Assembly (NCBI GenBank): GCA_016188065.1
Contig: JACPIN010000014.1
Coordinates: 1-62,928, forward strand
DNA length: 62,928 nucleotides
Direction of reading: 5' to 3'
Source of the DNA: Candidatus Woesearchaeota archaeon
GTDB lineage: Archaea > Nanobdellota > Nanobdellia > SCGC-AAA011-G17 > ARS1403
Part shown: piece after piece, positions 1 through 62,928 of the stretch
How positions within the stretch are numbered: position 1 is the first letter of the stretch
Layout: each line of letters begins with the position of its first letter
Notes under the pieces: generated by a model
The model's database searches: none
What the model saw: only the letters and a program-made list of their open reading frames with translations
Told to the model about the DNA's origin: nothing
Translations under genes and position numbers: made by a program

Positions 1-1
1 G

Positions 2-193
2 GGAAAATCAATGCTCTGTAAAATCCCGGCTAATGAGTTCAGCAGGATGAAGTTCGAGAAGATGGGAGGGAATTTAGATTACTGCAACGGTCCTTTAAAA
101 GAGGCAATGTACGACGCTGTTGTTAAAAAATTATACAACCTTGTCGTGAAGGACATGGCGACGGTTTTGGATGAAATAGAAAGAAAATTATAA
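2..193 (+). CDS. C-terminal fragment of an unidentified protein
   Basis: The frame is open from the first bases of the window and stops at 193, so this is probably the end of a gene that begins upstream, although an ATG at 11 would also give a 60-residue protein. The visible part is soluble and helical, with a charged C-terminus (VLDEIERKL). I recognise no family. It lies 17 bp before the next gene on the same strand and may share its transcript. Confidence 0.5.
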   Translation, partial: GKSMLCKIPANEFSRMKFEKMGGNLDYCNGPLKEAMYDAVVKKLYNLVVKDMATVLDEIERKL

Positions 194-210
194 TCAGGCA
201 AAAATAAATA

Positions 211-639
211 ATGAAAAATCTTTATAGATACGTTGGAATAGGATTATTTGTCGTCTCACTTGTTCTTTTAATTCCTTTCCTTAAGTTTCTGCTGGCACTA
301 GCTATTTTTCAAGATTTCTATTCAATTCTGCAAGGCATAATTTCAGAAGAAGGGATCTACGGAATGATTTTATTCTATCTGTTTATGTCATTAGATACTT
401 TATTTGCATTTTTTGGAATTGTTTTATCGATAACACTTATTAAGAGAAAGAAATACAGTAAGCAACTATTGTACTGGGTGTATGCTTCAATTGCTATAAA
501 TGCATTATCATTTATTTTGTATGCTCCTTTAAAGACTTACATTTTCGCAGATTTAGTCGCGGCAGTTTTAGCTTATCTATTTTTAATACATCATGATAAT
601 AATCTGTCCAGAATAATAAAAGGAAAAGCTAAACAATAA
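211..639 (+). CDS. Small multi-pass membrane protein
   Basis: A 142-residue protein with about four hydrophobic helices: near residues 7-30, 48-72, 86-106 and 110-126. A short basic tail (NNLSRIIKGKAKQ) probably faces the cytoplasm. No catalytic motif is visible and I do not recognise a family. The ATG at 211 directly precedes the first membrane helix. It ends against the 3' end of the convergent hicA gene. Confidence 0.6.
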   Translation: MKNLYRYVGIGLFVVSLVLLIPFLKFLLALAIFQDFYSILQGIISEEGIYGMILFYLFMSLDTLFAFFGIVLSITLIKRKKYSKQLLYWVYASIAINALSFILYAPLKTYIFADLVAAVLAYLFLIHHDNNLSRIIKGKAKQ

Positions 640-651
640 TCCCATTATTCG

Positions 652-879
652 TTAAACATATTTCATAAACTCATCTCTAGTTATTTGTAAATCCTTTTTA
701 ATAATTTTATTCAAAAGGCCTGGACCAATTTCCTCTCCAGCATGATGAGGAATAGTAGTTTTCCTGCCATCTTCATGCTCATAAATCATATGACTTCCTC
801 TATGATGTTTAAATTTAAATCCTATTTTTTCAGCAATCCTAGCCAATTCTTTTCCAGTTAAGTGAGGCAACTTTGCCAA
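652..879 (-). CDS. hicA: HicA-type mRNA interferase toxin
   Basis: HicA proteins are small double-stranded-RNA-binding-fold ribonucleases that cleave mRNA and are held inactive by HicB. The 75 residues show the family layout: a helix with LTGKELARIAEKIGF, the catalytic-histidine strand (HHRGSHMIYEH) and a C-terminal part with IPHHAGEEIGPGLLNKII. The apparent start is TTG at 879, seven bases after the stop of hicB, which is upstream on the same strand. The antitoxin-first order differs from the usual hicA-hicB order. Family assignment is firm; activity is inferred. Confidence 0.85.
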   Translation of the reverse strand: MAKLPHLTGKELARIAEKIGFKFKHHRGSHMIYEHEDGRKTTIPHHAGEEIGPGLLNKIIKKDLQITRDEFMKYV

Positions 880-885
880 GAGAAA

Positions 886-1113
886 TCACATCTCTATCTG
901 TTGTATGCCAACAAATTTTGCTTCAATCTCAAAATCTTTATCAGATTCCAAATAAGCCATTATAGCTTCTCGAGTTCTTACAATTAATTGATCAATGGTT
1001 CTACCTTGAGTATGGCATCCAGGCAATTCAACTACCTCAGAAACAAACCAACCATCTTCATCTTTTTCAATTATTACAGTAAATTTATGTCCATTTAACA
1101 TTTTATTTGTCAT
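886..1113 (-). CDS. hicB: HicB-type antitoxin, short form
   Basis: This is the partner of the adjacent hicA. It has the HicB partial RNase H-like fold: a strand ending in VIIEKDEDGWFVSEV, the LPGCHTQG turn, and the helix around REAIMAYLE. At 75 residues it lacks the C-terminal DNA-binding domain (helix-turn-helix or ribbon-helix-helix) found in longer HicB proteins, so it may neutralise the toxin without repressing the operon by itself. The ATG at 1113 has a second in-frame ATG four codons later. Confidence 0.85.
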   Translation of the reverse strand: MTNKMLNGHKFTVIIEKDEDGWFVSEVVELPGCHTQGRTIDQLIVRTREAIMAYLESDKDFEIEAKFVGIQQIEM

Positions 1114-1174
1114 CTAATTATCATGGAAAAAGAAGTTTATATGTTTTTCTAATCAATATAAAATCACAGCCAAT

Positions 1175-1501
1175 TTATCTGTCAGCTAATTTCTCATACA
1201 CTGCTCTAATTTTCTTACGTGAATCATCAAGAAGTTCTATTCTCTCTGCACTTCTTTCCTGGATATTTCCTATTCCTAAATCATCAATATAGATGCGCAA
1301 TTGATCTCCATTGAAAATTGGTAATACCGTACTAATATATGCTCCACCAAACTCAACACTAGGAGTGCTTAATATATTTTTGCCATAATCGATCCTATTT
1401 TCCTCAAGATTTTGAATTACATCTGTTTTATACACGACTAGAAATTTTTCTACAACAATTGGAATATGAAAACTCCCATTAAAAACAGGTGAATCATTCA
1501 C
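1175..1501 (-). CDS. Hypothetical soluble protein
   Basis: A 108-residue protein opening with GTG at 1501. An in-frame stop lies just upstream and no ATG is available near the N-terminus. The sequence is a mix of strands and a helical C-terminus (AERIELLDDSRKKIRAVYEKLADR). It contains FGGAYISTVLPIF and LRIYIDDLGIG but no motif I can assign. It lies between hicB and a copy of the dispersed repeat, on the same strand as both hic genes. Confidence 0.45.
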   Translation of the reverse strand: MNDSPVFNGSFHIPIVVEKFLVVYKTDVIQNLEENRIDYGKNILSTPSVEFGGAYISTVLPIFNGDQLRIYIDDLGIGNIQERSAERIELLDDSRKKIRAVYEKLADR

Positions 1502-1604
1502 AACAGCTTCAAGAACAATTTATGCATTTCTCATACTCATAAAATTTCACGACCATAAAGAGGGTATATTCTTTATTGTTTTCTAATCTATATTTTTCTT
1601 TAAA

Positions 1605-1675
1605 CACGATTTCTTTTTCCCAAAAAAGAAAGTATGGGGGGGAAAGGTGGATGGAAAACGCAGTTGTCTCTATTT
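1605..1675 (+). repeat. Dispersed structured repeat, copy A
   Basis: The copy has an A/T hairpin (CACGATTTCTTTTT with AAAAAAGAAAGT) followed by a GGAAAGG box and the core hairpin at 1651-1673, whose arms begin ATGGAAAAC and GTTGTC around a GCA loop. Four other copies occur near 4.4, 27.9, 28.7 and 29.1 kb. It fills the gap downstream of the minus-strand gene ending at 1696. Confidence 0.7.
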
Positions 1676-1695
1676 AATTCAAAAAAATTAAAATT

Positions 1696-2262
1696 TTATT
1701 TAGCAACACAAGCCCCTTTACCGCATCCATCAGAGCATTCAACAACCTGTTTTAAGCAATGAACTTCGTCGACGTACTCATCATATCCGCAGTTATATTC
1801 TTTTAAGCTATTGAAATCGCAAAAGTCTTCAGCGCCGTCAGGATAAAATCTATCAGTGCATTTTCCTCGCAGGTAAATGTCTCCCGCATCAGTATCACTG
1901 CAAGTCTTTCCTTTCTTTGCTAAATTAATAATTCTTAATATTGCACCATCATCGCTGACAGCTATGCTTTCAATTTGCACATTGCTTATAATCCTGGCGC
2001 CGTATTCATTGACGCTTTTCCTAATGCCTTCAACATCGATAATGGCTTCATTGCTATCCCCGATGCTAACAAGCATCACTCCTGCATCGTCGATTATTTT
2101 TCTCTCGCCAACTCTAAATAAATATTCATCAAGATCAAGTTCAATCTCGCTCGCAACATTTCTGCTCGCTTGCCCGCTGAGTTGTACATTTTGAAAAATA
2201 AAAATTGCAAGAATGCCGATGATTACAAATCCAAGAATGGCAAAATCCCTCTTTTTGTCCAT
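1696..2262 (-). CDS. Membrane-anchored cysteine-rich exported protein
   Basis: A 188-residue protein with an N-terminal hydrophobic segment (ILGFVIIGILAIFIF, about residues 8-25), then an exported region. The C-terminal third has about ten cysteines, including CSDTD, FCDF, NCGY, HCLK, CSDGCGKGAC, suggesting disulfides outside the cell. I chose the ATG at 2262 because longer starts would run into the SRP RNA and give an unlikely N-terminus. It lies just downstream of the SRP RNA on the same strand. Function unknown. Confidence 0.6.
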   Translation of the reverse strand: MDKKRDFAILGFVIIGILAIFIFQNVQLSGQASRNVASEIELDLDEYLFRVGERKIIDDAGVMLVSIGDSNEAIIDVEGIRKSVNEYGARIISNVQIESIAVSDDGAILRIINLAKKGKTCSDTDAGDIYLRGKCTDRFYPDGAEDFCDFNSLKEYNCGYDEYVDEVHCLKQVVECSDGCGKGACVAK

Positions 2263-2301
2263 AACTTCTAAAATATTTCGCTTATATAAATACTTTACTG
2301 T

Positions 2302-2570
2302 GATGGACATGCTTGAGACCCGGCACAATATCAACTGTCAGCTCCCTTGACTCTTTCTCAGCCTTGTTGGCTGCGAGCGCCAATAATCATGATGACCGCT
2401 GCTCTGTTCCCAGCCTGGCGGAATTCTCAAAACTATCAACCCCGCAGGACAAAACGTCGTCGTCCAAGCCAAGACTAACAGCCAATATCAATGCCTCACC
2501 CAAGCTTCGGCCCTGCCATGAAGTTCCTTTGCAGTTACAGGAGAGAACTAACCTCCCAGCCTAGTCCATC
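2302..2570 (-). ncRNA. Archaeal signal recognition particle RNA (7S RNA)
   Basis: This is the RNA scaffold of the signal recognition particle, which targets nascent exported proteins to the membrane. The stretch is much richer in G+C than its surroundings. Read on the minus strand, the 5' GATGGAC pairs with the 3' GTCCATC as helix 1. The 5' domain carries CTGGGAGGTTAG followed by CTCCTGTAACTGC, matching archaeal helices 3/4. The S domain has CCAGGCTGGGAACAGAGCAG, matching the helix 8 GGAA loop and asymmetric loop. The 269-nt length is slightly below the usual archaeal size of about 300. Confidence 0.88.
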
Positions 2571-2593
2571 GATAAAAAGAAAACAATTCAAAA

Positions 2594-2601
2594 CTTTTAA
2601 A
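2594..2601 (-). promoter_or_regulatory. TATA box of the SRP RNA gene
   Basis: On the minus strand the box reads TTTAAAAG, preceded by an AAAAAGG stretch that could act as a BRE. It sits 24-31 nt before the inferred RNA 5' end at 2570, the normal archaeal spacing. Confidence 0.6.
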
Positions 2602-2626
2602 CCTTTTTATACCGGGTCAATTAAAA

Positions 2627-3532
2627 TCACATAGCTAAAATTTCAAGCTTGTTATTGGGAAGTTCAATTGCCATCCCTTTTCCCATATAAAAAAATGCCT
2701 TGTTAGAAAATCCTTCAAGCACGTCTAATAAGCTTTTCTTAGGTTTATATTCGACAATTTTTCCATCTTTAATCCCGGCAAGGCTTTTAGCTTTTGCCAC
2801 AGCCTCATCTCTTCCTCCAAACTCATCCACAAGCCCAAGTTCCTTCGCTTCAATCCCCAAATAAAAAAATCCCTGTCTTATCTCATTTATCTGAAGATTA
2901 TTTAGTCTTCTATTTTCAGAAACCTCTTTGACAAACAAATCATGTACTTTTTTTAATTTGTCTTGCATCAGTCTTCTCTCTCCCTCGCTCAGGTCTTTGT
3001 AAGGGCTTCCAACGTCTTTAAGATCGCCAGCAACAAGCCTTTCATAATTAACACCGTATTTTTCAAGCAGGCCGCTAAATTCCAGATAGCTGCTGATAAC
3101 CCCCACGCTCCCAGTTATGCTCATCTCGTCTGCAATGATGGTGTCAGCGCCAGAGGCAATCCAATAGGCGCCGCTAGCACCCATCTCTCTTATCCATGCA
3201 ACAACTGGCTTGCTCTCGGACAAAGTTTTCACGTATTCAGCAACCTCCCTGCTAGCAACAACTGTTCCTCCAGGGCTGTTTATCTCGAGGATAACAGCTT
3301 TAACTCCATCATTCTCCCCCGCCTTTTTCAAATTATTTATTATGGTGTCACTCCCCATCCCGCTTCCTCTCAATATATCATTTGAATCCTCGGGAGAAAT
3401 TATCCCTTTTATAGGAATGATAGCAATTCCATTAGTAACTATTTCTTTGCCGTCGTCAAACCACAGGCCGATAAAATACGCTGCCACCCACAGAAGGATT
3501 ACAGTAGTTAAAATAATTTTAAGTTTTTTCAT
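2627..3532 (-). CDS. sppA: Signal peptide peptidase SppA
   Basis: A membrane-bound serine protease of the ClpP/crotonase fold that degrades cleaved signal peptides. At 301 residues it is the short archaeal/Bacillus type. It has an N-terminal membrane segment (IILTTVILLWVAAYFIGLWF), a ClpP-like core with INSPGGTV, the nucleophile motif GASGAYWIASG, and the general-base lysine in AGDLKDVGSPY. It overlaps the downstream end of the RDD membrane gene by 4 bp, so the two are probably translated together. Confidence 0.9.
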   Translation of the reverse strand: MKKLKIILTTVILLWVAAYFIGLWFDDGKEIVTNGIAIIPIKGIISPEDSNDILRGSGMGSDTIINNLKKAGENDGVKAVILEINSPGGTVVASREVAEYVKTLSESKPVVAWIREMGASGAYWIASGADTIIADEMSITGSVGVISSYLEFSGLLEKYGVNYERLVAGDLKDVGSPYKDLSEGERRLMQDKLKKVHDLFVKEVSENRRLNNLQINEIRQGFFYLGIEAKELGLVDEFGGRDEAVAKAKSLAGIKDGKIVEYKPKKSLLDVLEGFSNKAFFYMGKGMAIELPNNKLEILAM

Positions 3533-3942
3533 CTCTCCTCCAATGTAATTGTTTTGCTCATGACTTCAAAATATCTCTGCTTCTTTTCTGAAAATAAAAT
3601 ATTAACGCTGTCAATCAAAAGCAGGGCAACGTTTATTTTAGTAACGTTTCTTAACACTGCCTGTGGAAAACTCATTCCTTTATTTAAGCTTCTCGCTCTT
3701 AATCCAAAAACCAACGCACCCAATGTCTGCCCGATTTTATATTCCAAAATAGACCAGTACAGTATCGCAAAAATCCCTATCAGAAGAGAGATAAAAACGA
3801 TTTCAAATGAAATGCTTAAAAAATCAGAAAGTTCATTGAAGTCATCGCTGATTAACTTGCTCAAAGGCCTTGTTATTATTAAATCAACAACAGCCAAATC
3901 AAGAAAAAAAGCAAAAATCCTTCTAAAGTTTCCCGCATACAT
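3529..3942 (-). CDS. RDD-family membrane protein
   Basis: RDD proteins are small multi-pass membrane proteins of uncertain role, some linked to ion transport. The sequence has the family opening YAGNFRRIFAFFLDL, the D of the second motif in FFLDLAVVD, and TLGALVFGLRARS before the last part. Three hydrophobic helices are visible. I set the start at the ATG at 3942 because RDD proteins begin this way; the frame is open to 4008. Its stop overlaps the sppA start. Confidence 0.75.
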   Translation of the reverse strand: MYAGNFRRIFAFFLDLAVVDLIITRPLSKLISDDFNELSDFLSISFEIVFISLLIGIFAILYWSILEYKIGQTLGALVFGLRARSLNKGMSFPQAVLRNVTKINVALLLIDSVNILFSEKKQRYFEVMSKTITLEER

Positions 3943-4019
3943 CCATATAACAAATGATTGAAAATATATAAGCTTTTTCACAGAAAAGTATTTAACTATT
4001 AAAAACACTAATCAAAGAA

Positions 4020-4319
4020 ATGATACAACTAGGTGAAAGGATTCAGCTGAATAATTTCGAAGAGCTTCAGCCAGGAGAGCTCACGATTCTAAAAAAGATG
4101 ATTGGAAATCACGCAAATAAATTCCACGATTTCAAAAAGCTCCATATAACTTTAAAAGCAGTTCATAAAAAGGAAAAGTCGCAGAAGTATCAGGTAAATG
4201 CAATGCTGGAAATAGGCAAGAAAATGTTCGAGTCAGAATCAACGCATTTTAATTTGTTCTTCACAATTAACGAGGTTCTTGAAAGATTAAAAAAACAATT
4301 TGATGAAACAAAAGATTAG
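4020..4319 (+). CDS. Possible HPF/RaiA-like ribosome-associated protein
   Basis: A 99-residue protein with a predicted helix, three strands and a final helix. The middle section (KLHITLKAVHKKEKSQKYQV) and the end (VLERLKKQFDE) resemble the strand-strand-helix layout of hibernation-promoting factors, but no diagnostic motif settles it. The gene is divergent from the RDD gene, with about 75 bp between the two starts. If the resemblance is real it would bind the small ribosomal subunit; otherwise it is an unassigned conserved archaeal protein. Confidence 0.45.
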   Translation: MIQLGERIQLNNFEELQPGELTILKKMIGNHANKFHDFKKLHITLKAVHKKEKSQKYQVNAMLEIGKKMFESESTHFNLFFTINEVLERLKKQFDETKD

Positions 4320-4357
4320 TTTTCAAAGGCATAGTTGAAATGGATGCAGTCCATTCA

Positions 4358-4450
4358 AGGAAAGGTAGATGGAAAACGTAGTTGTCCATGTTTAAAAAAC
4401 CTAAATTCTTTTTCTTTGGACACGATTTCTTTTTCCTAAAAAGAAAGTGT
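4358..4450 (+). repeat. Dispersed structured repeat, copy B (rearranged)
   Basis: The core hairpin at 4369-4389 has arms ATGGAAAAC and GTTGTCCAT around GTA, preceded by GGAAAGG. Unlike copies A and D, the A/T hairpin (4421-4450, CACGATTTCTTTTT with AAAAAGAAAGTG) follows the core and is itself followed by GGGAAAG. This looks like one complete core plus the start of a second element cut off just before the rpl21e promoter. A small ATGGA/TCCAT hairpin precedes it at 4340-4354. Confidence 0.7.
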
Positions 4451-4503
4451 GATAGGGAAAGTTTTTTAAATCGATAATCAAGCATTTTTCCTGGAGAATT
4501 TAA

Positions 4504-4800
4504 ATGGCAAAGCGCATAGGAAGGTCTAGAAGAAAAACAAGGCACAAGTTAAGAAAAAGCATTAAAGAAAGAGGGAAAATAAGCATCTCAAAATATCTTC
4601 ATGAATTCAAGCTGGGAGACAGGGTAATTTTAAAAGCAGAGCCGGCGGTGCAGACAGGAATGTACTTCCCTCGTTTTCATGGGAAAGCAGGAGTTGTAAC
4701 AGGAAAGCAGGGCAGTTGTTATAAGATATTAATAAAAGATATCAATAAAGAAAAAACAATAATCGTGCATCCAGTACATCTAAAACAATGGCAAGTATAA
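4504..4800 (+). CDS. rpl21e: Large ribosomal subunit protein eL21
   Basis: An archaeal/eukaryotic-specific protein of the large subunit. The 98 residues are of normal length, with the basic N-terminus (RRKTRHKLRKS), the KOW-like core LGDRVILKAEPAVQTGMYFP and FHGKAGVVTG. A TTTTTTAAAT box at about 4463-4472 and GGAGAA before the ATG support the start. Its last 13 bp overlap rpoF, the usual archaeal neighbour. Confidence 0.95.
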   Translation: MAKRIGRSRRKTRHKLRKSIKERGKISISKYLHEFKLGDRVILKAEPAVQTGMYFPRFHGKAGVVTGKQGSCYKILIKDINKEKTIIVHPVHLKQWQV

Positions 4801-5153
4801 AACTAATGCAGGAAGCTCCGATTTCGCTTTCAGAGCTTAAGGAAAAGATCCATGAGGTAGAAGCAAGGGACAATGAAATCTCATTTAGGGCGAACAAAGT
4901 CAAAGACTACTTGAACAAGATAGTAAAGCTTGACATGAAAACTGCATCAGAGCTAAAGCAGAAATTATTGTCTTTGGACATTCCAAGATTAAAAGACAGG
5001 CAAATAATAAAAATTACAGACATTCTGCCAGAAGATTTAGAAGAACTGAGGGCAATTTTTATGGGAGAAGTGACAACGATAACACAGGAAAATCTGGAAA
5101 AAATAGTGGAAGCAGTAAAGCCTTTTACTCAAAAGCAAAAATCAAAAAAGTAA
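4788..5153 (+). CDS. rpoF: RNA polymerase subunit F (Rpb4-like)
   Basis: Subunit F forms the stalk of archaeal RNA polymerase together with subunit E. The 121 residues show the mostly helical Rpb4 fold, with the HRDC-like C-terminus DILPEDLEELRAIFMGE, typical of archaeal RpoF. It overlaps rpl21e by 13 bp, the conserved rpl21e-rpoF-DUF655 order. The ATG at 4788 keeps this overlap. The Lys-rich tail is typical of this genome. Confidence 0.92.
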   Translation: MASIKLMQEAPISLSELKEKIHEVEARDNEISFRANKVKDYLNKIVKLDMKTASELKQKLLSLDIPRLKDRQIIKITDILPEDLEELRAIFMGEVTTITQENLEKIVEAVKPFTQKQKSKK

Positions 5154-5210
5154 CATTTTTATACCCGCTTTCTTTAATTTTTGATATGCATCTATCTATT
5201 GGAGAGAAAA

Positions 5211-5774
5211 ATGTTAAAGCAAATATCAAAAGAAGAAACAGCCATTATCCTGGATTTCCTGCCCCACGGCTATCCATTCGATTCAAGGCCTTTACATCAA
5301 AAAACGCCAATAGCGCAGGCAATAGGTAAAGATCATTTCTCATTATTGGAATTAGTCCCAAAAAAAGGAATTCACTTGCAGCCAGACGAGGAAGTTTACA
5401 TTGGCGAGGGAAAAAGGGACAAGATTCATCACATTGCAGGCAGGTTAATTTTAAATAAATTAACGCGGACAGCACAGGCGCAGTTAACACCAGTACTGGA
5501 AATGCAAATAAAGGAGAAAGAGCAGAAGTTCGTGGAATTTTTCAATAAGGCAGGCCCTATAAATACGCGAAGGCATCAGATGGAATTACTCCCAGGTATA
5601 GGAAAAAAACACATGTGGGAAATACTGCAGGCAAGAGAGGAAAAAGAATTTACAAACTTCGAGGACATCAAAGCAAGAGTCAAATTGATACCTAATCCGG
5701 AAAAGCTTATCTTAAAAAGAGTTTTAGTAGAATTAAATAATGAAGACAAGTACAAGCTCTTTATTGGAAGTTGA
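5211..5774 (+). CDS. DUF655 family protein (OB/HhH nucleic-acid binding)
   Basis: DUF655 proteins are archaeal and sit next to rpoF. The protein has an N-terminal OB-like part (AIILDFLPHGYPFDSRP and HLQPDEEVYIGEGKRDKI) and a C-terminal helix-hairpin-helix part with LLPGIGKKHMWEIL, which suggests binding to structured RNA or DNA. I chose the ATG at 5211 because GGAG lies seven bases before it; an earlier TTG at 5181 adds a poor N-terminus. The exact role is unknown. Confidence 0.85.
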   Translation: MLKQISKEETAIILDFLPHGYPFDSRPLHQKTPIAQAIGKDHFSLLELVPKKGIHLQPDEEVYIGEGKRDKIHHIAGRLILNKLTRTAQAQLTPVLEMQIKEKEQKFVEFFNKAGPINTRRHQMELLPGIGKKHMWEILQAREEKEFTNFEDIKARVKLIPNPEKLILKRVLVELNNEDKYKLFIGS

Positions 5775-5834
5775 TAAGTTGACAATTAGGGTTCAAAATT
5801 GTTTTCTCATTAAAAGTTGAAAACAGAAAACAAT

Positions 5835-5848
5835 AAGGTTTAAAAATA
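5835..5848 (+). promoter_or_regulatory. Promoter of the rps13 operon
   Basis: AAGG followed by TTTAAAAATA forms a BRE/TATA element centred about 30 nt before the rps13 ATG. This spacing predicts a leaderless or nearly leaderless transcript. Confidence 0.5.
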
Positions 5849-5873
5849 GTTAATAAGTGATTTAAAATCAAAG

Positions 5874-6344
5874 ATGGAAGAATTCAAGCATATTATAAGA
5901 TTATTGGACACAGATATAAATGGAAATCTTAAAGTTCAGCAGGCATTGACAAAAGTGCATGGAATAAGCCATATGTTTTCTAATGCTGTATGCAATGTAA
6001 CAGGGGTAGACAAGTCAAAAAAAATAGGATACTTGTCAGACGAGGATCTGAAAAAAATCCAGTTAGTGGTCTCTAGTCCATCAGAAATGCCGTCGTGGAT
6101 ATTCAACAGAAAAAAAGACCGGGGAACAGGAAAAAATATCCATTTGATAGGCTCTGATCTAAAGTTCGGCAAGGACACGGACATCAAGCATCTAAGAAAG
6201 ATGAAATGTTATAGGGGAGTAAGGCATTCATTAGGCCTGCCAATGCGTGGCCAGAGAACTAGAAGCAATTTCAGGCAAGGAAAGACAGTAGGCGTAAAAA
6301 AGAAATCATTAAAACCAGCAAAACCAGCAACAGGTAAGAAGTAA
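5874..6344 (+). CDS. rps13: Small ribosomal subunit protein uS13
   Basis: uS13 sits in the head of the small subunit and contacts the large subunit and P-site tRNA. The 156 residues have the archaeal layout: IIRLLDTDINGNLKV near the start, the H2TH region, and the basic C-terminal signature RHSLGLPMRGQRTRSNFRQG. It opens the rps13-rps4-rps11 operon with a leaderless promoter. The final KKSLKPAKPATGKK is a lineage-style basic tail. Confidence 0.96.
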   Translation: MEEFKHIIRLLDTDINGNLKVQQALTKVHGISHMFSNAVCNVTGVDKSKKIGYLSDEDLKKIQLVVSSPSEMPSWIFNRKKDRGTGKNIHLIGSDLKFGKDTDIKHLRKMKCYRGVRHSLGLPMRGQRTRSNFRQGKTVGVKKKSLKPAKPATGKK

Positions 6345-6346
6345 CA

Positions 6347-6982
6347 ATGGGAGATCCGAAAAAGCAGAAAAAAAAGTATCGCAGGCCATTGGCAGTATGG
6401 AATGAAGAGAGGATTGCACGCGACAAGGTTTTAATACAAAATTTCGGATTAAAAAACAAAAGGGAAATCTGGAAAGTAGAATCAAAATTAAAATCTCTCC
6501 ACGACCAGGCTAAAAAATTAACCGCGCAAAATACCATGCAGGCAAAAAAAGAAGCAGAGCAGCTGTTAAAAAGATTATCATCGGTAAATCTCATCCAGCA
6601 GAATGGAAAGCTTGATGATGTATTGTCATTAACAATAAATGATCTGTTAAACAGGAGGCTTCAGACAATCGTTCTCAAAAAAAGATTGGCAAGAACAGTT
6701 AACCAGGCAAGGCAGTTTATAACGCATAACCATATCTCAATTAACGGCCAAGTCATGAATGTTCCTTCTTACTTGGTTCCATTGAACGAAGAGCAATCAA
6801 TAAATTTCAACACTGATTCGACACTGGCAAACATAGAGCATCCAGAAAGAGTTAAAGAAGAGCCAGTCGCAACTGCAGAAGTAAAAAAAGAAAAAAAAGC
6901 AAGAAAATCATCAAAGAAAAAGGAAGAGGAAAAATTAGAAGAAGAGCTCCCAGAAGAAAAGAAAAAGCACAAGGAAAAATGA
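6347..6982 (+). CDS. rps4: Small ribosomal subunit protein uS4 with charged tail
   Basis: uS4 nucleates assembly of the 16S rRNA 5' domain. It has the archaeal N-terminus (KKKYRRPLAVWNEERI), the S4 RNA-binding domain with LARTVNQARQFITHNHISING, then a tail from about residue 170 made almost wholly of Lys, Glu and Ala (KKKEEEKLEEELPEEKKK). The tail is longer than the standard archaeal end. The gene starts two bases after rps13 and overlaps the next gene by ATGA. Confidence 0.95.
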   Translation: MGDPKKQKKKYRRPLAVWNEERIARDKVLIQNFGLKNKREIWKVESKLKSLHDQAKKLTAQNTMQAKKEAEQLLKRLSSVNLIQQNGKLDDVLSLTINDLLNRRLQTIVLKKRLARTVNQARQFITHNHISINGQVMNVPSYLVPLNEEQSINFNTDSTLANIEHPERVKEEPVATAEVKKEKKARKSSKKKEEEKLEEELPEEKKKHKEK

Positions 6983-7497
6983 ACATACACAATCTTAGAG
7001 GAAAAAATTTAGAATATAAAGAAAAAGATAGCAGATTAGCTAGATGGTGGAAGGATATGCAAATAAAATATAACCCATGTGTTTATTCATTTGACTCTCT
7101 ATTAGAATTTGAAAATCATTCGTTAAATGGAGATATAAAAAGGCAGAGTTGGATTGTAACGTCTCACATCAAAGTTGATTCTGTATTAAGTCATAAATAT
7201 GGTATTGATCTAAAGTTAAGAGATGGTGAAAAAGAGCTTTCATTTGAAAGATTGAAGCCGGGACATTATGAAGACTGGGGATTGAAGGATAAATGTTGGT
7301 TAGAATTAAATAAATTAAAAGATGGTGACGAGCTTAGGATGCTTACTTTTATTTATCATCATCACAGCATTTACCAGTTAGTTTATCTTGAAAGAAAAGA
7401 CATTGGAGGAAATGATGATAGAAGGTTTGAAGCAACTCCAAAGAACAATTGTGGACAATCAATTGATGAATTAATAGCCGAGGCATACAGGAAATAA
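6979..7497 (+). CDS. Orphan protein inside the rps4-rps11 operon
   Basis: A 172-residue soluble protein placed between rps4 and rps11, where archaea normally have no gene. It overlaps the end of rps4 by four bases (ATGA) and ends just before the rps11 ATG, so it is co-transcribed. It is rich in Trp, Tyr and His ([29 protein letters not shown]), unlike a ribosomal protein, and its codons are more AT-rich than those of its neighbours. I do not recognise a family; it may be a recent insertion. Confidence 0.65.
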
Positions 7498-7498
7498 A

Positions 7499-7897
7499 AT
7501 GGAGCAAAGAAAACTAAGATGGGGAATCGCGCACATTTACGCAAGTTACAATAACACTATAATCCATGTGACAGATATCACAGGAAGTGAAACATTTGCA
7601 AGAGCCTCGGGAGGGATGGTTGTGAAAGCAGACAGGATGGAATCCTCGCCGACAGCAGCAATGACAGCTGCAAAGATAGTAGCAGAGCAGTGCAGGGAAA
7701 AGGGAATTAACGCGTTAACATTTCGTGTAAGAGCCCCCGGAGGGCATGAGGGCCCGGCAAATACAGGACCTGGTGCGCAGGCAGCTATTCGCGCATTGTC
7801 AAGAGCAGGATTCAAAATCGGAATCATCGAAGATGTTACTCCAGTAGCTCACGGAGGCTGCAAGAAAAGCGGCGGCAAGAGGGGCAGAAGGGTATAA
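7499..7897 (+). CDS. rps11: Small ribosomal subunit protein uS11
   Basis: uS11 lines the mRNA exit region of the small-subunit platform. The 132 residues match archaeal uS11 throughout: [33 protein letters not shown], and the C-terminal signature [11 protein letters not shown] followed by [11 protein letters not shown]. It is separated from the upstream orphan by one base and begins at ATG 7499. Confidence 0.97.
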
Positions 7898-7920
7898 AGC
7901 CAGATAAATAGAAAGCAAAA

Positions 7921-7930
7921 ATTTAAAAAT
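7921..7930 (+). promoter_or_regulatory. TATA box of rpoD
   Basis: ATTTAAAAAT centred about 26 nt before the rpoD ATG at 7952. It indicates that rpoD can be transcribed separately from the rps13 operon, with a leaderless message. Confidence 0.45.
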
Positions 7931-7951
7931 CAACTTTTCGTCATAAAGAAA

Positions 7952-8716
7952 ATGAATATTAAAATTCTAAAAGAATCGCACGACAAGATAATCTATCATA
8001 TTTCTGATGCAGAGCTTTCATTGGTTAATGCTTTAAGAAGGTTGATCATGGAAGAAGTGCCGACAATAGCAATAGAAGATGCGACTTTTGTGAAAAATAG
8101 TTCTGCATTATATGATGAAGTAATTGCCCATAGGATGGGGTTGCTTCCGATGTCTTCAGATCTGAAATCATATAACTTCCAGGAAGAATGCAAATGTAAT
8201 GGAAAAGGATGCGCAAGATGCCAGGTAAAAATGACGCTTCAGGCAAAGGGGCCTTGCACAGTTTACGCATCAGATTTAAAGTCAAAAGACTCAAAAATAA
8301 AGCCCGTTTATCCGGAAACCCCAATCACAATTCTCCTAAAAGGCCAGGATCTTGAAATAGAAGCTACAGCAAAGCTTGGCAGGGGAAAGGAGCACTCAAA
8401 ATTCTCTCCAGGTTTAGCATATTATCGGTTCTACCCAACTCTAAAAACAACAAAGGATTCAAATCTGAAAAAATGTGCGGAGCTCTCTGACAATCTAGAA
8501 ATAAAAAGCAGCAAATTGGAAATAAAAGACATAACAAAATGGAATGAGGCGCAGGAGCAGATATGCGAAAAGAATAACGTCGTGGTAGAATACAGCAAGG
8601 AGGAGTTCATCTTCATAGTAGAGTCATGGGGTCAGTTAGACATCAAAAAAATTCCAGGCATAGCATTGGATATTTTCGGGCATAAATTAAAAGAGCTTGA
8701 AAAGCAAATTAAATAA
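7952..8716 (+). CDS. rpoD: RNA polymerase subunit D (Rpb3-like)
   Basis: Subunit D with subunit L forms the alpha-like assembly platform of archaeal RNA polymerase. The 254 residues contain the dimerisation region (SLVNALRRLIMEEVPTIAI, HRMGLLPM) and an inserted domain with the cysteines CKCNGKGCARC, consistent with the iron-sulfur cluster domain of many archaeal D subunits. The C-terminus VESWGQLDIKKI is typical. It is the last member of this part of the superoperon before the endonuclease insertion. Confidence 0.95.
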   Translation: MNIKILKESHDKIIYHISDAELSLVNALRRLIMEEVPTIAIEDATFVKNSSALYDEVIAHRMGLLPMSSDLKSYNFQEECKCNGKGCARCQVKMTLQAKGPCTVYASDLKSKDSKIKPVYPETPITILLKGQDLEIEATAKLGRGKEHSKFSPGLAYYRFYPTLKTTKDSNLKKCAELSDNLEIKSSKLEIKDITKWNEAQEQICEKNNVVVEYSKEEFIFIVESWGQLDIKKIPGIALDIFGHKLKELEKQIK

Positions 8717-8796
8717 TATTAATTCTAATAAATTTCATCTGACATACGCGCCAGATAGACATAAAAGATATAAAAACAAAAATAAATTCTTTCCTT

Positions 8797-9852
8797 ATGA
8801 AAATAATAAAAAATGAAAGGACCTCGGAAATAGTTGGATTAAGTTTTGGAGATGGAAGTCTAACTAGAAGGAAATCTGGCAAGAACAAAGGAAGTTTAAG
8901 GTTTCAATTAAGAGGACATATAACCGAAGATAGAGAACACTATGATTCATATATAAGACCTTTATTTAAGGAAACAATTGGTGAAGTACCAGTAATAACT
9001 GACAAAGGAAAAAATCAATCTTATGGTCTAAGTACTGGAAAAAATTTAACATGTACCTATTTATCTTTATTAGGAATTCCTATAGGAGTTAAAAAAGTAT
9101 TAAAAATCCCGGATTGGATTATTGAAAATAAAGAAAATGTTAAAGGGTTTCTAAGAGGATTCTTAGACACTGATGGGACAATATACTGTCAAAAAAATTA
9201 TTTACTAAAAAAGAATGAAAAACATACTCAAATAAGACTAAAATTAACTACAACTTCAAAAACTCTAGCAAAGGATATGAAGTTAATTCTAGACGGTTTC
9301 GGAATAAAAAACCTCTTAAAAGTACAAAAAAAGAAAAAATTAAATGAAAGAACATCTTATAGTATTGAAACATGCGGAGGAATTCAAATAGATAAGTGGT
9401 TTAAGATAATTGGTTCAAATAATCCAAAGCATATTACAAAGTACCTAGTGTGGAAAAAGTTTGGTTTCTGTCCTCCTTACACAATACTAGAAGAAAGAAA
9501 AAAAATCTTAAAAGGACAAATCAATCCAAATGATCATTATGCGGGAGTGCCGGAGTCTGGAAAACGGATACGGTCGAGGTCCGTATGGCTTAGTGCCTAC
9601 GCAGGTTCAAATCCTGTCTCCCGCAAATCACCATTTTCAACTATGAAAAAAATTAAAACAAAAACTCAAGGAACTCAATCTAAAAGAATTAAGTTAGCTG
9701 GAGCTATGAGAAAAGAAATTCTATTAAAAATAGAAAACCTTGAAAATATGATGAAAGGATTAAAATCGTCCATGAAAGACGAGACTATGATTAATATAAG
9801 AAAAGAGGGAAAAGAGTTAGTGCTTCTAATAAAAGAACTTTATAAAAAATGA
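8797..9852 (+). CDS. LAGLIDADG homing endonuclease, frame running through a tRNA gene
   Basis: Two LAGLIDADG helices are visible: IVGLSFGDGSL near residues 12-22 and LRGFLDTDGTI near residues 118-128, the layout of a single-chain homing endonuclease. The recognisable enzyme ends near residue 248 (ILKGQINPNDHY). No stop codon follows: the frame reads straight through tRNA-Leu (codons 249 onward, AGVPESGK) and into a 69-residue gene, stopping at 9852. Either the protein has a long odd tail or the native stop was lost on insertion before the tRNA. It splits rpoD from rpl18e. Confidence 0.75.
   Translation: MKIIKNERTSEIVGLSFGDGSLTRRKSGKNKGSLRFQLRGHITEDREHYDSYIRPLFKETIGEVPVITDKGKNQSYGLSTGKNLTCTYLSLLGIPIGVKKVLKIPDWIIENKENVKGFLRGFLDTDGTIYCQKNYLLKKNEKHTQIRLKLTTTSKTLAKDMKLILDGFGIKNLLKVQKKKKLNERTSYSIETCGGIQIDKWFKIIGSNNPKHITKYLVWKKFGFCPPYTILEERKKILKGQINPNDHYAGVPESGKRIRSRSVWLSAYAGSNPVSRKSPFSTMKKIKTKTQGTQSKRIKLAGAMRKEILLKIENLENMMKGLKSSMKDETMINIRKEGKELVLLIKELYKK
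9541..9625 (+). tRNA. tRNA-Leu, anticodon GAG
   Basis: An 85-nt class II tRNA. The acceptor GCGGGAG pairs with CTCCCGC, discriminator A at 9625. The D arm is CCG/CGG, the anticodon stem TACGG/CCGTA encloses the loop TCGAGGT (anticodon GAG), a variable arm GGC/GCC follows, and the T arm is GCAGG with loop TTCAAAT and CCTGT. No intron and no encoded CCA. A CTTAAAAG box about 30 nt upstream lies inside the endonuclease frame and may be its promoter. Confidence 0.95.
9643..9852 (+). CDS. Small basic helical protein, possible antitoxin-like partner
   Basis: A 69-residue Lys-rich protein starting at ATG 9643, 17 bp after tRNA-Leu and in frame with the endonuclease upstream. It is almost entirely helical (LLKIENLENMMKGLKSSMKD). 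Its stop overlaps the ATG of a DUF2283 gene by four bases, a spacing common in toxin-antitoxin pairs. I see no family motif. It may instead be only the tail of the 8797-9852 frame. Confidence 0.45.
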   Translation: MKKIKTKTQGTQSKRIKLAGAMRKEILLKIENLENMMKGLKSSMKDETMINIRKEGKELVLLIKELYKK

Positions 9853-10082
9853 AAGACAATATATATATTTACTATGATGAAGAAGGGGATTTCTTAGAAT
9901 TCAATACTGGCGAATATAAAAATGGATATTTCAGAGATGTTAAAGAAGGCATCTCAGAATGGATTGATGAAGAAACAGGAAAAGTAACTGGCTTTGCAAT
10001 CATGAGCTTCAGAAAAAGAATGGCAAAATTCCACAACATAAAGCTTAAACTGCCAGTAAAATTGGAAATGATTCCTGCTTAG
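9849..10082 (+). CDS. DUF2283 family protein
   Basis: A 77-residue protein with the DUF2283 strand pattern: IYIYYDEEGDFLEFNTGE at the start, then IDEETGKVTGFAIMSF. DUF2283 proteins are small, often paired with another small gene, and are considered likely antitoxin or toxin-associated components. The start overlaps the upstream gene by ATGA. A second DUF2283-like protein is at 28292. Confidence 0.7.
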   Translation: MKDNIYIYYDEEGDFLEFNTGEYKNGYFRDVKEGISEWIDEETGKVTGFAIMSFRKRMAKFHNIKLKLPVKLEMIPA

Positions 10083-10100
10083 TTGGTGGAAAAATAACAA

Positions 10101-10493
10101 TCATAAATCTTTTTCCCTCAAATGGAACTCAACTTTCATTCCTTCAGGATCTTGGGTAAAAATAGCAGTCCCTCCGAAATCGTCATCTGTAATTCCCCCT
10201 TCCTCCATAAAGACCTTCAGTTTTTTTAGTTTAGTCTCAATTTTCTTCAATTCTTCCATAGTCTTTACTTTAAATGCCCAATGGTCAAGACCTACATTAT
10301 TTCTATTAAATTTAAGGGGTTTTGGCAGGTTATCTCTTGGTAGCCCTAACCAAAAAGAAAAAGTGCCATCGGAGAGCCCAATATATTCTTTCTCCTCTAC
10401 AATTAGCCTCATGCCACAGATATTAACATAAAACTCTTTACACTCATCTAATTTATTAACAGTCAAGGTTATATGATCCACGCCTTTAGTCAT
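10101..10493 (-). CDS. VOC-superfamily (glyoxalase-like) protein
   Basis: A 130-residue single-domain vicinal oxygen chelate protein. It starts with DHITLTVNKLDECKEFYVN, the first strand-helix with a metal-binding His, has DHWAFKV in the second half and ends TQDPEGMKVEFH with a Glu in the expected metal position. It could be a lyase, dioxygenase or resistance protein; the substrate cannot be read from sequence. It is a single gene convergent with the DUF2283 gene. Confidence 0.8.
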   Translation of the reverse strand: MTKGVDHITLTVNKLDECKEFYVNICGMRLIVEEKEYIGLSDGTFSFWLGLPRDNLPKPLKFNRNNVGLDHWAFKVKTMEELKKIETKLKKLKVFMEEGGITDDDFGGTAIFTQDPEGMKVEFHLREKDL

Positions 10494-10556
10494 GATTACT
10501 TATTTAATAGTTGATGATTTATATTTTTTTGGATTTCAAAACACCCGATAGAAAAT

Positions 10557-10565
10557 CTTTTAAAC
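10557..10565 (+). promoter_or_regulatory. TATA box of the rpl18e operon
   Basis: TCTTTTAAA about 26 nt before the rpl18e ATG at 10587. It provides a separate leaderless promoter for the rpl18e-rpl13-rps9 part now separated from rpoD. Confidence 0.5.
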
Positions 10566-10586
10566 AGCTTTTTATCAAAGTTTGTC

Positions 10587-10952
10587 ATGGTAAAAAGAAC
10601 AGGTCCAACAAATCCGCATTTGCAGAAGCTAATTATAGATTTAAAGAAGTTATCAGTCCAAAAGCAAGTCAAGCTATGGAAAAGGATAGCATTGGATTTG
10701 CAAAGGCCGACGAGGATAAGAAGAAAAGTTAATCTCTACAAAGTTGAAAGATATTTGAGAAATGGAGAGACAGCCCTAGTTCCAGGCAAATTATTATCAT
10801 TAGGAAATTTAACAAAGAAAATAGAAATAGCAGCATACCAGGCATCAGATCAGGCAAAAAAAAAGATACAAGAGTCAGGCTCTAAATTTTTGACTATACA
10901 GGAATTGATGACAAAAAATCCGCATGGGAAAAAAGTGAGGATTATAGGTTAA
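10587..10952 (+). CDS. rpl18e: Large ribosomal subunit protein eL18
   Basis: eL18 is an archaeal/eukaryotic large-subunit protein. The 121 residues have the family start (KRTGPTNPHLQKLIIDLK), the NLYKVERY segment, the central VPGKLLSLGNLTKKIEIAAY and the C-terminal NPHGKKVRIIG. Length is normal. It opens the second operon fragment and is followed one base later by an unknown small gene. Confidence 0.95.
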   Translation: MVKRTGPTNPHLQKLIIDLKKLSVQKQVKLWKRIALDLQRPTRIRRKVNLYKVERYLRNGETALVPGKLLSLGNLTKKIEIAAYQASDQAKKKIQESGSKFLTIQELMTKNPHGKKVRIIG

Positions 10953-10953
10953 G

Positions 10954-11178
10954 ATGAGGCTTTATTATAATAATGACATAGGTTTGGAAGAAGAAACAGA
11001 TTGCTCTTATCAATTTGATTTACCAGCAGCAGACCCTTTAGAAATAAGGATTAAAGAGGTCAATCTTGTTAGGGAAAGGTTTACACCAAGGCCATATGAT
11101 ATAACTCCCGGCGAGATATTTGCCCTGGACTACGCTGAAAAAATAATTGCAAGGCTTAAAAATGATAATCAACGCTAA
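10954..11178 (+). CDS. Unknown small protein between rpl18e and rpl13
   Basis: A 74-residue acidic protein starting one base after rpl18e and overlapping the start of rpl13 by 17 bp, so it is translated within the ribosomal operon. It begins MRLYYNNDIGLEEETDCSY, with a central RFTPRPYDITPGEIFALDY and a helical end. Most archaea have no gene here. I find no zinc motif and no match to RpoN, the nearest expected gene. Confidence 0.6.
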   Translation: MRLYYNNDIGLEEETDCSYQFDLPAADPLEIRIKEVNLVRERFTPRPYDITPGEIFALDYAEKIIARLKNDNQR

Positions 11179-11578
11179 AGATTTGATACTGGGAAGATTA
11201 GGGGCTTTTGTAGCAAAGAAAGCGCTTTTAGGAGAAGAAATAAAAATAGTTAATTGCAAGGATGCAGTCATAGTAGGAAAAAAAGACGTCGTGATAAATA
11301 GATATAAGAAAAAACAAAGGAGAACAACGCCAAGAAAAGGGCCATTTATTCCAAAGACTTCAGACAGGTTTGTAAAAAGAACGATTAGAGGAATGCTTCC
11401 ATATAAAAAAGGAAGGGGGAGAGACGCATTTAAAAGAATTATCTGCTATAAGTCAGTACCAGAAAGCCTTAAAAACAAGGAAATCATTAATATGGACAGC
11501 TATAATGTCCTGCAAACAAACAATGAGAATTTCATAAGGGTGGAAGAGATCTGCAGGCAATTGGGGGGAAAAGAATGA
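11162..11578 (+). CDS. rpl13: Large ribosomal subunit protein uL13
   Basis: An early-assembling large-subunit protein. The sequence opens MIINAKDLILGRLGAFVAK, with GPFIPKTSDRFVKRTIRGML and PYKKGRGRDAFKRI following, all typical of archaeal uL13. I chose ATG 11162; a TTG at 11147 is possible but extends beyond the family start. It overlaps the unknown gene upstream by 17 bp and rps9 downstream by 4 bp. Confidence 0.95.
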   Translation: MIINAKDLILGRLGAFVAKKALLGEEIKIVNCKDAVIVGKKDVVINRYKKKQRRTTPRKGPFIPKTSDRFVKRTIRGMLPYKKGRGRDAFKRIICYKSVPESLKNKEIINMDSYNVLQTNNENFIRVEEICRQLGGKE

Positions 11579-11979
11579 AAGCAATCCACGTCTCTGGAAA
11601 GAGAAAAAGCTCAGTTGCAAGAGCTACTTTAAAAGAGGGCGACGGGGTTATAAGGATAAACAATCAACTTTTAGCGCATTTCAGCAACAAGATGGCCAGA
11701 GAAAGGATCAATGAGCCGCTGAAGATTGCAGGAATGGAAACTGTGCAGAAAGTCAGCTTCGATATTAATGTGAACGGCGGAGGATGGCAGTCGCAGACAG
11801 AAGCAGTCAGGCTGGCAATTGCACGAGCATTAGTTACATACACAAAGTCAGACAAGCTAAAGCGGGACTTTTTGAATTATGACAGGCATTTGCTAATTGC
11901 AGACACTCGAAGAAACGAGACGAGCAAGCCGAATGATTCAGGAAAGCCAAGAAAAAAGCGCCAGAAAAGTTACCGTTAG
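11575..11979 (+). CDS. rps9: Small ribosomal subunit protein uS9
   Basis: uS9 reaches the P-site tRNA with its basic tail. The 134 residues have VSGKRKSSVARATLKEGDG at the start, NVNGGGWQSQTEAVRLAIAR in the core and the invariant end RKKRQKSYR, including the terminal arginine. ATGA overlap with rpl13. In other archaea rpoN follows directly; here a poly-T stretch follows and rpoN lies 2.6 kb further on. Confidence 0.96.
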   Translation: MKAIHVSGKRKSSVARATLKEGDGVIRINNQLLAHFSNKMARERINEPLKIAGMETVQKVSFDINVNGGGWQSQTEAVRLAIARALVTYTKSDKLKRDFLNYDRHLLIADTRRNETSKPNDSGKPRKKRQKSYR

Positions 11980-11990
11980 TAGCAAAGTAA

Positions 11991-12013
11991 TCTTTTCTTT
12001 TATTTTTTCTTTT
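11991..12013 (+). terminator. Poly-T transcription terminator after rps9
   Basis: A run of T-rich tracts (TCTTTTCTTT then TATTTTTTCTTT) starts 11 nt after the rps9 stop. Archaeal RNA polymerase terminates at such oligo-T tracts without a hairpin. Confidence 0.45.
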
Positions 12014-12078
12014 GGTGGGTTTTTAAATCACCTTTCTAGTCGCATAAAGTTTAAATAATTCAAGTTCTATAAGGGCTT

Positions 12079-12954
12079 ATGCAAAAAATAACCCCCCATT
12101 TATGGTATGACAAAGAAGCAAAAGAAGCAGCAAGATTCTACACTTCCATTTTTCCAAATTCAAAAATAAAAAACATAACAACGCTTCACAACACACCTTC
12201 AGGAGATTGTGATATTGTCTCGTTTGAGCTTTCAAGGCAGGCTTTTATGGCAATCAACGCAGGCCCACTTTTCAAATTCAACCCTTCAATCTCATTTCTT
12301 GTTGCCTGCAAAACAAAAGAAGAGGTTGATGTATTATGGAAAAAGCTCTCAAAAGAAGGAAGCACATTAATGGAACTCGGCAGCTATCCTTTTAGCGGCA
12401 GATATGCATGGCTCCAGGATAAGTATGGACTCTCTTGGCAGTTAATGCTAACAGACAAGCACAGCCTCATGCAAAAAATAACCCCAACATTAATGTTCAC
12501 GCAAAAAATGTGCGGCAAAGCTGAAGAGGCAATCAATCTCTACATTTCAGTATTCAAAAATTCAAAAGTAAATGGTATCATGCGTTATGGAAAAGGTGAG
12601 GAGCCGGAAAAAGAAGGAGCAATAAAATTCGCATCCATCACTTTGGAGAATCAGGGTTTCGCTGCCCTGGAGTCTGCCCACGCACATAATTTTAGGTTCA
12701 GTGAAGCAATATCATTTATAGTAAATTGCGACTCACAAGAAGAGATTGATTATTATTGGAAATTATCAAATAATAAAAAGGATGAGCAGTGCGGCTGGCT
12801 GAAAGACAGGTTTGGTATGAGTTGGCAGATTGTTCCTTCAATTTTGGGAGAGATGTTAAGGGACAAAGACAAAAATAAACTGGCGAGAGTAACAGAAGCA
12901 TTTCTAAAAATGAAAAAGTTTGACATTGAGAAATTAAAGAAAGTATACCTGTAG
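12079..12954 (+). CDS. Tandem PhnB-like VOC protein
   Basis: A 291-residue protein made of two related PhnB/3-demethylubiquinone-methyltransferase-like VOC domains. The first begins [21 protein letters not shown] and contains [14 protein letters not shown]. The second begins at about residue 134 ([20 protein letters not shown]) and contains [14 protein letters not shown]. The strongly similar repeats show internal duplication. The fold is known for many enzymes and resistance proteins but the activity here is unknown. Monocistronic, after the rps9 terminator. Confidence 0.82.
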
Positions 12955-12967
12955 CAATAAATTTTCT

Positions 12968-13294
12968 TTAAGTTAAATTTTTAGCTTCTTCTTCAAGTAG
13001 TTTTAATCTTTTCTTGTTTGCTTTGTGAAAATCTTTATCTATATAATGTTCAGATGCGCCGTACCCATATTTTACAATATTTTTTTCTTCTTCCTGAACT
13101 ATTTTTCTGAAATGTTTTAATGCCTTGAGTAGTATTTTTTTATAAATAACGCTCTTTCTGAATTCATTAAACTTTATTGAGTTCTCTTTATTCTCCCTCA
13201 TCCCCTCCAAAGCAAAAGCAAAGGCCACATGGTCTTCTTTTTCCTTAACACATCGGAGATGTTTATTAAATTCATCCTCATAATTACTTATCAT
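12968..13294 (-). CDS. Hypothetical charged helical protein
   Basis: A 108-residue protein, mostly helical and Lys/Glu-rich, with central LLKALKHFRKIVQEEEKN and a C-terminal KKRLKLLEEEAKNL. No membrane segment and no recognised motif. It is convergent with the PhnB-like gene (14 bp between stops) and divergent from the secreted protein gene at 13410. Confidence 0.5.
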   Translation of the reverse strand: MISNYEDEFNKHLRCVKEKEDHVAFAFALEGMRENKENSIKFNEFRKSVIYKKILLKALKHFRKIVQEEEKNIVKYGYGASEHYIDKDFHKANKKRLKLLEEEAKNLT

Positions 13295-13409
13295 TTAGCA
13301 ACCTCAGTTATCCTCTTCCAAATTAGTTTGCCCAGCATTAGTTTTAGTTCAGTTAAATTTATAATTCCTTCTTTTCGATAAATCCATTAAACAAAGGAGG
13401 CGAAAAGTC

Positions 13410-14486
13410 ATGAATTGTAAAAGTTTAGTTTTTATTCTCTTATTTCTAATCTTGTTCAACTCAGTTTCAGCACAAGAAGAAACTCTTTCTGCGCAGGACC
13501 AAAACACAAGTACAAGTGAAGAAAATATAACTGCACTAGAAACATCAGCAGCAAATGAATCAGATGTAAAAGCGGAAGAAGTAAAAGAAATCGAAGAAAT
13601 TATTTTAAAAAATTTTATTCCAAGGGAATTCAGGATTGGAGATGCGCAGTTCAGCATACAAGTACAAAACAACAAGAATGAGACAATGCAGAATATATTG
13701 GCATTGGTATCCGGAAAAGGATTCTCAACTTATGGGGTTGCACCAATAGACACATTAGAGCCGCAAGAAAAAGGCTACATTCTAGTCAGCGGGAATTTCA
13801 AGGAAAGCGGCTTGATTAACTTGACAATAAAAATAGCCCAGAAAGCATTCTATCAGGAAGTCAATGTTCTAGGGGAAAATGAAGAAGACATAAAAAAAGC
13901 AGAAATTTTAGTTAAACAGCAGGAAGAAAAGAAAAAAGTTTTGGCAGAAGCATCATCAAAGCTAGAATCGCTGAAGCAGAATTATTCTGATTTAGAAACC
14001 AAGCTGGCTCAAAAAGAAAAAGAAAATTATGACATAGAGGGGGTTAGCCTAGTAGAATTAAAGAAGTACTTAAGGGAAACTCAGGCAAGCATCCTTGGAG
14101 AGCATGTAGAAGAGGCAAGAATCAATATCGGATTGGCAGCAGAGGAATTAAACACCGTGGAAAAGAAAATAGAAGGGCTAAAAAAATTACCGCTAATAAA
14201 GAGATTTAAAGAGCATTTAATAATATTCTCATCAATTGCAGGAGCAATAATAACCTTCTTCGCCTTATACGAACTTTTAAAGAAAAAAGGAAAAGAGGCA
14301 GCTACAACAGCAGCATCGACAATTGAAAGCATGAAGCAAAAAGTTGAGAAGAAAGAAGAGCAGAAAGAACCTCCGCAAGAAACAGAAATAAAAAAAGAAG
14401 AGGAAGAAAAAAAAGAGGAGCCTGACAAGAAAGAAGAAGAAAAGAAGAAGCATAAAAAAAGAAAAAAACCATATAAAAAGTTTTAA
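13410..14486 (+). CDS. Exported coiled-coil protein with cytosolic charged tail
   Basis: A 358-residue protein with a signal peptide (LVFILLFLILFNSVSAQ), an exported domain of about residues 50-165 that looks immunoglobulin-like, a coiled coil (about 165-250), a membrane helix near residues 270-288 (LIIFSSIAGAIITFFALY) and a tail of nearly pure Lys/Glu/Pro ending KKHKKRKKPYKKF. The strong Shine-Dalgarno AAAGGAGGC 7 nt before ATG 13410 fixes the start. Topology: outside-in with a basic tail in the cytoplasm. Function unknown; three other proteins here share this plan. Confidence 0.7.
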   Translation: MNCKSLVFILLFLILFNSVSAQEETLSAQDQNTSTSEENITALETSAANESDVKAEEVKEIEEIILKNFIPREFRIGDAQFSIQVQNNKNETMQNILALVSGKGFSTYGVAPIDTLEPQEKGYILVSGNFKESGLINLTIKIAQKAFYQEVNVLGENEEDIKKAEILVKQQEEKKKVLAEASSKLESLKQNYSDLETKLAQKEKENYDIEGVSLVELKKYLRETQASILGEHVEEARINIGLAAEELNTVEKKIEGLKKLPLIKRFKEHLIIFSSIAGAIITFFALYELLKKKGKEAATTAASTIESMKQKVEKKEEQKEPPQETEIKKEEEEKKEEPDKKEEEKKKHKKRKKPYKKF

Positions 14487-14497
14487 AAAGGGTTAAA

Positions 14498-14620
14498 TTG
14501 TATTCCCAACTTAAGTTTTTGGAGAGGTTTGGATATATAGAAAAAGAAGGATATCCACATAAAAACCATATTACAATGAAAGGATTAAAAGAAACTCAAA
14601 GGGGGAAAGGATCTGTATGA
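14498..14620 (+). CDS. Possible winged-helix micro-ORF coupled to rpoN
   Basis: A 40-residue frame from TTG 14498 whose TGA overlaps the rpoN ATG (ATGA). The text LKFLERFGYIEKEGYPHKN followed by ITMKGLKETQRG resembles the recognition helix and wing of a winged-helix protein, so it may be a relic of a longer regulator. The start codon is weak. It may be chance, but the coupling to rpoN is exact. Confidence 0.3.
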   Translation: MYSQLKFLERFGYIEKEGYPHKNHITMKGLKETQRGKGSV

Positions 14621-14815
14621 TTATACCAGTCCGCTGTTTTCGGCTGCGGTAAGCCAACTGCGCATTTATGGCAGCATTACAATGATGAATTAAAAAAAGG
14701 AAAATCGCCAAAAGAAGTTTTAGATAAAATTGGCATGGAAAGATACTGCTGCAGGTCATTGTTCTTAAGCCATATTGATTTATTAGAAACAGTTGCAAAA
14801 TTCAAGAAAGGCTAA
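14617..14815 (+). CDS. rpoN: RNA polymerase subunit N (Rpb10-like), with a one-base frameshift
   Basis: Subunit N is an essential small zinc protein of archaeal RNA polymerase. The first eight codons read MIIPVRCF, then one extra base at about 14641 shifts the frame; the next frame reads GCGKPTAHLWQHYNDELKKG, then SPKEVLDKIGMERYCCRS and ends LSHIDLLETVAKFKKG. Together they give a complete 65-residue RpoN with CFxCG and CCR zinc motifs. Read literally, translation stops after R-L-R. A sequencing error is the simplest cause; programmed frameshifting is possible. Confidence 0.8.
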
Positions 14816-14848
14816 GTTTTATTAATAACTTCTTCTTCAAGTTAGTTG

Positions 14849-15388
14849 ATGAAATATCCAAAGTTCTTTGCATTAGTTCTCACAATTATAATCGCAGTTC
14901 TAATTTTCAGCAATGAAAAAATAATTTCAAAAGATAATTTCATAATCATAGAAAATTACCTCTCATCTTTTACATTAGGAGTATTTTACGCATATGGATT
15001 TACAGCTGCTCTAGCAACAGGGGCATTATTAAAAATTGCAGACCAGCAGAACATCGTCATCACAGGCATTGTTGCAGGCTTTGGATCATTGCTTGGGGAT
15101 TTAATAATTTTCAGGTTTATAAGGGGTTCATTCAACGACGAGCTCAAGCTGCTTGGAAAAACAAGGCCTTTAAAGAAGATAAGAAAATTTCTGAAAAAAT
15201 ATTCCAGCCTCAACAAAGTTGTTCCCATAATCGCATATATCATAATAGCATCCCCGCTGCCTGACGAAATAGGTGTTTCGCTTATTGCTGTCTATAAGAA
15301 CACAAACACAAAGGCATTCTCAATATTAGCGTTTTTCCTGAACACAATTGGAATATTCATCGTCCTCTTGATAGGCAGATCTGTTTAA
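14849..15388 (+). CDS. Multi-pass membrane protein of unknown function
   Basis: A protein of about 179 residues with five or so hydrophobic helices, a basic central loop (RPLKKIRKFLKKYSSLNK) and ASPLPDEIGVS before the last two helices. The pattern of glycine-rich helices with GSLLGDLIIFRFIR recalls small DedA/SMR-like membrane proteins, but I cannot assign it. The ATG at 14849 is preferred to TTG 14846. One base separates its stop from the P-type ATPase, so the two probably work together. Confidence 0.6.
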   Translation: MKYPKFFALVLTIIIAVLIFSNEKIISKDNFIIIENYLSSFTLGVFYAYGFTAALATGALLKIADQQNIVITGIVAGFGSLLGDLIIFRFIRGSFNDELKLLGKTRPLKKIRKFLKKYSSLNKVVPIIAYIIIASPLPDEIGVSLIAVYKNTNTKAFSILAFFLNTIGIFIVLLIGRSV

Positions 15389-15389
15389 A

Positions 15390-17954
15390 ATGTACCAAAA
15401 AGAAGTTGAAAAAGTTTTAAAGGAATTGGAATCATCATACAAAGGGCTATCAGCTCAAGAAGCAGTAAACCGGCTTTCAAGGTTTGGAAAAAATGAATTA
15501 AAAAAAGTAAAAAAAGTATCTATAGCGAAATTAGTTCTTGAGCAGTTCATAGATCCGCTGGTTTTAATTCTACTTGCAGCCGTGGTGATATCATTTGTAA
15601 TAGGGGCAAAAAAAGATGCAGTGGCAATTTTCGCAATTGTGATTCTAAATGCAATTATCGGATTCTCTCAAGAATACAAGGCAGAAAAAGAAATTGAGCT
15701 CTTAAAAAAGCTTAGTTCGCAAAAAGCAATTGTAATAAGAGAGGGAAAAAAGCAGGAAATAGACGCAAAAAATATCGTGCCAGGGGACATAATCATAATA
15801 CAGCCAGGTGACAAGATTCCTGCAGATTCAAGGTTAATTGAAGTGAATAATCTAAAGATTGACGAATCGTCATTGACAGGAGAATCAACTACAGTTGAAA
15901 AGATTATCTCCATGCTGCATAATGAAGCTCAAGTAGCAGATCAAAAAAATATGGTCTTCTCAGGAACGATTGCAAAAGAAGGAACAGCAAAAGCAGTAGT
16001 CACAGCGATAGGAATGCAGACAGAAATCGGCAAAATCGCTCATCTAGTCCAGGAAACCGTGGAAGCAGAAACTCCATTGCAAAAAAATCTAAAGAAATTA
16101 GGAAAAGCGCTGGCAGCAATTATCCTCTCACTGGCACTAGTCATATTCGCTGCGGGCATAATTATGAAAATAAATACTTATGATATGTTCTTAACATCTT
16201 TGAGTTTGGCAATATCAGCAATACCTGAAGGGCTTCCAGTGATAATGACTTTAGCCTTGGCACTATCAGTTCAAGTCATGTACAAGAGAAAGGCACTAAT
16301 CAGAAAATTAAAGGCAGTAGAAACTCTGGGGTCAATAACCGTAATTGCCTCTGATAAAACAGGAACATTGACAAAAAATGAAATGACCGTTACTGAGTTA
16401 TTTGTAGACAGCAAAGAAATACTTGTAACTGGAAAAGGCTATGAGACAAAAGGAAAGTTTCTTCACAATAACAAAGAAATAAATCCGAGTGCATTAAAAA
16501 CTTTATTGGAAATAGGAAGCTCTTGCAACAATGCGCAGCTTCCAAAACTTGGAGATCCAACTGAGTTGGCATTGCTGGTTTCAGCTGCAAAAGCTAACAT
16601 AGGGCCGAAAGAAAGAATTGCAGAAACTCCTTTTAATGCAGTAGAAAAATACATGACTACAACGCATTTAATCGGCAATAAAAAGATAACCTACATCAAA
16701 GGGGCTCCAGAAAAATTATTAGAGATGTCTGATTATCTTCTCGTAAATAATGCTGTAAAGAAAATATCAAGTGAAGATAAAAAAGAAATTCTCGAGCAAA
16801 ATAAAAAAATGGCTTCAAGGGCATTGAGAGTGCTGGCAATGGCTTACAAGCAAGATAACAAGACGGTATTTGCAGGATTGCAGGGCATGATAGACCCTCC
16901 AAGAAAAGAAGTGAAAAGGGCAATAGAGCTGTGCAGAAAAGCCGGAATAAAAGTTTATATGATAACAGGAGACCATATTAACACCGCAGTTGCAATAGGC
17001 TCACAATTAAGCATCCCACAAGATGCAATAGAGGGAAAAGAACTAGATAAATTATCCGGCGAGCAATTAAGAAAAATTGTGAAAGAAAAATTCATCTTTG
17101 CACGTGTAAGCCCGGAGCACAAATCAAGAATACTGGCGGCATTGCAGGCGAATAAGGAAATAGTTGCAATGACAGGAGATGGAGTGAATGACGCGCCGGC
17201 ATTAAAGAAGGCAGATATAGGAATTGCAATGAACATAAAGGGAACAGACATTGCAAGAGAATCTTCCGACATGATTCTTATCGATGACAACTTCAGCTCG
17301 ATTGTGAAGGCAATAAAAGAGGGTAGAATTGTATATGACAACATAAAAAAATTCCTAAAGTATTTGCTGTCAGTAAATTTCAGCGAGTTATTCGTTGTTC
17401 TGGCAGCTTTATTTGCAAAGCTTCCAATCCCGTTTATCCCGCTGCAGATATTATGGATAAATTTAGCAACAGATGCTCTTCCAGCGCTGGCATTAAGTAA
17501 AGAAAAAGGAGACGAAACAATAATGCACCATCCGCCTCGAGATCCAAAAGAGCATATACTAAAAGGAATGCAGTCCTACATACTCATTGGCGGATTGCTA
17601 GCATTCATTGCAATGCTCATTTTGTTTTTATTTGAGTATCTGACAACAAATAATGTTGATAAAGCAAGGACAATCGCAGTAACAACGTCGGTAATGTTTC
17701 AGATGTTCTTTGTATTCTCATGCAGGTCAGATAGGTCTTTAAAAGAGGTAGGTTTATTTTCAAACAAGTACCTGATAGGCGCTGTATTGCTAACCGTAAT
17801 ACTGCAAATCCTGATAATTTACACCCCAATAAGCTCAGTTTTCGCATTTACTCCTTTAAGCATAAAAGACTGGATATTAATCATCGCAGTAAGCTCCATA
17901 GGATTCATATTTTTTGAGGTAAAAAAATTAATAAATGGGGGGAGCAAGAGATAG
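15390..17954 (+). CDS. P2-type calcium-transporting ATPase
   Basis: An 854-residue cation pump of the SERCA/PMR1 group. Visible elements in order: the cation ATPase N-terminus, TGES in the actuator domain (about residue 163), PEGLP in helix M4 (about 278), the phosphorylation site DKTGTLT at about 322-328, KGAPE in the nucleotide domain, TGDGVNDAPALKKADIG at about 595, and the C-terminal helices with LQILWINLATDALPALAL. That last motif and PEGLP suggest Ca2+ or Mn2+. No heavy-metal-binding domain is present. Confidence 0.9.
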   Translation: MYQKEVEKVLKELESSYKGLSAQEAVNRLSRFGKNELKKVKKVSIAKLVLEQFIDPLVLILLAAVVISFVIGAKKDAVAIFAIVILNAIIGFSQEYKAEKEIELLKKLSSQKAIVIREGKKQEIDAKNIVPGDIIIIQPGDKIPADSRLIEVNNLKIDESSLTGESTTVEKIISMLHNEAQVADQKNMVFSGTIAKEGTAKAVVTAIGMQTEIGKIAHLVQETVEAETPLQKNLKKLGKALAAIILSLALVIFAAGIIMKINTYDMFLTSLSLAISAIPEGLPVIMTLALALSVQVMYKRKALIRKLKAVETLGSITVIASDKTGTLTKNEMTVTELFVDSKEILVTGKGYETKGKFLHNNKEINPSALKTLLEIGSSCNNAQLPKLGDPTELALLVSAAKANIGPKERIAETPFNAVEKYMTTTHLIGNKKITYIKGAPEKLLEMSDYLLVNNAVKKISSEDKKEILEQNKKMASRALRVLAMAYKQDNKTVFAGLQGMIDPPRKEVKRAIELCRKAGIKVYMITGDHINTAVAIGSQLSIPQDAIEGKELDKLSGEQLRKIVKEKFIFARVSPEHKSRILAALQANKEIVAMTGDGVNDAPALKKADIGIAMNIKGTDIARESSDMILIDDNFSSIVKAIKEGRIVYDNIKKFLKYLLSVNFSELFVVLAALFAKLPIPFIPLQILWINLATDALPALALSKEKGDETIMHHPPRDPKEHILKGMQSYILIGGLLAFIAMLILFLFEYLTTNNVDKARTIAVTTSVMFQMFFVFSCRSDRSLKEVGLFSNKYLIGAVLLTVILQILIIYTPISSVFAFTPLSIKDWILIIAVSSIGFIFFEVKKLINGGSKR

Positions 17955-17956
17955 TT

Positions 17957-19975
17957 GTGAAAAAGATGGTGAAGAAAAAAGCAAGAAGTGAGGTAAAAAT
18001 GCAGGCTGCACTGGTCCTGCTGACAATTATGCTCATAATCCTTATCTATTATTTCGTCCCACCTGAGTTTATAGGCTACACGGTTTTAGAAGGGCATGTC
18101 TGGAGCACATCAAACACTTCGAATTTTGAATATAACAATGAAGAAATAGAGATTGCTGATGGGGCGATAAAGCTAAAGGCAAATGTTTCAACAGCAGAAT
18201 GGACAGCATATTCTCAGGAAATATTTCCGATAGCAAAGGCATATTACGATCATGAAGATAAAACCTCAAAAGTTCAAAGCAATGACAATGATGTGCAGGA
18301 GATTAAGCCAGGTGAAATGGCGAGTTTTGTTTTCAGCACAAACTTAAACAATGGCGATTCTATAACAATTTATCTGGACGATGAAGAGGCAACAAACATT
18401 TATCTCTGTAATGCATATGAAGAATGCACATCCCAAAATTTAGGGCAGGTTAATTTTACAAATCAGGAAGGAGATTACATAATCACGCTGCAAAATCTAA
18501 ACCAGCCGACAAAGATTTTTAATCTGAATTCAGATGAAGAAATAAAGCTTGATTACATAAATTCGTCCTTGGGGAATATAACAAAGTTTTGGTATGATCC
18601 TAGTGATAAAACAACAAAAGTAAACGCTCAAGAAAATACCACACTAGAAGTAGAAGAAAATAAGATAGCAGAGATGATTTTCAGCAGCAATCTACAAAAC
18701 AATGATATCATCCAGATATATTTAAAAAATGAGGAAGCCGCAAATCTCTATTTATGCAGTGCAGGAGAAGAATGCACTTCTTCAAATCTTGGTCAAATTT
18801 ATTTTCCGAATCAGCAGGGATACTACAACTTAACGATACAAAATTTAAATTCGGCTTCAAAGATTTTCAATTTGAATTCAGATGAAGAAATAAAGCTTGA
18901 TTACATAGAAGCAATAAGGGTAACAGAAACAGATCACTCAGAAACAAACACTACTTATCCAGAAACAGCAAATGTAACAACCAATGATTTTACAGTTGAA
19001 AACTTAATGTATTGGGATTCACTAGTTACAGAAGAAATTCTAAACGGCCAAAACATTGATTATGAATATTCAGCAAATTCGGGAGAAAGCTGGGAGGCCG
19101 CTCCAGAAGACAAAAATTTATCAGCGGTCAATTCAACAGCAATCAGAATAAGGGCAATTTTTAGCAGTAACACAACAGCAACGCCGTCAATATCCCTAAT
19201 AAATATAACTTACATAACAGAAGAGCCCCAAGCTTATTATGAAGTAAATGGCTCAACAATAATATCGACAATAAAAGATGAAAATGTAACTGTAAATTCT
19301 TCATCGTCTAAACTAGAGCTTAGCATAGTAACAGCAGAAACACTCTCAAACATAGTGCTAAATATCTCAAATCTGAATGATGCTCGTCCCTCCTCTTTCT
19401 CAAGGATAAAAGAAATAGAAATACTCGCTCCAGATCTGCAGAACAAAATAAGTTCAGCGGCAATAAAGATTTATTACACAGACGATGAAATAGCAGGCAT
19501 TAACGAATCTACTCTAAAAATATATTATTACAATGAGACATCGCAGGGATGGCAGTCACTTGAATCAACAGTGAATACAGAAGAGAATTATATCCGGGCC
19601 GATGTGGAGCATTTCAGTATCTATGGTGTATTTGGTGAACAGCCAGAGCAGCAAGAAGCAAGTAGCTCAAGCTCAGCTGGAGGATCAGGAGGGAAAAGAG
19701 AATTCATTAGAGGAAATCAAGAACAGCCATCTCAGCAGCAGCCACAACAACCGCAAGAATCGAATGTTGAAACTAAATCAGAAGAAAATATTCAAGAGCA
19801 AGTAGTGCAAACACAGGCAGAAGCCCAAGCACAGCAACAGCAGGCCCTAACAGGCAATATAGTAAGGATAGGAAAGGTTCTAGCAACTGGAAAAACAAAT
19901 CAAAGCCTGGTTATTCTAGGAGTGATACTGATTGTTGCATATATAATAGCAAAGATTGAGGAAAAAAGAAAGTAA
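17957..19975 (+). CDS. Large cell-surface protein with duplicated domain
   Basis: A 672-residue protein starting at GTG 17957, two bases after the ATPase. An N-terminal membrane helix (ALVLLTIMLIILIYYFV) is followed by two copies of a domain of about 95 residues, each with IYLCxAxEECTSxNLGQ and ending KIFNLNSDEEIKLDYI. Then come Ig-like regions, a Ser/Gly linker, a Gln/Pro-rich stretch, and a C-terminal membrane helix (LVILGVILIVAYIIAKI). This fits an S-layer-like or surface-anchored protein. Near-identical ends of the two repeats suggest recent duplication or gene conversion. Confidence 0.7.
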   Translation: MKKMVKKKARSEVKMQAALVLLTIMLIILIYYFVPPEFIGYTVLEGHVWSTSNTSNFEYNNEEIEIADGAIKLKANVSTAEWTAYSQEIFPIAKAYYDHEDKTSKVQSNDNDVQEIKPGEMASFVFSTNLNNGDSITIYLDDEEATNIYLCNAYEECTSQNLGQVNFTNQEGDYIITLQNLNQPTKIFNLNSDEEIKLDYINSSLGNITKFWYDPSDKTTKVNAQENTTLEVEENKIAEMIFSSNLQNNDIIQIYLKNEEAANLYLCSAGEECTSSNLGQIYFPNQQGYYNLTIQNLNSASKIFNLNSDEEIKLDYIEAIRVTETDHSETNTTYPETANVTTNDFTVENLMYWDSLVTEEILNGQNIDYEYSANSGESWEAAPEDKNLSAVNSTAIRIRAIFSSNTTATPSISLINITYITEEPQAYYEVNGSTIISTIKDENVTVNSSSSKLELSIVTAETLSNIVLNISNLNDARPSSFSRIKEIEILAPDLQNKISSAAIKIYYTDDEIAGINESTLKIYYYNETSQGWQSLESTVNTEENYIRADVEHFSIYGVFGEQPEQQEASSSSSAGGSGGKREFIRGNQEQPSQQQPQQPQESNVETKSEENIQEQVVQTQAEAQAQQQQALTGNIVRIGKVLATGKTNQSLVILGVILIVAYIIAKIEEKRK

Positions 19976-20067
19976 AAAACTAAATTATAAAACAAACATA
20001 AGGTTTTAAACAATGATCTTTAGATCGATAGAAACTTAAACCCTTTAGTACCAAAGGTATATTCTCG

Positions 20068-20099
20068 GGTACCAGAAGATATATAAAGTATGAGGTACC
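20068..20099 (+). promoter_or_regulatory. Promoter with paired GGTACC sites
   Basis: A TATA box (ATATATAAAG, 20079-20088) is flanked by GGTACC at 20068-20073 and 20094-20099, arranged as GGGTACC and GGTACCC. The TATA position predicts transcription starting near 20110, at the second ATG of the AbrB-like gene. Protein bound at, or methylation of, either site would be placed to control the restriction-modification genes downstream. Confidence 0.5.
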
Positions 20100-20110
20100 C
20101 AAAAATAGAT

Positions 20111-20272
20111 ATGAGATTACTATCACAAAAACATTCCGAATATAAAGGAAAAAAATACGAAAAATTTTGGGTTGTTATCCCATCAAAGATTATAGGAAAA
20201 TTAGGTTGGAAAAGAGGTCAGGATTTAGAAGCCAAAGTCAAGGAAGATAAACTTATAATTGTGAAGGATTGA
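20111..20272 (+). CDS. AbrB/SpoVT-type regulator of the restriction-modification set
   Basis: A small swapped-hairpin DNA-binding protein with the AbrB signature FWVVIPSKIIGKLGWKRGQD and ending KLIIVKD. The frame has an earlier ATG at 20090, but that lies only 2 nt after the TATA box, so the ATG at 20111 (53 residues, leaderless) is more likely. It ends 1 bp before the methyltransferase gene. AbrB-like proteins in this position usually repress their own operon; the flanking palindromes are candidate operators. Confidence 0.65.
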   Translation: MRLLSQKHSEYKGKKYEKFWVVIPSKIIGKLGWKRGQDLEAKVKEDKLIIVKD

Positions 20273-20273
20273 T

Positions 20274-21077
20274 ATGAAAACATTAGATAAAAATAAAATA
20301 TTTTTTGAAGATAAGAAAAAGGGGCTTAAAATTATTAAAGATGATTTTATTAAGACACCCTGCATAGAATCAAATAGTGTTGATTTGATTGTCACTTCTC
20401 CGCCTTATAATGTTGACATAAAATATAATTCTCATAAAGATGATGTATCTCATGAAGACTATCTTAATTTTACTAAAGATTGGTTAACAAAAGCGTTTCA
20501 ATTATCTAAAGATGATGGTAGACTCTGCTTAAATATTGCATTAGATAAAAATAAAGGCGGACAGCAGAGTGTTTATTCAGATATATTACAGGTTGCCAAG
20601 CAAGTTGGTTGGAGATATCATTCAACAATAATTTGGAATGAAGGCAATATTTCAAGAAGAACAGCTTGGGGCTCTTATCTAAGTGCTAGTGCTCCCTATG
20701 TTATTGCTCCTGTTGAAGTAATTATCGTTCTATATAAAAATAAATGGAAGAAAGAAAGTAAAGGAACTTCAACTATTAAGCGAGATGAATTTATAGGGTG
20801 GACTAATGGTATATGGACTTTTAATGGAGAAAGCAAGAAAAAAATAGGTCATCCTGCTCCTTTTCCAATAGAATTACCTAAAAGGTGTATGAAACTATTT
20901 AGTTTCAAAAATGATGTTATTTTAGACCCTTTTCTAGGTAGCGGTACAACTTTAGTTTCTTGTATACAAGAGAACAGGCAGGGAATCGGTGTTGATTTTG
21001 ATAACGATTACTGTGAAATAGCAAAAAAAAGATTAAAATCAGCGATTGAAGAAAGTCAACAAACAAAAATAAATTAA
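20274..21077 (+). CDS. DNA methyltransferase, N4-cytosine/N6-adenine (beta class)
   Basis: A 267-residue type II modification enzyme. Catalytic motif IV, TSPPYNVDIKY, comes early (about residue 41), and the AdoMet-binding motif, DPFLGSGTTLV, comes late (about residue 219). This order is the beta class. SPPY favours N4-cytosine but N6-adenine is not excluded. It is cotranscribed with the AbrB-like gene and its stop overlaps by 4 bp that of the convergent HNH nuclease gene, forming a compact restriction-modification locus. Confidence 0.85.
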   Translation: MKTLDKNKIFFEDKKKGLKIIKDDFIKTPCIESNSVDLIVTSPPYNVDIKYNSHKDDVSHEDYLNFTKDWLTKAFQLSKDDGRLCLNIALDKNKGGQQSVYSDILQVAKQVGWRYHSTIIWNEGNISRRTAWGSYLSASAPYVIAPVEVIIVLYKNKWKKESKGTSTIKRDEFIGWTNGIWTFNGESKKKIGHPAPFPIELPKRCMKLFSFKNDVILDPFLGSGTTLVSCIQENRQGIGVDFDNDYCEIAKKRLKSAIEESQQTKIN

Positions 21078-21631
21078 GCTTTCTTTTCATGTTTCTTAAT
21101 TACTTCAAGTATATCTTCAAAGAAATCAATCACTTCTTTATCTTCATATTTTCTAGCAATCTTTAATATCTTGTGACTATATTTTCTTAAAAAATCTGTT
21201 GTTCCATACCTCTTTTTTAGTATATTACATTCACTGCATAAAGTCTGACCATTATCTAATGTGGCTTTTCCACCTTTATCTTTTGGTTTGATATGGTCTA
21301 TATGGAGTTCAGCACCTTCTTTTAGTCCTTTACCACATAAAGCACATTTATAACCATCTCTTTCAAGAATTTCTTTTTTTATTTTTGGACTAAAATCTTC
21401 GAGGTCTTCTCTATTTTCTACAAACTCAGGGTCATATCTATAAATCCCTTTTTTAACTTTAATTAATAATCCTTGTTGGTGTAATTTTCTTATTGCTCTA
21501 TCTGGATCTCTAAATACTCCCCCTGTTTGACGCTTCCATTCTTCAGTTACCCAATCTACTATTTCTGGGTGAGGTATATCTCTTTTAGGATGTCTTTTGA
21601 AATATTCTATCAATAAATCTGCTTGACTCAT
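21074..21631 (-). CDS. HNH restriction endonuclease candidate
   Basis: A 185-residue protein. The N-terminal 75 residues look like a winged-helix DNA-binding part (AIRKLHQQGLLIKVKKGIYRY). An HNH nuclease follows at about residues 93-140: RDGYKCALCGKGLK, then LHIDHIKPKDKGGK, then LCSECNILKKR, with two CxxC zinc pairs and the catalytic His in HIDHI. Facing the methyltransferase, it is most likely the cognate restriction enzyme. Its own promoter lies in the gap towards rps2. Confidence 0.8.
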   Translation of the reverse strand: MSQADLLIEYFKRHPKRDIPHPEIVDWVTEEWKRQTGGVFRDPDRAIRKLHQQGLLIKVKKGIYRYDPEFVENREDLEDFSPKIKKEILERDGYKCALCGKGLKEGAELHIDHIKPKDKGGKATLDNGQTLCSECNILKKRYGTTDFLRKYSHKILKIARKYEDKEVIDFFEDILEVIKKHEKKA

Positions 21632-21690
21632 AGAAAAACATGAATTTTATAAATTTAAAAATCTGACGTTTACATTACAACTACAAAAAA

Positions 21691-22284
21691 CTAATCGTCC
21701 TCTGTCCCAAAATCTTCTGGTTTTAATTTTAACTCGCCAAGTTTTCTCAGTTTCAGATATTCCCTAGCAAGGATGTAAAAAATTAATCCAAGGCTTTTTC
21801 TTCCCTTATTGTTGCATGGCACTACCAGATCAAGCTCATTGGCTGTATTATTTGTATCGCATAAAGCTAAAACAGGAATTCCAAGTTTTAAAGCATCATC
21901 AATAACATTTTTATCTGGAAATGGATCAACGACAAGCAATAGTTTAATTTCCATGAAGTCTTCAAGTGCAGGATTCAGCAGCACACCGGGAGAATATCTC
22001 TCGCTAAAAGCTTTTATCCCTGTGACTTGAGAAAAAAATTTCAATGCCTTCCAGCTGTTTTCTCTTCTTCCAATAATTAATATCTCCTCGGGGTTATATC
22101 GTGCAAGAAAAGACGCAAGCATCTTCAGCCTTCTGTTTATCTCTTGAATATTTAAAATAGACAGCCCATCAGGCCTGACTTTATAGATGAAGGGCTCCAT
22201 ATATTTTGTTTTATACTTAGTGCCGATATGCAGTCCAGCTTTCAAATACTGGTCCAGTGGAACTAAAAATTCTTCTTCAGCCAT
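21691..22284 (-). CDS. rps2: Small ribosomal subunit protein uS2
   Basis: Archaeal uS2 of 197 residues. It opens with LVPLDQYLKAGLHIGTKYKT and has IYKVRPDGLSILNIQEINRR, the VVDPFPDKNVIDDALKLGIP segment and ALCDTNNTANELDLVVPCNN. The short length is normal for archaea, which lack the bacterial coiled-coil insert. In other archaea rps2 follows the rpoN-rpoK part of the superoperon; here it is inverted. Confidence 0.95.
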   Translation of the reverse strand: MAEEEFLVPLDQYLKAGLHIGTKYKTKYMEPFIYKVRPDGLSILNIQEINRRLKMLASFLARYNPEEILIIGRRENSWKALKFFSQVTGIKAFSERYSPGVLLNPALEDFMEIKLLLVVDPFPDKNVIDDALKLGIPVLALCDTNNTANELDLVVPCNNKGRKSLGLIFYILAREYLKLRKLGELKLKPEDFGTEDD

Positions 22285-22337
22285 AAAATAATTTCCAAGA
22301 ATAACTATTTATAAACATTGCTGTAAATAAAAATAAA

Positions 22338-23006
22338 TTAAAAATTCTTGAGGAAATCCCTTATCAGTCTCTCAGCATCTTTCCTCAATCCTAATCCAAG
22401 GCCAATTCCAAGAGCGAGTGCAATTCCAGCAGCAAGTGCTCCAATAACGATCAGGAAAATATTCTCAACCATGCCAATCTGAATTCCGATCTGCTTGAAG
22501 GCGCTCACAATTATTACGATAAGGATAAACCATTTTATTATCCTGCTCAAAACAAGCATCCCTTTTACTTTTGAATTTTCATTGATCCTTAGCTCGACAT
22601 AATGGGCAAATATCAATCCAAATAATATTATTACAATTCCTAAGATGAGGTTAGGCAGCCACAGTACAAAAGAATTCAAAACCCCGGAAATGCTTCCAAG
22701 GTCGATTTTATCGACGGCAGCCTGCAAGAAGATTATGAAAACATACCATTTTAATATTTCTCCTAAAACAGAAGAGATATGCATCTTGCCAATGGCTTTG
22801 CTCAGTGCAGCTTTCTCAACAGACTTATCAAGCCCGGTTTTCTCCAGCAAGATTTTCAAGACAGTTCCCAAAACAAGGCCAGCAAGATAACCAAGTGATA
22901 ATAATAATATAACAGCAATTAAATCAGGAAAGAACTTGATGAACCCAATCCACAGAGCTTCAAACGGACTCCTTATAGCAACAACGGTTTCTAAAACACC
23001 AGCCAA
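22338..23006 (-). CDS. MscS-like transmembrane-helix-repeat protein
   Basis: A 222-residue membrane protein with about five helices and two copies of the conserved TM-helix repeat related to the MscS pore: LSLGYLAGLVLGTVLKILLE with FLQAAVDKIDLGSISGVLN, and a second set ending ALAAGIALALGIGLGLG. The Gly/Ala-rich helix resembles the MscS pore-lining helix. It lacks the large cytoplasmic vestibule. A mechanosensitive or small-solute channel is likely by family, not proven. Confidence 0.7.
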   Translation of the reverse strand: MAGVLETVVAIRSPFEALWIGFIKFFPDLIAVILLLSLGYLAGLVLGTVLKILLEKTGLDKSVEKAALSKAIGKMHISSVLGEILKWYVFIIFLQAAVDKIDLGSISGVLNSFVLWLPNLILGIVIILFGLIFAHYVELRINENSKVKGMLVLSRIIKWFILIVIIVSAFKQIGIQIGMVENIFLIVIGALAAGIALALGIGLGLGLRKDAERLIRDFLKNF

Positions 23007-23053
23007 ATAATATCACCCGTAATAATGAAATATATAATAGTTTATATATCTTT

Positions 23054-23269
23054 CTAAGCAATTTTTTCAGGCATAGGCCTCTTGATGCTGATAGGCAAAA
23101 TGCCATTATCATATTCCATCTTCGCTATTTCAACCGGGTTGTAATTTATCTCTTCAAGTTTTTCTTTATCCAATTTCAGCAAAAACGGAGCACCCATTCC
23201 GATCTGCAATGCTCTCGCGCCAATTATCCTCGCAACTTCATATTTTGTGTATTTCATTTTTTCAGTCAT
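23054..23269 (-). CDS. rpoK: RNA polymerase subunit K (Rpb6-like)
   Basis: Subunit K stabilises the archaeal polymerase clamp. The 71 residues have the signature YTKYEVARIIGARALQIGMG, then APFLLK, and the C-terminal MEYDNGILPISIKRPMP. Its ATG overlaps the stop of the unknown gene upstream by 4 bp, so it is now the last gene of the exosome operon instead of following rpoN. Confidence 0.95.
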   Translation of the reverse strand: MTEKMKYTKYEVARIIGARALQIGMGAPFLLKLDKEKLEEINYNPVEIAKMEYDNGILPISIKRPMPEKIA

Positions 23270-23610
23270 TCCCCTAGTAGTAAAGCATCTCCCTCGACAA
23301 TTAATATCTTTGCAGCTTTTTTATTCGCCAAAGCATCAATTATTTTTCTTATTCTTGTGTCAGTTGCGCTTTCTTGTTCAACAAAAATTCTCTCGCCGCC
23401 GTTTTTAAAGCCTGATGTTAAAAGCACTTCTTCAGGATTATTATAAATGGAAGTAACCTGTGCATGATATGTAATGTTTTCCATCTGGTCGTATATCCTC
23501 ATCCATCCAGAATAAAATCCAGTAGTATCTATCCAGCCGCAGCTTAATTCTTTATCTCTTCTCTTGAATTCATATTCTCCATATAATTCAAATCGTGAAG
23601 TTTTAATCAT
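23266..23610 (-). CDS. Unknown protein in the exosome operon
   Basis: A 114-residue protein between rrp42 and rpoK, starting 1 bp after rrp42 and overlapping rpoK by ATGA. It begins KTSRFELYGEYEFKRRDKEL and has GWIDTTGFYSGWMRIYDQ, a beta-rich pattern, then a helical end with RKIIDALANKKAAKILIVEG. I know no family match. Its position between exosome and polymerase genes suggests a role in RNA metabolism, by context only. Confidence 0.6.
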   Translation of the reverse strand: MIKTSRFELYGEYEFKRRDKELSCGWIDTTGFYSGWMRIYDQMENITYHAQVTSIYNNPEEVLLTSGFKNGGERIFVEQESATDTRIRKIIDALANKKAAKILIVEGDALLLGE

Positions 23611-23611
23611 T

Positions 23612-24382
23612 TTACTTTAGCAGTTTTCTCAGTTTTTCACTGTTTTTAAGGCTTATGTCTAGCATCTTACTAATGTCTTCAATAGTCAAAATTCCTTTCC
23701 CGCCTTTTTGCATCGCGCATATCTCTCCATCGCCAGTAACCCCAATAGTTAATTTAGCATCCATAATTTTCTCCTCATCAAGATTGGGGTCGCTAAGAAG
23801 GTTGTCTTTTATTTTAATCACGCTGCATTCAACAGGTAAAGAAACAATCGGAAGCTTGTTATTTCTCTTGCTGTAGTCTACCTTTTTGCCGTCGTATTCA
23901 GGAATTTTCGCTTGTTTCAGTGCAGCTAAAGCAGCTAGTGCAGCGGCATCTTGCAAATTACCTTGGTTGTTAATTGTATAAATATCTATAAGCACCATCC
24001 AAACTTTCTCGCCTTCAGTAATGCATAATTTTTTTAGGTCAATTGCTTTGCTTTCTCTGATTGCCCTGTCAACAACTCTCGCAAGCTCAATGCTGTCAAT
24101 ACTTGGCGGGCCAGACTCAAAATCAGGGCTTGAAAGCGGAAGCATCTCCGCCCCTACAATTATAGTCCCTTCATTAGGCTTGTCAGGAAAAGGCTGCCCA
24201 ACTTCTAATTTGACGCCGACAAGGACTTCAGTATCCCCTACCCTGACACGGGCAGAGCCTTCAGCATGCTTGCTAACATCGTAGCTTATCTCTATGTTCC
24301 TTATCTCATCAAATTTTCTTCCATCTATTCTTCTTCCCTTCTCAAGCAATTTTATCATATAATCTTTAGACACATTATCCAT
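23612..24382 (-). CDS. rrp42: Exosome core subunit Rrp42
   Basis: Rrp42 is the non-catalytic RNase PH-fold partner that alternates with Rrp41 in the archaeal exosome hexamer. At 256 residues it has the Rrp42-type start (LLEKGRRIDGRKFDEIRNI), VGVKLEVGQPFPDKPNEG and LVDIYTINNQG-like strands (here VLIDIYTINNQGNLQDAA). It overlaps the end of rrp41 by 8 bp. Confidence 0.93.
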   Translation of the reverse strand: MDNVSKDYMIKLLEKGRRIDGRKFDEIRNIEISYDVSKHAEGSARVRVGDTEVLVGVKLEVGQPFPDKPNEGTIIVGAEMLPLSSPDFESGPPSIDSIELARVVDRAIRESKAIDLKKLCITEGEKVWMVLIDIYTINNQGNLQDAAALAALAALKQAKIPEYDGKKVDYSKRNNKLPIVSLPVECSVIKIKDNLLSDPNLDEEKIMDAKLTIGVTGDGEICAMQKGGKGILTIEDISKMLDISLKNSEKLRKLLK

Positions 24383-25073
24383 TTTGATATTTCTCCATTA
24401 GTGCTTTCCTCTGCACCTCCAAAATTTTCTCGCAGGATTTCCTGGCCATCTCAAGTGCTTTTATAATCTCTTCCTTTTTTATCCCGCCATCAAGCTGCAG
24501 CAGGCTTATCTCATTTCTTCTCGGCAGGAATGCAACAGGCATATCAGTGCTTCCATCTTCATAATCCTCTTCATATTTATTTATGTCAGCTACTATTTTT
24601 CCTCCAACCTTCCCAACGGAAACAGCACACACCATGTCCCTCATTGGAATTCCAGCATCGGCAAGAGCAAGTGAAGCTGCGCATATTCCCGCGCATCTAG
24701 TTCCAGCATCAGCCTGAATGATCTCAACAAAGACATCAACCACGGCATTTGGAAATTCTTCAAGGTTAACAGCAGGCATCAAAGCATTCTCTGTAACAAG
24801 GCTTATCTCTCTGCTCCTTCTGCTAGGCCCGGGCCTTATCCTTTCATCAACACTAAAGCTCATCATGTTATAGTTGCATCTCAATATTCCGCTTTTAGGA
24901 TTCTGCATAAATTTAGGGTATAAGTCTCTAGGTCCACGGACAGCAGCAATTGCAATTGTGTCTCCTATCTTAAACATAGCACTCCCGTTAGCGCTTTTAA
25001 CAATGCCAATTTTTGCTTCTATCTTTCTGATCTCATCAAAGTCTCTTCCGTCAATTCTCTTGCCGTACATCAT
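24375..25073 (-). CDS. rrp41: Exosome catalytic subunit Rrp41
   Basis: Rrp41 carries the phosphorolytic 3'-5' exoribonuclease site of the archaeal exosome. The protein begins YGKRIDGRDFDEIRKIEAKI, has the substrate-binding DERIRPGPSRRSREIS and the active-site region NKYEEDYEDGSTDMPVAFLP with its acidic residues. Length of 232 is normal. The ATG at 25073 overlaps the end of rrp4 and is preceded by GGAGG. Confidence 0.95.
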   Translation of the reverse strand: MMYGKRIDGRDFDEIRKIEAKIGIVKSANGSAMFKIGDTIAIAAVRGPRDLYPKFMQNPKSGILRCNYNMMSFSVDERIRPGPSRRSREISLVTENALMPAVNLEEFPNAVVDVFVEIIQADAGTRCAGICAASLALADAGIPMRDMVCAVSVGKVGGKIVADINKYEEDYEDGSTDMPVAFLPRRNEISLLQLDGGIKKEEIIKALEMARKSCEKILEVQRKALMEKYQNG

Positions 25074-25741
25074 TTTCCTCCAAGCAATTTCTCGATTTTT
25101 TCAGTAAGCCCTGATTGATGGCTCTCCTTCTCAATCACTCTTATTGCCTCAATCACGTTCTCAGAATTCTCTCCACTAATCCACACCTTGCCATTCTGCC
25201 CGACAGTTACCTTACAGCCGCTTAATTCTTTCAATAAAGTTATCATGCTTCCTTGTTTTCCAATAATTCTCGGAACCTTGCTTGGGCTGACATCAATTAT
25301 CATTCCGCCTTGTAATTTCATCAGTCCATGCCCCTTCATGGTCAAGTCAATTAAGTTTCCCTTCCCGACATTTGAAATCTTCGCAATTATGAAATCATCA
25401 AAGTCATAATACCTTGATAGGTCGCTTTTTCTCTCGATAAAATCACTGCTTCCATCTCTAACGCTCAACAATGCAAGGTTGCTGAAGCCGATATCAACAC
25501 TCCATCCATTGAAGCTTATATTTACAACCTGCCCGATCACAGCATCTCCTGGTTTAGGGCTGTATGTTCCAGTCAAGGGTATTAATTTTATCAGCCTATT
25601 ATCAACATGAACAATTCCTATCTGTTCTGCAATTAGCTTATCTCCTTCTCTGAAAACACCTTGCGCAGGCAGATAATCTATTCCTTCGGCAATTACGTCT
25701 CCAGGAATTACAAATTCTTTTTCTTTAATGACAAGTCCCAT
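25070..25741 (-). CDS. rrp4: Exosome cap subunit Rrp4
   Basis: Rrp4 forms the RNA-binding cap of the exosome. It has the N-terminal barrel (VIPGDVIAEGIDYLPAQG), an S1 domain (KPGDAVIGQVVNISFNGWSV) and a C-terminal KH domain (VPRIIGKQGSMITLLKE with the GKQG loop). Length of 223 residues is typical. It lies between the SBDS and rrp41 genes, the conserved archaeal order. Confidence 0.95.
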   Translation of the reverse strand: MGLVIKEKEFVIPGDVIAEGIDYLPAQGVFREGDKLIAEQIGIVHVDNRLIKLIPLTGTYSPKPGDAVIGQVVNISFNGWSVDIGFSNLALLSVRDGSSDFIERKSDLSRYYDFDDFIIAKISNVGKGNLIDLTMKGHGLMKLQGGMIIDVSPSKVPRIIGKQGSMITLLKELSGCKVTVGQNGKVWISGENSENVIEAIRVIEKESHQSGLTEKIEKLLGGK

Positions 25742-25750
25742 TTTACCTCG

Positions 25751-26443
25751 CTATGCCACCTCTTTGCTTTCAACATCGCCATGAGTCACGCTGTTCAGCT
25801 GCCCGAAAAATTCTTCAGTCATCCCGGGAGGAATCTCAACCACAACATGCAGGCTTCCATCCCCTTCCCAATTCTCGCTGGCTAATTTGCAGTATCTCTT
25901 AATGACACCATAGCATTTTCCGGCAAAATTGGCAGGGATATTTATCTGGAATTTTTTAACCTCGAATTTAATTGGGATTATGCTCCTTAGCTTTTCAACA
26001 ACATCATTCAGCTGGTCTTCAGCGCTTTTAAATTCATCAATATTTACCCTGGCCTCATTCATAGCATTCTCAATCCTGATAATAGGATGCGGCAGCCCGG
26101 TCTTGCTATCAACTGCATTCAGCCGTATCAGCTCAACAATTTTTTTTCTTTTCTCATCCCTCAATCGGTTTCTATAATCTTTTGTGAGCTGTATATTCCC
26201 ATCTTTTATTATCCTTTCAGCAATCTTAAACACATCTTTTGTATCGAAGAATTTCTCCATTTCATGCTCGCTTGCATGCAGTCCTTTTTTCGCATCCTTG
26301 TATATATATTCAGCTACTAAAGCCTCCCTTATGTCTCCCTTGCCATTTTTGAATTCAATTGCCTTGTCACAATCAACAAAGATTTCGAATTCCTCGGCGC
26401 CTTTCTTAATCCTTGCAATCACTGCCTTATCCAAATCAGTCAT
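25751..26443 (-). CDS. Ribosome maturation protein SBDS
   Basis: The archaeal homologue of the Shwachman-Bodian-Diamond syndrome protein, which helps release anti-association factor 6 from the 50S subunit. The three domains are visible: the FYSH domain (KKGAEEFEIFVDCDKAIEFK), the helical middle (TKDYRNRLRDEKRKKIVELI) and the C-terminal ferredoxin-like domain (IPANFAGKCYGVIKRYC). It overlaps psmA by ATGA. Confidence 0.93.
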   Translation of the reverse strand: MTDLDKAVIARIKKGAEEFEIFVDCDKAIEFKNGKGDIREALVAEYIYKDAKKGLHASEHEMEKFFDTKDVFKIAERIIKDGNIQLTKDYRNRLRDEKRKKIVELIRLNAVDSKTGLPHPIIRIENAMNEARVNIDEFKSAEDQLNDVVEKLRSIIPIKFEVKKFQINIPANFAGKCYGVIKRYCKLASENWEGDGSLHVVVEIPPGMTEEFFGQLNSVTHGDVESKEVA

Positions 26444-27165
26444 TTTGATAATTTCCTTAGAAGGTTAGGGTCTATTTTTCTGTATTTTTTCTCATTCACA
26501 TCAATGTATGCAGCGCTCAGTCTATCAACGTCAAAGTCTTTTATTAGGGCTTTTTTCAGCCCTCTTATCGCAAGCTTTATTCCCTCCTGAAGCGCAAGAT
26601 CATCCTTGTATTCCTTGCTAAGCATATTATTCACCTCAACTTCTCCCTCGCCAACAGCAACTGCCTTGTATTGGAAGAAAATTCCGCTCGGTTCTGTTGC
26701 AAACAATTTCCCCCCTCCATCTTCATCAACGCCGCCGAATAAAATACTAACTCCAAAAGGCCTTGCCCCGCCAACTTGTGTAAACCACTGCTTCATGTCA
26801 CAAATGCCTCTGACAAGCTCAAGGACATCAATAGATTCGTCATAAGTAACTCTGTGCTGTTGCGCCCTTACCCTCGCTCTCTCAATCAATATCCTTCCAT
26901 CGCTCACAAAGCCAGAAATTGTAGCGCCAATGTGCTCATCAACTTGAAATAATTTCTCAACGCTCTCGCCAACAACAAGTTTATTGGCAACTCTTTTGTC
27001 AGTTACAAGCAAAACACCTTCTTTGCAGATCATCCCAATTGCAGTGCTTCCCTGCCTAATAGTTTTCTTCGCATACTCTACCTGCAATAATCTTCCATCA
27101 GGACTGAACATAGTAGAAGTCCTGTCATACCCCATCATCTGATGATTAACTGTAGCCTGCTCCAT
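26440..27165 (-). CDS. psmA: Proteasome alpha subunit
   Basis: Alpha subunits form the outer rings and gate of the 20S proteasome. The sequence has the alpha signature YDRTSTMFSPDGRLLQVEYA, then QGSTAIGM, RARVRAQQHRVTYDE and GGARPFGVSILFGG. I place the start at ATG 27165 because AAGGAGGGA lies 4 bp upstream; the frame also offers ATG 27192, overlapping rnp2. The beta subunit is not in the window. Confidence 0.94.
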   Translation of the reverse strand: MEQATVNHQMMGYDRTSTMFSPDGRLLQVEYAKKTIRQGSTAIGMICKEGVLLVTDKRVANKLVVGESVEKLFQVDEHIGATISGFVSDGRILIERARVRAQQHRVTYDESIDVLELVRGICDMKQWFTQVGGARPFGVSILFGGVDEDGGGKLFATEPSGIFFQYKAVAVGEGEVEVNNMLSKEYKDDLALQEGIKLAIRGLKKALIKDFDVDRLSAAYIDVNEKKYRKIDPNLLRKLSK

Positions 27166-27184
27166 ATTTCCCTCCTTTTTATTA

Positions 27185-27520
27185 TCATCCATTTACTTTC
27201 ACTTTCCCCAGCATCCCGCTAGTTTTAACATTTCTCAGCGCAACTTTATTATTATTTATCTCCTTTATCATCATCAAGCTAACTTTTACCAAATCCGCAT
27301 ACTTGCTATTAACTCTCACAACACCCCTTTTGCCATTAGAAGAAACAGCGTTATCAACTAACATCACTCCGGCTTTGCCATATCCATATTCTCCCAGAAA
27401 GTTCCTGCAAGAAGTATCTACAGCCTTTATCACATTACTCTTATCAAAAGCATGCTCGCTATCAATTTCAAAAGCAATGTACCTTTTCCTTTCTCTCAAA
27501 CTTGGAATCAACTTTTTCAT
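27185..27520 (-). CDS. rnp2: RNase P protein component 2 (Pop5)
   Basis: Pop5/Rnp2 pairs with Rpp30 to activate the archaeal RNase P RNA. The 111 residues show the Pop5 pattern: RERKRYIAFEIDSEHAF at the start, FLGEYGYGKAGVMLVD, then KRGVVRVNSKYADLVKVSL and the end SGMLGKVKV. It is the first gene of the exosome-proteasome operon. Its partner rnp3 lies at 32911 in another transcript. Confidence 0.9.
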   Translation of the reverse strand: MKKLIPSLRERKRYIAFEIDSEHAFDKSNVIKAVDTSCRNFLGEYGYGKAGVMLVDNAVSSNGKRGVVRVNSKYADLVKVSLMMIKEINNNKVALRNVKTSGMLGKVKVNG

Positions 27521-27606
27521 TTATACCGAGAAACCTCATCTTTCTTTCTCTCTCCCAAAAATCAAAAGAAATAGGCATTTATAAACATTACGAAATAAAA
27601 CAAAAA

Positions 27607-27819
27607 CTACCAATCAAGAAAATACTTCTGTGAACCAACACTAAGTCTTGCAAACTCTCTAGCATTACCTTTTAATTCGACCCCCTTAACTTGATAAACC
27701 CCATCTCCCTTCAAGGAATAAGAAACAATCACGGTCTTACCTGCATATTCACCAAATTCAGATTTATTTGGAAAGGTTACATCTTCTGAACCACCAATTA
27801 ATCTCAATAACTCAGACAT
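27607..27819 (-). CDS. Hypothetical small protein
   Basis: A 70-residue protein with a beta-rich centre (GKTVIVSYSLKGDGVYQVKG) that could be a small barrel. No recognised family. It is a single gene upstream of rnp2, with copy C of the dispersed repeat about 70 bp before its start. Confidence 0.5.
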   Translation of the reverse strand: MSELLRLIGGSEDVTFPNKSEFGEYAGKTVIVSYSLKGDGVYQVKGVELKGNAREFARLSVGSQKYFLDW

Positions 27820-27890
27820 AAATTGTTATACTGTAATAAAATTTAAAAGCTTATCCAATAGTAGATAGAAAAATAAAAGATTAGAAAATT

Positions 27891-27932
27891 CATGGACACC
27901 AAGGTTTCCATCTGCCTTCCTTTAAAAGGAAA
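27891..27932 (-). repeat. Dispersed structured repeat, copy C
   Basis: On the minus strand the copy has a TTTCCTTTTAAAGGAA palindrome, GGAAGGCAG and the core arms ATGGAAACC and GGTGTCCAT (27892-27911) separated by only TT. It lies between two divergent small genes. Confidence 0.75.
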
Positions 27933-27963
27933 TATTTATACTGAAGTTAATTATAAGTAGATA

Positions 27964-28320
27964 ATGCAGATTCGGTTAAGCAAAGAAGATATAGAAAAAA
28001 TAAAAAATGTTCTGATAAAGTACAAAAAAGAAGATATAGATTATAATGAGCCACATTTCTCTCTAAAACTTGATAGACTTAAGATTGACAAAAAGGAGGT
28101 TGTTAAAAATATCCTTAAACCTGATAAAATGGTATTGGCTGGAAAATCAAAATCAAAAAATCCTAATTATGAATATATTTACGACCTCTACTTTAAATTA
28201 AGCAAAAATAGGATGTTCAAGATACCAATAAGTATTAAACCAAAAGCCTTATATCTGATAACCATCTTTAAAATAAGAAGAAGGATACAAGATGAAGCGA
28301 TTAAATACTACAGGGAATAG
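27964..28320 (+). CDS. Possible toxin of a small two-gene module
   Basis: A 118-residue basic protein. The start SKEDIEKIKNVLIKYKKEDI is helical and the middle has HFSLKLDRLKIDKKEVV and YEYIYDLYFKLSKNRMFKI, a strand-rich pattern seen in small nuclease-like toxins such as DUF4258/BrnT relatives. It overlaps the next gene by 29 bp, and the next gene is DUF2283-like. The pair therefore looks like a toxin-antitoxin module, by layout and partner only. Confidence 0.5.
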   Translation: MQIRLSKEDIEKIKNVLIKYKKEDIDYNEPHFSLKLDRLKIDKKEVVKNILKPDKMVLAGKSKSKNPNYEYIYDLYFKLSKNRMFKIPISIKPKALYLITIFKIRRRIQDEAIKYYRE

Positions 28321-28678
28321 AAGGGAATATTTAATTAGAGGCCTCAAATTTAATTATGATAATTTGAATGACTTGCTTTACGTTTACAAGGAAAACTCAA
28401 GTGTTTATGCTAACGTAGTCATTGGGGATTTCCATGTGGAGTTCAGTAAAGAAGGGCAGGTTGTAGGTATAGAAATATTAAATGCTTCTGATTTACTGGG
28501 AGAATATGATGTAAGCAAAGATATGCTTGAAAACATTAAAAAGATTGAAATTAAGATTGTGAACAGGGATAATTCACTTTTGATATTCCTCGTGATTGCT
28601 TCTTTAGCTGATGTAGAAAGGGCAGTGCCAATAACTATGAACAATTTTGAAAGCCCAATAGTGCAGGCAATGCAATAA
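28292..28678 (+). CDS. DUF2283-like protein
   Basis: A 128-residue protein whose first half matches the DUF2283 pattern (FNYDNLNDLLYVYKENSSV, then FHVEFSKEGQVVGIEILNAS). The second half is an extension with DRDNSLL-like and VASLADVERAVP-like text (here NRDNSLLIFLVIASLADVE). Such proteins are usually antitoxins or regulators paired with a small toxin; the gene overlaps its upstream partner by 29 bp. The other DUF2283 in this window (9849) has the same kind of coupling. Confidence 0.6.
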   Translation: MKRLNTTGNRREYLIRGLKFNYDNLNDLLYVYKENSSVYANVVIGDFHVEFSKEGQVVGIEILNASDLLGEYDVSKDMLENIKKIEIKIVNRDNSLLIFLVIASLADVERAVPITMNNFESPIVQAMQ

Positions 28679-28700
28679 ATTTAATTAAAAACAGGATTGA

Positions 28701-28770
28701 GGAACATAGACACCGAAGGTTTCCATCTGCCTTCCTCATCACATTTTTCTTTAAAAAAGAAAATCGTGGC
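28701..28770 (-). repeat. Dispersed structured repeat, copy D
   Basis: On the minus strand the copy reads CCACGATTTTC, an A/T hairpin, TGTGATGAGGAAGGCAG and then the core arms ATGGAAACC and GGTGTCTAT around TTC (28706-28726). It follows the two microprotein genes on the same strand and is inverted relative to copy E. Confidence 0.75.
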
Positions 28771-28784
28771 CAAAAGAAACAGAA

Positions 28785-28895
28785 TTACGCCCCTCGTATA
28801 GCCTTAAGTATTAAGTATCCCACAAATAATATAAGCCCAATCTTAATAACTGCGATAATCACATCTTCAGGAGATTCCTTTCCTAGTTTATTCAT
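28785..28895 (-). CDS. Membrane microprotein
   Basis: A 36-residue protein of one hydrophobic helix (VIIAVIKIGLILFVGYLIL) with a short acidic front and basic end (KAIRGA). The ATG at 28895 is part of ATGA with the stop of the upstream microprotein, and AAAGGAGGG sits 9 nt before it, so translation is well supported despite the small size. Function unknown; regulatory or toxic membrane peptides look like this. Confidence 0.6.
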   Translation of the reverse strand: MNKLGKESPEDVIIAVIKIGLILFVGYLILKAIRGA

Positions 28896-29068
28896 CCATT
28901 TATCCCTCCTTTTTCTAGATTTCTAATTCTTGCATCATGCTTCCTTATTTTTTCCATTCCGATTTTTTTTAAATCTTCCTTATTCTTTGTCTTAGAAAAT
29001 TTAGATTCTTTTAAGGGCATAGTTCGATGTCTCTTTTTTGTATAACTATTTACATCGGTTAAACCCAT
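28892..29068 (-). CDS. Small basic soluble microprotein
   Basis: A 58-residue Lys/Arg-rich protein beginning MGLTDVNSYTKKRHRTMPLK and ending in the helical KIRKHDARIRNLEKGG. It overlaps the membrane microprotein by four bases, making a coupled pair between repeat copies D and E. The basic composition suggests nucleic-acid binding or partner binding. No family recognised. Confidence 0.55.
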   Translation of the reverse strand: MGLTDVNSYTKKRHRTMPLKESKFSKTKNKEDLKKIGMEKIRKHDARIRNLEKGGING

Positions 29069-29095
29069 ATTTTATTTAAATCTTATGAGATAGGA

Positions 29096-29144
29096 TCCTT
29101 TCTTTTAAAGGGAAGGCAGATGGAAACCGCAGGTGTCCGTGTTT
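29096..29144 (+). repeat. Dispersed structured repeat, copy E
   Basis: CCTTTCTTTTAAAGGGAAGG palindrome followed by the core arms ATGGAAACC and GGTGTCCGT around GCA (29120-29140). With copy D it forms an inverted pair bracketing the two microprotein genes; it also abuts the 3' end of the subtilase gene. Confidence 0.75.
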
Positions 29145-29160
29145 CTTAAAGAATTAATTT

Positions 29161-32100
29161 TTAGTCCTCATCCTCTATCTCAAAGTCTTCCCACTTGCTT
29201 TCCTTATCATGCTTTATCTCAAATCCTTCTTCTTTTTCCCGCTCCCTAATCTTCCTGATGCTCTTTTCCTCTTCTTTTTTTTCCGCTCTAACACTTACTT
29301 CCTCTTCTCTTACTCTCCTTTTCTCCTCCTTCAATCTCCTCTTTTCCTCTTTCATTTTTTGTCTCTCTTCTTTCCTTCTCTGTTTCTCTAATATTTTTTC
29401 CTGCTTTCTTTTTTCTTTCTCATCTTTTCTTTTATTTTTCTCTTCCTCTAATCTCAGCTTCTCAACTTCCTTTTTCTCTTCTTCCAGCTTTAGTTTCTCC
29501 TCCTCAATTTTCTCCTTCTCTCTTGTAATTTTATCTTTATGGTGTTTCTTCAGCTTGCCTTTAATCATTTTCTCTTCTCTGGCGAATTTATCCTTGATTT
29601 TCTTAAACTTATTAACCCCTAAAAAATTAAAATTAATTTTACTTATTTTATTAAAAAAAGAAAATTTTGATCTGAGCTTATAAGCAAATATTCCGGCGAT
29701 TGCTAAAACCATGGCTGCAGAAATAATAATGTATAATCTTCCTTTTACACCCATAAACTCCTTAATAGCGCTGCCGGTAAACAATCTTGAAAACACATTT
29801 TCTTTTCCCTCTATGTTTTTATCTTCTTCAGCAAGCTCAATAGCAGTTTCATTTCCAGCATTCTCAGTTTCAGCAGCAGCAATGTCCAAAGCAGAAGCAA
29901 CATTCTTGTCAGAGCTTATAGCAAAATAGCTGAACCCGGGAGTTATAGCCTCATATTTTTGATTATCACCGTCAATGCCTGCAGTCAAGGTTTCAAGTTT
30001 TACCCATTTACCGTCGGTATATCTGGACATGAAAACATTAGTTGGATTATTCAATGCATTTATCAATATCCAGCTTTTAGGCACATCAAATTTGATCTTA
30101 GCTTCTTTCAAGTCAGTATCAACAAAGTTAATATTTATCTTGATATATCTATACGCATTGTCAACAGCACCAACGCCACTTGGCTGCCCGTCTTGTTTCT
30201 CAACTGTGACTTCAGCATTTGCAACAGCGTTCTTAAATTCTAACTCTAATCCGCTAATGCCGACGTCTTTGCTTATTCCAAAGCTTTTTTTATCTCCTGC
30301 ACTCGCCTGAAAGCTCAAAACTGATTTATCCGTCGTAGTTGTAGTAGCTCCTCCTCCAGGACTAGTACTTCCTCCGGGAGAGGTAGTTCCAGCAGAAGGA
30401 CATGACTTAGATGCTGATGGCTTATCAGGATCACTATCAAAACCACAAGAATTAGCATCACTAACAGTTCTTGTTCCACAAGCATTACCCACATCGCTCC
30501 AAGGTCCTATTTGCCAGTTAGGTTTACAAACAATTAATTTCCAGCTAGAAGAAGAATTAGCACTTCTATCAACATTATCAGTACAACCAATATCCCATGT
30601 ATAATTTCCATTACTTAGAGTAGTTGAAAAAGTTTCTTGAGAATTTAAGCCGACAGAAGAACTGCTTGTATTTACAGCATCATTAATTAATAAATCACAA
30701 GAGCTGATCCCATAATCAGAAACATTGTAGTTAAAGCTGACCGAGTTTGAATATAAAGTCGTATCATTCAAAGGGGAGATTAAAGCAACACTTGGATTAC
30801 TTTGGTCAATAATCAATGTTCTGTTTTCAGAGAAATTGCAGACATTATTTGTATCGCAGGCTCCAAAGCCATATAGGTAAACTCCATCAACAAAAGTTGC
30901 ATTAAACTCTGCATTTGTCTCATTAGTATTCAAATTTAAAGTTTCATTAAGATGCCAATCAGTAAGATTATGATAAAAAGTTACATTAGATAAAGTATAT
31001 TTGCTTCCAATTGTAACATTAAAGTCAACAACGCTAGTGCCAGTGAAATTTAGTTCTCCTGCAGGAGAGTTAACAGAAGTAAAGGTTGGTGTTCCGCTTG
31101 TATCCTGCAAGACAAAAGTTTTACTAGTTAAATTTTCATTTCCGTTTGTGTCATTAGCCCAAGCATTAATAGTATAAGTACCTAACTCTGTTAAATTATC
31201 AGTTGTCAAATCCAAACTATCAGTAAAGTCAACCCACAAGCTTCCATTTGGATAGCTTACATTGCTTGTTTTAGAATCAAAGAAAGCATCTACATAAGCA
31301 ATGCTAATTGTTAGATTCTGCTGATTTAATTCTAAAGTATCGCTACTTAAAGTTATAGTAACATTAGGATTAGCGGTATCATTTAAAGCATTATAAACAT
31401 CAATCCTATAATAACTAAATCCGCTACTAGAATCGAAAATGCTCTTGCCAGTTTCCTTCAATTCTTGAATAACCTTAGAAAATCCAACATCTACATTAGT
31501 GTCATTATAGAATTGTCTTAACAAAACAATAGCACCCGCAACATGCGGAGCAGCCATTGAAGTACCTGATTTTTCTCCATATATATCAGTTATATTGGTA
31601 GAGTTAATATTAGAACCTGGAGCAAATAAATCAATTAGATTATTTCTATTACTATTAGTAGAAGCGATACTATCGGACTTATCACTCCATCCAACAGCAG
31701 TTACATTAGAGATACAAGCAGGAGAAGATATGGCAGTATAGTTTCCATCATTGCCCGCAGCTGCAACAACATTAATATTCTTAGCAATAGCTGCATTAAC
31801 AAAAGGTACTAAACTATCACTATCGCAAACATTTTCATAAAGGCCCGAACCTAAACTCATGCTAATAACTGAGATATTATAGGTAGCGGAGTTATTAACA
31901 CACCAATCCAAACCCTCCTGAACAAATCCACAACTTCCAGAAAGATCACAAACTTTAACAGCGACCAAAAAGGCATCAGGAGCAACGCCTTTCAAACTAC
32001 CATTAGCAGCTGCAATACCTGCAACATGAGTGCCATGTCCATTATCATCTACAGGATCAGAATCATTATTCTGAAAATCATATCCCCCAATAACTTTAGC

Positions 32101-32625
32101 GCATGTTCCATTCAAGAATTCATCACTGCTACACCCTCCTAAGTCAACGTGGGTATAATTAATACCTGTATCCAAGATACAAATACCTTGGTCTCTTCCA
32201 GTTACATTTCCTAATCCGTAATTTAAATCATGAACCACAGAAGCATTAATCAGTGGAACACTATCTTGCAATAAAATTTTATAGGTCTGCTTAAAATAAA
32301 TTTTCTCAACTCTATCATCTTGTATTAAATTATTTAAGTCTTCAGAATTAACTTCGCCAGAAAACCCATTAATTATACTAAACTCTTTTTCTTTTTCAAT
32401 ATTTAAATCCTCGACAACATCGCTTACTTTCACATCTTCACTGGTAGAAAAAATTCCAACACCGTTTTCAATTTCATCCTTCAATACAACAATTACTTTT
32501 GCATTGCCGTTTTCCTGTAACTCTTCCAGAACTCTGTCATCAACTTTAGAATCAATGCCGTCGCCAGCATTCCCCATAGTCAGCAAAACCAAAAATAATA
32601 ATATAAAGGCAAATTCCTTTCTCAA
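29161..32625 (-). CDS. Secreted subtilisin-like serine protease with charged cytosolic tail
   Basis: A peptidase S8 of about 1150 residues. Counting from the upstream ATG at 32646 (seven codons earlier), the catalytic Asp is in CILDTGINYTH (about 159), His in DNGHGTHVAG (about 204) and Ser in SGTSMAAPHVAG (about 363). A signal peptide, inhibitor-like propeptide, Ig-like repeats and a Thr/Gly/Pro linker are present. A late membrane helix (YIIISAAMVLAIAGIF) precedes about 170 residues of Lys/Glu/Arg coiled coil. I chose TTG 32625: it overlaps the previous stop and has AGGTGA at proper spacing. The tail would stay in the cytoplasm. Confidence 0.88.
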   Translation of the reverse strand: MRKEFAFILLFLVLLTMGNAGDGIDSKVDDRVLEELQENGNAKVIVVLKDEIENGVGIFSTSEDVKVSDVVEDLNIEKEKEFSIINGFSGEVNSEDLNNLIQDDRVEKIYFKQTYKILLQDSVPLINASVVHDLNYGLGNVTGRDQGICILDTGINYTHVDLGGCSSDEFLNGTCAKVIGGYDFQNNDSDPVDDNGHGTHVAGIAAANGSLKGVAPDAFLVAVKVCDLSGSCGFVQEGLDWCVNNSATYNISVISMSLGSGLYENVCDSDSLVPFVNAAIAKNINVVAAAGNDGNYTAISSPACISNVTAVGWSDKSDSIASTNSNRNNLIDLFAPGSNINSTNITDIYGEKSGTSMAAPHVAGAIVLLRQFYNDTNVDVGFSKVIQELKETGKSIFDSSSGFSYYRIDVYNALNDTANPNVTITLSSDTLELNQQNLTISIAYVDAFFDSKTSNVSYPNGSLWVDFTDSLDLTTDNLTELGTYTINAWANDTNGNENLTSKTFVLQDTSGTPTFTSVNSPAGELNFTGTSVVDFNVTIGSKYTLSNVTFYHNLTDWHLNETLNLNTNETNAEFNATFVDGVYLYGFGACDTNNVCNFSENRTLIIDQSNPSVALISPLNDTTLYSNSVSFNYNVSDYGISSCDLLINDAVNTSSSSVGLNSQETFSTTLSNGNYTWDIGCTDNVDRSANSSSSWKLIVCKPNWQIGPWSDVGNACGTRTVSDANSCGFDSDPDKPSASKSCPSAGTTSPGGSTSPGGGATTTTTDKSVLSFQASAGDKKSFGISKDVGISGLELEFKNAVANAEVTVEKQDGQPSGVGAVDNAYRYIKININFVDTDLKEAKIKFDVPKSWILINALNNPTNVFMSRYTDGKWVKLETLTAGIDGDNQKYEAITPGFSYFAISSDKNVASALDIAAAETENAGNETAIELAEEDKNIEGKENVFSRLFTGSAIKEFMGVKGRLYIIISAAMVLAIAGIFAYKLRSKFSFFNKISKINFNFLGVNKFKKIKDKFAREEKMIKGKLKKHHKDKITREKEKIEEEKLKLEEEKKEVEKLRLEEEKNKRKDEKEKRKQEKILEKQRRKEERQKMKEEKRRLKEEKRRVREEEVSVRAEKKEEEKSIRKIREREKEEGFEIKHDKESKWEDFEIEDED

Positions 32626-32918
32626 CCTCTCACCTCTTCCAAGCATTCCTTATAATTATCATTTTCCAGCCACGCGCATTTATTATCAACACACCCGCAG
32701 CTAGTCAGTTTCAGGCAAGAATATTCCTCTCTGTATTCGCAAGTTGTTATTATCTCAGAAGTTTTTTCAGCAGGAGCGCAAATCTGTCCAGAGCAGCCGG
32801 CAGGAGCACACTCAGAATCAGAAGTGCATTCCATATTTTTATCAGCATCAATATGATAACAGCCGCTAATTAAAACCAATAAAGGCAACAGTATCACCCC
32901 TAGCTTCATCTCACTCAA
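32622..32918 (-). CDS. Cysteine-rich lipoprotein
   Basis: A 98-residue exported protein with a signal peptide and a lipobox-like LISGC, followed by at least eight cysteines (CTSDSECAPAGCSGQIC, CEYREEYSC, CGCVDNKC). The spacing matches the eight-cysteine-cluster small exported proteins of DPANN-like archaea. It overlaps both the rnp3 gene and the subtilase, so it may be made together with the protease. Function unknown. Confidence 0.7.
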   Translation of the reverse strand: MSEMKLGVILLPLLVLISGCYHIDADKNMECTSDSECAPAGCSGQICAPAEKTSEIITTCEYREEYSCLKLTSCGCVDNKCAWLENDNYKECLEEVRG

Positions 32919-33465
32919 TCACCTTAATATCCACATTATCTTTTAATTTAAAAACTTTAGTGTTGTCAAACTTATCTATCCCGATCACTCTTCCAAAAGC
33001 CTCCAAGTCTTTCGCAATCCTCAGCCCATATTTATCCTTGGAAAAGCTCGCAACTACAACATTGACTTTATATTTTTTGCACAGCACAGCATTCTGCATC
33101 ATCCTTCCAATCATCTTTCCTTTATCTTTGGCATTCAAAAGCTCATCAAAACTAAACCCAATGCTTATCCTGTGTTTGTCAGCCAAGCTGCATAATACTT
33201 GATCCAATCCAGATTTTCTATAATGCAGATCATCTTTATCCTCTATACATTCCAAGCCAACAACGATGTCAACTTTCTTGCTCTCAAAAATACCCCTCAG
33301 CAAGGGCTTATTCGCCCTGACAGCAACTAAACCATCGTTTTTAGAAGTTTTTCTCTTAAGTTCATTCGCATCTTTAGCCTCAATCAAGTCAACAAAATAA
33401 ATTTTCTCAAATCCAAATCTCTTCCCTAAGTTAACAAGCTCCCTATCCAAAACAAAATCTATCAT
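32911..33465 (-). CDS. rnp3: RNase P protein component 3 (Rpp30)
   Basis: The archaeal Rpp30 homologue, with a PHP/TIM-barrel-like fold, partner of Pop5 in RNase P. The 184 residues include GLVAVRANKPLLRGIFESKK, VDIVVGLE, the HYRKSGLDQVLCSLADKHRI segment typical of archaeal Rpp30, and SFSKDKYGLR. Length is slightly short but normal for archaea. It is first in an operon with the lipoprotein and subtilase. Confidence 0.88.
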   Translation of the reverse strand: MIDFVLDRELVNLGKRFGFEKIYFVDLIEAKDANELKRKTSKNDGLVAVRANKPLLRGIFESKKVDIVVGLECIEDKDDLHYRKSGLDQVLCSLADKHRISIGFSFDELLNAKDKGKMIGRMMQNAVLCKKYKVNVVVASFSKDKYGLRIAKDLEAFGRVIGIDKFDNTKVFKLKDNVDIKVIE

Positions 33466-33526
33466 GTAAATATTTCACAGAAAGGTTTTTAAATAATTTT
33501 CTATCTCAAATAAAAGTGAGATTCTA

Positions 33527-34231
33527 ATGGAAGAAAGCAGAATTCCCAGACACATAGGGATTATACTTGACGGAAACAGGCGTTTTGCCAGAAGATTAAT
33601 GCTAAAGCCTTTTATGGGACACGAATGGGGTTATAAAAAAATAAAAAAATTATTTGAATGGTGCAAAGAGTTTAAAATAAAAGAAATTACGCTATATACT
33701 TTTTCCATTGAGAATTTTAGCAGGCCTAAAGAAGAGTTTAACTATCTTATGAAACTGTTTGAAGAAGCATTTAAAGAAGCAAAAGAAGATAAAAAATTAC
33801 ATGAAAATAAAATACGAATCAACTTTATCGGTAGAATTCACATGTTCCCGGTGGTTGTACAAAAAGCAATGCATGAATTAACGGACGCTACTAAAGACTA
33901 TTCCAATTTCATCGTAAACTTTGCTATGGCATACGGAGGCAGGGCTGAAATAATAGACGCGACCAAGAAAATTGCAGAGCAGGTAAAACAAGGAAAACTA
34001 AACATAGAGGAAATAAACGAAGAAGTTTTTAAAAAAAATATTTATTTAGAATCAGAGCCGGATTTGATAATAAGAACAAGTGAAAGAAGATTGTCGGGAT
34101 TCCTATTGTGGCAGGGAACTTATGCTGAGATTCAGTTTCTTCCAGATGTTTTATGGCCCGAGTTCACAAAAGAACACTTCATTCAATGTATAGAAGATTA
34201 TATGAATAGAGAGAGAAGATTCGGAAAATAA
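33527..34231 (+). CDS. uppS: Cis-prenyltransferase (undecaprenyl diphosphate synthase family)
   Basis: Makes long cis-polyprenyl diphosphates that serve as glycan carriers (dolichol-type in archaea). The 234 residues have the catalytic motif IGIILDGNRRFARRL, the conserved LYTFSIENFSRP, the segment FAMAYGGRAEI and the C-terminal PDLIIRTSERRLSGFLLWQ. It carries SERRLS where most members have SGEQRLS, a small change. TATA-like TTTTTAAATAAT lies upstream. Single gene. Confidence 0.92.
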   Translation: MEESRIPRHIGIILDGNRRFARRLMLKPFMGHEWGYKKIKKLFEWCKEFKIKEITLYTFSIENFSRPKEEFNYLMKLFEEAFKEAKEDKKLHENKIRINFIGRIHMFPVVVQKAMHELTDATKDYSNFIVNFAMAYGGRAEIIDATKKIAEQVKQGKLNIEEINEEVFKKNIYLESEPDLIIRTSERRLSGFLLWQGTYAEIQFLPDVLWPEFTKEHFIQCIEDYMNRERRFGK

Positions 34232-34306
34232 ATCATCTATTTGCCATCAATTGTTTTTGAGTTTATAAATGTTTAAATAAACAACAAACATAATATTCAT
34301 ACGATA

Positions 34307-34834
34307 ATGGAACTATCAAAATCGCACAATCAAAGCTATATAACCAAATTAAAAAGCTTGATTAAAGAAGAAGGGGACAGGCATTGTTTAATCGGCTTAT
34401 CTGTATACTTAGGCTCATATAATGCAAGAAAAGAATTACAAACAAAAGGATTCTTCAAAGGCAGAAAAGACACATTATCTAAAGTGTACGAGGCAGGCTA
34501 CATAGCCAGAAAGCAGGAAGAGATTCTAAGCAGATTAGATGAAGAGAATCCAAAAAGTTTAATCTTGGATTTAAAGCAGGAAATAGAAAAAGCAGTCAGC
34601 GATAGAGAAGTATGCAAAAGTGATCTATCAAAATGTATTGAAGCATTGGAAGTGCAAAAACATAGTCTGCTGTTATATGAAATTGGAAAAAGAACAGAAA
34701 CAAGATTAATTAATCTAAGTTACAACAAATATGATGAATACAAGTTAAGTAAAAATGAAGGAGTTTTATGCGATATTCTTTATAAAGAAGAAGAAGCAAT
34801 AAGGCACGGAATCATTTTTGAAATCAACAGATAA
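34307..34834 (+). CDS. Hypothetical helical protein
   Basis: A 175-residue soluble, mostly helical protein. It has YLGSYNARKELQTKGFFKG near residue 40, then long helices (RKQEEILSRLDEENP; LKQEIEKAVSDREVCK) and a C-terminal region rich in Glu. No recognised domain. It is convergent with pyrH, overlapping its 3' end by 11 bp, and has a TTTAAATAA promoter-like box about 30 nt upstream. Confidence 0.5.
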   Translation: MELSKSHNQSYITKLKSLIKEEGDRHCLIGLSVYLGSYNARKELQTKGFFKGRKDTLSKVYEAGYIARKQEEILSRLDEENPKSLILDLKQEIEKAVSDREVCKSDLSKCIEALEVQKHSLLLYEIGKRTETRLINLSYNKYDEYKLSKNEGVLCDILYKEEEAIRHGIIFEINR

Positions 34835-35489
34835 CAGTACCTATAAACTTCTTCTGATTTAAACATCTATCTAATTCATCATGCCCTTTCAATATTACTG
34901 TTTTAATTTTATGCTTTGCAATTATCCCAGCAGCAACTTGATCAAGCACAAAATGTTGCCCAGGCTTGTACTTAATCTTGTTAACTATCTTCAAAAAGTT
35001 AGAAAATCCAATCTCAGAAATAAGTTTAGCATTCTTAAACTTTCCAGGGTCTTTATCATAAAGTCCTTTGACATTTGTCATATTAATCAATAAGTCAGCT
35101 TTCAAAGATCTTGCAACATCCGCAGCAGTGCCGTCAGAAGTCATCTTGTCTCTATAGCCAAGAGCTCCGCAAACAACAAGGTTCCTTCTTTTCAATAATT
35201 TTTTAACATCATTTAATGAATCTGGAACAACAATCTCATTGTCCAAAAAATTACTGACAAGCATAGCATTCAATTTAGTAGCCTTTATCCCAATTAAAGA
35301 TCTTATTTTTTCGTTCTTGTCACTCAAAGCTTCAATATAATCTCTGGCAATTTTCCCGCCGCCAGTAACAATCACTATTTTGTATCTAAAAAATTTTCTA
35401 ATTGTAGCTTTAAACCCCCGCAAGAATTTATAATTAATTTTACCTGGATTAATCAAGCTCCCTCCGAGAGATATCACAATTTTTTTCAT
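34824..35489 (-). CDS. pyrH: UMP kinase (archaeal type)
   Basis: Phosphorylates UMP to UDP. The protein belongs to the amino-acid-kinase fold: VISLGGSLINPGKINY at the N-terminus, IVTGGGKIARDYIEA, SDGTAADVARSLKADLLINM and NVKGLYDKDPGKFKNA, all as in archaeal UMP kinases. 221 residues is normal. Its ATG overlaps the stop of a small membrane gene by 4 bp. Confidence 0.9.
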   Translation of the reverse strand: MKKIVISLGGSLINPGKINYKFLRGFKATIRKFFRYKIVIVTGGGKIARDYIEALSDKNEKIRSLIGIKATKLNAMLVSNFLDNEIVVPDSLNDVKKLLKRRNLVVCGALGYRDKMTSDGTAADVARSLKADLLINMTNVKGLYDKDPGKFKNAKLISEIGFSNFLKIVNKIKYKPGQHFVLDQVAAGIIAKHKIKTVILKGHDELDRCLNQKKFIGTVIC

Positions 35490-35755
35490 TTTTTATTTTT
35501 TAATAGGCTTTCAATATCATCAAGTTTTTCCTTAATTTTATCCAAATCAGTTTTAACTTTCATAAACCCAATTGAAACATTTTTATCAATCTCAAAATAC
35601 TTTCTCCAAAGCAAAACTTCAGAAGTTATAATAAACGCCCCTATAGAAACTAATGCACTATCAAGTGTAGGAGAGCCATGCAACAGCCATAACAATACAA
35701 AGAGGGCTAATCCAATTACAATAAAGAATACAATATCCTCTGCTTTTAATTTCAT
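35486..35755 (-). CDS. Small membrane protein
   Basis: An 89-residue protein with two hydrophobic helices (VFFIVIGLALFVLLWLL and LVSIGAFIITSEVLLW) and a C-terminal coiled coil (KVKTDLDKIKEKLDDIESLL). The start directly follows the stop of a 29-residue membrane peptide. Function unknown; it precedes pyrH in a DUF357 operon. Confidence 0.6.
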   Translation of the reverse strand: MKLKAEDIVFFIVIGLALFVLLWLLHGSPTLDSALVSIGAFIITSEVLLWRKYFEIDKNVSIGFMKVKTDLDKIKEKLDDIESLLKNKK

Positions 35756-35845
35756 CTAAACACCTCTAAAGAGAGCATAAAGTCCAATTCCAATTAATGT
35801 AAAGATAAAAATCCAAAAAATAATGTCACCAATTTTCATTTTCAT
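35756..35845 (-). CDS. Single-helix membrane microprotein
   Basis: A 29-residue peptide, MKMKIGDIIFWIFIFTLIG followed by IGLYALFRGV, with one membrane helix. It begins 3 bp after the DUF357 stop and its TAG is immediately followed by the ATG of the next membrane gene, which supports real translation. Too small to classify. Confidence 0.45.
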   Translation of the reverse strand: MKMKIGDIIFWIFIFTLIGIGLYALFRGV

Positions 35846-35848
35846 TCT

Positions 35849-36148
35849 TCAGTCAGCGGCAAATAATTTATTATCGTGCACATCAAATATCCCAAGTCTT
35901 GCACCAGCATCCAAAAAGCCGTGGGCATAGTTCAGGGCTGCAAAAGCCTTAACCCTATCGCCTTTCTCATTAAAATATTTAGCATCCTCAAGATATCTTT
36001 CCACCATGTCAATAAAATCTTCCCTGGCTTTTTTCAGCGTATCTAGGCTAACACTTTCATGAGAATTCTTGGCTTTCTCTAACGCAGCCTGGGTAGTTTC
36101 AAGATACTCATTCAGTTTTTCTTCACTGATTTCAGTTACTTTATTCAT
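35849..36148 (-). CDS. DUF357 family protein
   Basis: A 99-residue helical archaeal protein. The signature RYLEDAKYFNEKGDRVKAFA followed by ALNYAHGFLDAGARLG is that of DUF357, a conserved two-helix repeat family of unknown role found in most archaea. It is followed by the two membrane genes and pyrH on the same strand. Confidence 0.82.
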   Translation of the reverse strand: MNKVTEISEEKLNEYLETTQAALEKAKNSHESVSLDTLKKAREDFIDMVERYLEDAKYFNEKGDRVKAFAALNYAHGFLDAGARLGIFDVHDNKLFAAD

Positions 36149-36179
36149 AATTATTTCATAGATTTATGAATATTTAAGT

Positions 36180-37961
36180 TTATTCAATCCTTACTCTCCT
36201 AACACTATTGATTTTGCTCACCCTATCAACTACGTCCTTAACGCTTTTCAGCGAGTCGAATTCAATATTCAGCACACACTCAGCTATATCGCTCCCAATG
36301 GAATGGGCCTTGGCAGACTTGACATTTATTCCCAAGCTTGCAACGCTGTTCAATATCTCGGCAAATAATCCTAGCCTGTCATCGGCAAAAATTATGACGC
36401 TCACTATGCCTCTAAAGCCCTCAATCCAATAGACATTAACAATATTTTTAATAGACGCGGCATTCCTGCATTTTTCAGAGTGCACTACCACATTCCTGAA
36501 GCTGCTCAAAGATCCGATAATCGTATCCATTGGTATCGGGCTGCAGCATTTGGCAACCTCAATATTAAAATTGCCGTCGGCAGTAATAAAACTCTTATTA
36601 TTGCCTTCTGCAGTAGTCCTATTATAGGCGCCCTGTCTTATCTGCAAGGTATTCCTTATCTTCTCCAAGGCCTTACTCGTTTTTACAAAGCTCAGCCAGT
36701 CTCTGCTAGGTTTGTGGCTCTTAGACGTTAATATTTCGACATCATCCCCGTTTTTCAAGACATGCCTCACACCAACAAACCTGCCATTAACTTTTGCCCC
36801 GGTGCAGGCATTGCCGACGTCACTGTGAACAGCATAGGCAAAATCAACTACAGAGCTGCCGTCATCCAATTCAATGATGTCCCCTTTAGGTGTAAAGCAA
36901 AAAATCTTGTCGCCAAAAATATCCAGTTTTAATTTATACAAAAATTCTTTGTCGCTTTCATTAGCAAAAGATAAAATTTGCCTCAGCCAGCTCAGTTGCT
37001 TATTAAATTTAACATCTTTCAATCCTTTATACTTCCAATGTGCAGCAATTCCCTCCTCTGCAATGTCATTCATTCTTCTAGTCCTGATTTGAACCTCAAC
37101 AGGCATATTATCATAAGTAAATCCCGCATGCAAACTTTGATACAGATTATCTTTAGGCGCAACAATAAAATCCTTGAATCTCTCGGGAAGGGTTTCCCAT
37201 AAATTATTCACAATGCCAAGCGCAGCATAACAGCTATCGCTGTCTTCAACAATGACCCTAAGCCCTATCAAGTCGTGAATATCCTCAAACTTCTTTTTCT
37301 TATTGACCATCTTTCTGTAAATGCTATAGAAGTGTTTAGGCCTGCCAAATACCTCTCCCTCTATCCTATTTTTCCTAAGGGCATTTTCAAGTTTCCTCTT
37401 CAAATCGCGGACAATTTTCTCTCTAAATTTTCTTTTAGCTTGAACCCCCCATTTTATTCTGTAATATTCCTCAGACATTAAGTGTTTGAAGGAAAGATCC
37501 TCAAGCTCCCATTTTACATCACTAAGTCCGAGCCTGTAAGCGATGGGTGCATAAATCTCAAGTGCCTCCCTGCTGATTTTATTTTGTTCAGCGCCATCGA
37601 TATTGGAAAAATTTCTCATGGCATGTAATTTCTCAAGCAGTTTGACAATCAGCACCCTCAAGTCCGGTGTAGTCGCGATCAGCATCTTTCTAGTCTTCTC
37701 TTCTCTATTCTTATTGCTGGCTTTCAAAGCAAGTTCGTCAAATTTTCTCAGCCCGGATATTAATTCAGAAACCGCATCGCCGAGTTTTTTCCCGTCGTCA
37801 ATATCGTACAGCAGTGCAGCTGCAATGCTGTTATCATCTAAGCCGTAATTTTTCAAAAATTTTTGATAGGTACTTTTACGCATCAGCAAACTTGAATTTT
37901 CAGAGTTCTTGCAATATTCTCTAAGAAAAATCCTTACTTTCCTGAGTTGAAACTTTTGCAT
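36180..37961 (-). CDS. Long RelA/SpoT homologue with degenerate hydrolase domain
   Basis: Long RSH enzymes make or degrade (p)ppGpp. Order: HD region (residues 45-150), synthetase (about 200-315), TGS (about 360-430), ACT (about 520-593). In the HD region, ALLYDID replaces ALLHDV and KLLEKLHAMRN replaces KLADRLHNMRT, so the metal-binding His and catalytic residues are lost. The synthetase keeps GRPKHFYSIYRKM, GLRVIVED, YQSLH and EVQIRT with AAHWKYKG. It therefore looks like a synthetase-only long RSH, unusual in archaea. Confidence 0.88.
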   Translation of the reverse strand: MQKFQLRKVRIFLREYCKNSENSSLLMRKSTYQKFLKNYGLDDNSIAAALLYDIDDGKKLGDAVSELISGLRKFDELALKASNKNREEKTRKMLIATTPDLRVLIVKLLEKLHAMRNFSNIDGAEQNKISREALEIYAPIAYRLGLSDVKWELEDLSFKHLMSEEYYRIKWGVQAKRKFREKIVRDLKRKLENALRKNRIEGEVFGRPKHFYSIYRKMVNKKKKFEDIHDLIGLRVIVEDSDSCYAALGIVNNLWETLPERFKDFIVAPKDNLYQSLHAGFTYDNMPVEVQIRTRRMNDIAEEGIAAHWKYKGLKDVKFNKQLSWLRQILSFANESDKEFLYKLKLDIFGDKIFCFTPKGDIIELDDGSSVVDFAYAVHSDVGNACTGAKVNGRFVGVRHVLKNGDDVEILTSKSHKPSRDWLSFVKTSKALEKIRNTLQIRQGAYNRTTAEGNNKSFITADGNFNIEVAKCCSPIPMDTIIGSLSSFRNVVVHSEKCRNAASIKNIVNVYWIEGFRGIVSVIIFADDRLGLFAEILNSVASLGINVKSAKAHSIGSDIAECVLNIEFDSLKSVKDVVDRVSKINSVRRVRIE

Positions 37962-38013
37962 AGGAGATTTGTCATAAGATAGGTTTAAAAAATATTTCTA
38001 CTTAATCCAAAAA

Positions 38014-38976
38014 ATGAGGTACTCAAGGCAGATAGTTTTTGAAAAAATAGGTGTTGAAGGTCAGGAAAAAATAAATGGAACAAATGTCACTATTCTAGGT
38101 TTGGGGGCAATAGGTTCTAAATCTGCCGAGTTATTAACGAGGGCAGGCATAGGCTCATTAACACTGATAGACAGGGATATTGTAGAAGAATCAAATCTCC
38201 AGCGGCAGTCTCTATTCACAGAAGAAGACATTAACCAGCCAAAAGCATTGGTAGCAAAGGCCCGCCTGGAAAAGATAAATTCCAACACCAAAATAAGGGC
38301 ATTTTTCAAAGATATAAATAATAAGAATATCGAAGATTATGTCAGGCCAGCGATGGCTCTGGACTGTACAGACAATATGCAAACCCGCTTTTTATTAAAC
38401 GAATTCTGCTTTAAAGAAAAAATTCCTTGGATTTATACTGCAATAATCGAGAGTACTGGCATGTTGTTCAGTATAATGCCGGAAAAAACACCGTGCCTTA
38501 CATGCATCTTTAATGAGATAAATCAGCCGCTGGATTCATGCGACGTTTCAGGCATAATAAACACAATAGCCCCGCTAGCATCTTCAATACAGGCAACTGA
38601 AGCGATAAAATATATAATTAACAAGCCAACAACAAAGGAATTGTTATATTTCGATGTATGGAAAAATAAAATAGAAAAGATAAAAGTGAAGAAGCAAATC
38701 GGCTGCCCGACATGCAACTCCCGCTTCTCATATATAAATGGTAAAAAAACTAATGATGCCATAAAGCTATGCGGCACAAATTCATACCAGATTCAAGGTC
38801 CAAAGCTGAAACTAAAGGAGGTTGCAGGTAAGCTGGAAAAAATTGACAAGGTAATTTTAAATGACTACTGCCTTATATTCAAAGACCTCACAATTTTCAG
38901 CGACGGAAGAGTATTGATAAAAGCACCGAATGATAAACAGGCAAGATCTGCATATACAAAATATATAGGCTATTAA
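38014..38976 (+). CDS. E1-like ubiquitin-like-protein-activating enzyme (UbaA/MoeB/ThiF type)
   Basis: Adenylates the C-terminal GG of a ubiquitin-like carrier. The 320 residues begin RYSRQIVFEKIGVEGQEKI and contain the nucleotide site LGLGAIGSKSAELLTRAG, the ESNLQRQSLF arginine finger, DCTDNMQTRFLLNEFC, paired zinc CxxC motifs (CLTC and CPTC) and CDVSGIINTIAPLASS in the catalytic-cysteine position. An extra C-terminal 80 residues have no known role. The ThiS-like carrier and TtuA lie just downstream, so tRNA thiolation is likely. Confidence 0.9.
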   Translation: MRYSRQIVFEKIGVEGQEKINGTNVTILGLGAIGSKSAELLTRAGIGSLTLIDRDIVEESNLQRQSLFTEEDINQPKALVAKARLEKINSNTKIRAFFKDINNKNIEDYVRPAMALDCTDNMQTRFLLNEFCFKEKIPWIYTAIIESTGMLFSIMPEKTPCLTCIFNEINQPLDSCDVSGIINTIAPLASSIQATEAIKYIINKPTTKELLYFDVWKNKIEKIKVKKQIGCPTCNSRFSYINGKKTNDAIKLCGTNSYQIQGPKLKLKEVAGKLEKIDKVILNDYCLIFKDLTIFSDGRVLIKAPNDKQARSAYTKYIGY

Positions 38977-38977
38977 A

Positions 38978-39919
38978 ATGAAAGTTTTAGTAACAGGAGG
39001 AGCAGGGTTCATAGGAAGCAATCTTACAGAAGAGTTAGTAAGGCAGCGTCATGAAGTTATTGTTGTAGATAATTTAGAAGCAGGAAAAGAGGAGAATCTT
39101 GCAGGAGTTAAAGATAAGATAATTTTTCATAAAGAGGCCATAACAAATAACATCAAGCCAATATTAAAGGAGATAGATACAGTCTTTCACCTGGCTGCAC
39201 TTCCTCGAGTTCAATTTTCAATCCATAATCCGATAGAAAGTCACGAAACAAATATTAATGGCTCATTCAATCTTTTAAAACTCTGCTCAGATGCGGGAGT
39301 TAAGCGTTTTATCTTTTCCTCATCATCATCAGTCTACGGAGATCAAAAAACACTTCCGCTGAAAGAAACGATGAAACCAAATCCGATGTCGCCTTATGCC
39401 CTGCATAAACTGGTAATAGAGCATTATTGCAAATTGTTTCATGAACTCTACGGATTGAAGACAATCAGCTTGCGTTATTTTAATGTCTATGGGCCAAAGC
39501 AAGATTCTTCTGGAGATTATGCAATTCTAATTCCAAAATTCATAAGCATGATAACTAAAGATTCGCAGCCAACAATACGTGGAGACGGAAATCAGACGCG
39601 CGATTTTAGTTATGTCAACGACGTAGTTGCAGCAAATCTAGCAGCGGCCTCTTCAAATAATAAGAAAATATTTGGAGAAGTATTTAATATCGGAACAGGG
39701 AAAAAACACTCCGTTAATCAAATCACTGAAAAATTAATTACACTGCTTAAATCAAGAGTAAGACCAATACACATAGCCTCAGTAATAGAGCCGAGAAACA
39801 CATTGGCAGACATTACAAAGGCAAGAGATATGCTTGATTGGGAGCCGAAAACAAATATAGATGAAGGATTGAAAAAAACAGCTGAATATTTCAAAAGCCT
39901 TAAAAATAATTATCCTTAA
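38978..39919 (+). CDS. NAD-dependent nucleotide-sugar epimerase (GalE-like)
   Basis: A short-chain-dehydrogenase sugar-nucleotide epimerase or dehydratase. TGGAGFIGSNLTEEL is the NAD site, VFHLAALPRVQFS and FSSSSSVYGD follow, and the catalytic pair is YALHK with a Ser before it. The substrate region GDGNQTRDFSYVNDVV is typical of UDP-glucose/UDP-GlcNAc 4-epimerases. One base after the E1 gene; the sugar gene inside a thiolation operon is unexpected and may reflect coregulation only. Confidence 0.88.
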   Translation: MKVLVTGGAGFIGSNLTEELVRQRHEVIVVDNLEAGKEENLAGVKDKIIFHKEAITNNIKPILKEIDTVFHLAALPRVQFSIHNPIESHETNINGSFNLLKLCSDAGVKRFIFSSSSSVYGDQKTLPLKETMKPNPMSPYALHKLVIEHYCKLFHELYGLKTISLRYFNVYGPKQDSSGDYAILIPKFISMITKDSQPTIRGDGNQTRDFSYVNDVVAANLAAASSNNKKIFGEVFNIGTGKKHSVNQITEKLITLLKSRVRPIHIASVIEPRNTLADITKARDMLDWEPKTNIDEGLKKTAEYFKSLKNNYP

Positions 39920-39927
39920 AATAAGTT

Positions 39928-40122
39928 ATGCCAGCAGTGTATTTAGAAAGGGAAGATAAGATGATTAAAGTAAATGAATTAAATGTCAAAGATATATTAA
40001 AAAAGCTGAATATAAATCCAACGACGGTTATAATAGCAAGAAATAATGAGCTTATTACAGAAGATGCAGTATTATCAGAAAATGACAAGATAAAAATTCT
40101 TCCAGTTATTTCAGGTGGATAA
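39928..40122 (+). CDS. ThiS/SAMP-like ubiquitin-like sulfur carrier
   Basis: A 64-residue beta-grasp protein ending in the diagnostic Gly-Gly (ILPVISGG) needed for thiocarboxylate formation. It begins MPAVYLEREDKMIKVNELNV, with the strand-helix-strand ThiS layout. Its TAA is immediately followed by the TtuA ATG. It most likely carries sulfur from the upstream E1 to TtuA/NcsA for 2-thiouridine or similar tRNA modification. Confidence 0.85.
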   Translation: MPAVYLEREDKMIKVNELNVKDILKKLNINPTTVIIARNNELITEDAVLSENDKIKILPVISGG

Positions 40123-41040
40123 ATGCCATGCAAAAGATGTAAATCAAATCCAGTAATACAATTGCCAAATAGCAATATAAAATTATGCAAGTCATGCTTC
40201 ATCAAATACTTTGAAAGAAAAGTCCTGAACACAATCAGAAAATATAATCTCATAAACCACAAGGAGAATATAATCTCTGCGCTATCGGGAGGAAAAGACA
40301 GTTTATCACTCCTTTATTTGTTAAACAAAATTGCTTCAAAAAAATTAGATTTCAAACTTTCAGCATTGCTAGTTGACGAAGGAATAAAAGGCTACAGAGA
40401 CAAGACAATAAAAACAGCAAGAGAATTTTGCGAAAAAAACAACATAAAATTGCATATCACGTCATACAGCGAAGTGACAGGAAAGACTTTAGACAAAATT
40501 AAAAAGCAGTTCCCTGACACGATTGCTTGCAGCATGTGTGGAGTTCTTCGAAGGTATCTGCTAAATAAAAAATCGCGTGAATTAAAAGCTAACAAGTTAG
40601 CAACAGGCCACAATTTAGATGATGAAGCCCAATCAATTATGATGAATCAATTCCGTCACAATATTGCTTTGTCAGCAAGATTAGGGCCGATAACAGGAGT
40701 AAAAAGAGACAAGAGATTTGTTCCTAGAATAAAGCCTTTTTATTTTTTGACAGAAAAGGAAGTGGCAACTTACGCGTTTATAAACGGGCTAATGGACGAA
40801 TTCAATGAATGTACTTATTGCACAGAATCGAACAGGTTTGTAGTGAGAGATATGCTTAACAGCTTAGAGCAGAAGTATCCGGGAACAAAGCATTCAATCG
40901 TAGCATCTTTCTTAGAAGTGCTCCCGCTGTTAAAAGAAAAATACAAGAATCAGAAAATTAATTCATGCAAGATATGCAGCGAGCCTGCATCGTCTGAAGT
41001 ATGTAATGCTTGTAATCTATTGCAGAGGATAAGGCAATGA
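40123..41040 (+). CDS. tRNA 2-thiolation enzyme (TtuA/NcsA type)
   Basis: A PP-loop ATPase that thiolates uridine in tRNA using a ThiS-like carrier. It has N-terminal zinc fingers (CKRCKSNPV, CKSCF), the PP-loop SALSGGKDSLSLLYL, the cluster cysteines CSMC at about 130-133 and CTYC at about 229-232, ATGHNLDDEAQ, and a second C-terminal zinc finger (CKICSEPASSEVCNAC). All features are as in active family members. It overlaps the next gene by ATGA. Confidence 0.9.
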   Translation: MPCKRCKSNPVIQLPNSNIKLCKSCFIKYFERKVLNTIRKYNLINHKENIISALSGGKDSLSLLYLLNKIASKKLDFKLSALLVDEGIKGYRDKTIKTAREFCEKNNIKLHITSYSEVTGKTLDKIKKQFPDTIACSMCGVLRRYLLNKKSRELKANKLATGHNLDDEAQSIMMNQFRHNIALSARLGPITGVKRDKRFVPRIKPFYFLTEKEVATYAFINGLMDEFNECTYCTESNRFVVRDMLNSLEQKYPGTKHSIVASFLEVLPLLKEKYKNQKINSCKICSEPASSEVCNACNLLQRIRQ

Positions 41041-41525
41041 ACTATTATAACTCAATCTCAAAGGGCTACGAAGAACTACATAAGGAAGAGCAGCTGAAAA
41101 AGGTGAACATAATAAAAAGATATCTCGAGATTTCTAAGTCTGACAGATTATTAGACGTCGGTTGTGGAACCGGTTTGACGACATCGCCTTGGAAATGCAA
41201 AAAATATGGGATTGATCCGGCAGAAAACTTACTGAAGAAAGCAAGATTAAAAGATAAAATAATTTACAAAAAAGCTTCAGCAGAAAAAATTCCTTTCAAA
41301 AGCCATTTCTTCGATGTTGTAGTTTCAATAACAGCAATCCAGAACTTTGATGACATAGAAAAAGGCTTGAAAGAAATAAAGAGGGTTGGAAAGGACAAAT
41401 TTATTTTAAGCTTCTTGAAGAAATCAAAGAAAAGAAAAAAAATAAGCAAATTAATAAAAAAACATTTTAAAGTCCGGAAGATTATAGAAGAAGAAAAAGA
41501 TATAATCTACATTGCAGGAGTTTGA
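41037..41525 (+). CDS. SAM-dependent class I methyltransferase
   Basis: A 162-residue Methyltransf_11-type enzyme. Motif I is LLDVGCGTGL, with IDPAENLLKKA for motif II and FFDVVVSITAIQNFDDI for the following strand. The end is short and basic, lacking a substrate domain, so the target is unclear. Translational coupling to TtuA suggests a tRNA or protein target of the same pathway. Confidence 0.8.
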   Translation: MNYYNSISKGYEELHKEEQLKKVNIIKRYLEISKSDRLLDVGCGTGLTTSPWKCKKYGIDPAENLLKKARLKDKIIYKKASAEKIPFKSHFFDVVVSITAIQNFDDIEKGLKEIKRVGKDKFILSFLKKSKKRKKISKLIKKHFKVRKIIEEEKDIIYIAGV

Positions 41526-41887
41526 TGAGTTAAATTTAAGCATCTCTCACTAAGGTTATTAAAAAATCTTATAACGGCATCAAGCGAATTTATGCCAACA
41601 CCTTTTCCGTCAATAGCATCCTCTAAAGTTCCTAGAGTTTTTTTAATGTCTTCAATACCAATTCCTTCATCAAAAACAAGATGATAAAATGCTTCATCTC
41701 TTTTCAAATCTACAACATTTCCATCATGATATTCTTGAAAATCTCTTACTAACCTATATGCATCAGATATTAATAAAGAATTAGCTTTTCCTCCATTCCT
41801 TATCCTATCAAGTTCACTCATAGAACTAGCAGCCCTGAATCCTATATTGAAATACATTAATCCAATTTCTACGTCCGCATAACTCAT
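41507..41887 (-). CDS. Hypothetical protein downstream of a zinc microprotein
   Basis: A helical protein of about 126 residues starting MSYADVEIGLMYFNIGFRAA. It contains LLISDAYRLVRDFQEYHDG. The ATG at 41887 is preferred because AAGGAGGAA lies upstream; the frame is open to 41920. It forms a coupled pair with the zinc microprotein (ATGA overlap) and is convergent with the methyltransferase. Family unknown. Confidence 0.55.
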   Translation of the reverse strand: MSYADVEIGLMYFNIGFRAASSMSELDRIRNGGKANSLLISDAYRLVRDFQEYHDGNVVDLKRDEAFYHLVFDEGIGIEDIKKTLGTLEDAIDGKGVGINSLDAVIRFFNNLSERCLNLTHQTPAM

Positions 41888-42015
41888 ACTTCCGATTCCT
41901 CCTTGCACTCTTCGCTGCAAAAACTAACAGCGCCGCCGGCAAAGGGCATGTCGATTATAGCATTCTCACTGTTCTCTTCAATTTCAGCGCCGCAAACGCA
42001 GCATTTCTTTGTCAT
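41884..42015 (-). CDS. Zinc-ribbon microprotein
   Basis: A 43-residue protein with two zinc knuckles, CCVCGAEIEENSE and FCSEECKEE, similar to small TRASH or DUF-type zinc peptides that bind metal or serve as adaptor domains. Its TGA overlaps the ATG of the following gene. Being shorter than 60 residues it is easily missed by gene finders. Confidence 0.65.
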   Translation of the reverse strand: MTKKCCVCGAEIEENSENAIIDMPFAGGAVSFCSEECKEESEV

Positions 42016-42059
42016 TTTCTATTTCCAATTTATTAAAGCAAATCAAATGATATGAATAT

Positions 42060-43625
42060 TCAATCAAAAATATTAAACGGGTTTCCGCTGCTCTTTCTCT
42101 TGTCTGAATCAACAGGAACTTCCTTCTTAATTCGATTCAGCATATGGTCCACATCTTCCTTGCTTGCCCTCAGAAGTGGTCTGCCACCCTCTTTTCTCTC
42201 CCTTTCTTCTTTTTTCCTGGCAATTTCCCTATTTCTCATCACAGCTTTTTCGGCTGCCTCTTTGTCCTCTCTATCGGCATGTTTATTATATAAAGTTCTC
42301 TGTCCAGTCTCTCCTGCAGCCTTCCTATTGCTGAATCTTCTCCTTCCTTTAGTAATGACCACGAGCATCAAAAACAAGAATACAAAGACTAATGCAAAAT
42401 AGCCAGCAAGAGAATTCTGCTTTAAGTTTTCTATACCGCTGCCTTGCAGCACAACATTGCCAGTTATTAAGCTCCCCCCGACTTTAACATCATAATCACC
42501 TCGAGGCACTTCATCATTAAGGTCGACAACAATTGTCTGGTTTGGTTTCAGTGGAGTATCCTTAATTATCCTAAACTCCTCACCGTCGCCTGAAAGCAAA
42601 TCAATCTGTATCGGATCATCATAAACAACATTGCCGGTATTTCTTATGAAAACTTTATTCTCTTCAACTTTTATTTCTTTGTCCTTAACCTCTTCAACGT
42701 AGAATTTTTTGCTTGCCTCGAAGCCTTTCCCTTCTGCCCTTAAAATCCACGTCCCTGGCAGGGTCAATTCATCAAGAAAAATCTCAAATCCGGCGCCATT
42801 CTCAACAACTTTAGTTAAAGCATCATTACCTTGAGGATCGACAAGCTGTACAGTGCTGCTTCCCTCAATATTTTTCCCGCTCTGATCAATCAAGGAAACT
42901 GTTGCAATCAGGTTTTCCCCGGGTTGATAAGCGTCTTTGTCAGTGCTTATAGATAAATCCTCAGCAACAGAAATTACTCTGAATTTGACCTCGCCGTCGC
43001 CCTCATTGCCATTCAAGTCTCTTGCTTTTATTATTACAGTCTGCTCTCCGGATGAAATATCTACAGGCAGAGAAATCCTATAGCTAAACGCGCCATTGCT
43101 CAGGCCGCTGCCGTAAACTTTTCCGTTCAGTGTTAATGCAACGCTACCATCATCAACTCTCAAGCCATTCGTCTTTCTGATAGTCCCGCTTACAATTACA
43201 TCGCCTCCAGGCCTTTGCGTTATAATGTCAATGTCGCCATCAACTCTCAGCTGATTTGTAATTGTAAAATCAACAGACCTTTTTTCCTCAGAAATTCCTT
43301 CACCCTTCAAAGAGACAGTAAAATAGCAGCCTCCGCTCACACCGCTCACACCTTTATTGACAGGAAACTCTTGTGAGAACTGGTGCTTTTCTCCAGGATC
43401 AAGATCCAAAACTGAATACAAAATTACCTTGCTTTCATTCCCGCAGAAAGATTTGATTTCAAGATCTCCACCAAATCTCTCCTGTTCTTGTGCATAGCCC
43501 TTTAATAGGACAACCTCGCCTAGATTATACCTTTCATTTTCAAGGCTCTCTAGATAAATTTCAGCATTAGCAATCCCTGCAATCCCAAAAAACAATATAA
43601 ATGCAAGCGTCAACCTCTTTATCAT
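42060..43625 (-). CDS. Exported Ig-like surface protein with charged tail
   Basis: A 521-residue protein with a clear signal peptide (LTLAFILFFGIAGIANA), several Ig-like strand-rich repeats (GDIDIITQRPGGDVIVSG; AYQPGENLIATVSLIDQ), a membrane helix near residue 405 (LAGYFALVFVFLFLMLVVIT) and a cytosolic basic tail with NREIARKKEERERKEGG. No enzyme motif. This is the same outside-in plan as the genes at 13410 and 29161. Single gene, about 100 bp from thrS. Confidence 0.7.
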   Translation of the reverse strand: MIKRLTLAFILFFGIAGIANAEIYLESLENERYNLGEVVLLKGYAQEQERFGGDLEIKSFCGNESKVILYSVLDLDPGEKHQFSQEFPVNKGVSGVSGGCYFTVSLKGEGISEEKRSVDFTITNQLRVDGDIDIITQRPGGDVIVSGTIRKTNGLRVDDGSVALTLNGKVYGSGLSNGAFSYRISLPVDISSGEQTVIIKARDLNGNEGDGEVKFRVISVAEDLSISTDKDAYQPGENLIATVSLIDQSGKNIEGSSTVQLVDPQGNDALTKVVENGAGFEIFLDELTLPGTWILRAEGKGFEASKKFYVEEVKDKEIKVEENKVFIRNTGNVVYDDPIQIDLLSGDGEEFRIIKDTPLKPNQTIVVDLNDEVPRGDYDVKVGGSLITGNVVLQGSGIENLKQNSLAGYFALVFVFLFLMLVVITKGRRRFSNRKAAGETGQRTLYNKHADREDKEAAEKAVMRNREIARKKEERERKEGGRPLLRASKEDVDHMLNRIKKEVPVDSDKRKSSGNPFNIFD

Positions 43626-43730
43626 AGCAAAAATAAAGTAGTGCTAGTTTAAATAATTTGTGAAACTATCTCTCCATATAAAAAATAAAAATCGCTACTT
43701 TTAAATATTCTCTTCATAAATTAATGCCAG

Positions 43731-45431
43731 ATGGACAAGCAATTAGAAAAGATTCGCCACTCGGCATCGCATATGCTCGCAGCAGCCGTAAAAAAGATTT
43801 ATCCGGAAGCATTGCTGGGCATAGGTCCTGCAACAGAAGAAGGCTTCTACTACGACTTTGATAAGCTCAGCATAAAAGAGGAAGAATTCGGAAAAATAGA
43901 AAAAGAGATGGAAAAGCTAATTTCGCAAAATGTCAAGTTTTCAAAAAAATATGTGACAAAGCATGAAGCAGAAAAATTGCTGAAGAATGAAAAATACAAG
44001 CTGGAATTGTTGGGAGAATTAAAAGGAAAAATCTCTCTCTACAACTCAGGAGGATTCTCAGATTTGTGCAAGGGCCCGCATGTAAAATCAGCAAAAGAGA
44101 TAGGGGCATTTAAGCTGATAAAATTAGCAGGGGCTTATTGGAAAGGTAACTCAAAAAATAAGATGCTTACTCGCATTTACGGAACAGCATTCAAGACAAA
44201 AAAAGAATTAGCCGATTATCTCGAGATGTTAAGGCAGGCAGAGTTGAGAAATCACATCAAGCTCGGAACGCAGTTAGACCTCTTCAGCTTTCAAAAAGAG
44301 TCTCCAGGGTCTCCTTTTTTCCACCACAAAGGTGCAGTAATATATAATGAGCTCCTAAATTTTCTGAGGGAAGAATACCTAAAGGAGGGATACAAAGAAG
44401 TAATAACACCCTTAATATACGACAAATCCTTATGGGAGACATCAGGGCACTGGCAGCATTTCAAAGAAAACATGTTTATTTTAAAAGTAGACAACAGGGA
44501 GTTTGCGCTCAAGCCGATGAACTGCCCTTCTCACTGCCTGATCTACAAGGATTCTCTGAAAAGTTATCGTGACTTGCCTTTGCGTATCGCCGACTTTGCA
44601 CCATTGCACAGGAATGAATTGAAAGGTGCCCTCGTTGGATTAACAAGGGTAAGGAAACTCTCCCAGGATGATGCGCATATTTTCCTGGAAGAAGAGCAGA
44701 TCGAATCAGAAGTGTCAAGATTGATTGAGTTCACGAATTACGTTTACAAAAAAATATTCAATTTTGAATACGTTGCAAATCTTTCAACTCGCCCGGAAAA
44801 ATATATGGGCAACATAAAGCTATGGAACAAGGCAGAGAAAATTCTTAAGAAAGTTTTAAGTGATAAAAAAATAAAGTTCAGCATAAAGAAAGGTGAAGGG
44901 GCATTCTACGGGCCAAAAATAGATTTTGATTTCAAAGACTCTTTAGGAAGATTCCATCAGCTCACTACGATCCAGCTTGACTTCCAGCTCCCGGGAAGGT
45001 TTGAGCTGACTTACGAAGGAGAAGACGGGAAAAAACATGTGCCTGTAATGATCCACAGGGCAATCTTCGGTGCCATCGAAAGATTTATGGGAATTTTATT
45101 GGAGCAATACGCAGGACACCTTCCATTATGGCTTGCCCCAGTGCAGGTAAAAATAGTTACAGTTAATGACAACTGCATTAAATTCGCCGAAAGCATAAAA
45201 AATGCATTGGAGGGAGGTAAAATAAGGGTTGAACTGGACAGCAGGAGTGAGTCAATCGGGAAAAAAATAAGGGATGCGCAGCTGATGAAAATTCCAATTA
45301 TAGTTACCATCGGGGAAAAAGAAATTAAAGAAAAATCCCTGGCAGTAAGGCAAGATGGTAAAGTGAGCTTCGGTGTAGATGTGCAGAAATTTATCGAAGA
45401 AACAGCAAGAAAAATAAGGGAAAGATGTTAG
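43731..45431 (+). CDS. thrS: Threonyl-tRNA synthetase, N-terminally short
   Basis: Charges tRNA-Thr. The protein begins with the editing domain (HSASHMLAAAVKKIYPEA, DLCKGPHV) and has the class II core with MNCPSHCLIY, HRNELKGALVGLTRVRKLSQDDAHIF and DSRSESIGKKIRDAQ in the anticodon domain. It has 566 residues against about 640 for bacterial ThrRS because the TGS domain is absent. The start ATG 43731 fits. Zinc ligands and motif 2 are intact. Confidence 0.92.
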   Translation: MDKQLEKIRHSASHMLAAAVKKIYPEALLGIGPATEEGFYYDFDKLSIKEEEFGKIEKEMEKLISQNVKFSKKYVTKHEAEKLLKNEKYKLELLGELKGKISLYNSGGFSDLCKGPHVKSAKEIGAFKLIKLAGAYWKGNSKNKMLTRIYGTAFKTKKELADYLEMLRQAELRNHIKLGTQLDLFSFQKESPGSPFFHHKGAVIYNELLNFLREEYLKEGYKEVITPLIYDKSLWETSGHWQHFKENMFILKVDNREFALKPMNCPSHCLIYKDSLKSYRDLPLRIADFAPLHRNELKGALVGLTRVRKLSQDDAHIFLEEEQIESEVSRLIEFTNYVYKKIFNFEYVANLSTRPEKYMGNIKLWNKAEKILKKVLSDKKIKFSIKKGEGAFYGPKIDFDFKDSLGRFHQLTTIQLDFQLPGRFELTYEGEDGKKHVPVMIHRAIFGAIERFMGILLEQYAGHLPLWLAPVQVKIVTVNDNCIKFAESIKNALEGGKIRVELDSRSESIGKKIRDAQLMKIPIIVTIGEKEIKEKSLAVRQDGKVSFGVDVQKFIEETARKIRERC

Positions 45432-45865
45432 GTTTTCTGCAGGCATTATCTAGAATTGAAAGTTCAAAAATATTTCAGGACTATCAGAAAAAGAACACCG
45501 AGGCATATCTGACGAATTCAGTATACATACAAGAATGGCAGATAAATTTCTATTCAAAAAGGACTAAATTAATAACCTCATTTACGCCAGACAGCAATGT
45601 AAAGAAAAAAGTCATGGATGGGAAAAATCAGGAATTCCCAGTTCTTAACAAAAACAAAATAAAAGTAGATATTACAAAAGCCATAGAGCTATCTAGAAGC
45701 AGGCAGGAAGGGTCAATGATTATTATAATCCAGACAGAGAATTCAATTCCTGTATGGAATATCACTATCCCAACGCCTTCTTTGAAAGTGATAAACTCAA
45801 AAATCTCAGCAGAGTCCGGAGAAATTCTGGAGAAATCCGAAAAAAATATTGTTGAATTAAGGTAA
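45425..45865 (+). CDS. Hypothetical protein coupled to thrS
   Basis: A 146-residue protein that overlaps the end of thrS by 7 bp. It starts MLGFLQALSRIESSKIFQDY. The C-terminal half has several strands (SMIIIIQTENSIPVWNITIP). No membrane helix or known domain. It may be related to translation by context only; its 3' end overlaps the convergent VWA gene by 9 bp. Confidence 0.5.
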   Translation: MLGFLQALSRIESSKIFQDYQKKNTEAYLTNSVYIQEWQINFYSKRTKLITSFTPDSNVKKKVMDGKNQEFPVLNKNKIKVDITKAIELSRSRQEGSMIIIIQTENSIPVWNITIPTPSLKVINSKISAESGEILEKSEKNIVELR

Positions 45866-46759
45866 GCTTCTATATTTTGAATTCATTAGCCCCCATTCAA
45901 CAAGCAGCAGGCCAACACCAATTAAAAGCAGCATTACCGTCAAATTCTTGCCAACTCTTTTCATCCTCAGCTGTGCAATTTCTGAAAAAGCTTTTTTTAA
46001 TTCGTCCTCATTTGCAGCGCTGTAATATTTTCCTCCGGTTTCATCAGCAATAAATTTCAGGGATTCCTCGTCTAGCCTGGTAACAGCGTCGCCAACAAAG
46101 CTGCCACCTTCCTTCGTTCCAATGCCGATGGTATGAGCAAGAATTTTATTTTCAAGCAGAAATGGGATTGCATCATTAATTTCAAGCCCGACATTGCTCT
46201 GCCCGTCGGTAAGCAAAACCAAAACATTCCCTCCTTCTTTCCCGGAAAAAAATAAATTGCTCCCGGTCACAAGCGCATCGCCGATTGCAGTCCCGCCAAC
46301 GCCCTCAATATTAATATTTTCTATAACGTCTTTAACTTCGCCAATATCGTCGGTTAATCTCTGCTTTACAAAGCTTGTTCCTGTAAACGTAATAACGCCA
46401 ATTTTAGTTCCAGCCCCAATAGAGTCTACAAACCTCAGCGCAGATTCCTTTGCAGCATCAATTCTGCTAGGCTTGAAGTCATTTGCAGTCATGCTTGCGC
46501 TTGCATCAATCAATAATCCATAATTAAAATCACTCCCTCTTGCATTATACCAGTAAGTTATTCCGGATGCGCTCAGTATCAAGCAGCTGACAACAATCAG
46601 TCTCATAAAAAGCAGCGTCCAGTTCTTGCTCACTATTTTTTTCCCGGTAATCTTTTCAATGACGCTGAAATTTGCAAACTTCAACGCCTTTCTCTTAGTA
46701 TATTTCAAGCTGATAAAATGGATTATAATCAGCAGAGGCAAAGCTATAAAAAAACTCAA
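45857..46759 (-). CDS. Membrane-anchored VWA-domain protein (BatA-like)
   Basis: Third gene of a MoxR-DUF58-VWA operon. An N-terminal membrane pair (FFIALPLLIIIHFISLK; LLFMRLIVVSCLILSASG) is followed by a VWA domain with the metal site LIDASASMTANDF, DGQSNVG, and a final membrane helix (LTVMLLLIGVGLLLVEWGL). The given end is the TTG at 46759, but homologues begin earlier: the frame upstream reads ISFEDPEFL, so the true start may be a rare codon near 46791. Confidence 0.82.
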   Translation of the reverse strand: MSFFIALPLLIIIHFISLKYTKRKALKFANFSVIEKITGKKIVSKNWTLLFMRLIVVSCLILSASGITYWYNARGSDFNYGLLIDASASMTANDFKPSRIDAAKESALRFVDSIGAGTKIGVITFTGTSFVKQRLTDDIGEVKDVIENINIEGVGGTAIGDALVTGSNLFFSGKEGGNVLVLLTDGQSNVGLEINDAIPFLLENKILAHTIGIGTKEGGSFVGDAVTRLDEESLKFIADETGGKYYSAANEDELKKAFSEIAQLRMKRVGKNLTVMLLLIGVGLLLVEWGLMNSKYRSLP

Positions 46760-46782
46760 AAATTCGGGATCCTCAAAACTAA

Positions 46783-47676
46783 TCAGCGGTATTTTAGCAC
46801 TCTCCTTTTGAACATTTTAACAATTGGCTTGACAAAATCCATCTCTGTTGTCAGCTGCAGAAATTCTCCTCCTCCGCACTCAGAAAAGATTTCAGAAATC
46901 CTTTCTTCTTCTCTTTTAACATAGCTTTCATATGCTTGTTTAATTGCAGCAGGATTTACAATTTTTTTCCTGTCGTCCTCGGGGCTCTCCAGCACAATCT
47001 CGCTGTAGTCATCGGGAAGCTGCCTGTCTCTGACATCGCGAATCATAATCCCTACCACATCAAATTTTCTGCATGCAATCCCCAGATTCTTGACCCATTC
47101 ATCCCCCTTTAATCCAATAAAATCAGAAACAATGAAGAACAAGCTTCCCCTTGGCAAAACCCCGGTATAATACCTCAATGGCTTTGCAAGATCAAAGCCG
47201 TTTCCATAAAGGTTTAAATCTACAAGGTTGCTCAAGATGTTGTAATACTGTTTTTCACCGCTGGCAGGAAGAAAATTCCTAACAACGCTTTTATTGAACA
47301 TCCCAAGCCCAACAGCATCTGAAGAATGAACTATCGCGAAGCTCAAGCTGGCCACAAGCTCGGCAGCATACTGGGCCTTTATCTTCTCCCTAGTTCCAAA
47401 AAGCATAGTGCTGCTTGCATCAACCAAGAAGAAAACATTCAAGCTTCTCTCCTCGACGTATTCCCTGACTAAAAGATCATTAGCCCTGCTGCTCGCCTTC
47501 CAGTCAATCTTGCTCGCATCATCACTAGTGTCGTATTTTCTAAAGCCATAAAATTCCAGTCCGGATCCTTTAAATGCCGTTTGGTAATTTCCAGATAAAT
47601 TTGACATAAACATCTTCCTGGTGCTGAGATCCAGCCTATTAGCCAAATCTTTAATATCGAGCTTTAATTTTTTCAT
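46783..47676 (-). CDS. DUF58 family protein
   Basis: A 297-residue VWA-related DUF58 protein. It carries the typical GSGLEFYGFRKYDTSDDASK then IDWKASSRANDLLVREYVEE and an incomplete VWA MIDAS (FLVDASSTML). In bacterial Bat operons DUF58 acts between MoxR and VWA proteins, probably in metal-centre insertion or protein assembly at the membrane. It lies 1 bp from moxR. Confidence 0.88.
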   Translation of the reverse strand: MKKLKLDIKDLANRLDLSTRKMFMSNLSGNYQTAFKGSGLEFYGFRKYDTSDDASKIDWKASSRANDLLVREYVEERSLNVFFLVDASSTMLFGTREKIKAQYAAELVASLSFAIVHSSDAVGLGMFNKSVVRNFLPASGEKQYYNILSNLVDLNLYGNGFDLAKPLRYYTGVLPRGSLFFIVSDFIGLKGDEWVKNLGIACRKFDVVGIMIRDVRDRQLPDDYSEIVLESPEDDRKKIVNPAAIKQAYESYVKREEERISEIFSECGGGEFLQLTTEMDFVKPIVKMFKRRVLKYR

Positions 47677-47677
47677 C

Positions 47678-48658
47678 TTAAGGAGTAGGGACTTTAAGCA
47701 ATACCTCGGAAACTATATCGTCGGTTTTAATATTTTCAGCCTGCCCTTCATAATTCAAAATTATCCTGTGTCTCAAAACATCATGCACAACATTTTTGAC
47801 ATTCTTGGGCGTTACATAATTCTTCCCTTCAAGTAATGCATCTGCCTTTGAAGATATGTACAATCCGATGCTGGCTCTTGGGCTTCCTCCCCATGCAATA
47901 TACTTCGCATTTTTTAATTTATATTTATCCGGAAATCTAGTCGCATCAACTATCCTGACAATGTATTTTTCAATCTCTGGGCTTAGATATATGCTCTTGA
48001 CAAGGTTCTGCATTTTGATAATTTCTTTAGAGGAGATAACAGATCTTATCTTAAAGTCACTGAAAGCATTTATAGTAATATTTTTCTGCAAAATCCCCTG
48101 TTCATCCTCTATTTTTGGGTAATTTATATATAGCTTAAATAAAAATCGATCCATCTGAGCCTCAGGCAGGGGAAAAATCGCAACACTCTCTATAGGATTT
48201 TGAGTTGCAAGGACGAAAAAAGGCTCTTCAATGTTAAAAGTCTTAGTTCCAATAGTCACTTGCTTTTCCTGCATGGCCTCAAGCAGCGAGCTCTGAACCT
48301 TTGCAGGAGCCCTATTGATCTCATCAGCAAGCAAAAAGTTTGTAAAAACAGGGCCTTTGACAACATAGAATCCTTTGTTCTTGTCATAAGCAGTTATCCC
48401 TGTTATATCCGTTGGCAATAAATCTGCAGTAAATTGTACTCTCTTGTAGTCGCTGGTAGTGACATGCGCAAGGGAGCGCATAATCAAAGTCTTAGCTATT
48501 CCAGGAACGCCCTCAAGTAAAACATGGCCTTTGGCTAATATAGCTCTCAGCAGGCTGTTAACAACATCTGACTGGCCTACGACGGTTCTAGAAATCTCTC
48601 CTCTAATGATGTCTAAATCTTTCTTAATCTTGCTTAACTCGCTGCTGCTTACCTTCAT
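47678..48658 (-). CDS. moxR: MoxR-type AAA+ ATPase
   Basis: A chaperone-type ATPase of 326 residues. Walker A is GVPGIAKTLIMRS, Walker B LLADEINRAP, sensor 1 ATQNP, sensor 2 area SPRASIGLYISSK, and FPLPEAQMDRFLFKLY is typical of MoxR. It heads the MoxR-DUF58-VWA operon and is divergent from the gene at 48829. It likely works on the VWA partner. Confidence 0.93.
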   Translation of the reverse strand: MKVSSSELSKIKKDLDIIRGEISRTVVGQSDVVNSLLRAILAKGHVLLEGVPGIAKTLIMRSLAHVTTSDYKRVQFTADLLPTDITGITAYDKNKGFYVVKGPVFTNFLLADEINRAPAKVQSSLLEAMQEKQVTIGTKTFNIEEPFFVLATQNPIESVAIFPLPEAQMDRFLFKLYINYPKIEDEQGILQKNITINAFSDFKIRSVISSKEIIKMQNLVKSIYLSPEIEKYIVRIVDATRFPDKYKLKNAKYIAWGGSPRASIGLYISSKADALLEGKNYVTPKNVKNVVHDVLRHRIILNYEGQAENIKTDDIVSEVLLKVPTP

Positions 48659-48719
48659 GCCTAAAAAAACCCTTGCTAAATATATAAATTTATATAACTA
48701 CTTTGAAGAGATAAGATAA

Positions 48720-48828
48720 CCTTAATATACCTAGGTATACCAATATCCTACCTGACTATACATTACTAATAGCTAAGTAATACACAAGTATAGTAATAGT
48801 CTACATAGGTACTACCTAAGTACTACCA
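48720..48828 (+). promoter_or_regulatory. Divergent promoter region with ACCTA/GGTA repeats
   Basis: An AT-rich gap between moxR and the plus-strand gene. It holds TACCTAGGTATACC, then GGTACTACC and AAGTACTACC in tandem just before ATG 48829. The repeated units overlap the expected promoter and could bind a regulator of either direction. No RNA gene is seen. Confidence 0.35.
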
Positions 48829-49287
48829 ATGTATCAGGCACAAAAGATGAACAAAACTCAGGAAAAAGCATTCCAGTGGTTATTGAATCAGGGCTATAAA
48901 AAAGAAGACATTTCTATACGGCAGAATGCATCGCCTGCTTTCACGGCCAGCGACGGTAAGAAATTTGAAGCCAGGAGATTGTATGGGGCGCAGATAATCT
49001 TCTACAGCACGCAGTACCAGCAGCTCAAGCATCACCCAAAAGCATTGATTCTGGTTTTTCGGGAAAACGAAGAAGAGCCCTTTGCGAAATTCAGGTTTGA
49101 AGAAATAAGTTCGCTTCCAAAAAGCTACAAAGGGATAGATATCAACTGGGTAAGCTTGCAGCAGGACATTGGGACAATAAGGGTCTCAAAAAAGACAAAA
49201 GAAAGGCTGCAGGCATTCGGAAAAATGGGGGAGGATTTTGACAAGCTGATAAACAGGCTGCTTGACAAGGTTAAGAAAAATGGATAA
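48829..49287 (+). CDS. Possible nucleic-acid-binding protein with C-terminal RHH-like helices
   Basis: A 152-residue protein. The first part, QEKAFQWLLNQGYKKEDISI, with later DGKKFEARRLYGAQIIFYS, resembles a small restriction-endonuclease-like or nucleic-acid-binding fold without a clear active site. The end, GTIRVSKKTKERLQAFGKMG, looks ribbon-helix-helix-like. ATG 48829 or 48847 are both possible. It overlaps the giant gene by 8 bp, so it may regulate it. Confidence 0.5.
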   Translation: MYQAQKMNKTQEKAFQWLLNQGYKKEDISIRQNASPAFTASDGKKFEARRLYGAQIIFYSTQYQQLKHHPKALILVFRENEEEPFAKFRFEEISSLPKSYKGIDINWVSLQQDIGTIRVSKKTKERLQAFGKMGEDFDKLINRLLDKVKKNG

Positions 49288-52200
49288 AAACATGCTGATA
49301 AAAAATCTTGCATTAGTTTCAATTCTCATTTTAATAGCCCAAAGCATAAGTGCGCAAAGCCAGATAGTTTCGAAGTTTGAAAAAGTAAAGGAAATCGAAA
49401 CTCCAACTTTAAAGATCTCATTTCATTCTTGGGGAGAGGGAAAAACAGAGCAGTTAAATTTAGACCAATACTTCCCTGTAAAGAGAGATCCGAATTCGAG
49501 ATACGTTTATCTGGCTCCTCCGGAAATATCTGTGAGGATAGATCAGGATGCAGGTATTGCATATCTTACCGCATTCAAAGACTGGACAGGAACGAGAGAG
49601 ATAATATTCTCGTTGACAGATATATATAAGTTAGAAGCGACGCTTACAAGCCTGCAGAATTACAGGGAGATAATAACGCAGCAAAGAGCTCCAGTGAGAT
49701 TGAAGCAGCAGTTTGAAGACCTGCCTTCATATCATTTATTTGAAAAAATATTAGACGATTTGGAGTCTAGTAAGATTCCATCACCAAGAATTGAAGTCAC
49801 AAAAATAGACAATAACATAAGAGTGTCAGTAGGAAAGGGAACAAGCTTAGATCTGGATTTGCAGACATTGACAGAAGACAATCTTCCGACGCTAAAGCCA
49901 AAGATTGCAATAACAATACAGCCCGAAGAGGTTCCAGCAGAGGAGCAGGAAGAAGGGCTTTCAATTTTCTTGTTCATTCCATTGATGCTGATAATTATAA
50001 CTCTGCTTATATTCGGGATATTTTACATAAAGAATAACCGGGAGAAATTAAAAAAGCATTTCAAGAAAAGCAAGCCGCAGCCAAGTGTGCGCAACAAGTT
50101 GATAGAAGAAAAGAGGGAGCTGTCAGAGATAGCAAACAAGCTGGACAAGCAGCCGGTAAAGGACTCGATTGACTCGGCATTTGCAGTAATAAAGAATTTC
50201 TTCAATGAAGTGACTCCTGATGAATATCAATTCTCGTATTCAGAAATAAAAAAAGAGCAGTTTGAAAAGGCATTAACTGAAGGATTGAAGGACAAGCTCT
50301 GTAAATTCTCAAAAGAAATATCAGACATAAGATTCAGCGGAGACGGGATAAAAAAAGCAGAATTAATGAAAATAATAAAGCAGGCCCAGTTGTTGATGGC
50401 GAATGCAGCAAGTGAAGAAGAAAAAATCTCAGCAAAAAAAGAGCATGAAATATTAAGGAAAAAATTCCCGATAAGCGAGATAAAATACATTCTAGATTCC
50501 TTTACTCCTAGCGGAAAAGAACTCTCAGCATCAAAAATAAAGGAAAAAATTGATCTGGAGAAAAAATCCAAAAATATCCTGCACAAGCTGGGGATAATCA
50601 GGACACTTGCAGAAAAAGAACTCGCAAGAAAAATAAAATACAGGAAAAAGCTGCAAAAATTAAAAGAAAATCAGCACAAGAAAGAAGAAGAAAAAAGAAA
50701 AAGGGAAGAAGAGAAGAGAAAGAAAAAGTTGTTGAAGCTAAAAGCAAAACAGGAAAAAGAGCATCTCAAATGGCTCGAGGCTCAGCGCAAAGTTAAAGAA
50801 AAGCAAAGAAAACAGGAAGAAAAAAGAAAAAGAAGGCTGGAAAGGGCAAAGGCATTCCGGGATTTCTTGCATGATAAATTAGGATTGTTCAAAACTGTTA
50901 AAGACCTAGAAAAAGAATTAGAGGGGAAAAGGAAGGAGAAGCTTGAAAAAGAGAGGATAAAAAGAGCCAAAAAAAGGCAGCTCAAAAGATCTATACTAAA
51001 TTTCATGCACTTCTTGAGGATATATAAGACGCCTGAAGAAAAACATGAGGAGGAATTGATTCTCAAGAGGGAAGACAGGCTGAAGAAGCAGAGAAAGGAT
51101 AGGAAGAGAGAAGCAAGAAAACAGGCAGTGCTATCCTTCTTGCATTCATTGAGATTATACAGGACAAGGGAAGAAGTTGAAAGGGAAAAAGAGAGAAGGC
51201 TGAGAAGATTAAGGGAAAAGCAGAGAGAAAATGAAGAAGAGTATGATAGGAAAGAAAAAGAAAGGCAGCAAAAAAGAAAAACCAGGCAGGGCAAAAAGCT
51301 AAGGAAACTTGAAGAGAAGAAGAGAAAAAAGCATTTGAAATTATTGGAGCATGCAAGAAAGGCAAGAGAGAAAGAATTAGCCAGGGCAAAAAGAAAGGAA
51401 TCTCTAAAAAGGGAGAAGGCAGAAATCAGAAAATATCTGCATGACAAATTAGGATTGTTCAAGACTCTGGAAGAGAAAGAGCGTGAAAGGGAATTAAATT
51501 TCAGAAAAAGAGCAGAAGAGAAAAAAAGGAAAGAGCAGAAGAAGCTGGAGCAGCAAAAAAGAAAAGAAAAAGTAAAACAAAAACAAAAAGAGCTGTCTAA
51601 AAAACAGGTGGAATTAAGAAAAGATTCTATAAAAAAATTTCTGCACGCCCATTTTGGGTTATACAGGACAAGGGAAGAAGTTGAAAGGGAGAAAAAAGAA
51701 AAATTAGAAAGGGAAATATCAAAAAAAGAAAGAGCAAAGAAAAAGCATGAAATAGCAAGAGCAGAGGAAAAAAGAAAACTAAAGGCATTCTTGCACGATC
51801 ATCTCGGGCTGTTTAAGACTAGAGAAGAAATAGAGAAAGCAAGGCGGGAAAGAAAAGAGCACAGGATAGAGCTCAAAAATAAATTAGAAGACACAGTCTT
51901 AAGATCTCTTGCTTCAAGGCTTGAAAGGAAAAAGCTTTCTCCAGAGCAGGAAATAAAAATCCTGATGCAGCTGGAAGAAGAAGCGCTGAAAAAAGGAAAC
52001 ACAGAAAAATCAAGAGAGATACAAAAAAAGATAAATAAGCTTTACAAAAAGATAAGGAAATCAAAATCACAGCACCCATCGCTTTTCTTGAACAAGTTGA
52101 AAAATAATATCGCATCTGCCAGGGACTATTTATTCTCCTCGGCGTCGAAGCTTGACCCATTATCCCCGTTCATAAAAAAGTTGAATTCAAAAATAAGGGA

Positions 52201-53389
52201 GTCATTTGCTCCGAAAAGAGAAGATGCAAAGCTCGATCAAATCAATTACTTGATTAACAAAGCAGAGATTGAGCTGAGAAGAAATAAGAAAGAAGAAGCA
52301 AAGGAATACTACAAGAGGGCATTGTATCTATACCGCTCTTTAAACAGGGCATCTCAAAAAATCGCGCTTCCGGTTCTGCTTAAGATAAAAAGCGAAATTA
52401 CATCTACAGCAATAATAGATTCGATGGAGAAGGCATTTAGTGCAGTTTACACAGGCCAGCTAAAGAAGGCTGAAAAGCTTTACAAGAACATAGACGCAAA
52501 TTTCCTTAATCTTCCGCAGGCAGAAAAAGAAAAGGTATATGGCAAGAAAGAAGACCTCTACCAAAAAATAGCAGAGCACAAAATCAAGCCTGCCACGCAA
52601 GAAAAAGTTTCAATTAAGTCTGTAATATCTAGTCTCTTCAGGAAGAAAGAATCCAAAAAGTTCTACCCTCTAGTTGAAGCAGAAGAAAGTTTCAAGCCTA
52701 AGCAGCAAGAAACTGCCAGTGTAAATGTAGAGAAGCCAAAGCAGCAGGTTTTCAAAAAGAGAGAATCTGTTATAGACTTCATACTAGCTAAAAAGCCAAA
52801 ATTCACATCGATAAGAACAGAGATAAAAAATAAAGCGCATAATAAAAACCTCATAGGAAAAATGTTCAGCCATATTCGTCAGGCGGAAGTGCATTTGCAA
52901 AAGAAGAGCCATGAAAGGGCCCATCATAACTACAAGCAGGCAATATCCATATTCAAGGAGATTCATTTAAGCCCGGAAGTCAGGGACAGCGTATATAATC
53001 ATTTCAATGATATCAAGGAAAAAATCATCCACACAAGTATACATAACTTCATGAAGAAAACAAAGGAGTCAGTAAATAGGGAAGATGTAGAAGGGGCAAA
53101 AAAATTCCATAAGTCATTGGACGGAGTCTACAGCCATCTCCAGAGAAAAAAAGAAAAAGAAATTTTAGAAATTAAAAATGAAAAAGGCAGCACGGGAGTT
53201 ATTTATGATTTGTTGTTAGTAGAAAGAAAATTAGACGAGGCATTTTCTTATTTAAGCAAAAACAAGACAGAAGAAGCAATTAAAGTCTACAATCAGATTA
53301 ACAGCCACTATAATAATTTAAAACCAGAAGAAAAGAAGGTAGCATATCCAAGATTGCTGACTTTGTATTCTGAGCTGTCAAGAAAATAA
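49280..53389 (+). CDS. Giant membrane coiled-coil protein with FLHDxLGLxKT repeats and TPR-like ends
   Basis: About 1370 residues. Signal peptide (LALVSILILIAQSISAQ), an exported domain of about 200 residues, one membrane helix (FIPLMLIIITLLIFGIFYI), then a cytosolic Lys/Glu/Arg coiled coil. It includes six copies of a FLHDKLGLFKT-like unit (near 50863, 51000, 51138, 51433, 51638 and 51789). The last 500 residues carry TPR-like helices (KAEIELRRNKKEEAKEYYKR and similar). The ATG at 49280 gives a better signal peptide than the TTG at 49262. No known family as a whole. Confidence 0.78.
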   Translation: MDKNMLIKNLALVSILILIAQSISAQSQIVSKFEKVKEIETPTLKISFHSWGEGKTEQLNLDQYFPVKRDPNSRYVYLAPPEISVRIDQDAGIAYLTAFKDWTGTREIIFSLTDIYKLEATLTSLQNYREIITQQRAPVRLKQQFEDLPSYHLFEKILDDLESSKIPSPRIEVTKIDNNIRVSVGKGTSLDLDLQTLTEDNLPTLKPKIAITIQPEEVPAEEQEEGLSIFLFIPLMLIIITLLIFGIFYIKNNREKLKKHFKKSKPQPSVRNKLIEEKRELSEIANKLDKQPVKDSIDSAFAVIKNFFNEVTPDEYQFSYSEIKKEQFEKALTEGLKDKLCKFSKEISDIRFSGDGIKKAELMKIIKQAQLLMANAASEEEKISAKKEHEILRKKFPISEIKYILDSFTPSGKELSASKIKEKIDLEKKSKNILHKLGIIRTLAEKELARKIKYRKKLQKLKENQHKKEEEKRKREEEKRKKKLLKLKAKQEKEHLKWLEAQRKVKEKQRKQEEKRKRRLERAKAFRDFLHDKLGLFKTVKDLEKELEGKRKEKLEKERIKRAKKRQLKRSILNFMHFLRIYKTPEEKHEEELILKREDRLKKQRKDRKREARKQAVLSFLHSLRLYRTREEVEREKERRLRRLREKQRENEEEYDRKEKERQQKRKTRQGKKLRKLEEKKRKKHLKLLEHARKAREKELARAKRKESLKREKAEIRKYLHDKLGLFKTLEEKERERELNFRKRAEEKKRKEQKKLEQQKRKEKVKQKQKELSKKQVELRKDSIKKFLHAHFGLYRTREEVEREKKEKLEREISKKERAKKKHEIARAEEKRKLKAFLHDHLGLFKTREEIEKARRERKEHRIELKNKLEDTVLRSLASRLERKKLSPEQEIKILMQLEEEALKKGNTEKSREIQKKINKLYKKIRKSKSQHPSLFLNKLKNNIASARDYLFSSASKLDPLSPFIKKLNSKIRESFAPKREDAKLDQINYLINKAEIELRRNKKEEAKEYYKRALYLYRSLNRASQKIALPVLLKIKSEITSTAIIDSMEKAFSAVYTGQLKKAEKLYKNIDANFLNLPQAEKEKVYGKKEDLYQKIAEHKIKPATQEKVSIKSVISSLFRKKESKKFYPLVEAEESFKPKQQETASVNVEKPKQQVFKKRESVIDFILAKKPKFTSIRTEIKNKAHNKNLIGKMFSHIRQAEVHLQKKSHERAHHNYKQAISIFKEIHLSPEVRDSVYNHFNDIKEKIIHTSIHNFMKKTKESVNREDVEGAKKFHKSLDGVYSHLQRKKEKEILEIKNEKGSTGVIYDLLLVERKLDEAFSYLSKNKTEEAIKVYNQINSHYNNLKPEEKKVAYPRLLTLYSELSRK

Positions 53390-53456
53390 AAATAGGATAA
53401 GGCTGCATAAAGCAAATTCTTTTAAATAATCCAATAATAAAAATTCATGTGATAAA

Positions 53457-56357
53457 ATGAGTGAAGTTCCAAAAGACATAAAAAAAATAAATGAAGTAAC
53501 TTGGGAGATTCCAACTTCTTACAAGCAGGGCATGAATGTTCCAGCAAGAATTATAGCAACAGAATCTCTGTTAAAAGCAATGGACCCGGGGGTTTTCAAC
53601 CAGGTAACAAATGTGGCGACACTTCCAGGCATAGTTAAGTATTCAATATGCCATGCTGATGGTCATTGGGGCTACGGTTTTCCAATCGGCGGAGTTGCAG
53701 CATTCGATATTGAAGAAGGGGTTATCTCTCCAGGCGGAATTGGTTTCGATATTAATTGCGTTAGCCCTAAAACAAAAATTTTAATGGATTATGGTTACTA
53801 TAGAAAAATAAAAGATCTAAGAGAAGATCTTTCTAAAGAAAAGATTTCTTTTATTAGCCTAAAAAATAGAAAAAAAGAGAGTTCTCCTGCAGTTTTATTG
53901 CTAAAAAAAAAAGCCGATAATAATATTCTAAAGATAAAGACAAAATACGGGGAGGAAATAACTGTTTCAGAAGACCACCCACTGTTAACAAACAACGGAT
54001 TCGAAGAGGCAGGCAATTTGAGAAAGAAAAATGGGATTATCACTCATCCATTTGTCGGTGTCGAATATAAAAAACCTACAAAGAAAGTAATCTTAGATAG
54101 TAAAGATATAATAACTTTAATTGGAAACAGGAAGAAATTAATCAAAGAACTAAAACAGAAAAGACTATTGCCCTTAAAATTTAATTCTGAAAAACTCCCA
54201 ATTCTGGCTAAATTAGTTGGTTTTTTGACAGGGGATGGTTGGATAGGAACTTATTATTCCAAAAAAAGAAAGAGCGATATCTGGTCGATGAGAGTTATCG
54301 GCAAACTACAAGATTTAGGAGAGGTCAGAAACGACATTGCCAAACTGGGGTATATTGCAAACCATATTACAACTAAAGAGTATACTAGCAAATTAAAGGA
54401 AATTAATGGAGATGAAAGAAAGATATATGGAACATCTAATCAGTTATATCTCAACTCACAATCTCTTGCTGTGCTATTGCACGCGCTCGGTGTACCAAAA
54501 GGAAATAAGTCAAAAATTATTGTTAATGTTCCGATCTGGATTAAAAAAGCCCCCCTTTGGATTAAAAGGCTCTATTTAGCAGGCTTATTCGGAGCAGAAT
54601 TAAATAGGCCCTGCCAGAGAAAAGGAGAACCTTGCACATTTACAGAACCCAGTTTTAGTCAAAATAAAATAGATTCCCTAGAAAGAGAGAACTTGAATTT
54701 CATGTTAGAAATTACGAATCTCTTATTGGAATTCGGAGTCAATATTAACAAAGTTTACAAACAAAAAGTGGTTGTAAACGTTGATAGTGCACAAACACAT
54801 AAGCTAGCTCTTAGAATATCTGCAAAGCCTGAAAATCTGATTAATCTTTGGAGCAAAGTTGGTTATGAGTATTGCAAAGATAGGAAAGAAAGCTCAATGC
54901 TAGCTTTAGCTTATCTAAAATATAAGCAAAAAACACTTAAAAGAAAAACAATAGCTTCAGGTAAAAGTATTTCTATTAAGGAGAATAATGGCGAAATAAT
55001 GCTTATCACACAAATATCTGAAGATAGTTTCCCGACCTTCGCAGAATTTTCTGAAAAATCTAGAATAAAAGATTCTGAATTTATATCTGATGAAGTAGAG
55101 GAGATTGTCAAGTTAGATTACAGGGGAGATGTTTATGATCTAACGATGGATGACAAAAATCACAATTTCATTGCAAATTGTATAGTTTCACACAATTGTG
55201 GAATGCGCAGCATAGTAACAAATCTAACGCAGAAAGAAGTTCAGCCAAAGATAAAAGAACTGACAGATACCCTATTCAAGTTGGTTCCGGCAGGAGTTGG
55301 CTGTAAAGGATTTGTCAAGCTAACCAGATCAGAATTCAATGAAGTAATGTGTTCAGGCTCTAAATGGTGTGTAGAAAGGGGATATGGCTGGGAGGAAGAT
55401 CTAGAAGGAACAGAAGATTATGGAACATTAAAAGGCGCAAACCCAGAAAAAGTTTCAGAAAGAGCTATAAGCAGGGGGATTAGCCAGCTAGGAACATTAG
55501 GTTCTGGAAATCATTATCTTGAGATTCAAATAGCCCGCGCAGAAAATATCTACGATGAAAAAACCGCAAAGAAATTTGGAATAATCGATAAAGATCAAGT
55601 TATAATAACAACGCATTGTGGAAGCAGGGGATTTGGGCATCAAAATGCAACGGACTATCTTAAAGTGTTTGAAAGAATAATGAAAGAGCACAACATAAAA
55701 GTCTCTGATAGGGAATTATCATGTGCTCCATTCCAGACAAAAGAAGCTCAAGATTATTATTCTGCAATGAAGTGCTCAGGCAACATGGCATATGCAAACA
55801 GGCAGGTAATAATGCATAGAATTAGAGAGGCATTCAAGCAAGTTTTCAAAAAAGATCCAGAAAAATTAGGCATGCATCTAATCTACGATTGCACTCACAA
55901 TTTAGCAAGAGAGCATAAAATAAAGCTCGAAGGAAAAATGAAAAAAGTTTTAGTCCATCTAAAGGGAGCGACAACATCCGTCGGTCCTGGTTACGAAAGG
56001 CTAACTAGCAAATATGAAGAGACGGGCTCGCCGATAATCATCGGAGGCAGCATGGAAACCGGCTCATATTTAATGATGGGAACAAGAAAGGCAGAAGAAG
56101 AAACATTCGGAACAACAATACATGGGGCAGGAAGAACAATGTCAAGAACGAAAGCAAAGAGCGCAATTAGAGGAGAAAAGCTTCAGAAAGACATGGAAAA
56201 AAAAGGGATCTATGTCAGGGGAGTTTCAATGTCAGGGCTGGCGGAAGAAGCAGGATTTGCCTACAAAGATTTAACTGCAGTTGGAGACTCAGTAGAAAAA
56301 GCAGGAATTTCTAAAAGAATAGTTCTGCTAAAGCCAATTGGAAATGTGAAGGGATAG
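53457..56357 (+). CDS. rtcB: RNA ligase RtcB with an in-frame intein
   Basis: RtcB joins tRNA halves after intron removal, using GTP and a 3'-phosphate. The 966 residues contain about 486 of RtcB: SPGGIGFDIN before the intein; CGMRSIV, SGNHYLEIQ, HCGSRGFGHQN and HGAGRTMSRTKAKSAI after it. A 480-residue intein separates them. The catalytic Cys is the first residue after the intein, so the enzyme is active only after splicing. Archease is encoded convergently next to it. Confidence 0.94.
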   Translation: MSEVPKDIKKINEVTWEIPTSYKQGMNVPARIIATESLLKAMDPGVFNQVTNVATLPGIVKYSICHADGHWGYGFPIGGVAAFDIEEGVISPGGIGFDINCVSPKTKILMDYGYYRKIKDLREDLSKEKISFISLKNRKKESSPAVLLLKKKADNNILKIKTKYGEEITVSEDHPLLTNNGFEEAGNLRKKNGIITHPFVGVEYKKPTKKVILDSKDIITLIGNRKKLIKELKQKRLLPLKFNSEKLPILAKLVGFLTGDGWIGTYYSKKRKSDIWSMRVIGKLQDLGEVRNDIAKLGYIANHITTKEYTSKLKEINGDERKIYGTSNQLYLNSQSLAVLLHALGVPKGNKSKIIVNVPIWIKKAPLWIKRLYLAGLFGAELNRPCQRKGEPCTFTEPSFSQNKIDSLERENLNFMLEITNLLLEFGVNINKVYKQKVVVNVDSAQTHKLALRISAKPENLINLWSKVGYEYCKDRKESSMLALAYLKYKQKTLKRKTIASGKSISIKENNGEIMLITQISEDSFPTFAEFSEKSRIKDSEFISDEVEEIVKLDYRGDVYDLTMDDKNHNFIANCIVSHNCGMRSIVTNLTQKEVQPKIKELTDTLFKLVPAGVGCKGFVKLTRSEFNEVMCSGSKWCVERGYGWEEDLEGTEDYGTLKGANPEKVSERAISRGISQLGTLGSGNHYLEIQIARAENIYDEKTAKKFGIIDKDQVIITTHCGSRGFGHQNATDYLKVFERIMKEHNIKVSDRELSCAPFQTKEAQDYYSAMKCSGNMAYANRQVIMHRIREAFKQVFKKDPEKLGMHLIYDCTHNLAREHKIKLEGKMKKVLVHLKGATTSVGPGYERLTSKYEETGSPIIIGGSMETGSYLMMGTRKAEEETFGTTIHGAGRTMSRTKAKSAIRGEKLQKDMEKKGIYVRGVSMSGLAEEAGFAYKDLTAVGDSVEKAGISKRIVLLKPIGNVKG
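53757..55196 (+). other. Intein with LAGLIDADG endonuclease in RtcB
   Basis: The intein begins with Cys (codon 101) and ends with His-Asn just before the RtcB catalytic Cys. Its N-terminal splicing block is CVSPKTKILMDYGYY and the B block has SEDHPLLTNNG. The endonuclease helices are LVGFLTGDGWIG (about residue 252) and LYLAGLFGAEL (about residue 371). The C-terminal block is YDLTMDDKNHNFIANC. It therefore looks able to splice and home. Length 1440 nt. Confidence 0.93.
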
Positions 56358-56367
56358 TAAATAGTAT

Positions 56368-56787
56368 TCAAATATCCAGCAGCACTCTGCATTTCCACCC
56401 ATTTTTAATTTTCTTCAAAAAAAACTCGTGAAGTGTTATCGCTTTAACATCAGTTTTCAACCCGTGCTTCTCAGGATTAATTTTCTCGCCAAAAGCAACC
56501 GCCTCTAACTCAAATCCATTTCTCTTTTTTACAGCAACTTTGAATTTACTAAATAATAAATACTTAGCATCCTTCAGATAAACCAGTTCTTCAAGAAAGG
56601 CGAGCAGTAAATCCTCAGCATTTTCATTTTTCAATTTTATTTTATTTTTTATTTCGCTTCCAACTTTTTTCAAATCGCACTGCACTTCAAAAACAGCAAG
56701 GGCAGCATTAGCAAATACCTCATCCAGATCTCTTCCATAAGCTTCAAACATAACATCTGCAGTATGCTCTAAAAATTTATATTTCAT
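56368..56787 (-). CDS. Archease, RtcB activator
   Basis: Archease promotes RtcB guanylylation and turnover. The 139 residues have the family start KYKFLEHTADVMFEAYGRDL, the internal AEDLLLAFLEELVYLKDAKY and the end DVKAITLHEFF. The gene faces rtcB, 10 bp between stops, and its start overlaps the stop of vapC upstream by 4 bp. Confidence 0.94.
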   Translation of the reverse strand: MKYKFLEHTADVMFEAYGRDLDEVFANAALAVFEVQCDLKKVGSEIKNKIKLKNENAEDLLLAFLEELVYLKDAKYLLFSKFKVAVKKRNGFELEAVAFGEKINPEKHGLKTDVKAITLHEFFLKKIKNGWKCRVLLDI

Positions 56788-57158
56788 TTAACATCAAGCA
56801 ATTCTAATCCTTTAATTCTTTCAAAATGTCTTCTGTTCAAGGTCAATAGTTTACAATTATAAGCCATACACGTCGCTGCTATGAATAAATCTTTCAGATC
56901 CAAAATATTTCCAGATATTTTTAGTTCCTTATCAATACTGCTAGCTAGCCTTGCCACATTTCCGTCAAAACTTAATATCTCTATCTGATTCATAAAAAAA
57001 TCAATTGCGTCTAAGTTAGTATTTCGCAGATATAATTCAAATGCCGATATTGCAGAAATAAAAACCTGCTTATCTATAATTCTCCTAACAACCCCTATCT
57101 CTCTCCCTTTTATTATCTCAATGCAAATGTCTGTATCTAAGCATATTTTTTGGTCCAT
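56784..57158 (-). CDS. vapC: VapC-type PIN-domain toxin
   Basis: A PIN ribonuclease of 124 residues. It begins QKICLDTDICIEIIKGREIG with the first acidic residues, has SAISAFELYLR for the second, and KDLFIAATCMAYNCKLLTLN for the third group, then a final acid region. It overlaps the vapB end by 22 bp and the archease start by 4 bp, so archease may be partly transcribed from the toxin promoter. Confidence 0.9.
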   Translation of the reverse strand: MDQKICLDTDICIEIIKGREIGVVRRIIDKQVFISAISAFELYLRNTNLDAIDFFMNQIEILSFDGNVARLASSIDKELKISGNILDLKDLFIAATCMAYNCKLLTLNRRHFERIKGLELLDVK

Positions 57159-57367
57159 TCAGCCCATCTCTTCCTTGTATCTTTCATAATCTTATCATAC
57201 TCCTTGTCATCCTTAAGTATACCAAAGCACTTCATAAGATCCTTTCCTGTTTTTTTATGGCTATCCAAACATTCAATAACAACTTCGCTAAAGCTCTTAT
57301 CCTCTCTCTCCTTTATGTTCTTTAATCTTTCATACACATCATTAGAAATCATTATCGTCTTTGCCAT
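57137..57367 (-). CDS. vapB: VapB-type antitoxin
   Basis: A 76-residue antitoxin, AKTIMISNDVYERLKNIKER with later SFSEVVIECLDSHKK, matching archaeal VapB (DUF217-like) proteins with a ribbon-helix-helix/AbrB-like N-terminus and toxin-binding C-terminus. The start is set at ATG 57367 because a TATA box (TTTATATATA) lies about 26 nt upstream, giving a leaderless transcript. Open frame extends to 57406. Confidence 0.85.
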   Translation of the reverse strand: MAKTIMISNDVYERLKNIKEREDKSFSEVVIECLDSHKKTGKDLMKCFGILKDDKEYDKIMKDTRKRWAEWTKKYA

Positions 57368-57560
57368 AGTATTCATATGAACATACATATATATAAATTC
57401 TTCCATACAAAATGCAGTGAATATAAGTATTATTTAAAGTATTAAAAATAATATAAATCATAATATATTAATAAGGTATAAAAACAGTATTAAAATAATA
57501 ATATAGAAAAGTATATAAATAAGTTTATAGATAAGTAATCAATATGCCATATTTTGACAC

Positions 57561-57636
57561 CGTGAGAATCAGTTTGCTAGGCATCAAAAACACACCTCAG
57601 TCCCTGGATCCCCCTTCAGGGGCTTTTATTCTCACG
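57561..57636. repeat. Long-range inverted repeat enclosing a GC hairpin
   Basis: CGTGAGAAT at 57561-57569 is perfectly matched by ATTCTCACG at 57628-57636. Inside is CCCCTTCAGGGG (57611-57622), a hairpin with a TTCA loop. The very AT-rich surroundings make this GC structure stand out. The 57407-57686 stretch otherwise holds only several TATA-like boxes. It resembles the end of an IS200/IS605-type or palindromic element, or a small RNA gene. Confidence 0.45.
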
Positions 57637-57686
57637 CAAATTTCAATTCATTTTCAATTCAAATCATTTTTTCGAGGCTTAACTGG

Positions 57687-57857
57687 ATGGAATTAAAGAG
57701 AAAAATCTACAAGAGAGGAAGCAGCTATGAAACAACAATCCCTATGCCTCTGCTTTTCGCATTGGATATGAAAAAAAAGCACAATATAGTTTTCAAATTT
57801 GTCCCAAAACAAAATCGCTGGTACATAGGCTTCGAAGAAGCAAGGGGTGCAGCATGA
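57687..57857 (+). CDS. AbrB/SpoVT-like small DNA-binding protein
   Basis: A 56-residue protein, YKRGSSYETTIPMPLLFALD then NIVFKFVPKQNRWYI, with the archaeal AbrB pattern of a swapped-hairpin DNA-binding domain. It ends FEEARGAA and overlaps the next, broken, secreted-protein gene by ATGA. The ORF6N gene at 61475 ends with the same RGAA before an intact copy, so this upstream-regulator layout is repeated. Confidence 0.7.
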   Translation: MELKRKIYKRGSSYETTIPMPLLFALDMKKKHNIVFKFVPKQNRWYIGFEEARGAA

Positions 57858-58096
57858 AAACCGCTAATCTGATTTTACTTTCAATAGCATTTTTGATAAT
57901 GCTCATGCAATATTAGCAAAAAAAAACAGGCTTGCTCGGCTTGACCCTCGACGTGAAAGAATCCGGAATAGATGTAGATAATGTTAGCATCACAGTAGAA
58001 ATCTACGACGCAGCAACAGGAGGAAATCTGATTTACAACTCTCAAAATATTTGCATAAAAAATATGGCTAAAATAAAGGGGTTCAAGTATGGATAA
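57854..58096 (+). pseudogene. Secreted-protein 5' cassette, copy 1 (broken)
   Basis: ATG 57854 starts a signal peptide (LILLSIAFLIMLMQY) that hits a TAG after 20 codons. The downstream module at 57932-58042 (LLGLTLDVKESGIDVDN and ITVEIYDAATGGNLIYNS) is in another frame and ends QNICIKNMAKIKGF, then a stop overlapping the next ATG. It is almost the same as copies 3 and 4, so the break is recent. Confidence 0.75.
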
Positions 58097-58160
58097 AAAA
58101 GAGCTAAACTTCATTCTGCAGGAAGGAGAAGGGTTAAATCTGAAGTTTAAAGGTGCCAAT
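58089..58160 (+). pseudogene. Fragment of an AlbA-like (Schlafen/AAA_4) N-terminus
   Basis: MDKKELNFILQEGEGLNLKF resembles the start of an AlbA_2/AAA_4 protein. The reading frame continues to 58928 but from about 58165 onward it is the reverse of the PIN/antitoxin genes and is not credible protein. The frame ends YKIFEEVADE, which may be the rest of the same gene. The TA pair therefore seems to sit inside it. Confidence 0.35.
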
Positions 58161-58168
58161 AAAGAGGA

Positions 58169-58597
58169 TTACTTTAACGATTCAAATTCTTCAAGAAGTT
58201 CAGGAGTATTAAATATTTTAACTTTAAATTGTCTCTTTAATCTTTTCTCTCCAGACCAAATAGGACAATTCAAAGAAAGCGCAACAGCAAAGTATGGTAT
58301 ATCTTTTTCATGCGGAGAAATTTTTTTGGCTTTAGATAGGAATTTAGAAAACTCAGAAACAGAAACAGATTTAATCCTCAATTTAATAATTCCGACAAAG
58401 ATATTAAAATCAGTATCGGAAAATCCAGACTTTGATTTAATTTCGGTTTCATTTTTCTCAAGTTCGCGAAATAACAAAGAAGGAGCAAATAATTTAATTT
58501 TCTCAGAGAATAATATATCAAGCTTCTTGGTTTGTCTTCCAACGCCTTTAGACATTATCGCAGAGAATAGCTCATTAGCATCAATAACAAGTTTCAT
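58169..58597 (-). CDS. PIN-domain toxin
   Basis: A 142-residue PIN-domain nuclease. It begins MKLVIDANELFSAIMSKGVG with the first acid, has LLFRELEKNETEI for the second and HEKDIPYFAVALSLNCPIWS for the third, near WSGEKRLK. The antitoxin ends exactly at its start. The pair lies on the strand opposite to the interrupted secreted-protein region. Confidence 0.8.
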   Translation of the reverse strand: MKLVIDANELFSAIMSKGVGRQTKKLDILFSEKIKLFAPSLLFRELEKNETEIKSKSGFSDTDFNIFVGIIKLRIKSVSVSEFSKFLSKAKKISPHEKDIPYFAVALSLNCPIWSGEKRLKRQFKVKIFNTPELLEEFESLK

Positions 58598-58861
58598 TTA
58601 CAATTCAGGAAACTCAGATTTAAGCTCATTGAGCATGCCTGTATTTATTTTATCTGCTAATTCCATTGCATCAACCCCAGAAAGTTTGCTCTTATTAGTA
58701 AGAGATTCGAATACAGCTCTCTGTAATGCTATTGATTTAGAAAGTTGTATTTCAAATAATTTTGCTGTTAGAAATTTTCTAACCAACTTAGGCCAGTCTA
58801 TATTAGATTCTTCTAAATCTTCCTTGACTTCATCAGGAATTTTAATTATAAATTCAGCCAT
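58598..58861 (-). CDS. Antitoxin of the PIN pair
   Basis: An antitoxin of 87 residues, AEFIIKIPDEVKEDLEESNI then DWPKLVRKFL, as in archaeal antitoxins next to PIN toxins. I start it at ATG 58861 (MAEF); a TATA-like TTTATAAACT lies about 40 nt upstream. Its C-terminal MELADKINTGMLNELK resembles the helices of the protein at 60490, suggesting related toxin-binding ends. Confidence 0.75.
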   Translation of the reverse strand: MAEFIIKIPDEVKEDLEESNIDWPKLVRKFLTAKLFEIQLSKSIALQRAVFESLTNKSKLSGVDAMELADKINTGMLNELKSEFPEL

Positions 58862-58920
58862 CTTAACACCAGACAAGATTAACCAAGTTCAAGTTTATAA
58901 AATTTTCGAAGAGGTGGCAG

Positions 58921-59141
58921 ATGAGTAAATTAAAGCCGATAGTTACAATCACTTTGATTTTATTATTTTCATATTCAATAGCAGCGGCAGAAATCGATTT
59001 ATTAGGCTTGACTCTCGACGTGAAAGAATCGGGATAGATGTAGATAAGATTAACATCGTAGTGAAAATCTACAGTGAAGATATAGTTAACGACACAAATA
59101 ATTTGAAGGAGGGAGATATAAATAGACAATTGTCAATTTAA
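58921..59141 (+). pseudogene. Secreted-protein 5' cassette, copy 2 (one-base deletion)
   Basis: ATG 58921 starts a good signal peptide (VTITLILLFSYSIAAAE) and module (LLGLTLDVKESG), then TAG: one A is missing compared with copies 1, 3 and 4. In the next frame it continues IDVDKINIVVKIYSEDIVND and stops at 59141. The divergent second half lies after the usual break point. Confidence 0.75.
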
Positions 59142-59190
59142 ATGGACAATCGTCCAGAAAGATGGACAACTATAAAGAAAGACGGACAAA
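59116..59190 (+). promoter_or_regulatory. TATA box with four phased GACAA boxes
   Basis: TATAAATAG at about 59117-59124 is followed by GACAA boxes at 59125, 59145, 59165 and 59184, spaced 19-20 bp (two helical turns). Two of them form palindromes, GACAATTGTC and TGGACAATCGTCCA. They look like operator repeats for the HTH protein encoded just downstream. Confidence 0.45.
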
Positions 59191-59656
59191 ATAATAAAGA
59201 TCTTTTTGGAAGACACGGTAAAAGAATTCCATGTCAGTGAGCTGGCCAGATTAACTAAGATGTCCCCGACTACGATATCAAATCATCTGAATAATCTCAA
59301 AAAAAAGGGCTTGTACTCTAAGAAAAGAAAGGGATCATAGCCTATTCAGGGCAAATACAAAGTCAGAAGAATTTGATTATTTAGAGGATAAGCTAAATCA
59401 CCTTGAAGCAATAATTCTCTTTGGGTCGTTTAGGAAGGGTGAAGATATAGAAAGAAGCGATATAGACATTGCAATAATTACTCAGATTAAAGATATGCCT
59501 GATCTAAATAGATTTGAGAAAATTTTGCATCATAAAGTAAGCTTGTTCTTGTTTTCAAGGGAGAGAATAGAAAAGATGAAAGTAGGGAACAAAGAATTGC
59601 TCAATAATCTAGTTAACGGAATTATATTAAGAGGATTTTGGGAGTTGTTCAGATGA
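59142..59656 (+). pseudogene. Decayed HTH-nucleotidyltransferase (MNT-type antitoxin)
   Basis: Separate frames spell a helix-turn-helix (FHVSELARLTKMSPTTISNH) and a minimal nucleotidyltransferase (ILFGSFRKGEDIERSDIDIA with the GSF and DID metal motif). At least two one-base shifts (near 59332 and 59342) and a lost N-terminal start break it. MNT proteins inactivate HEPN toxins. It overlaps the HEPN start by ATGA. Confidence 0.75.
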
Positions 59657-59915
59657 GATTTGAAGAATACATTAAAAGAAAAATTGTGAAAAGAATAACA
59701 AAAGATAATCAATTAATCAAGTCTATAATAAAAACAGCAGAGTTTAATCTTAAATTCTTTGAAAAAAGTGAAATAACTAAAGAATCATCAAGAAAAATAG
59801 TATCAAATTATACGATATTTTAAGAGAGTTATTGGAAGCTATAGCAAATAATGATAACTACGAGCTACATTCACATGAAGCTTTTGTTCAATACCTTAAA
59901 GAAATATCAAATTGA
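59653..59915 (+). pseudogene. Decayed HEPN-domain toxin
   Basis: Begins MRFEEYIKRKIVKRITKDNQ and reads as a HEPN helix bundle up to SSRKIVSN, then a one-base shift near 59810 and the remainder YDILRELLEAIANNDNYELH to EISN at 59915. The usual RxxxxH RNase motif is not seen. With the MNT gene it is an inactivated MNT/HEPN pair. Confidence 0.65.
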
Positions 59916-60047
59916 AGATTACCAAGTTATATTTATAATATTGTAACAATACTTTAAAGGTACTTAATAAATAACGTAAAGATATATAAATAGATATATT
60001 TAAATATTGAAAAGATATTCTAACAATACTCTATAAGAAGAAATACC

Positions 60048-60512
60048 ATGCCTAAATCAAAAAAGGTCATCATAGATTTGGATGTAGTGACATTGGCTTT
60101 CTGGGACAAAAAGGACGGGGCAAAATTAATAGAAAGGATAAAAGCGAATGAATTTGAGATGATTTCTCCATACATCCTACTAGATCACCTATCAAAATGG
60201 GATTACAGAAAACTAGCAGAAGAAATAAGGGAATTTTATGAAAAATACTCGTCAGAAATCATAACTGCAAGAAATTTATTAGAAAAGACTGAAGAAATAA
60301 ATATAGAGTATTACAAAATATTAAATGAATTAATTAGTATCGGTGTAAAAGAAGAAGATGTTGTGTTAGTCATAATCTCTAGTTTGTTTAATGTAGATAA
60401 TCTAATCACATTCAACAGAAAACACCTGAAAAATAAAGAAAAAGAAATAGGAGAAGTCTTAAAAAGATATGGAATTAAAACAATTCAAATCAAGCTGCCC
60501 TCAGAGGTCTAA
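60048..60512 (+). CDS. PIN-domain protein
   Basis: A 154-residue PIN-type nuclease: SKKVIIDLDVVTLAFWDKKD at the start, then ISPYILLDHLSKWDYRKLAE and EEDVVLVIISSLFNVDNLIT for the later acids. It is preceded by AT-rich DNA with repeated TAACAATACT (about 59945 and 60024) and a TATA box. It begins with the same codons, MPKSKK, as the gene at 60794. The gene at 60490 on the other strand overlaps its end by 23 bp and is a candidate partner. Confidence 0.75.
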   Translation: MPKSKKVIIDLDVVTLAFWDKKDGAKLIERIKANEFEMISPYILLDHLSKWDYRKLAEEIREFYEKYSSEIITARNLLEKTEEINIEYYKILNELISIGVKEEDVVLVIISSLFNVDNLITFNRKHLKNKEKEIGEVLKRYGIKTIQIKLPSEV

Positions 60513-60756
60513 ACCTAGCGGATTTAAGCTCTTTGAGATCATTCAAGACTTCGATAGACATTCCGCTCTTTATCCAATCAGCAATCATAATTGCTTCTTT
60601 TTTAGTTATGGTGCTTTTATTTTTCATTTTGCTAATTTTTATAGAAGTCCTTTCCAATTTATCAATATCTCTCATAACCCTCATAGTCATGCCTTTTTTA
60701 ATTTCATCGGCAAGTTCAATCAATTCACCAGTTGTCATAATTTTTGGATTTTTCAT
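60490..60756 (-). CDS. Small helical protein with a duplicated antitoxin-like motif
   Basis: An 88-residue protein with two related halves, ELADEIKKGMTMRVMRDIDK and IADWIKSGMSIEVLNDLKEL. The motif ADxIKxGM is also in the antitoxin at 58598, so it may bind PIN toxins. It is convergent with the PIN gene (23 bp overlap), an unusual layout for a toxin and its antitoxin. No DNA-binding domain is apparent. Confidence 0.55.
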   Translation of the reverse strand: MKNPKIMTTGELIELADEIKKGMTMRVMRDIDKLERTSIKISKMKNKSTITKKEAIMIADWIKSGMSIEVLNDLKELKSARFRPLRAA

Positions 60757-60793
60757 ACTAAGATAATTAGTTGGAGGTTTAAAAATCTTTCCA

Positions 60794-61153
60794 ATGCCTA
60801 AATCAAAAAAGAGGGAGATGGTGCACGTTTATCTTACACCAGAAGAAAAATCCAGAACAGAATCCGAAGCAAAAAAGATTGGAATATCTGTCTCTTCCTA
60901 TATAAAAGTCAAATTATTTTCAAAAAATATAGCAGTTATGCTCGCTTTTATAATCCTGGGGTTAGCTGCTTCAGAAAAAGTAGCAGCGGCAGAAATCGAC
61001 TTGCTCGGCTTAACTCTCGATGTGAAAGAATCCGGAATAGACGTAGACAATGTCAACATCACAGTGGAAATCTACGACGCAGCAGCTGCAGGCAATTTGA
61101 TTTACAATTCAAGCAGTGGTCTTGCAAAGAAAAATAGTGGGATTAAAAAATGA
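60794..61153 (+). CDS. RHH domain fused to secreted-protein cassette, copy 3
   Basis: The first 45 residues are a ribbon-helix-helix antitoxin-like domain (VHVYLTPEEKSRTESEAKKI, then SVSSYIKVKLF). A signal peptide (NIAVMLAFIILGLAASE) and the shared module (60988-61117, LLGLTLDVKESGID) follow in the same frame, then a short SSGLAKKNSG end. The fusion looks like recombination between a regulator and a cassette; a signal after an RHH domain would not export normally. The stop overlaps the ATG of the next ORF6N gene. Confidence 0.7.
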   Translation: MPKSKKREMVHVYLTPEEKSRTESEAKKIGISVSSYIKVKLFSKNIAVMLAFIILGLAASEKVAAAEIDLLGLTLDVKESGIDVDNVNITVEIYDAAAAGNLIYNSSSGLAKKNSGIKK

Positions 61154-61464
61154 ATAAAAGATTGGCAGTCTTTAATCAGGAAGAGATCAAAAGAAAGATT
61201 TACACTATTCGTGAATTGCAGATAATGTTTGACAGGGATTTAGCTGGGCTTTATAGCATTGAAACAAGGGTTTTGAAGCAAGCAGTAAATAGAAACAAAA
61301 AAAGATTCCCGCCAGATTTCATGCTCCAATTAAATGATAAGGAAATTGGTTATTTGCTATCGCAAAATGCGATACCAGGTGATAATAATTTGAGGTTCCA
61401 AATCGGCACTTCAGATGTGAAAAAGGTATCACAAAATGTGATACCTCAGAGGCATTTTATTTGA
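61150..61464 (+). CDS. Truncated ORF6N-domain protein
   Basis: A 104-residue protein with the ORF6N DNA-binding domain (YTIRELQIMFDRDLAGLYSI, RFPPDFMLQLNDKE). The domain normally runs on through PYAFTEQGVA, which is missing; the protein ends VSQNVIPQRHFI. It contains two palindromes with AAAAT loops. It is coupled to the fusion gene by ATGA. Confidence 0.7.
   Translation: MNKRLAVFNQEEIKRKIYTIRELQIMFDRDLAGLYSIETRVLKQAVNRNKKRFPPDFMLQLNDKEIGYLLSQNAIPGDNNLRFQIGTSDVKKVSQNVIPQRHFI
61424..61446. repeat. Palindrome with AAAAT loop in an ORF6N gene
   Basis: Arms of nine bases (AGGTATCAC/GTGATACCT) enclose AAAAT. A related palindrome with the same loop and different arms (TATCGC/GCGATA) is at 61358-61374 in the same gene. 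Confidence 0.5.
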
Positions 61465-61474
61465 GGCTAAAGAG

Positions 61475-62359
61475 ATGAATAAAGTGATTTCAACAGAATC
61501 AATCAAGGATAAAATTCATAATATCGGGGGAATCCAGGTCATTGTTGATACAGATTTGGCTATCCTTTATGGTGTTCCAACAAAAGCATTGAACCAGGCT
61601 GTCAAGAGGAATATTGAACGTTTTCCAACTGATTTTATGTTTCAGCTTACTAAAGATGAAAAAAATGAGCTGGTCACAAAATGTGACCACCTTAAACCAC
61701 TTAGATTTTCATCTACAATGCCTTATGTTTTTACAGAACAAGGTGTAGCAACACTTTCTGGTGTATTAAAGAGTAAAAAAGCGATTGAGGTAAATATCCA
61801 GATTATGAGGGCTTTTGTTGCTATGAGAAAGTTTTTATTAACTAATGCACAATTATTCCAAAGGATAGACAGAACTGAACAAAAGCTTTTAAAGCACGAT
61901 GACAAATTTGACCAGATATTTGATATAATACAAAGCAAAGGCATCAGTCCAGAAAAAGGAATATTTTTTGACGGTCAGATCTTTGATGCGCATAAGTTTT
62001 TTTCAGACATAATAAGAGCTGCCAATGCTTCAATTATTCTAATAGACAATTATATAGACGATTCGGTTTTAGCACTATTTACTAAGAGAAAGGAAAATGT
62101 GAATGTTACAATCTTTACTAAAGAAATATCAAAGCAATTATCCATGGATTTAAAGAAATACAATTCTCAGTATCCCCTTATTGAAGTTAAAGAATTCAAA
62201 AGATCTCACGACAGGTTTATGATCATAGATAACAGGGAAGTTTATCATTTCGGAGCTTCGCTGAAAGATTTAGGCAAAAAGTGGTTTGCCTTCTCTAAAT
62301 TCGACAAAGAAGCATTAGCTCTGCTTGATAAGTTAGAGCTAAGAAGAGGTGCAGCATGA
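61475..62359 (+). CDS. ORF6N protein with PLD-like C-terminal domain
   Basis: A 294-residue DNA-binding protein. The ORF6N domain reads IHNIGGIQVIVDTDLAILYG, then RFPTDFMFQLTKDE and PYVFTEQGVATLSGVLKS. The C-terminal half, INDNYIDDSV-like (IILIDNYIDDSVLALFTKR) and SHDRFMIIDNREVYHFGASL, matches the phospholipase-D-like domain with a single HxK-like motif found in this family. It ends with LRRGAA and overlaps the intact secreted gene, so it probably controls that gene. Confidence 0.82.
   Translation: MNKVISTESIKDKIHNIGGIQVIVDTDLAILYGVPTKALNQAVKRNIERFPTDFMFQLTKDEKNELVTKCDHLKPLRFSSTMPYVFTEQGVATLSGVLKSKKAIEVNIQIMRAFVAMRKFLLTNAQLFQRIDRTEQKLLKHDDKFDQIFDIIQSKGISPEKGIFFDGQIFDAHKFFSDIIRAANASIILIDNYIDDSVLALFTKRKENVNVTIFTKEISKQLSMDLKKYNSQYPLIEVKEFKRSHDRFMIIDNREVYHFGASLKDLGKKWFAFSKFDKEALALLDKLELRRGAA
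61671..61689. repeat. Palindrome with AAAAT loop in the second ORF6N gene
   Basis: TGGTCAC and GTGACCA enclose AAAAT at the position corresponding to the palindromes of the first ORF6N gene. Confidence 0.5.
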
Positions 62360-62928
62360 ATAATTATCTTAAACTTATTTTTGTAATGATAGCTGTATTT
62401 GCCACTTCATACATCGCACTGGCGGCAGAAATCGACTTGCTCGGCTTGACTTTGGATGTGAAAGAATCCGGAATAGACGTAGACAATGTCAACATAACAG
62501 TGGAAATCTACGATGCAGCAACAGGAGGAAATCTAATCTACAACTCAAGCGGCGGCTTTGAAAATAATGTTAGCAATGGGAAGGTGGATATTATATTAGG
62601 AGATGAAACTTCTGGCTATGAGCTAAATCTAACCTACGGAACAACTTATTATATGGAGCTAACAATAAATGGAACAGAGCTTGACTTCAATGGATTGGAA
62701 AGGCAGAAATTCCAGAGCATAGTCGGTAATATATCTCAAGCAAGATTAAACTTGACAGACACACTCTATACAAATGCATTAATACCGTATGGAAATTTAT
62801 CTTTTGATCTCGGCTCAGCTGAGAATTATTACAGAACAGCTTACATACAGACCTTAACTTTAGCTAACACTTTAGATTCAGGAAATATTTCAGACGTTTA
62901 TCTATTTAATACAGGAGACACAGCAACA
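62356..62928 (+). CDS. Secreted repeat-type surface protein, intact cassette copy 4 (partial)
   Basis: ATG 62356 overlaps the ORF6N stop. A signal peptide (LIFVMIAVFATSYIALA) leads to the shared module (62424-62550, LLGLTLDVKESGID, ending NLIYNSSG) and then SNGKVDIILGDETSGYELN, TYYMELTINGTELDFNGLER. The visible end, IPYGNLSFDLGSAENYYRTA then TLTLANTLDSGNIS, resembles tail-fibre/S74-like surface repeats. The frame is open to the window end. This is the only intact copy and the likely expressed one. Confidence 0.8.
   Translation, partial: MNNYLKLIFVMIAVFATSYIALAAEIDLLGLTLDVKESGIDVDNVNITVEIYDAATGGNLIYNSSGGFENNVSNGKVDIILGDETSGYELNLTYGTTYYMELTINGTELDFNGLERQKFQSIVGNISQARLNLTDTLYTNALIPYGNLSFDLGSAENYYRTAYIQTLTLANTLDSGNISDVYLFNTGDTAT

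Follow-up and report, generated by a model that had tools for sequence, protein, structure and literature searches.

What kind of membrane protein carries one short motif again and again behind its membrane helix, and what does the array do there? The question is raised by a gene in the window, by which we mean the whole stretch of 62,928 nucleotides analysed here, from a Candidatus Woesearchaeota archaeon (contig JACPIN010000014.1). A preliminary description of this gene had proposed a giant coiled-coil protein with a new helix-breaking motif in six copies, followed by TPR-like repeats, and a possible part as a scaffold or cytoskeletal anchor. We consider it probable that the protein serves a MoxR-DUF58-VWA (Bat-type) locus as its membrane subunit of the BatD/TPR type, with a spacer that has turned into a hinged arm. 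The type of locus and the BatD-like nature of the protein belong to kinds already known, and the hinged heptad arm is a new form.

The long protein and its locus

The signal peptide, the single membrane helix and the very long cytosolic part proposed earlier were all recovered, with a basic stretch just inside the membrane (Table 1); helix prediction by itself puts the membrane helix at residues 229-247. Residues 43-114 of the ectodomain are beta-rich and Ig/cadherin-like, with AlphaFold strands at 43-51, 57-60, 73-78, 83-88, 93-98 and 103-114, and are followed by a less ordered stretch; profile columns 50-115 match repeats in other large ORFs of the order. At the other end, the TPR-like repeats expected after the motif array are indeed present: scanned alone against Pfam, the C-terminal region matches TPR_2 (31.9 bits, cut-off 27) and TPR_12 (31.7 bits, cut-off 30.1), the TPR scores of the whole protein lying just under cut-off, and two C-terminal regions among the orthologues match SbsC_spectrin-like weakly. 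Searches of Pfam, NCBIfam, PHROGs and PADLOC with the whole protein returned nothing beyond TPR-type signals, and PDB sequence searches with the TPR region and with the post-membrane domain returned nothing convincing. The two AlphaFold models of the protein are of moderate confidence (mean pLDDT 62 and 68.6); neither has a Foldseek match at E <= 0.001, and their weak matches include TPR proteins and the SbsC S-layer protein.

Table 1. Features of the long gene and its neighbours (window coordinates), and positions of membrane helix and motifs in motif-bearing proteins of other families
Feature	Position	Strand	Basis
VWA membrane protein with BatA N-terminal domain	45857..46759	-	Pfam VWA 70.5 bits; BatA PF07584 28.8 bits, cut-off 25.9
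DUF58 protein	46783..47676	-	Pfam DUF58 133.5 bits
MoxR AAA+ ATPase	47678..48658	-	Pfam AAA_3 193.5 bits
Small cytosolic protein, 152 aa	48829..49287	+	ORF; conserved beside long gene in family
Membrane protein of 1369 aa, probably BatD-like, with proposed hinged arm in the cytosol	49280..53389	+	ORF, ATG at 49280 to stop at 53389; family orthologues
Signal peptide, residues 1 to about 26	49280..49357	+	Hydrophobic helix 5-23; Q26 invariant in alignment A2
Ectodomain, residues 27-228	49358..49963	+	AlphaFold strands; profile matches
Single membrane helix, about residues 229-252, then basic KNNREKLKKHFKKSK	49964..50035	+	Helix prediction, AlphaFold, positive-inside rule
Post-membrane BatD-C-like helical domain, about residues 268-375	50081..50404	+	A5 against bacterial BatD
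Motif 1, ILHKLGIIRT, residues 433-442	50576..50605	+	
Motif 2, FLHDKLGLFKT, residues 529-539	50864..50896	+	
Motif 3, FMHFLRIYKT, residues 575-584	51002..51031	+	
Motif 4, FLHSLRLYRT, residues 620-629	51137..51166	+	
Motif 5, YLHDKLGLFKT, residues 719-729	51434..51466	+	
Motif 6, FLHAHFGLYRT, residues 787-797	51638..51670	+	
Motif 7, FLHDHLGLFKT, residues 837-847	51788..51820	+	
C-terminal TPR and helical-hairpin region, residues 891-1369	51950..53386	+	Pfam TPR_2, RapH_N above cut-off; AlphaFold hairpins
L123	helix 1694; motifs 1880-2291		
L124	helix 5796; motifs 5860-6187		
L126	helix 1492; motifs 1585, 1826		
L127	helix 711; motif 1010		
L128	helix 313; motif 455		
L129	helix 313; motif 672		
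L130	helix 298; motifs 379-826		
L132	helix 3; motif 219		

The earlier reading overlooked the neighbourhood: the gene belongs, as a BatD-like component, to a conserved MoxR-DUF58-VWA locus, in which armless short relatives fill the same place in other families. Where contigs allow, the gene order within the family is ThrRS, orf146, VWA, DUF58, MoxR, orf152, long gene, RtcB, archease. Proteins that share the membrane-proximal half are syntenic with MoxR-DUF58-VWA in the window family and in five other families of the order: short proteins with the same N-terminal half stand beside these genes in G025, G016, G020 and G036, related proteins with a membrane helix and BatD-C-like domain adjoin them in G044 and G087, and a TPR-bearing member adjoins MoxR in G035. 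It counts against a Bat-type reading that in several relatives the N-terminal family is located away from MoxR, which is usually present in the genome. A search of the literature returned no paper with both Woesearchaeota and MoxR.

The 152-aa gene lies between MoxR and the long gene, its 3' end overlapping the start of the latter by 8 nt; with a DUF7557/antitoxin-like segment at its C-terminus, its product is a candidate regulator of the divergent Bat-like locus. MoxR itself varies in length, from 326 to 478 aa among ORFs of the family, and has a long N-terminal extension in G025 (L042:2327-3874; 515 aa against 326 in the window). One MoxR ORF of the family genome G005 (L037:2-3544) is 1181 aa long and matches MoxR at residues 3-121 only, with residues 161-326 of MoxR on another contig, which may reflect an intein in MoxR or a join made in assembly. 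Downstream, the RtcB ligase gene (53457-56357) contains an intein (Intein_splicing 66.5 bits); RtcB ORFs measure 798 and 967 aa in G004 and G005 and 485-487 aa in G003, G006 and G007, so the insertion is polymorphic within one family. Elsewhere the window encodes a 1161-aa subtilase-family protein (29161-32646; Peptidase_S8 140.5 bits) and a RelA/SpoT homologue with HD, TGS and ACT domains in a small-genome archaeon (36180-37961).

The relationship to bacterial BatD was traced through the domain that follows the membrane helix. The profile A5, from an alignment of this domain in 22 archaeal proteins, matched the C-domain of Bacteroides finegoldii BatD at 19.0 bits over nearly the full profile, the maximum of 1,200 shuffles being 10.7 (hmmsearch); one row of A5 carries one wrong residue (YIDK for YINK), which entered profiles only and no structure prediction. 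The second BatD of the same operon scored 9.9 bits, a value exceeded by one shuffle of the 1,200, and the remaining bacterial BatD/DUF4381 proteins gave background scores. Compared by hhalign with eight Bacteroidales BatD domains, A5 reached 74.5% probability, E 2.7e-5 and a score of 32.0 (controls: 60 column shuffles at most 15.5, reversed alignment 9.6), the bacterial set being small and from one order, which counts against the BatD reading. Neither DUF4129 nor Pfam BatD PF13584, a 92-column model of the N-terminal Ig-type region, matches the window protein; no Pfam family consistently matched the members of A5, and DUF4129 (PF13559) has weak matches in relatives (E 0.06 and 0.1), one of them (G035:C125) inside a family member. 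Taken together, homology of the post-membrane domain to bacterial BatD has moderate strength, and we name the protein BatD-like rather than BatD because PF13584 does not match.

The layout is that of BatD: like the Bacteroides proteins, the window protein has a signal peptide, a beta ectodomain, one membrane helix, a related cytosolic helical domain and the same gene neighbours. The bacterial proteins compared lie in MoxR-DUF58-BatD-VWA-VWA-TPR-BatD operons (the B. finegoldii operon ends in a further TPR gene: MoxR-DUF58-BatD-VWA-VWA-TPR-BatD-TPR), and Prevotella nigrescens has a BatD-TPR fusion of 858 aa. The window protein differs from Bacteroides BatD in its shorter ectodomain, in its lack of a PF13584 match, in being a single fused protein and in the 415-residue hinged arm between the BatD-C-like domain and the TPR region. 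A study of Leptospira describes its Bat proteins as probably joined in a single membrane-associated complex, for whose assembly TPR provides the scaffold, and it notes bat gene fusions (PMC3557215). In the window protein, the Ig-like domain lies outside, and one membrane helix leads to the BatD-C-like domain just inside; by analogy, this domain may be the meeting point of the MoxR and VWA proteins, a physical contact that we infer.

The motif array and the arm

The motif first described as FLHDxLGLxKT is real, and it is present in seven copies, one more than had been counted. A regular expression for it finds seven copies in residues 410-900 and no match elsewhere in the six frames of the window; 20,000 composition shuffles of the region average 0.0001 copies and never yield more than 1. 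Its novelty held up in searches of Pfam, NCBIfam, PHROG and PDB, which gave no match (PDB by sequence nothing convincing), and the literature searched held no description of it, so that the motif is apparently undescribed as far as these searches show. Between orthologues it is better conserved than the linkers (0.83 against 0.67, 0.70 against 0.47, 0.73 against 0.48). At identical residues, the codons vary between copies (CAC/CAT, GGA/GGG, AAA/AAG, ACA/ACT/ACG), so the copies are old and maintained at the level of the protein.

The AlphaFold model of the arm and C-terminal region, computed for residues 410-1369 together with nine orthologue sequences (mean pLDDT 68.6), has its long helices interrupted at 437-442, 535-539, 579-584, 624-629, 725-729, 792-797 and 843-847. 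Each of these predicted breaks falls exactly on the (L)GLFKT part of one of the seven motif copies, in keeping with the helix-breaking role first proposed. A threonine or serine followed two or three positions on by acidic residues is a standard helix N-cap. Each segment of the arm would end in an xLHxxGLFKT turn, in which the helix stops at G-L-F-K and the T/S caps the next, with acidic residues two to three positions on. The helices between motifs had been put at about 45-70 residues, which is approximate: from the end of one motif to the start of the next we measure 86, 35, 35, 89, 57 and 39 residues.

The linkers have the sequence character of single alpha-helix (SAH) domains. In residues 410-890, where K, R and E abound (58% of residues charged, net +88), opposite charges are enriched at i+3 and i+4 (z 3.8 and 3.5), and the charge autocorrelation, negative at lags 3 and 4, turns positive at lag 7. 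The arm has no raised hydrophobic power at period 3.5, and the linker hydrophobics are spread over several heptad positions. This signature is that of straight, charged helices and not of a classical coiled coil; of the coiled coil that had been proposed, the heptad register and the lag-7 charge pattern stand, and a clear hydrophobic a/d pattern is lacking. A spectrin-like bundle was ruled out for the arm, the linkers having no hydrophobic core. As in SAH (ER/K) domains such as myosin levers (PMC5812594, PMC5378345), K/E/R-rich helices carry opposite charges at i/i+3 and i/i+4; unlike these, the arm has a conserved hydrophobic turn at fixed heptad intervals, is strongly net basic and keeps a heptad register in phase with the turn. 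Long cytosolic helical repeats behind a membrane helix are also the layout of EzrA and spectrin-like membrane-anchored scaffolds. The window protein differs from them in linkers without the hydrophobic core of three-helix spectrin repeats and in its ectodomain outside the cell, and no sequence match to them was found.

The strong charge suggests two other uses of the arm. In one, the turns would be in-plane membrane contacts, aromatic and hydrophobic motifs flanked by Lys/Arg that staple basic helices to the inner leaflet, so that no arm would reach into the cytosol; the basic context of the motifs would suit this, yet the conserved H, G and T/S N-cap look structural or sequence-specific rather than generically amphipathic and heptad spacing would be superfluous for stapling, and we think it unlikely. 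Quite improbable, in our estimation, is a nucleic-acid or ribosome tether, whose basic helices would bind RNA or DNA and fix ribosomes or the nucleoid to the membrane at export sites of surface proteins: to the charge of the repeat region comes a further net +42 in the C-terminal region, but Pfam and NCBIfam reveal no nucleic-acid-binding domain, and the motif itself is not basic.

Linker length is quantised in heptads. In the clade of G003, G004, G005 and G007, 33 of 47 linkers are 28, 35 or 42 residues long, counts that come from related sequences and are therefore dependent; the changes between orthologues are separate events, and five of six are of exactly 7 residues (86 to 93, 89 to 82, 42 to 35, 28 to 35 and 38 to 31), the exception being 28 to 64. 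Linkers whose length is a multiple of 7 are phased to the motif, register position 0 being K/R in 69% and hydrophobic in 9%, and position 4 hydrophobic in up to 34%, an unevenness that none of 2,000 shuffles reached. Because the linkers come in whole heptads, successive turns would keep a fixed rotational phase, and this phase may be under selection.

Growth of the arm among orthologues

Orthologues of the long protein occur in all eight sampled genomes of the family, the window's own and seven others; named equivalents include Ca. Woesearchaeota RIFCSPLOWO2_01_FULL_35_31 and Nanoarchaeota ARS1286, ARS1403 and ARS1172. An alignment-based search of genome contigs returned six named relatives, all of them Woesearchaeota/Nanoarchaeota assemblies; a single-protein query of the contigs found none. 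Complete orthologues span 981 to 1611 residues, with 1 to 15 motif copies. Relatives without the motif already show the succession of membrane helix, BatD-C-like domain and TPR-like region, and so does G006 with its one copy; since G006 has a single motif in 981 aa and G007 has 15 in 1611 aa, the array appears to be an expandable spacer between the BatD-C-like domain and the TPR region.

Elsewhere in the order, the parts are often divided between two adjacent genes (G011, G051, G088, G036, G020, G065), a layout that in the window family is one protein. The first gene encodes ectodomain, membrane helix and BatD-C-like domain, and the second a signal peptide, membrane helix and BatD-C-like domain followed by charged helices, TPR-like in several; examples are 352 + 333 aa in G036 and 326 + 747 aa in G011. 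These relatives share the parts of the window protein and differ in having no LHxxGLYKT motif, with ectodomain and long tail in separate genes.

In the window family, the stretch between the BatD-C-like domain and the TPR region would have grown by expansion into an arm whose straight helices are highly basic. The arm would most likely be a jointed, extendable spacer or a multi-site docking rod, holding the TPR end, and any binders of the turns, away from the membrane; the role first proposed, as a scaffold or cytoskeletal anchor, is conceivable. The alpha-helix rises 0.15 nm per residue. The 415-residue array of the window protein would thus span at most about 60 nm in contour, a figure that rises to about 90 nm for G007. 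Orthologues differ so widely in copy number and length, with G006 managing on a single copy, that the array could be thought a near-neutral low-complexity expansion with no function beyond that of a soluble helix. We hold this to be very improbable, for the motif is more conserved than the linkers, its codons have diverged while the residues stay, linker lengths are quantised, and the motif also occurs in other proteins of distant families.

The motif in other surface proteins

The motif is confined neither to this gene nor to low-complexity disorder, an outcome that would have spoken against the preliminary description: besides the orthologues of seven other genomes, it is found in unrelated surface proteins of other families. 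A strict motif profile run on 61 relatives matched within the window family only; broader samples placed the motif in G161, G171, G262, G291, G302, G328, G122, G063 and G186, all of the same class. Its spread is patchy: among 378 genomes of the class, 15 have it at E 0.01, and 8 of these belong to the window family. Outside the family the canonical form is xLHxxGLYKTPEEK, the 11-residue LHDxLGLFKT being mainly a family variant. A weak match in a polytopic membrane protein (L172, from G005) and matches in GTPase genes (the second ORF of L171, and L173) were dismissed as chance.

In every non-family protein long enough to show a membrane helix, the motif lies C-terminal to that helix, in a K/E/R-rich tail (Table 1); L170 (G063) and two surface proteins of G005 have the same layout. 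The ectodomains of these proteins differ from one another, and some of the tails, read directly from the sequences, carry TPR-like hairpins resembling those of the window protein. Its recurrence in other families of the class, each time on the C-terminal side of the membrane helix in a large surface protein, suggests that the motif may be a portable cytosolic module. Two of the carriers stand out in themselves. L124 (G262:C12), an extremely large archaeal surface protein, has an open frame of 10,932 aa, of which a part of 6,266 aa with the membrane helix and motif-bearing tail was examined. L170:3362-7717 encodes 1451 aa in which the series of ectodomain, membrane helix and K/E/R tail occurs twice in tandem, an unusual internal duplication in that it includes the membrane helices.

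This recurrence bears on a further reading, in which the motif serves for docking. Each turn would be a short site for one conserved cytosolic partner, and the array a valency ladder by which that partner is gathered beneath the membrane, in common for Bat-like and giant surface proteins. The conservation of the motif over its linkers, the range of 1 to 15 copies and its position behind the membrane helix of unrelated proteins, some with TPR-like hairpins in the tail, all agree with such a role; the patchy spread, in contrast, demands a partner that is broadly present or co-inherited. We regard docking as a real possibility, somewhat short of an even chance, and it is compatible with the hinged arm that we favour.

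Tentatively, and with more doubt than confidence, we extend the argument to the class. LHxxGLYKTPEEK might be an undescribed portable DPANN module that builds hinged, heptad-quantised charged rods on the inner side of the membrane helix in surface proteins with no other kinship, namely a Bat-locus protein and adhesin-like giants of >6,000 aa, and ties them to one common intracellular system such as a membrane-linked skeleton or export platform of very small cells. Profile A3 can be used for searches, and the motif peptide as bait. MoxR-DUF58-VWA loci, a stress-chaperone gene set, occur widely, and how they work is poorly understood; the series from armless short relatives, by way of an orthologue with one motif, to some 1,600 residues and 15 hinges offers a handle on the target of this subunit. 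Surface proteins of different families are also connected by the motif, in cells whose coupling of outside to inside is very little understood.

Follow-up and report, generated by a model that had tools for sequence, protein, structure and literature searches.

A probable N-terminal displacement array preceding the gene for a large secreted protein in a woesearchaeal archaeon

Introduction

Displacement arrays are known from bacteria, where they involve the C-terminal ends of Rhs and CDI toxins. In CdiA contact-dependent inhibition, orphan cdiA-CT/cdiI modules, each comprising a C-terminal toxin and immunity, are displaced beside an intact gene for a large surface protein and are kept by short homology. 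Passenger genes may also occur in type I restriction operons, in which AlbA_2, ORF6N/KilA-N, DUF1016, and toxin-antitoxin (TA) genes would lie between hsdM and hsdS with start/stop overlaps. In Rhs, the conserved core and the variable part have been decoupled in evolution, and homologous recombination with circular intermediates was proposed for the arrays of displaced C-terminal tips (Jackson et al. 2009, PMC2935791).

The locus described here resembles Rhs in that an intact gene stands beside a row of dissociated fragments, with a conserved joint and a differing variable part, and in that the fragments of the array decay by frameshifts and stops. Rhs, however, displaces a 3' toxin tip downstream, whereas here displacement is in the upstream direction and affects the 5' end, comprising the signal peptide, the N-terminal domain, and the coupled upstream gene. 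Furthermore, Rhs is bacterial and its variable parts are fused toxins, whereas the host here is a DPANN archaeon with separate passenger genes as the variable parts. No C-terminal toxin tip accompanied by an immunity gene was found, the displaced part being a signal peptide plus an N-terminal domain. This also distinguishes the locus from CDI, because the surface protein described here carries no fused toxin. The silent cassettes of pilE/pilS, vlsE, and Mycoplasma MgPa are similar in that one expressed gene is accompanied by homologous partial copies and mosaics are formed, but here the partial copies are 5' ends, each tied to another gene, and are mostly relics. Unlike the hsdM-hsdS passengers, the passengers here front a secreted protein and bear a copy of its 5' end. 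We consider it probable (roughly 0.6) that the locus represents an array of displaced 5' (N-terminal) ends before the gene for a large secreted fibre-like protein.

Results

The window, which is the whole stretch of 62,928 nucleotides that was analyzed, is one contig (C1) of a 0.88-Mb Woesearchaeales-type MAG (G000). It was compared with G001, the MAG of a sister species (Ca. Woesearchaeota RIFCSPLOWO2_01_FULL_35_31), and with G006, a genome from another genus. The features of the array in the window are as follows.

57687 to 57857, plus strand: passenger 1, an ORF for a 56-aa AbrB/PrlF-like protein (weak PrlF_antitoxin match, E=0.068)
57854 to 58096, plus strand: cassette copy 1 (c1), type A
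58089 to 58928, plus strand: passenger 2 remnant, the first 21 codons of an SLFN_AlbA_2 gene and then an open frame to the ATG of copy 2
58169 to 58597, minus strand: PIN_2 toxin, VapC-like (PF10130, E=1.6e-20), nested antisense in the passenger 2 frame
58598 to 58876, minus strand: putative VapB-family antitoxin of the PIN_2 toxin (NF050799, E=5.7e-8; 33 bits against a curated cutoff of 60)
58921 to 59072, plus strand: cassette copy 2 (c2), type A, with a 1-nt deletion and a degraded 3' part
59206 to 59920, plus strand: broken remnants, read as an ArsR-type HTH (HTH_5, E=1.5e-8) and MNT nucleotidyltransferase and HEPN-like ORFs, the latter two called by inspection only
60048 to 60512, plus strand: PIN-like gene PINa, 45% identical to the gene at the same locus of G006
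60490 to 60756, minus strand: putative antitoxin, convergent with PINa (weak TIGR02293 match; homologous remnant in G006)
60794 to 61153, plus strand: RHH/NikA-like domain (PF21983, E=1.3e-6) and cassette copy 3 (c3), type A, in an in-frame fusion
61150 to 61464, plus strand: truncated ORF6N gene (PF10543, E=7.7e-21)
61475 to 62359, plus strand: ORF6N passenger of copy 4 (PF10543, E=9.5e-29)
62356 to 62928, plus strand: cassette copy 4 (c4) and the start of the intact surface gene, which runs off the contig into contig C19
62716 to 62928, plus strand: stretch common to c4 and to head d3 of contig C12 (identity 55 to 69% before, 97 to 100% after)

A preliminary description of this DNA reported four copies of the 5' end of a secreted-protein gene. 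All four are present, at 57.85 to 58.05, 58.92 to 59.07, and 60.93 to 61.13 kb and from 62.356 kb to the contig end, and their similarity is far beyond chance (blastn within the contig: copy 3 versus 4, E=2e-41; 1 versus 4, E=2e-31; 2 versus 3, E=6e-17). Four is the count for C1 only. Contig C12 adds three cassettes (d1, d2, and d3), giving G000 seven heads, and G001 also has seven. In each row several dissociated partial copies adjoin an intact gene: c1 to c3 stand before c4, d1 and d2 before d3, and e1 to e3 before e4 in G001.

Copies 1 and 2 had both been described as frameshifted. This is correct for copy 2, in which the 1-nt deletion brings a TAG into frame, but copy 1 has no net frameshift, its signal peptide being interrupted by an in-frame TAG. 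Copy 3 is fused in frame to the RHH domain, as previously noted, and its frame is open; hence the overlap of the cassette ATG with the upstream gene, which had been attributed to every copy, applies to copies 1, 2, and 4 only. The joints of these three are alike (AAGGGGTGCAGCATGA, AAGAGGTGGCAGATGA, and AAGAGGTGCAGCATGA), and in copies 1 and 4 the ATG overlaps the RGAA* end of the respective passenger. Copy 4 does continue as an intact gene. The reported loss of similarity right after NLIYNSS is found, within a few codons, in copy 1, which ends after NLIYNS with the leader QNICIKNMAKIKGFKYG, in copy 3, which ends NLIYNSSSGLAKKN, and in all but one of the three copies on C12; in copy 2 degradation sets in earlier, and copy 4 runs on as the gene itself. 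A near-identical counterpart of the c1 leader stands before an ORF6N gene in G001.

What had been called an AlbA-like remnant is one for its first 21 codons. The rest of the open frame is the antisense of the minus-strand pair at 58169 to 58876, and the plus-strand frame was without a Pfam match. As in type II TA (VapBC) systems, this pair has a PIN-domain toxin directly after a small putative antitoxin gene. TA pairs were seen to sit antisense within host genes and inteins, with the host frame remaining open across them. Pfam gave nothing above threshold for PINa, and the C-terminal PLD-like match of the copy 4 ORF6N passenger is weak (PLDc_2, E=0.014, below its cutoff). Rfam had no match to a conserved RNA in the region upstream of the array, and a viral origin was rejected because IMG/VR contained no relative.

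The ends of C1 and C12 each have an exact 141-bp overlap with C19, so that by contig overlaps one gene body (C19) is linked to two heads, c4 and d3. Positions 62716 to 62928 are where these alternative heads meet the shared body. The fork formed by C1, C12, and C19 may stem from two separate loci on the chromosome, from two strains, or from a repeat that collapsed in assembly. A search for contig-end overlaps among the G000 contigs revealed none sharing the 5' end of C12. The C19 gene body carries an intein, and in Pfam the C12 and C19 body proteins matched intein domains only, with no toxin match.

Divergence among the copies is old and shows purifying selection before displacement. Among c1, c3, and c4, pS is 0.40 to 0.43, pN is 0.02 to 0.04, and dN/dS is 0.04 to 0.07, as estimated from short cassettes of 22 to 36 codons. 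These dN/dS values indicate that each copy spent most of its history as the front of a functional gene, and did so until recently, rather than decaying as a duplicate where it stood, and they rule out tandem duplication in situ as the only source of the copies.

There is also evidence for exchange between heads. Silent head d1 is a patchwork in which some patches match d3, which is attached to a body, and others match d2, these being its two neighbors in the same genome. The 48 two-state sites fall into 6 runs, and none of 200,000 permutations was as extreme. At 129 nt, the longest exact run shared by d1 and d3 falls short of the assembly word (141), and thus contig collapse is not the explanation. 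The head of d3 is type B (codons 26 to 50 are 89% identical to e4 of G001 and 45% to f2), and the body is type A, 97 to 100% identical to c4 from about codon 126 onward. The d3 gene is a chimera of the two types, with a sharp boundary near codon 125.

Arrays were found in few of the 103 genomes of the order: G000, G001, and, in a minimal form, G006. The rtcB-archease-AbrB context is common to G000 and G001. In G001 it reads rtcB-archease-VapBC-AbrB, followed by five type-B heads, and the passenger 1 orthologue is in the same place (86% identical). The AbrB/head junction occurs in both genomes, on type A versus type B, in a comparison with a single sister species. The other passengers of G001 differ, comprising ORF6N, PINb, DUF1016, and an RHH domain fused to the last head. 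Relic head e3 retains an intein fragment of a body, which indicates that e3 was formerly a full gene. Identical stretches shared by e1 and e3 suggest that some simple duplication has occurred as well. A second G001 array, on contigs C23 and C18 (overlap 98 bp), has the order RHH-AlbA_2-head-HTH-ORF6N-head-body. In G000 its downstream genes are on C7 with no adjoining surface gene, and a DNA search of G000 found none of its upstream genes. G006 has a shorter version at the same locus, RHH-PINa-head fragment-PINb-surface gene, in which a head fragment of 39 aa precedes PINb, an order shared with G001. The preliminary description had taken an identical arrangement in all strains to speak against its proposal; the relatives do not show one, their passengers at this locus being different. 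Together with the d1 patchwork, the d3 chimera, and the body with two heads, this supports the earlier proposal of a recombining set of cassettes.

Discussion

In the N-terminal displacement array as we read it, each unit consists of one passenger gene (AbrB-like, SLFN_AlbA_2/HATPase, ORF6N, DUF1016, RHH, HTH, or PIN toxin-antitoxin) plus the first 190 to 210 nt of the surface gene. This piece provides the Shine-Dalgarno sequence, which lies within the final passenger codons, together with the signal peptide and some 40 codons of mature protein. It is the region of homology, and the cassettes that recombine would be those of neighboring units, of a second array elsewhere in the same genome, or of DNA taken up from outside. 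Homologous recombination would insert or swap passenger-plus-head units ahead of one body. In the simplest form, a circle of cassette plus passenger would be excised between two cassettes and would be reinserted through one crossover with a resident cassette, giving passenger-head-passenger-head-body, and each reinsertion would transmit the same ancient head/passenger junction after NLIYNSS. A body is attached to the last head only; the upstream heads are, in this reading, dissociated relics that gather stops, deletions, and further insertions. We infer the circular intermediate, a RadA-type homologous recombination motor, and selection on the changed N terminus and its coupled gene. The passenger/leader joint varies between units, and PINb and HTH break cassettes at other points. 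Therefore, homologous recombination need not account for every unit.

It is unlikely that the locus reflects ordinary decay, in which an insertion hot spot accumulates TA genes and similar passengers and the repeated gene starts are functionless tandem duplicates produced by insertion or slippage. In favor of this reading, the first two copies are broken, the gaps are occupied by TA genes, and elsewhere AlbA_2 and ORF6N genes precede unrelated genes with 4-base overlaps and no duplication of heads, as does the AlbA_2 gene ahead of a secreted-protein gene on C24. However, the low dN/dS indicates that the copies were functional while they diverged, mosaic d1 and chimeric d3 demonstrate exchange, and the sister genome has the same architecture with different passengers. 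Even less probable are site-specific integrative elements that target a fixed site after NLIYNSS and bring in a replacement 5' end, restoring the gene. We regard this as a very remote prospect, although c1, c3, d1, d2, and e1 end at the same point within a few codons and a replacement start closes every array unit. No integrase or transposase was recognized in any unit, the junctions have no constant core or target-site duplication, and the internal mosaicism of the copies is expected from homologous recombination.

The preliminary description had favored a switch of surface antigen or adhesin expression, in which silent 5' cassettes act as donors or as alternative promoter/regulator starts that, within one lineage, replace each other on the expressed body, causing antigenic or phase variation. 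The joining of one body to two heads in one MAG, the patches common to silent d1 and body-attached d3, and the frequency of DNA-binding proteins among the passengers are in its favor. We nevertheless do not uphold it and consider such a switch improbable. The silent copies are mostly broken, the copies diverged long ago (pS about 0.4), nucleases and TA pairs occur among the passengers in place of a single set of regulators, and none of the matches to array genes was recognized as a recombinase. Every copy is in direct orientation, which would lead to loss by deletion and not to reversible inversion. An invertible promoter or shufflon-type switch was rejected on the same grounds of orientation and recombinases, and the inverted repeats are weak and at chance level. 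The observations fit exchange at the scale of strains and species rather than phase variation.

With N-terminal displacement as the preferred reading, a broader and more tentative possibility is that free circles of head plus passenger move through populations of these archaea and, by homologous recombination, repeatedly re-front a conserved surface fibre. The N terminus and the coupled regulator, nuclease, or TA gene would then change together between coexisting strains, possibly for recognition of partners or viruses.

Our literature search, whose scope was outside subscription journals, found no equivalent archaeal 5' cassette arrays and no equivalent of TA genes in inteins or of nested antisense TA genes. 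If the N-terminal displacement array is real, it would be the mirror image of the bacterial arrays in an archaeon with a minimal genome, with the same recombination logic swapping the export signal together with the first surface domain and a translationally coupled gene. The fossil heads would be a genomic record of change in a surface protein of archaea that are probably host dependent, and head exchange may account for the breaking of metagenome assemblies at such genes.

Cassettes of the window and the shared body

The window covers in full contig C1 of a 0.88-Mb genome in 26 contigs. The closest named relative of this genome is Candidatus Woesearchaeota archaeon RIFCSPLOWO2_01_FULL_35_31, which belongs to the same genus. 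Four copies (c1 to c4) of a module of ca. 200 nt, the head of a surface gene, lie near 57.9, 59.0, 61.0, and 62.4 kb, as the preliminary description had placed them. Copy 3 is indeed joined in frame to an RHH/NikA-like domain, and intact copy 4 begins an open gene that continues beyond the contig end. Copies 1 and 2 had both been called frameshifted; this holds for copy 2 (1-nt deletion), whereas copy 1 has an in-frame TAG instead.

The rtcB gene adjoining the array (53457-56357) contains an in-frame intein (CVSP...VSHN), and rtcB-archease is a conserved neighbor of the surface gene across the family. Upstream of AbrB, 57560-57640 is a stretch TCAGTCCCTGGATCCCCCTTCAGGGGCTTTTATT with a small hairpin, partially conserved in the sister genome G001, where it codes for TPQSLxPPSGAFIL; an Rfam search with this stretch gave no match.

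Contig C12 (3747 bp) has three additional copies (d1 to d3), behind or between SLFN_AlbA_2/HATPase genes. The heads are of two types: the C1 copies are type A (LLGLTLDVKESGIDVDN), the C12 copies type B (MLSFEASLFDSSGDPINGN). An identical 141 bases end C1, C12, and C19 (C19 reversed), which we take to mark a fork in an assembly graph of word length 141. This shared end links the C19 body to both c4 and d3; the body spans 1360 aa or more and has GNVGIGTT-type repeats and an intein:

C19, 445-4524, minus strand: surface-gene body with intein (PF14890, E = 2e-23)
C19, 1421-2197, plus strand: PIN_2 toxin-antitoxin pair, antisense, inside the intein

Mosaic heads, joints, and divergence

In the comparison with G001, type A extends along the whole of c4. 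Codons 1 to 125 of d3 are type B (codons 26 to 50 are 89% identical to the expressed type B head of G001 versus 45% to a type A head), and past codon 125 identity to c4 is 97 to 100%. Silent d1 alternates between d2-like and d3-like patches: its 48 two-state sites group into 6 runs, a clustering matched by 0 of 200,000 permutations. The longest exact stretch between d1 and d3, 129 nt, is shorter than the inferred assembly word, so assembly collapse does not easily explain the patches.

Passengers, the genes upstream of heads, are unlike one another and have in common a short 3' sequence, AGAGGTGCAGCATGA or close to it, a joint that holds the ribosome-binding site and the head start. Heads end a few codons from NLIYNSS at most, followed by a short leader; leaders are nearly identical in c1 (before AlbA_2) and in a G001 head (before ORF6N). 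A single ancestral head/passenger junction, copied as heads recombined homologously with one another, accounts for the shared end point with no need of a site-specific enzyme.

Among c1, c3, and c4, synonymous differences affect 40 to 43% of sites and nonsynonymous differences 2 to 4% (dN/dS, 0.04 to 0.07), indicating that the copies diverged under translation and selection and lost function afterwards. This argues against in situ duplicates decaying from the outset and fits relics of genes that used to be intact elsewhere, either at a different locus or in other strains.

The locus in relatives

The same neighborhood in G001 has rtcB, archease, VapBC, and AbrB, then type B heads, among which lie ORF6N, PINb, DUF1016, and an intein relic; the expressed head carries a fused RHH. 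A second G001 array, on C23 and C18 (98-bp end overlap), reads RHH, AlbA_2, head, HTH, ORF6N, head, body. In G006, of another genus, the order at the rtcB locus is RHH, PINa, head fragment (39 aa), PINb, surface gene; the junction between head fragment and PINb matches the one in G001. Other family members have a single head, often immediately 3' of a small RHH gene. At the rtcB locus, relatives have type B, and the window has type A after an orthologous AbrB gene; the head was therefore swapped while its upstream neighbor was kept.

In the expressed G001 surface protein (L032, minus orientation, 9604-12000), an N-terminal RHH continues in frame into the signal peptide region, resembling window copy 3; this is possibly a cytoplasmic DNA-binding head on a surface fiber.

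Mechanism

We favor accretion by homologous recombination, in which a head-plus-passenger unit would be cut out and then reinserted between heads. The sequences show units with a common joint, one body with two heads, mosaic copies, a history of selection, and passengers that differ among relatives; circles, the recombinase, and any benefit of a changed N-terminus are inferred. A switch of surface-gene expression had been suggested as a possibility, but nothing found supports rapid switching. The logic is that of Rhs and CDI systems, at the opposite end; the array belongs to neither because it has no C-terminal toxin/immunity module.

On C24, a further AlbA_2 gene (4967-6319, minus strand) is flanked on both sides by secreted-protein genes, has a 4-base start/stop overlap, and lacks a duplicated head; it may represent how such arrays begin, before any duplication.

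Toxin-antitoxin pairs nested antisense

In the middle of the C19 intein, where a homing endonuclease would sit, are the antisense PIN_2 pair and two small membrane-protein-like ORFs, and the host frame is fully open. The orthologous intein relic in G001 (L032, minus orientation, 8614-9510) contains an antisense DUF433-like/DUF5615 pair. Host frames of nested PIN_2 pairs, which include AlbA_2 genes from more than one family, are as follows:

C19 intein: 1360 aa open
AlbA_2 genes in G006: two pairs
AlbA_2 gene in G087, a further genome of the order: 819 aa, C-terminal half of AlbA_2 intact
Remnant in the window: 58089-58928
Coordinates of long open frames with antisense-nested pairs, window apart: L150, 3648-5426; L169, 644-3103; L156, L167, L175, and L176

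One stop-free antisense frame was present in 10 of 33 PIN_2 toxins examined from this order, versus 2.6 expected from synonymous reshuffling; the associated P of 1e-7 overstates the significance because the sample was not random, with three nested cases added by hand and close relatives included. Tested singly, the window pair did not reach significance (P = 0.14), and the signal for the C19 intein pair was modest (P = 0.012). The open antisense frames suggest that selection preserves the readability of the host gene or of a coupling frame, and the antisense openness of nested PIN_2 toxins may be a finding in its own right.
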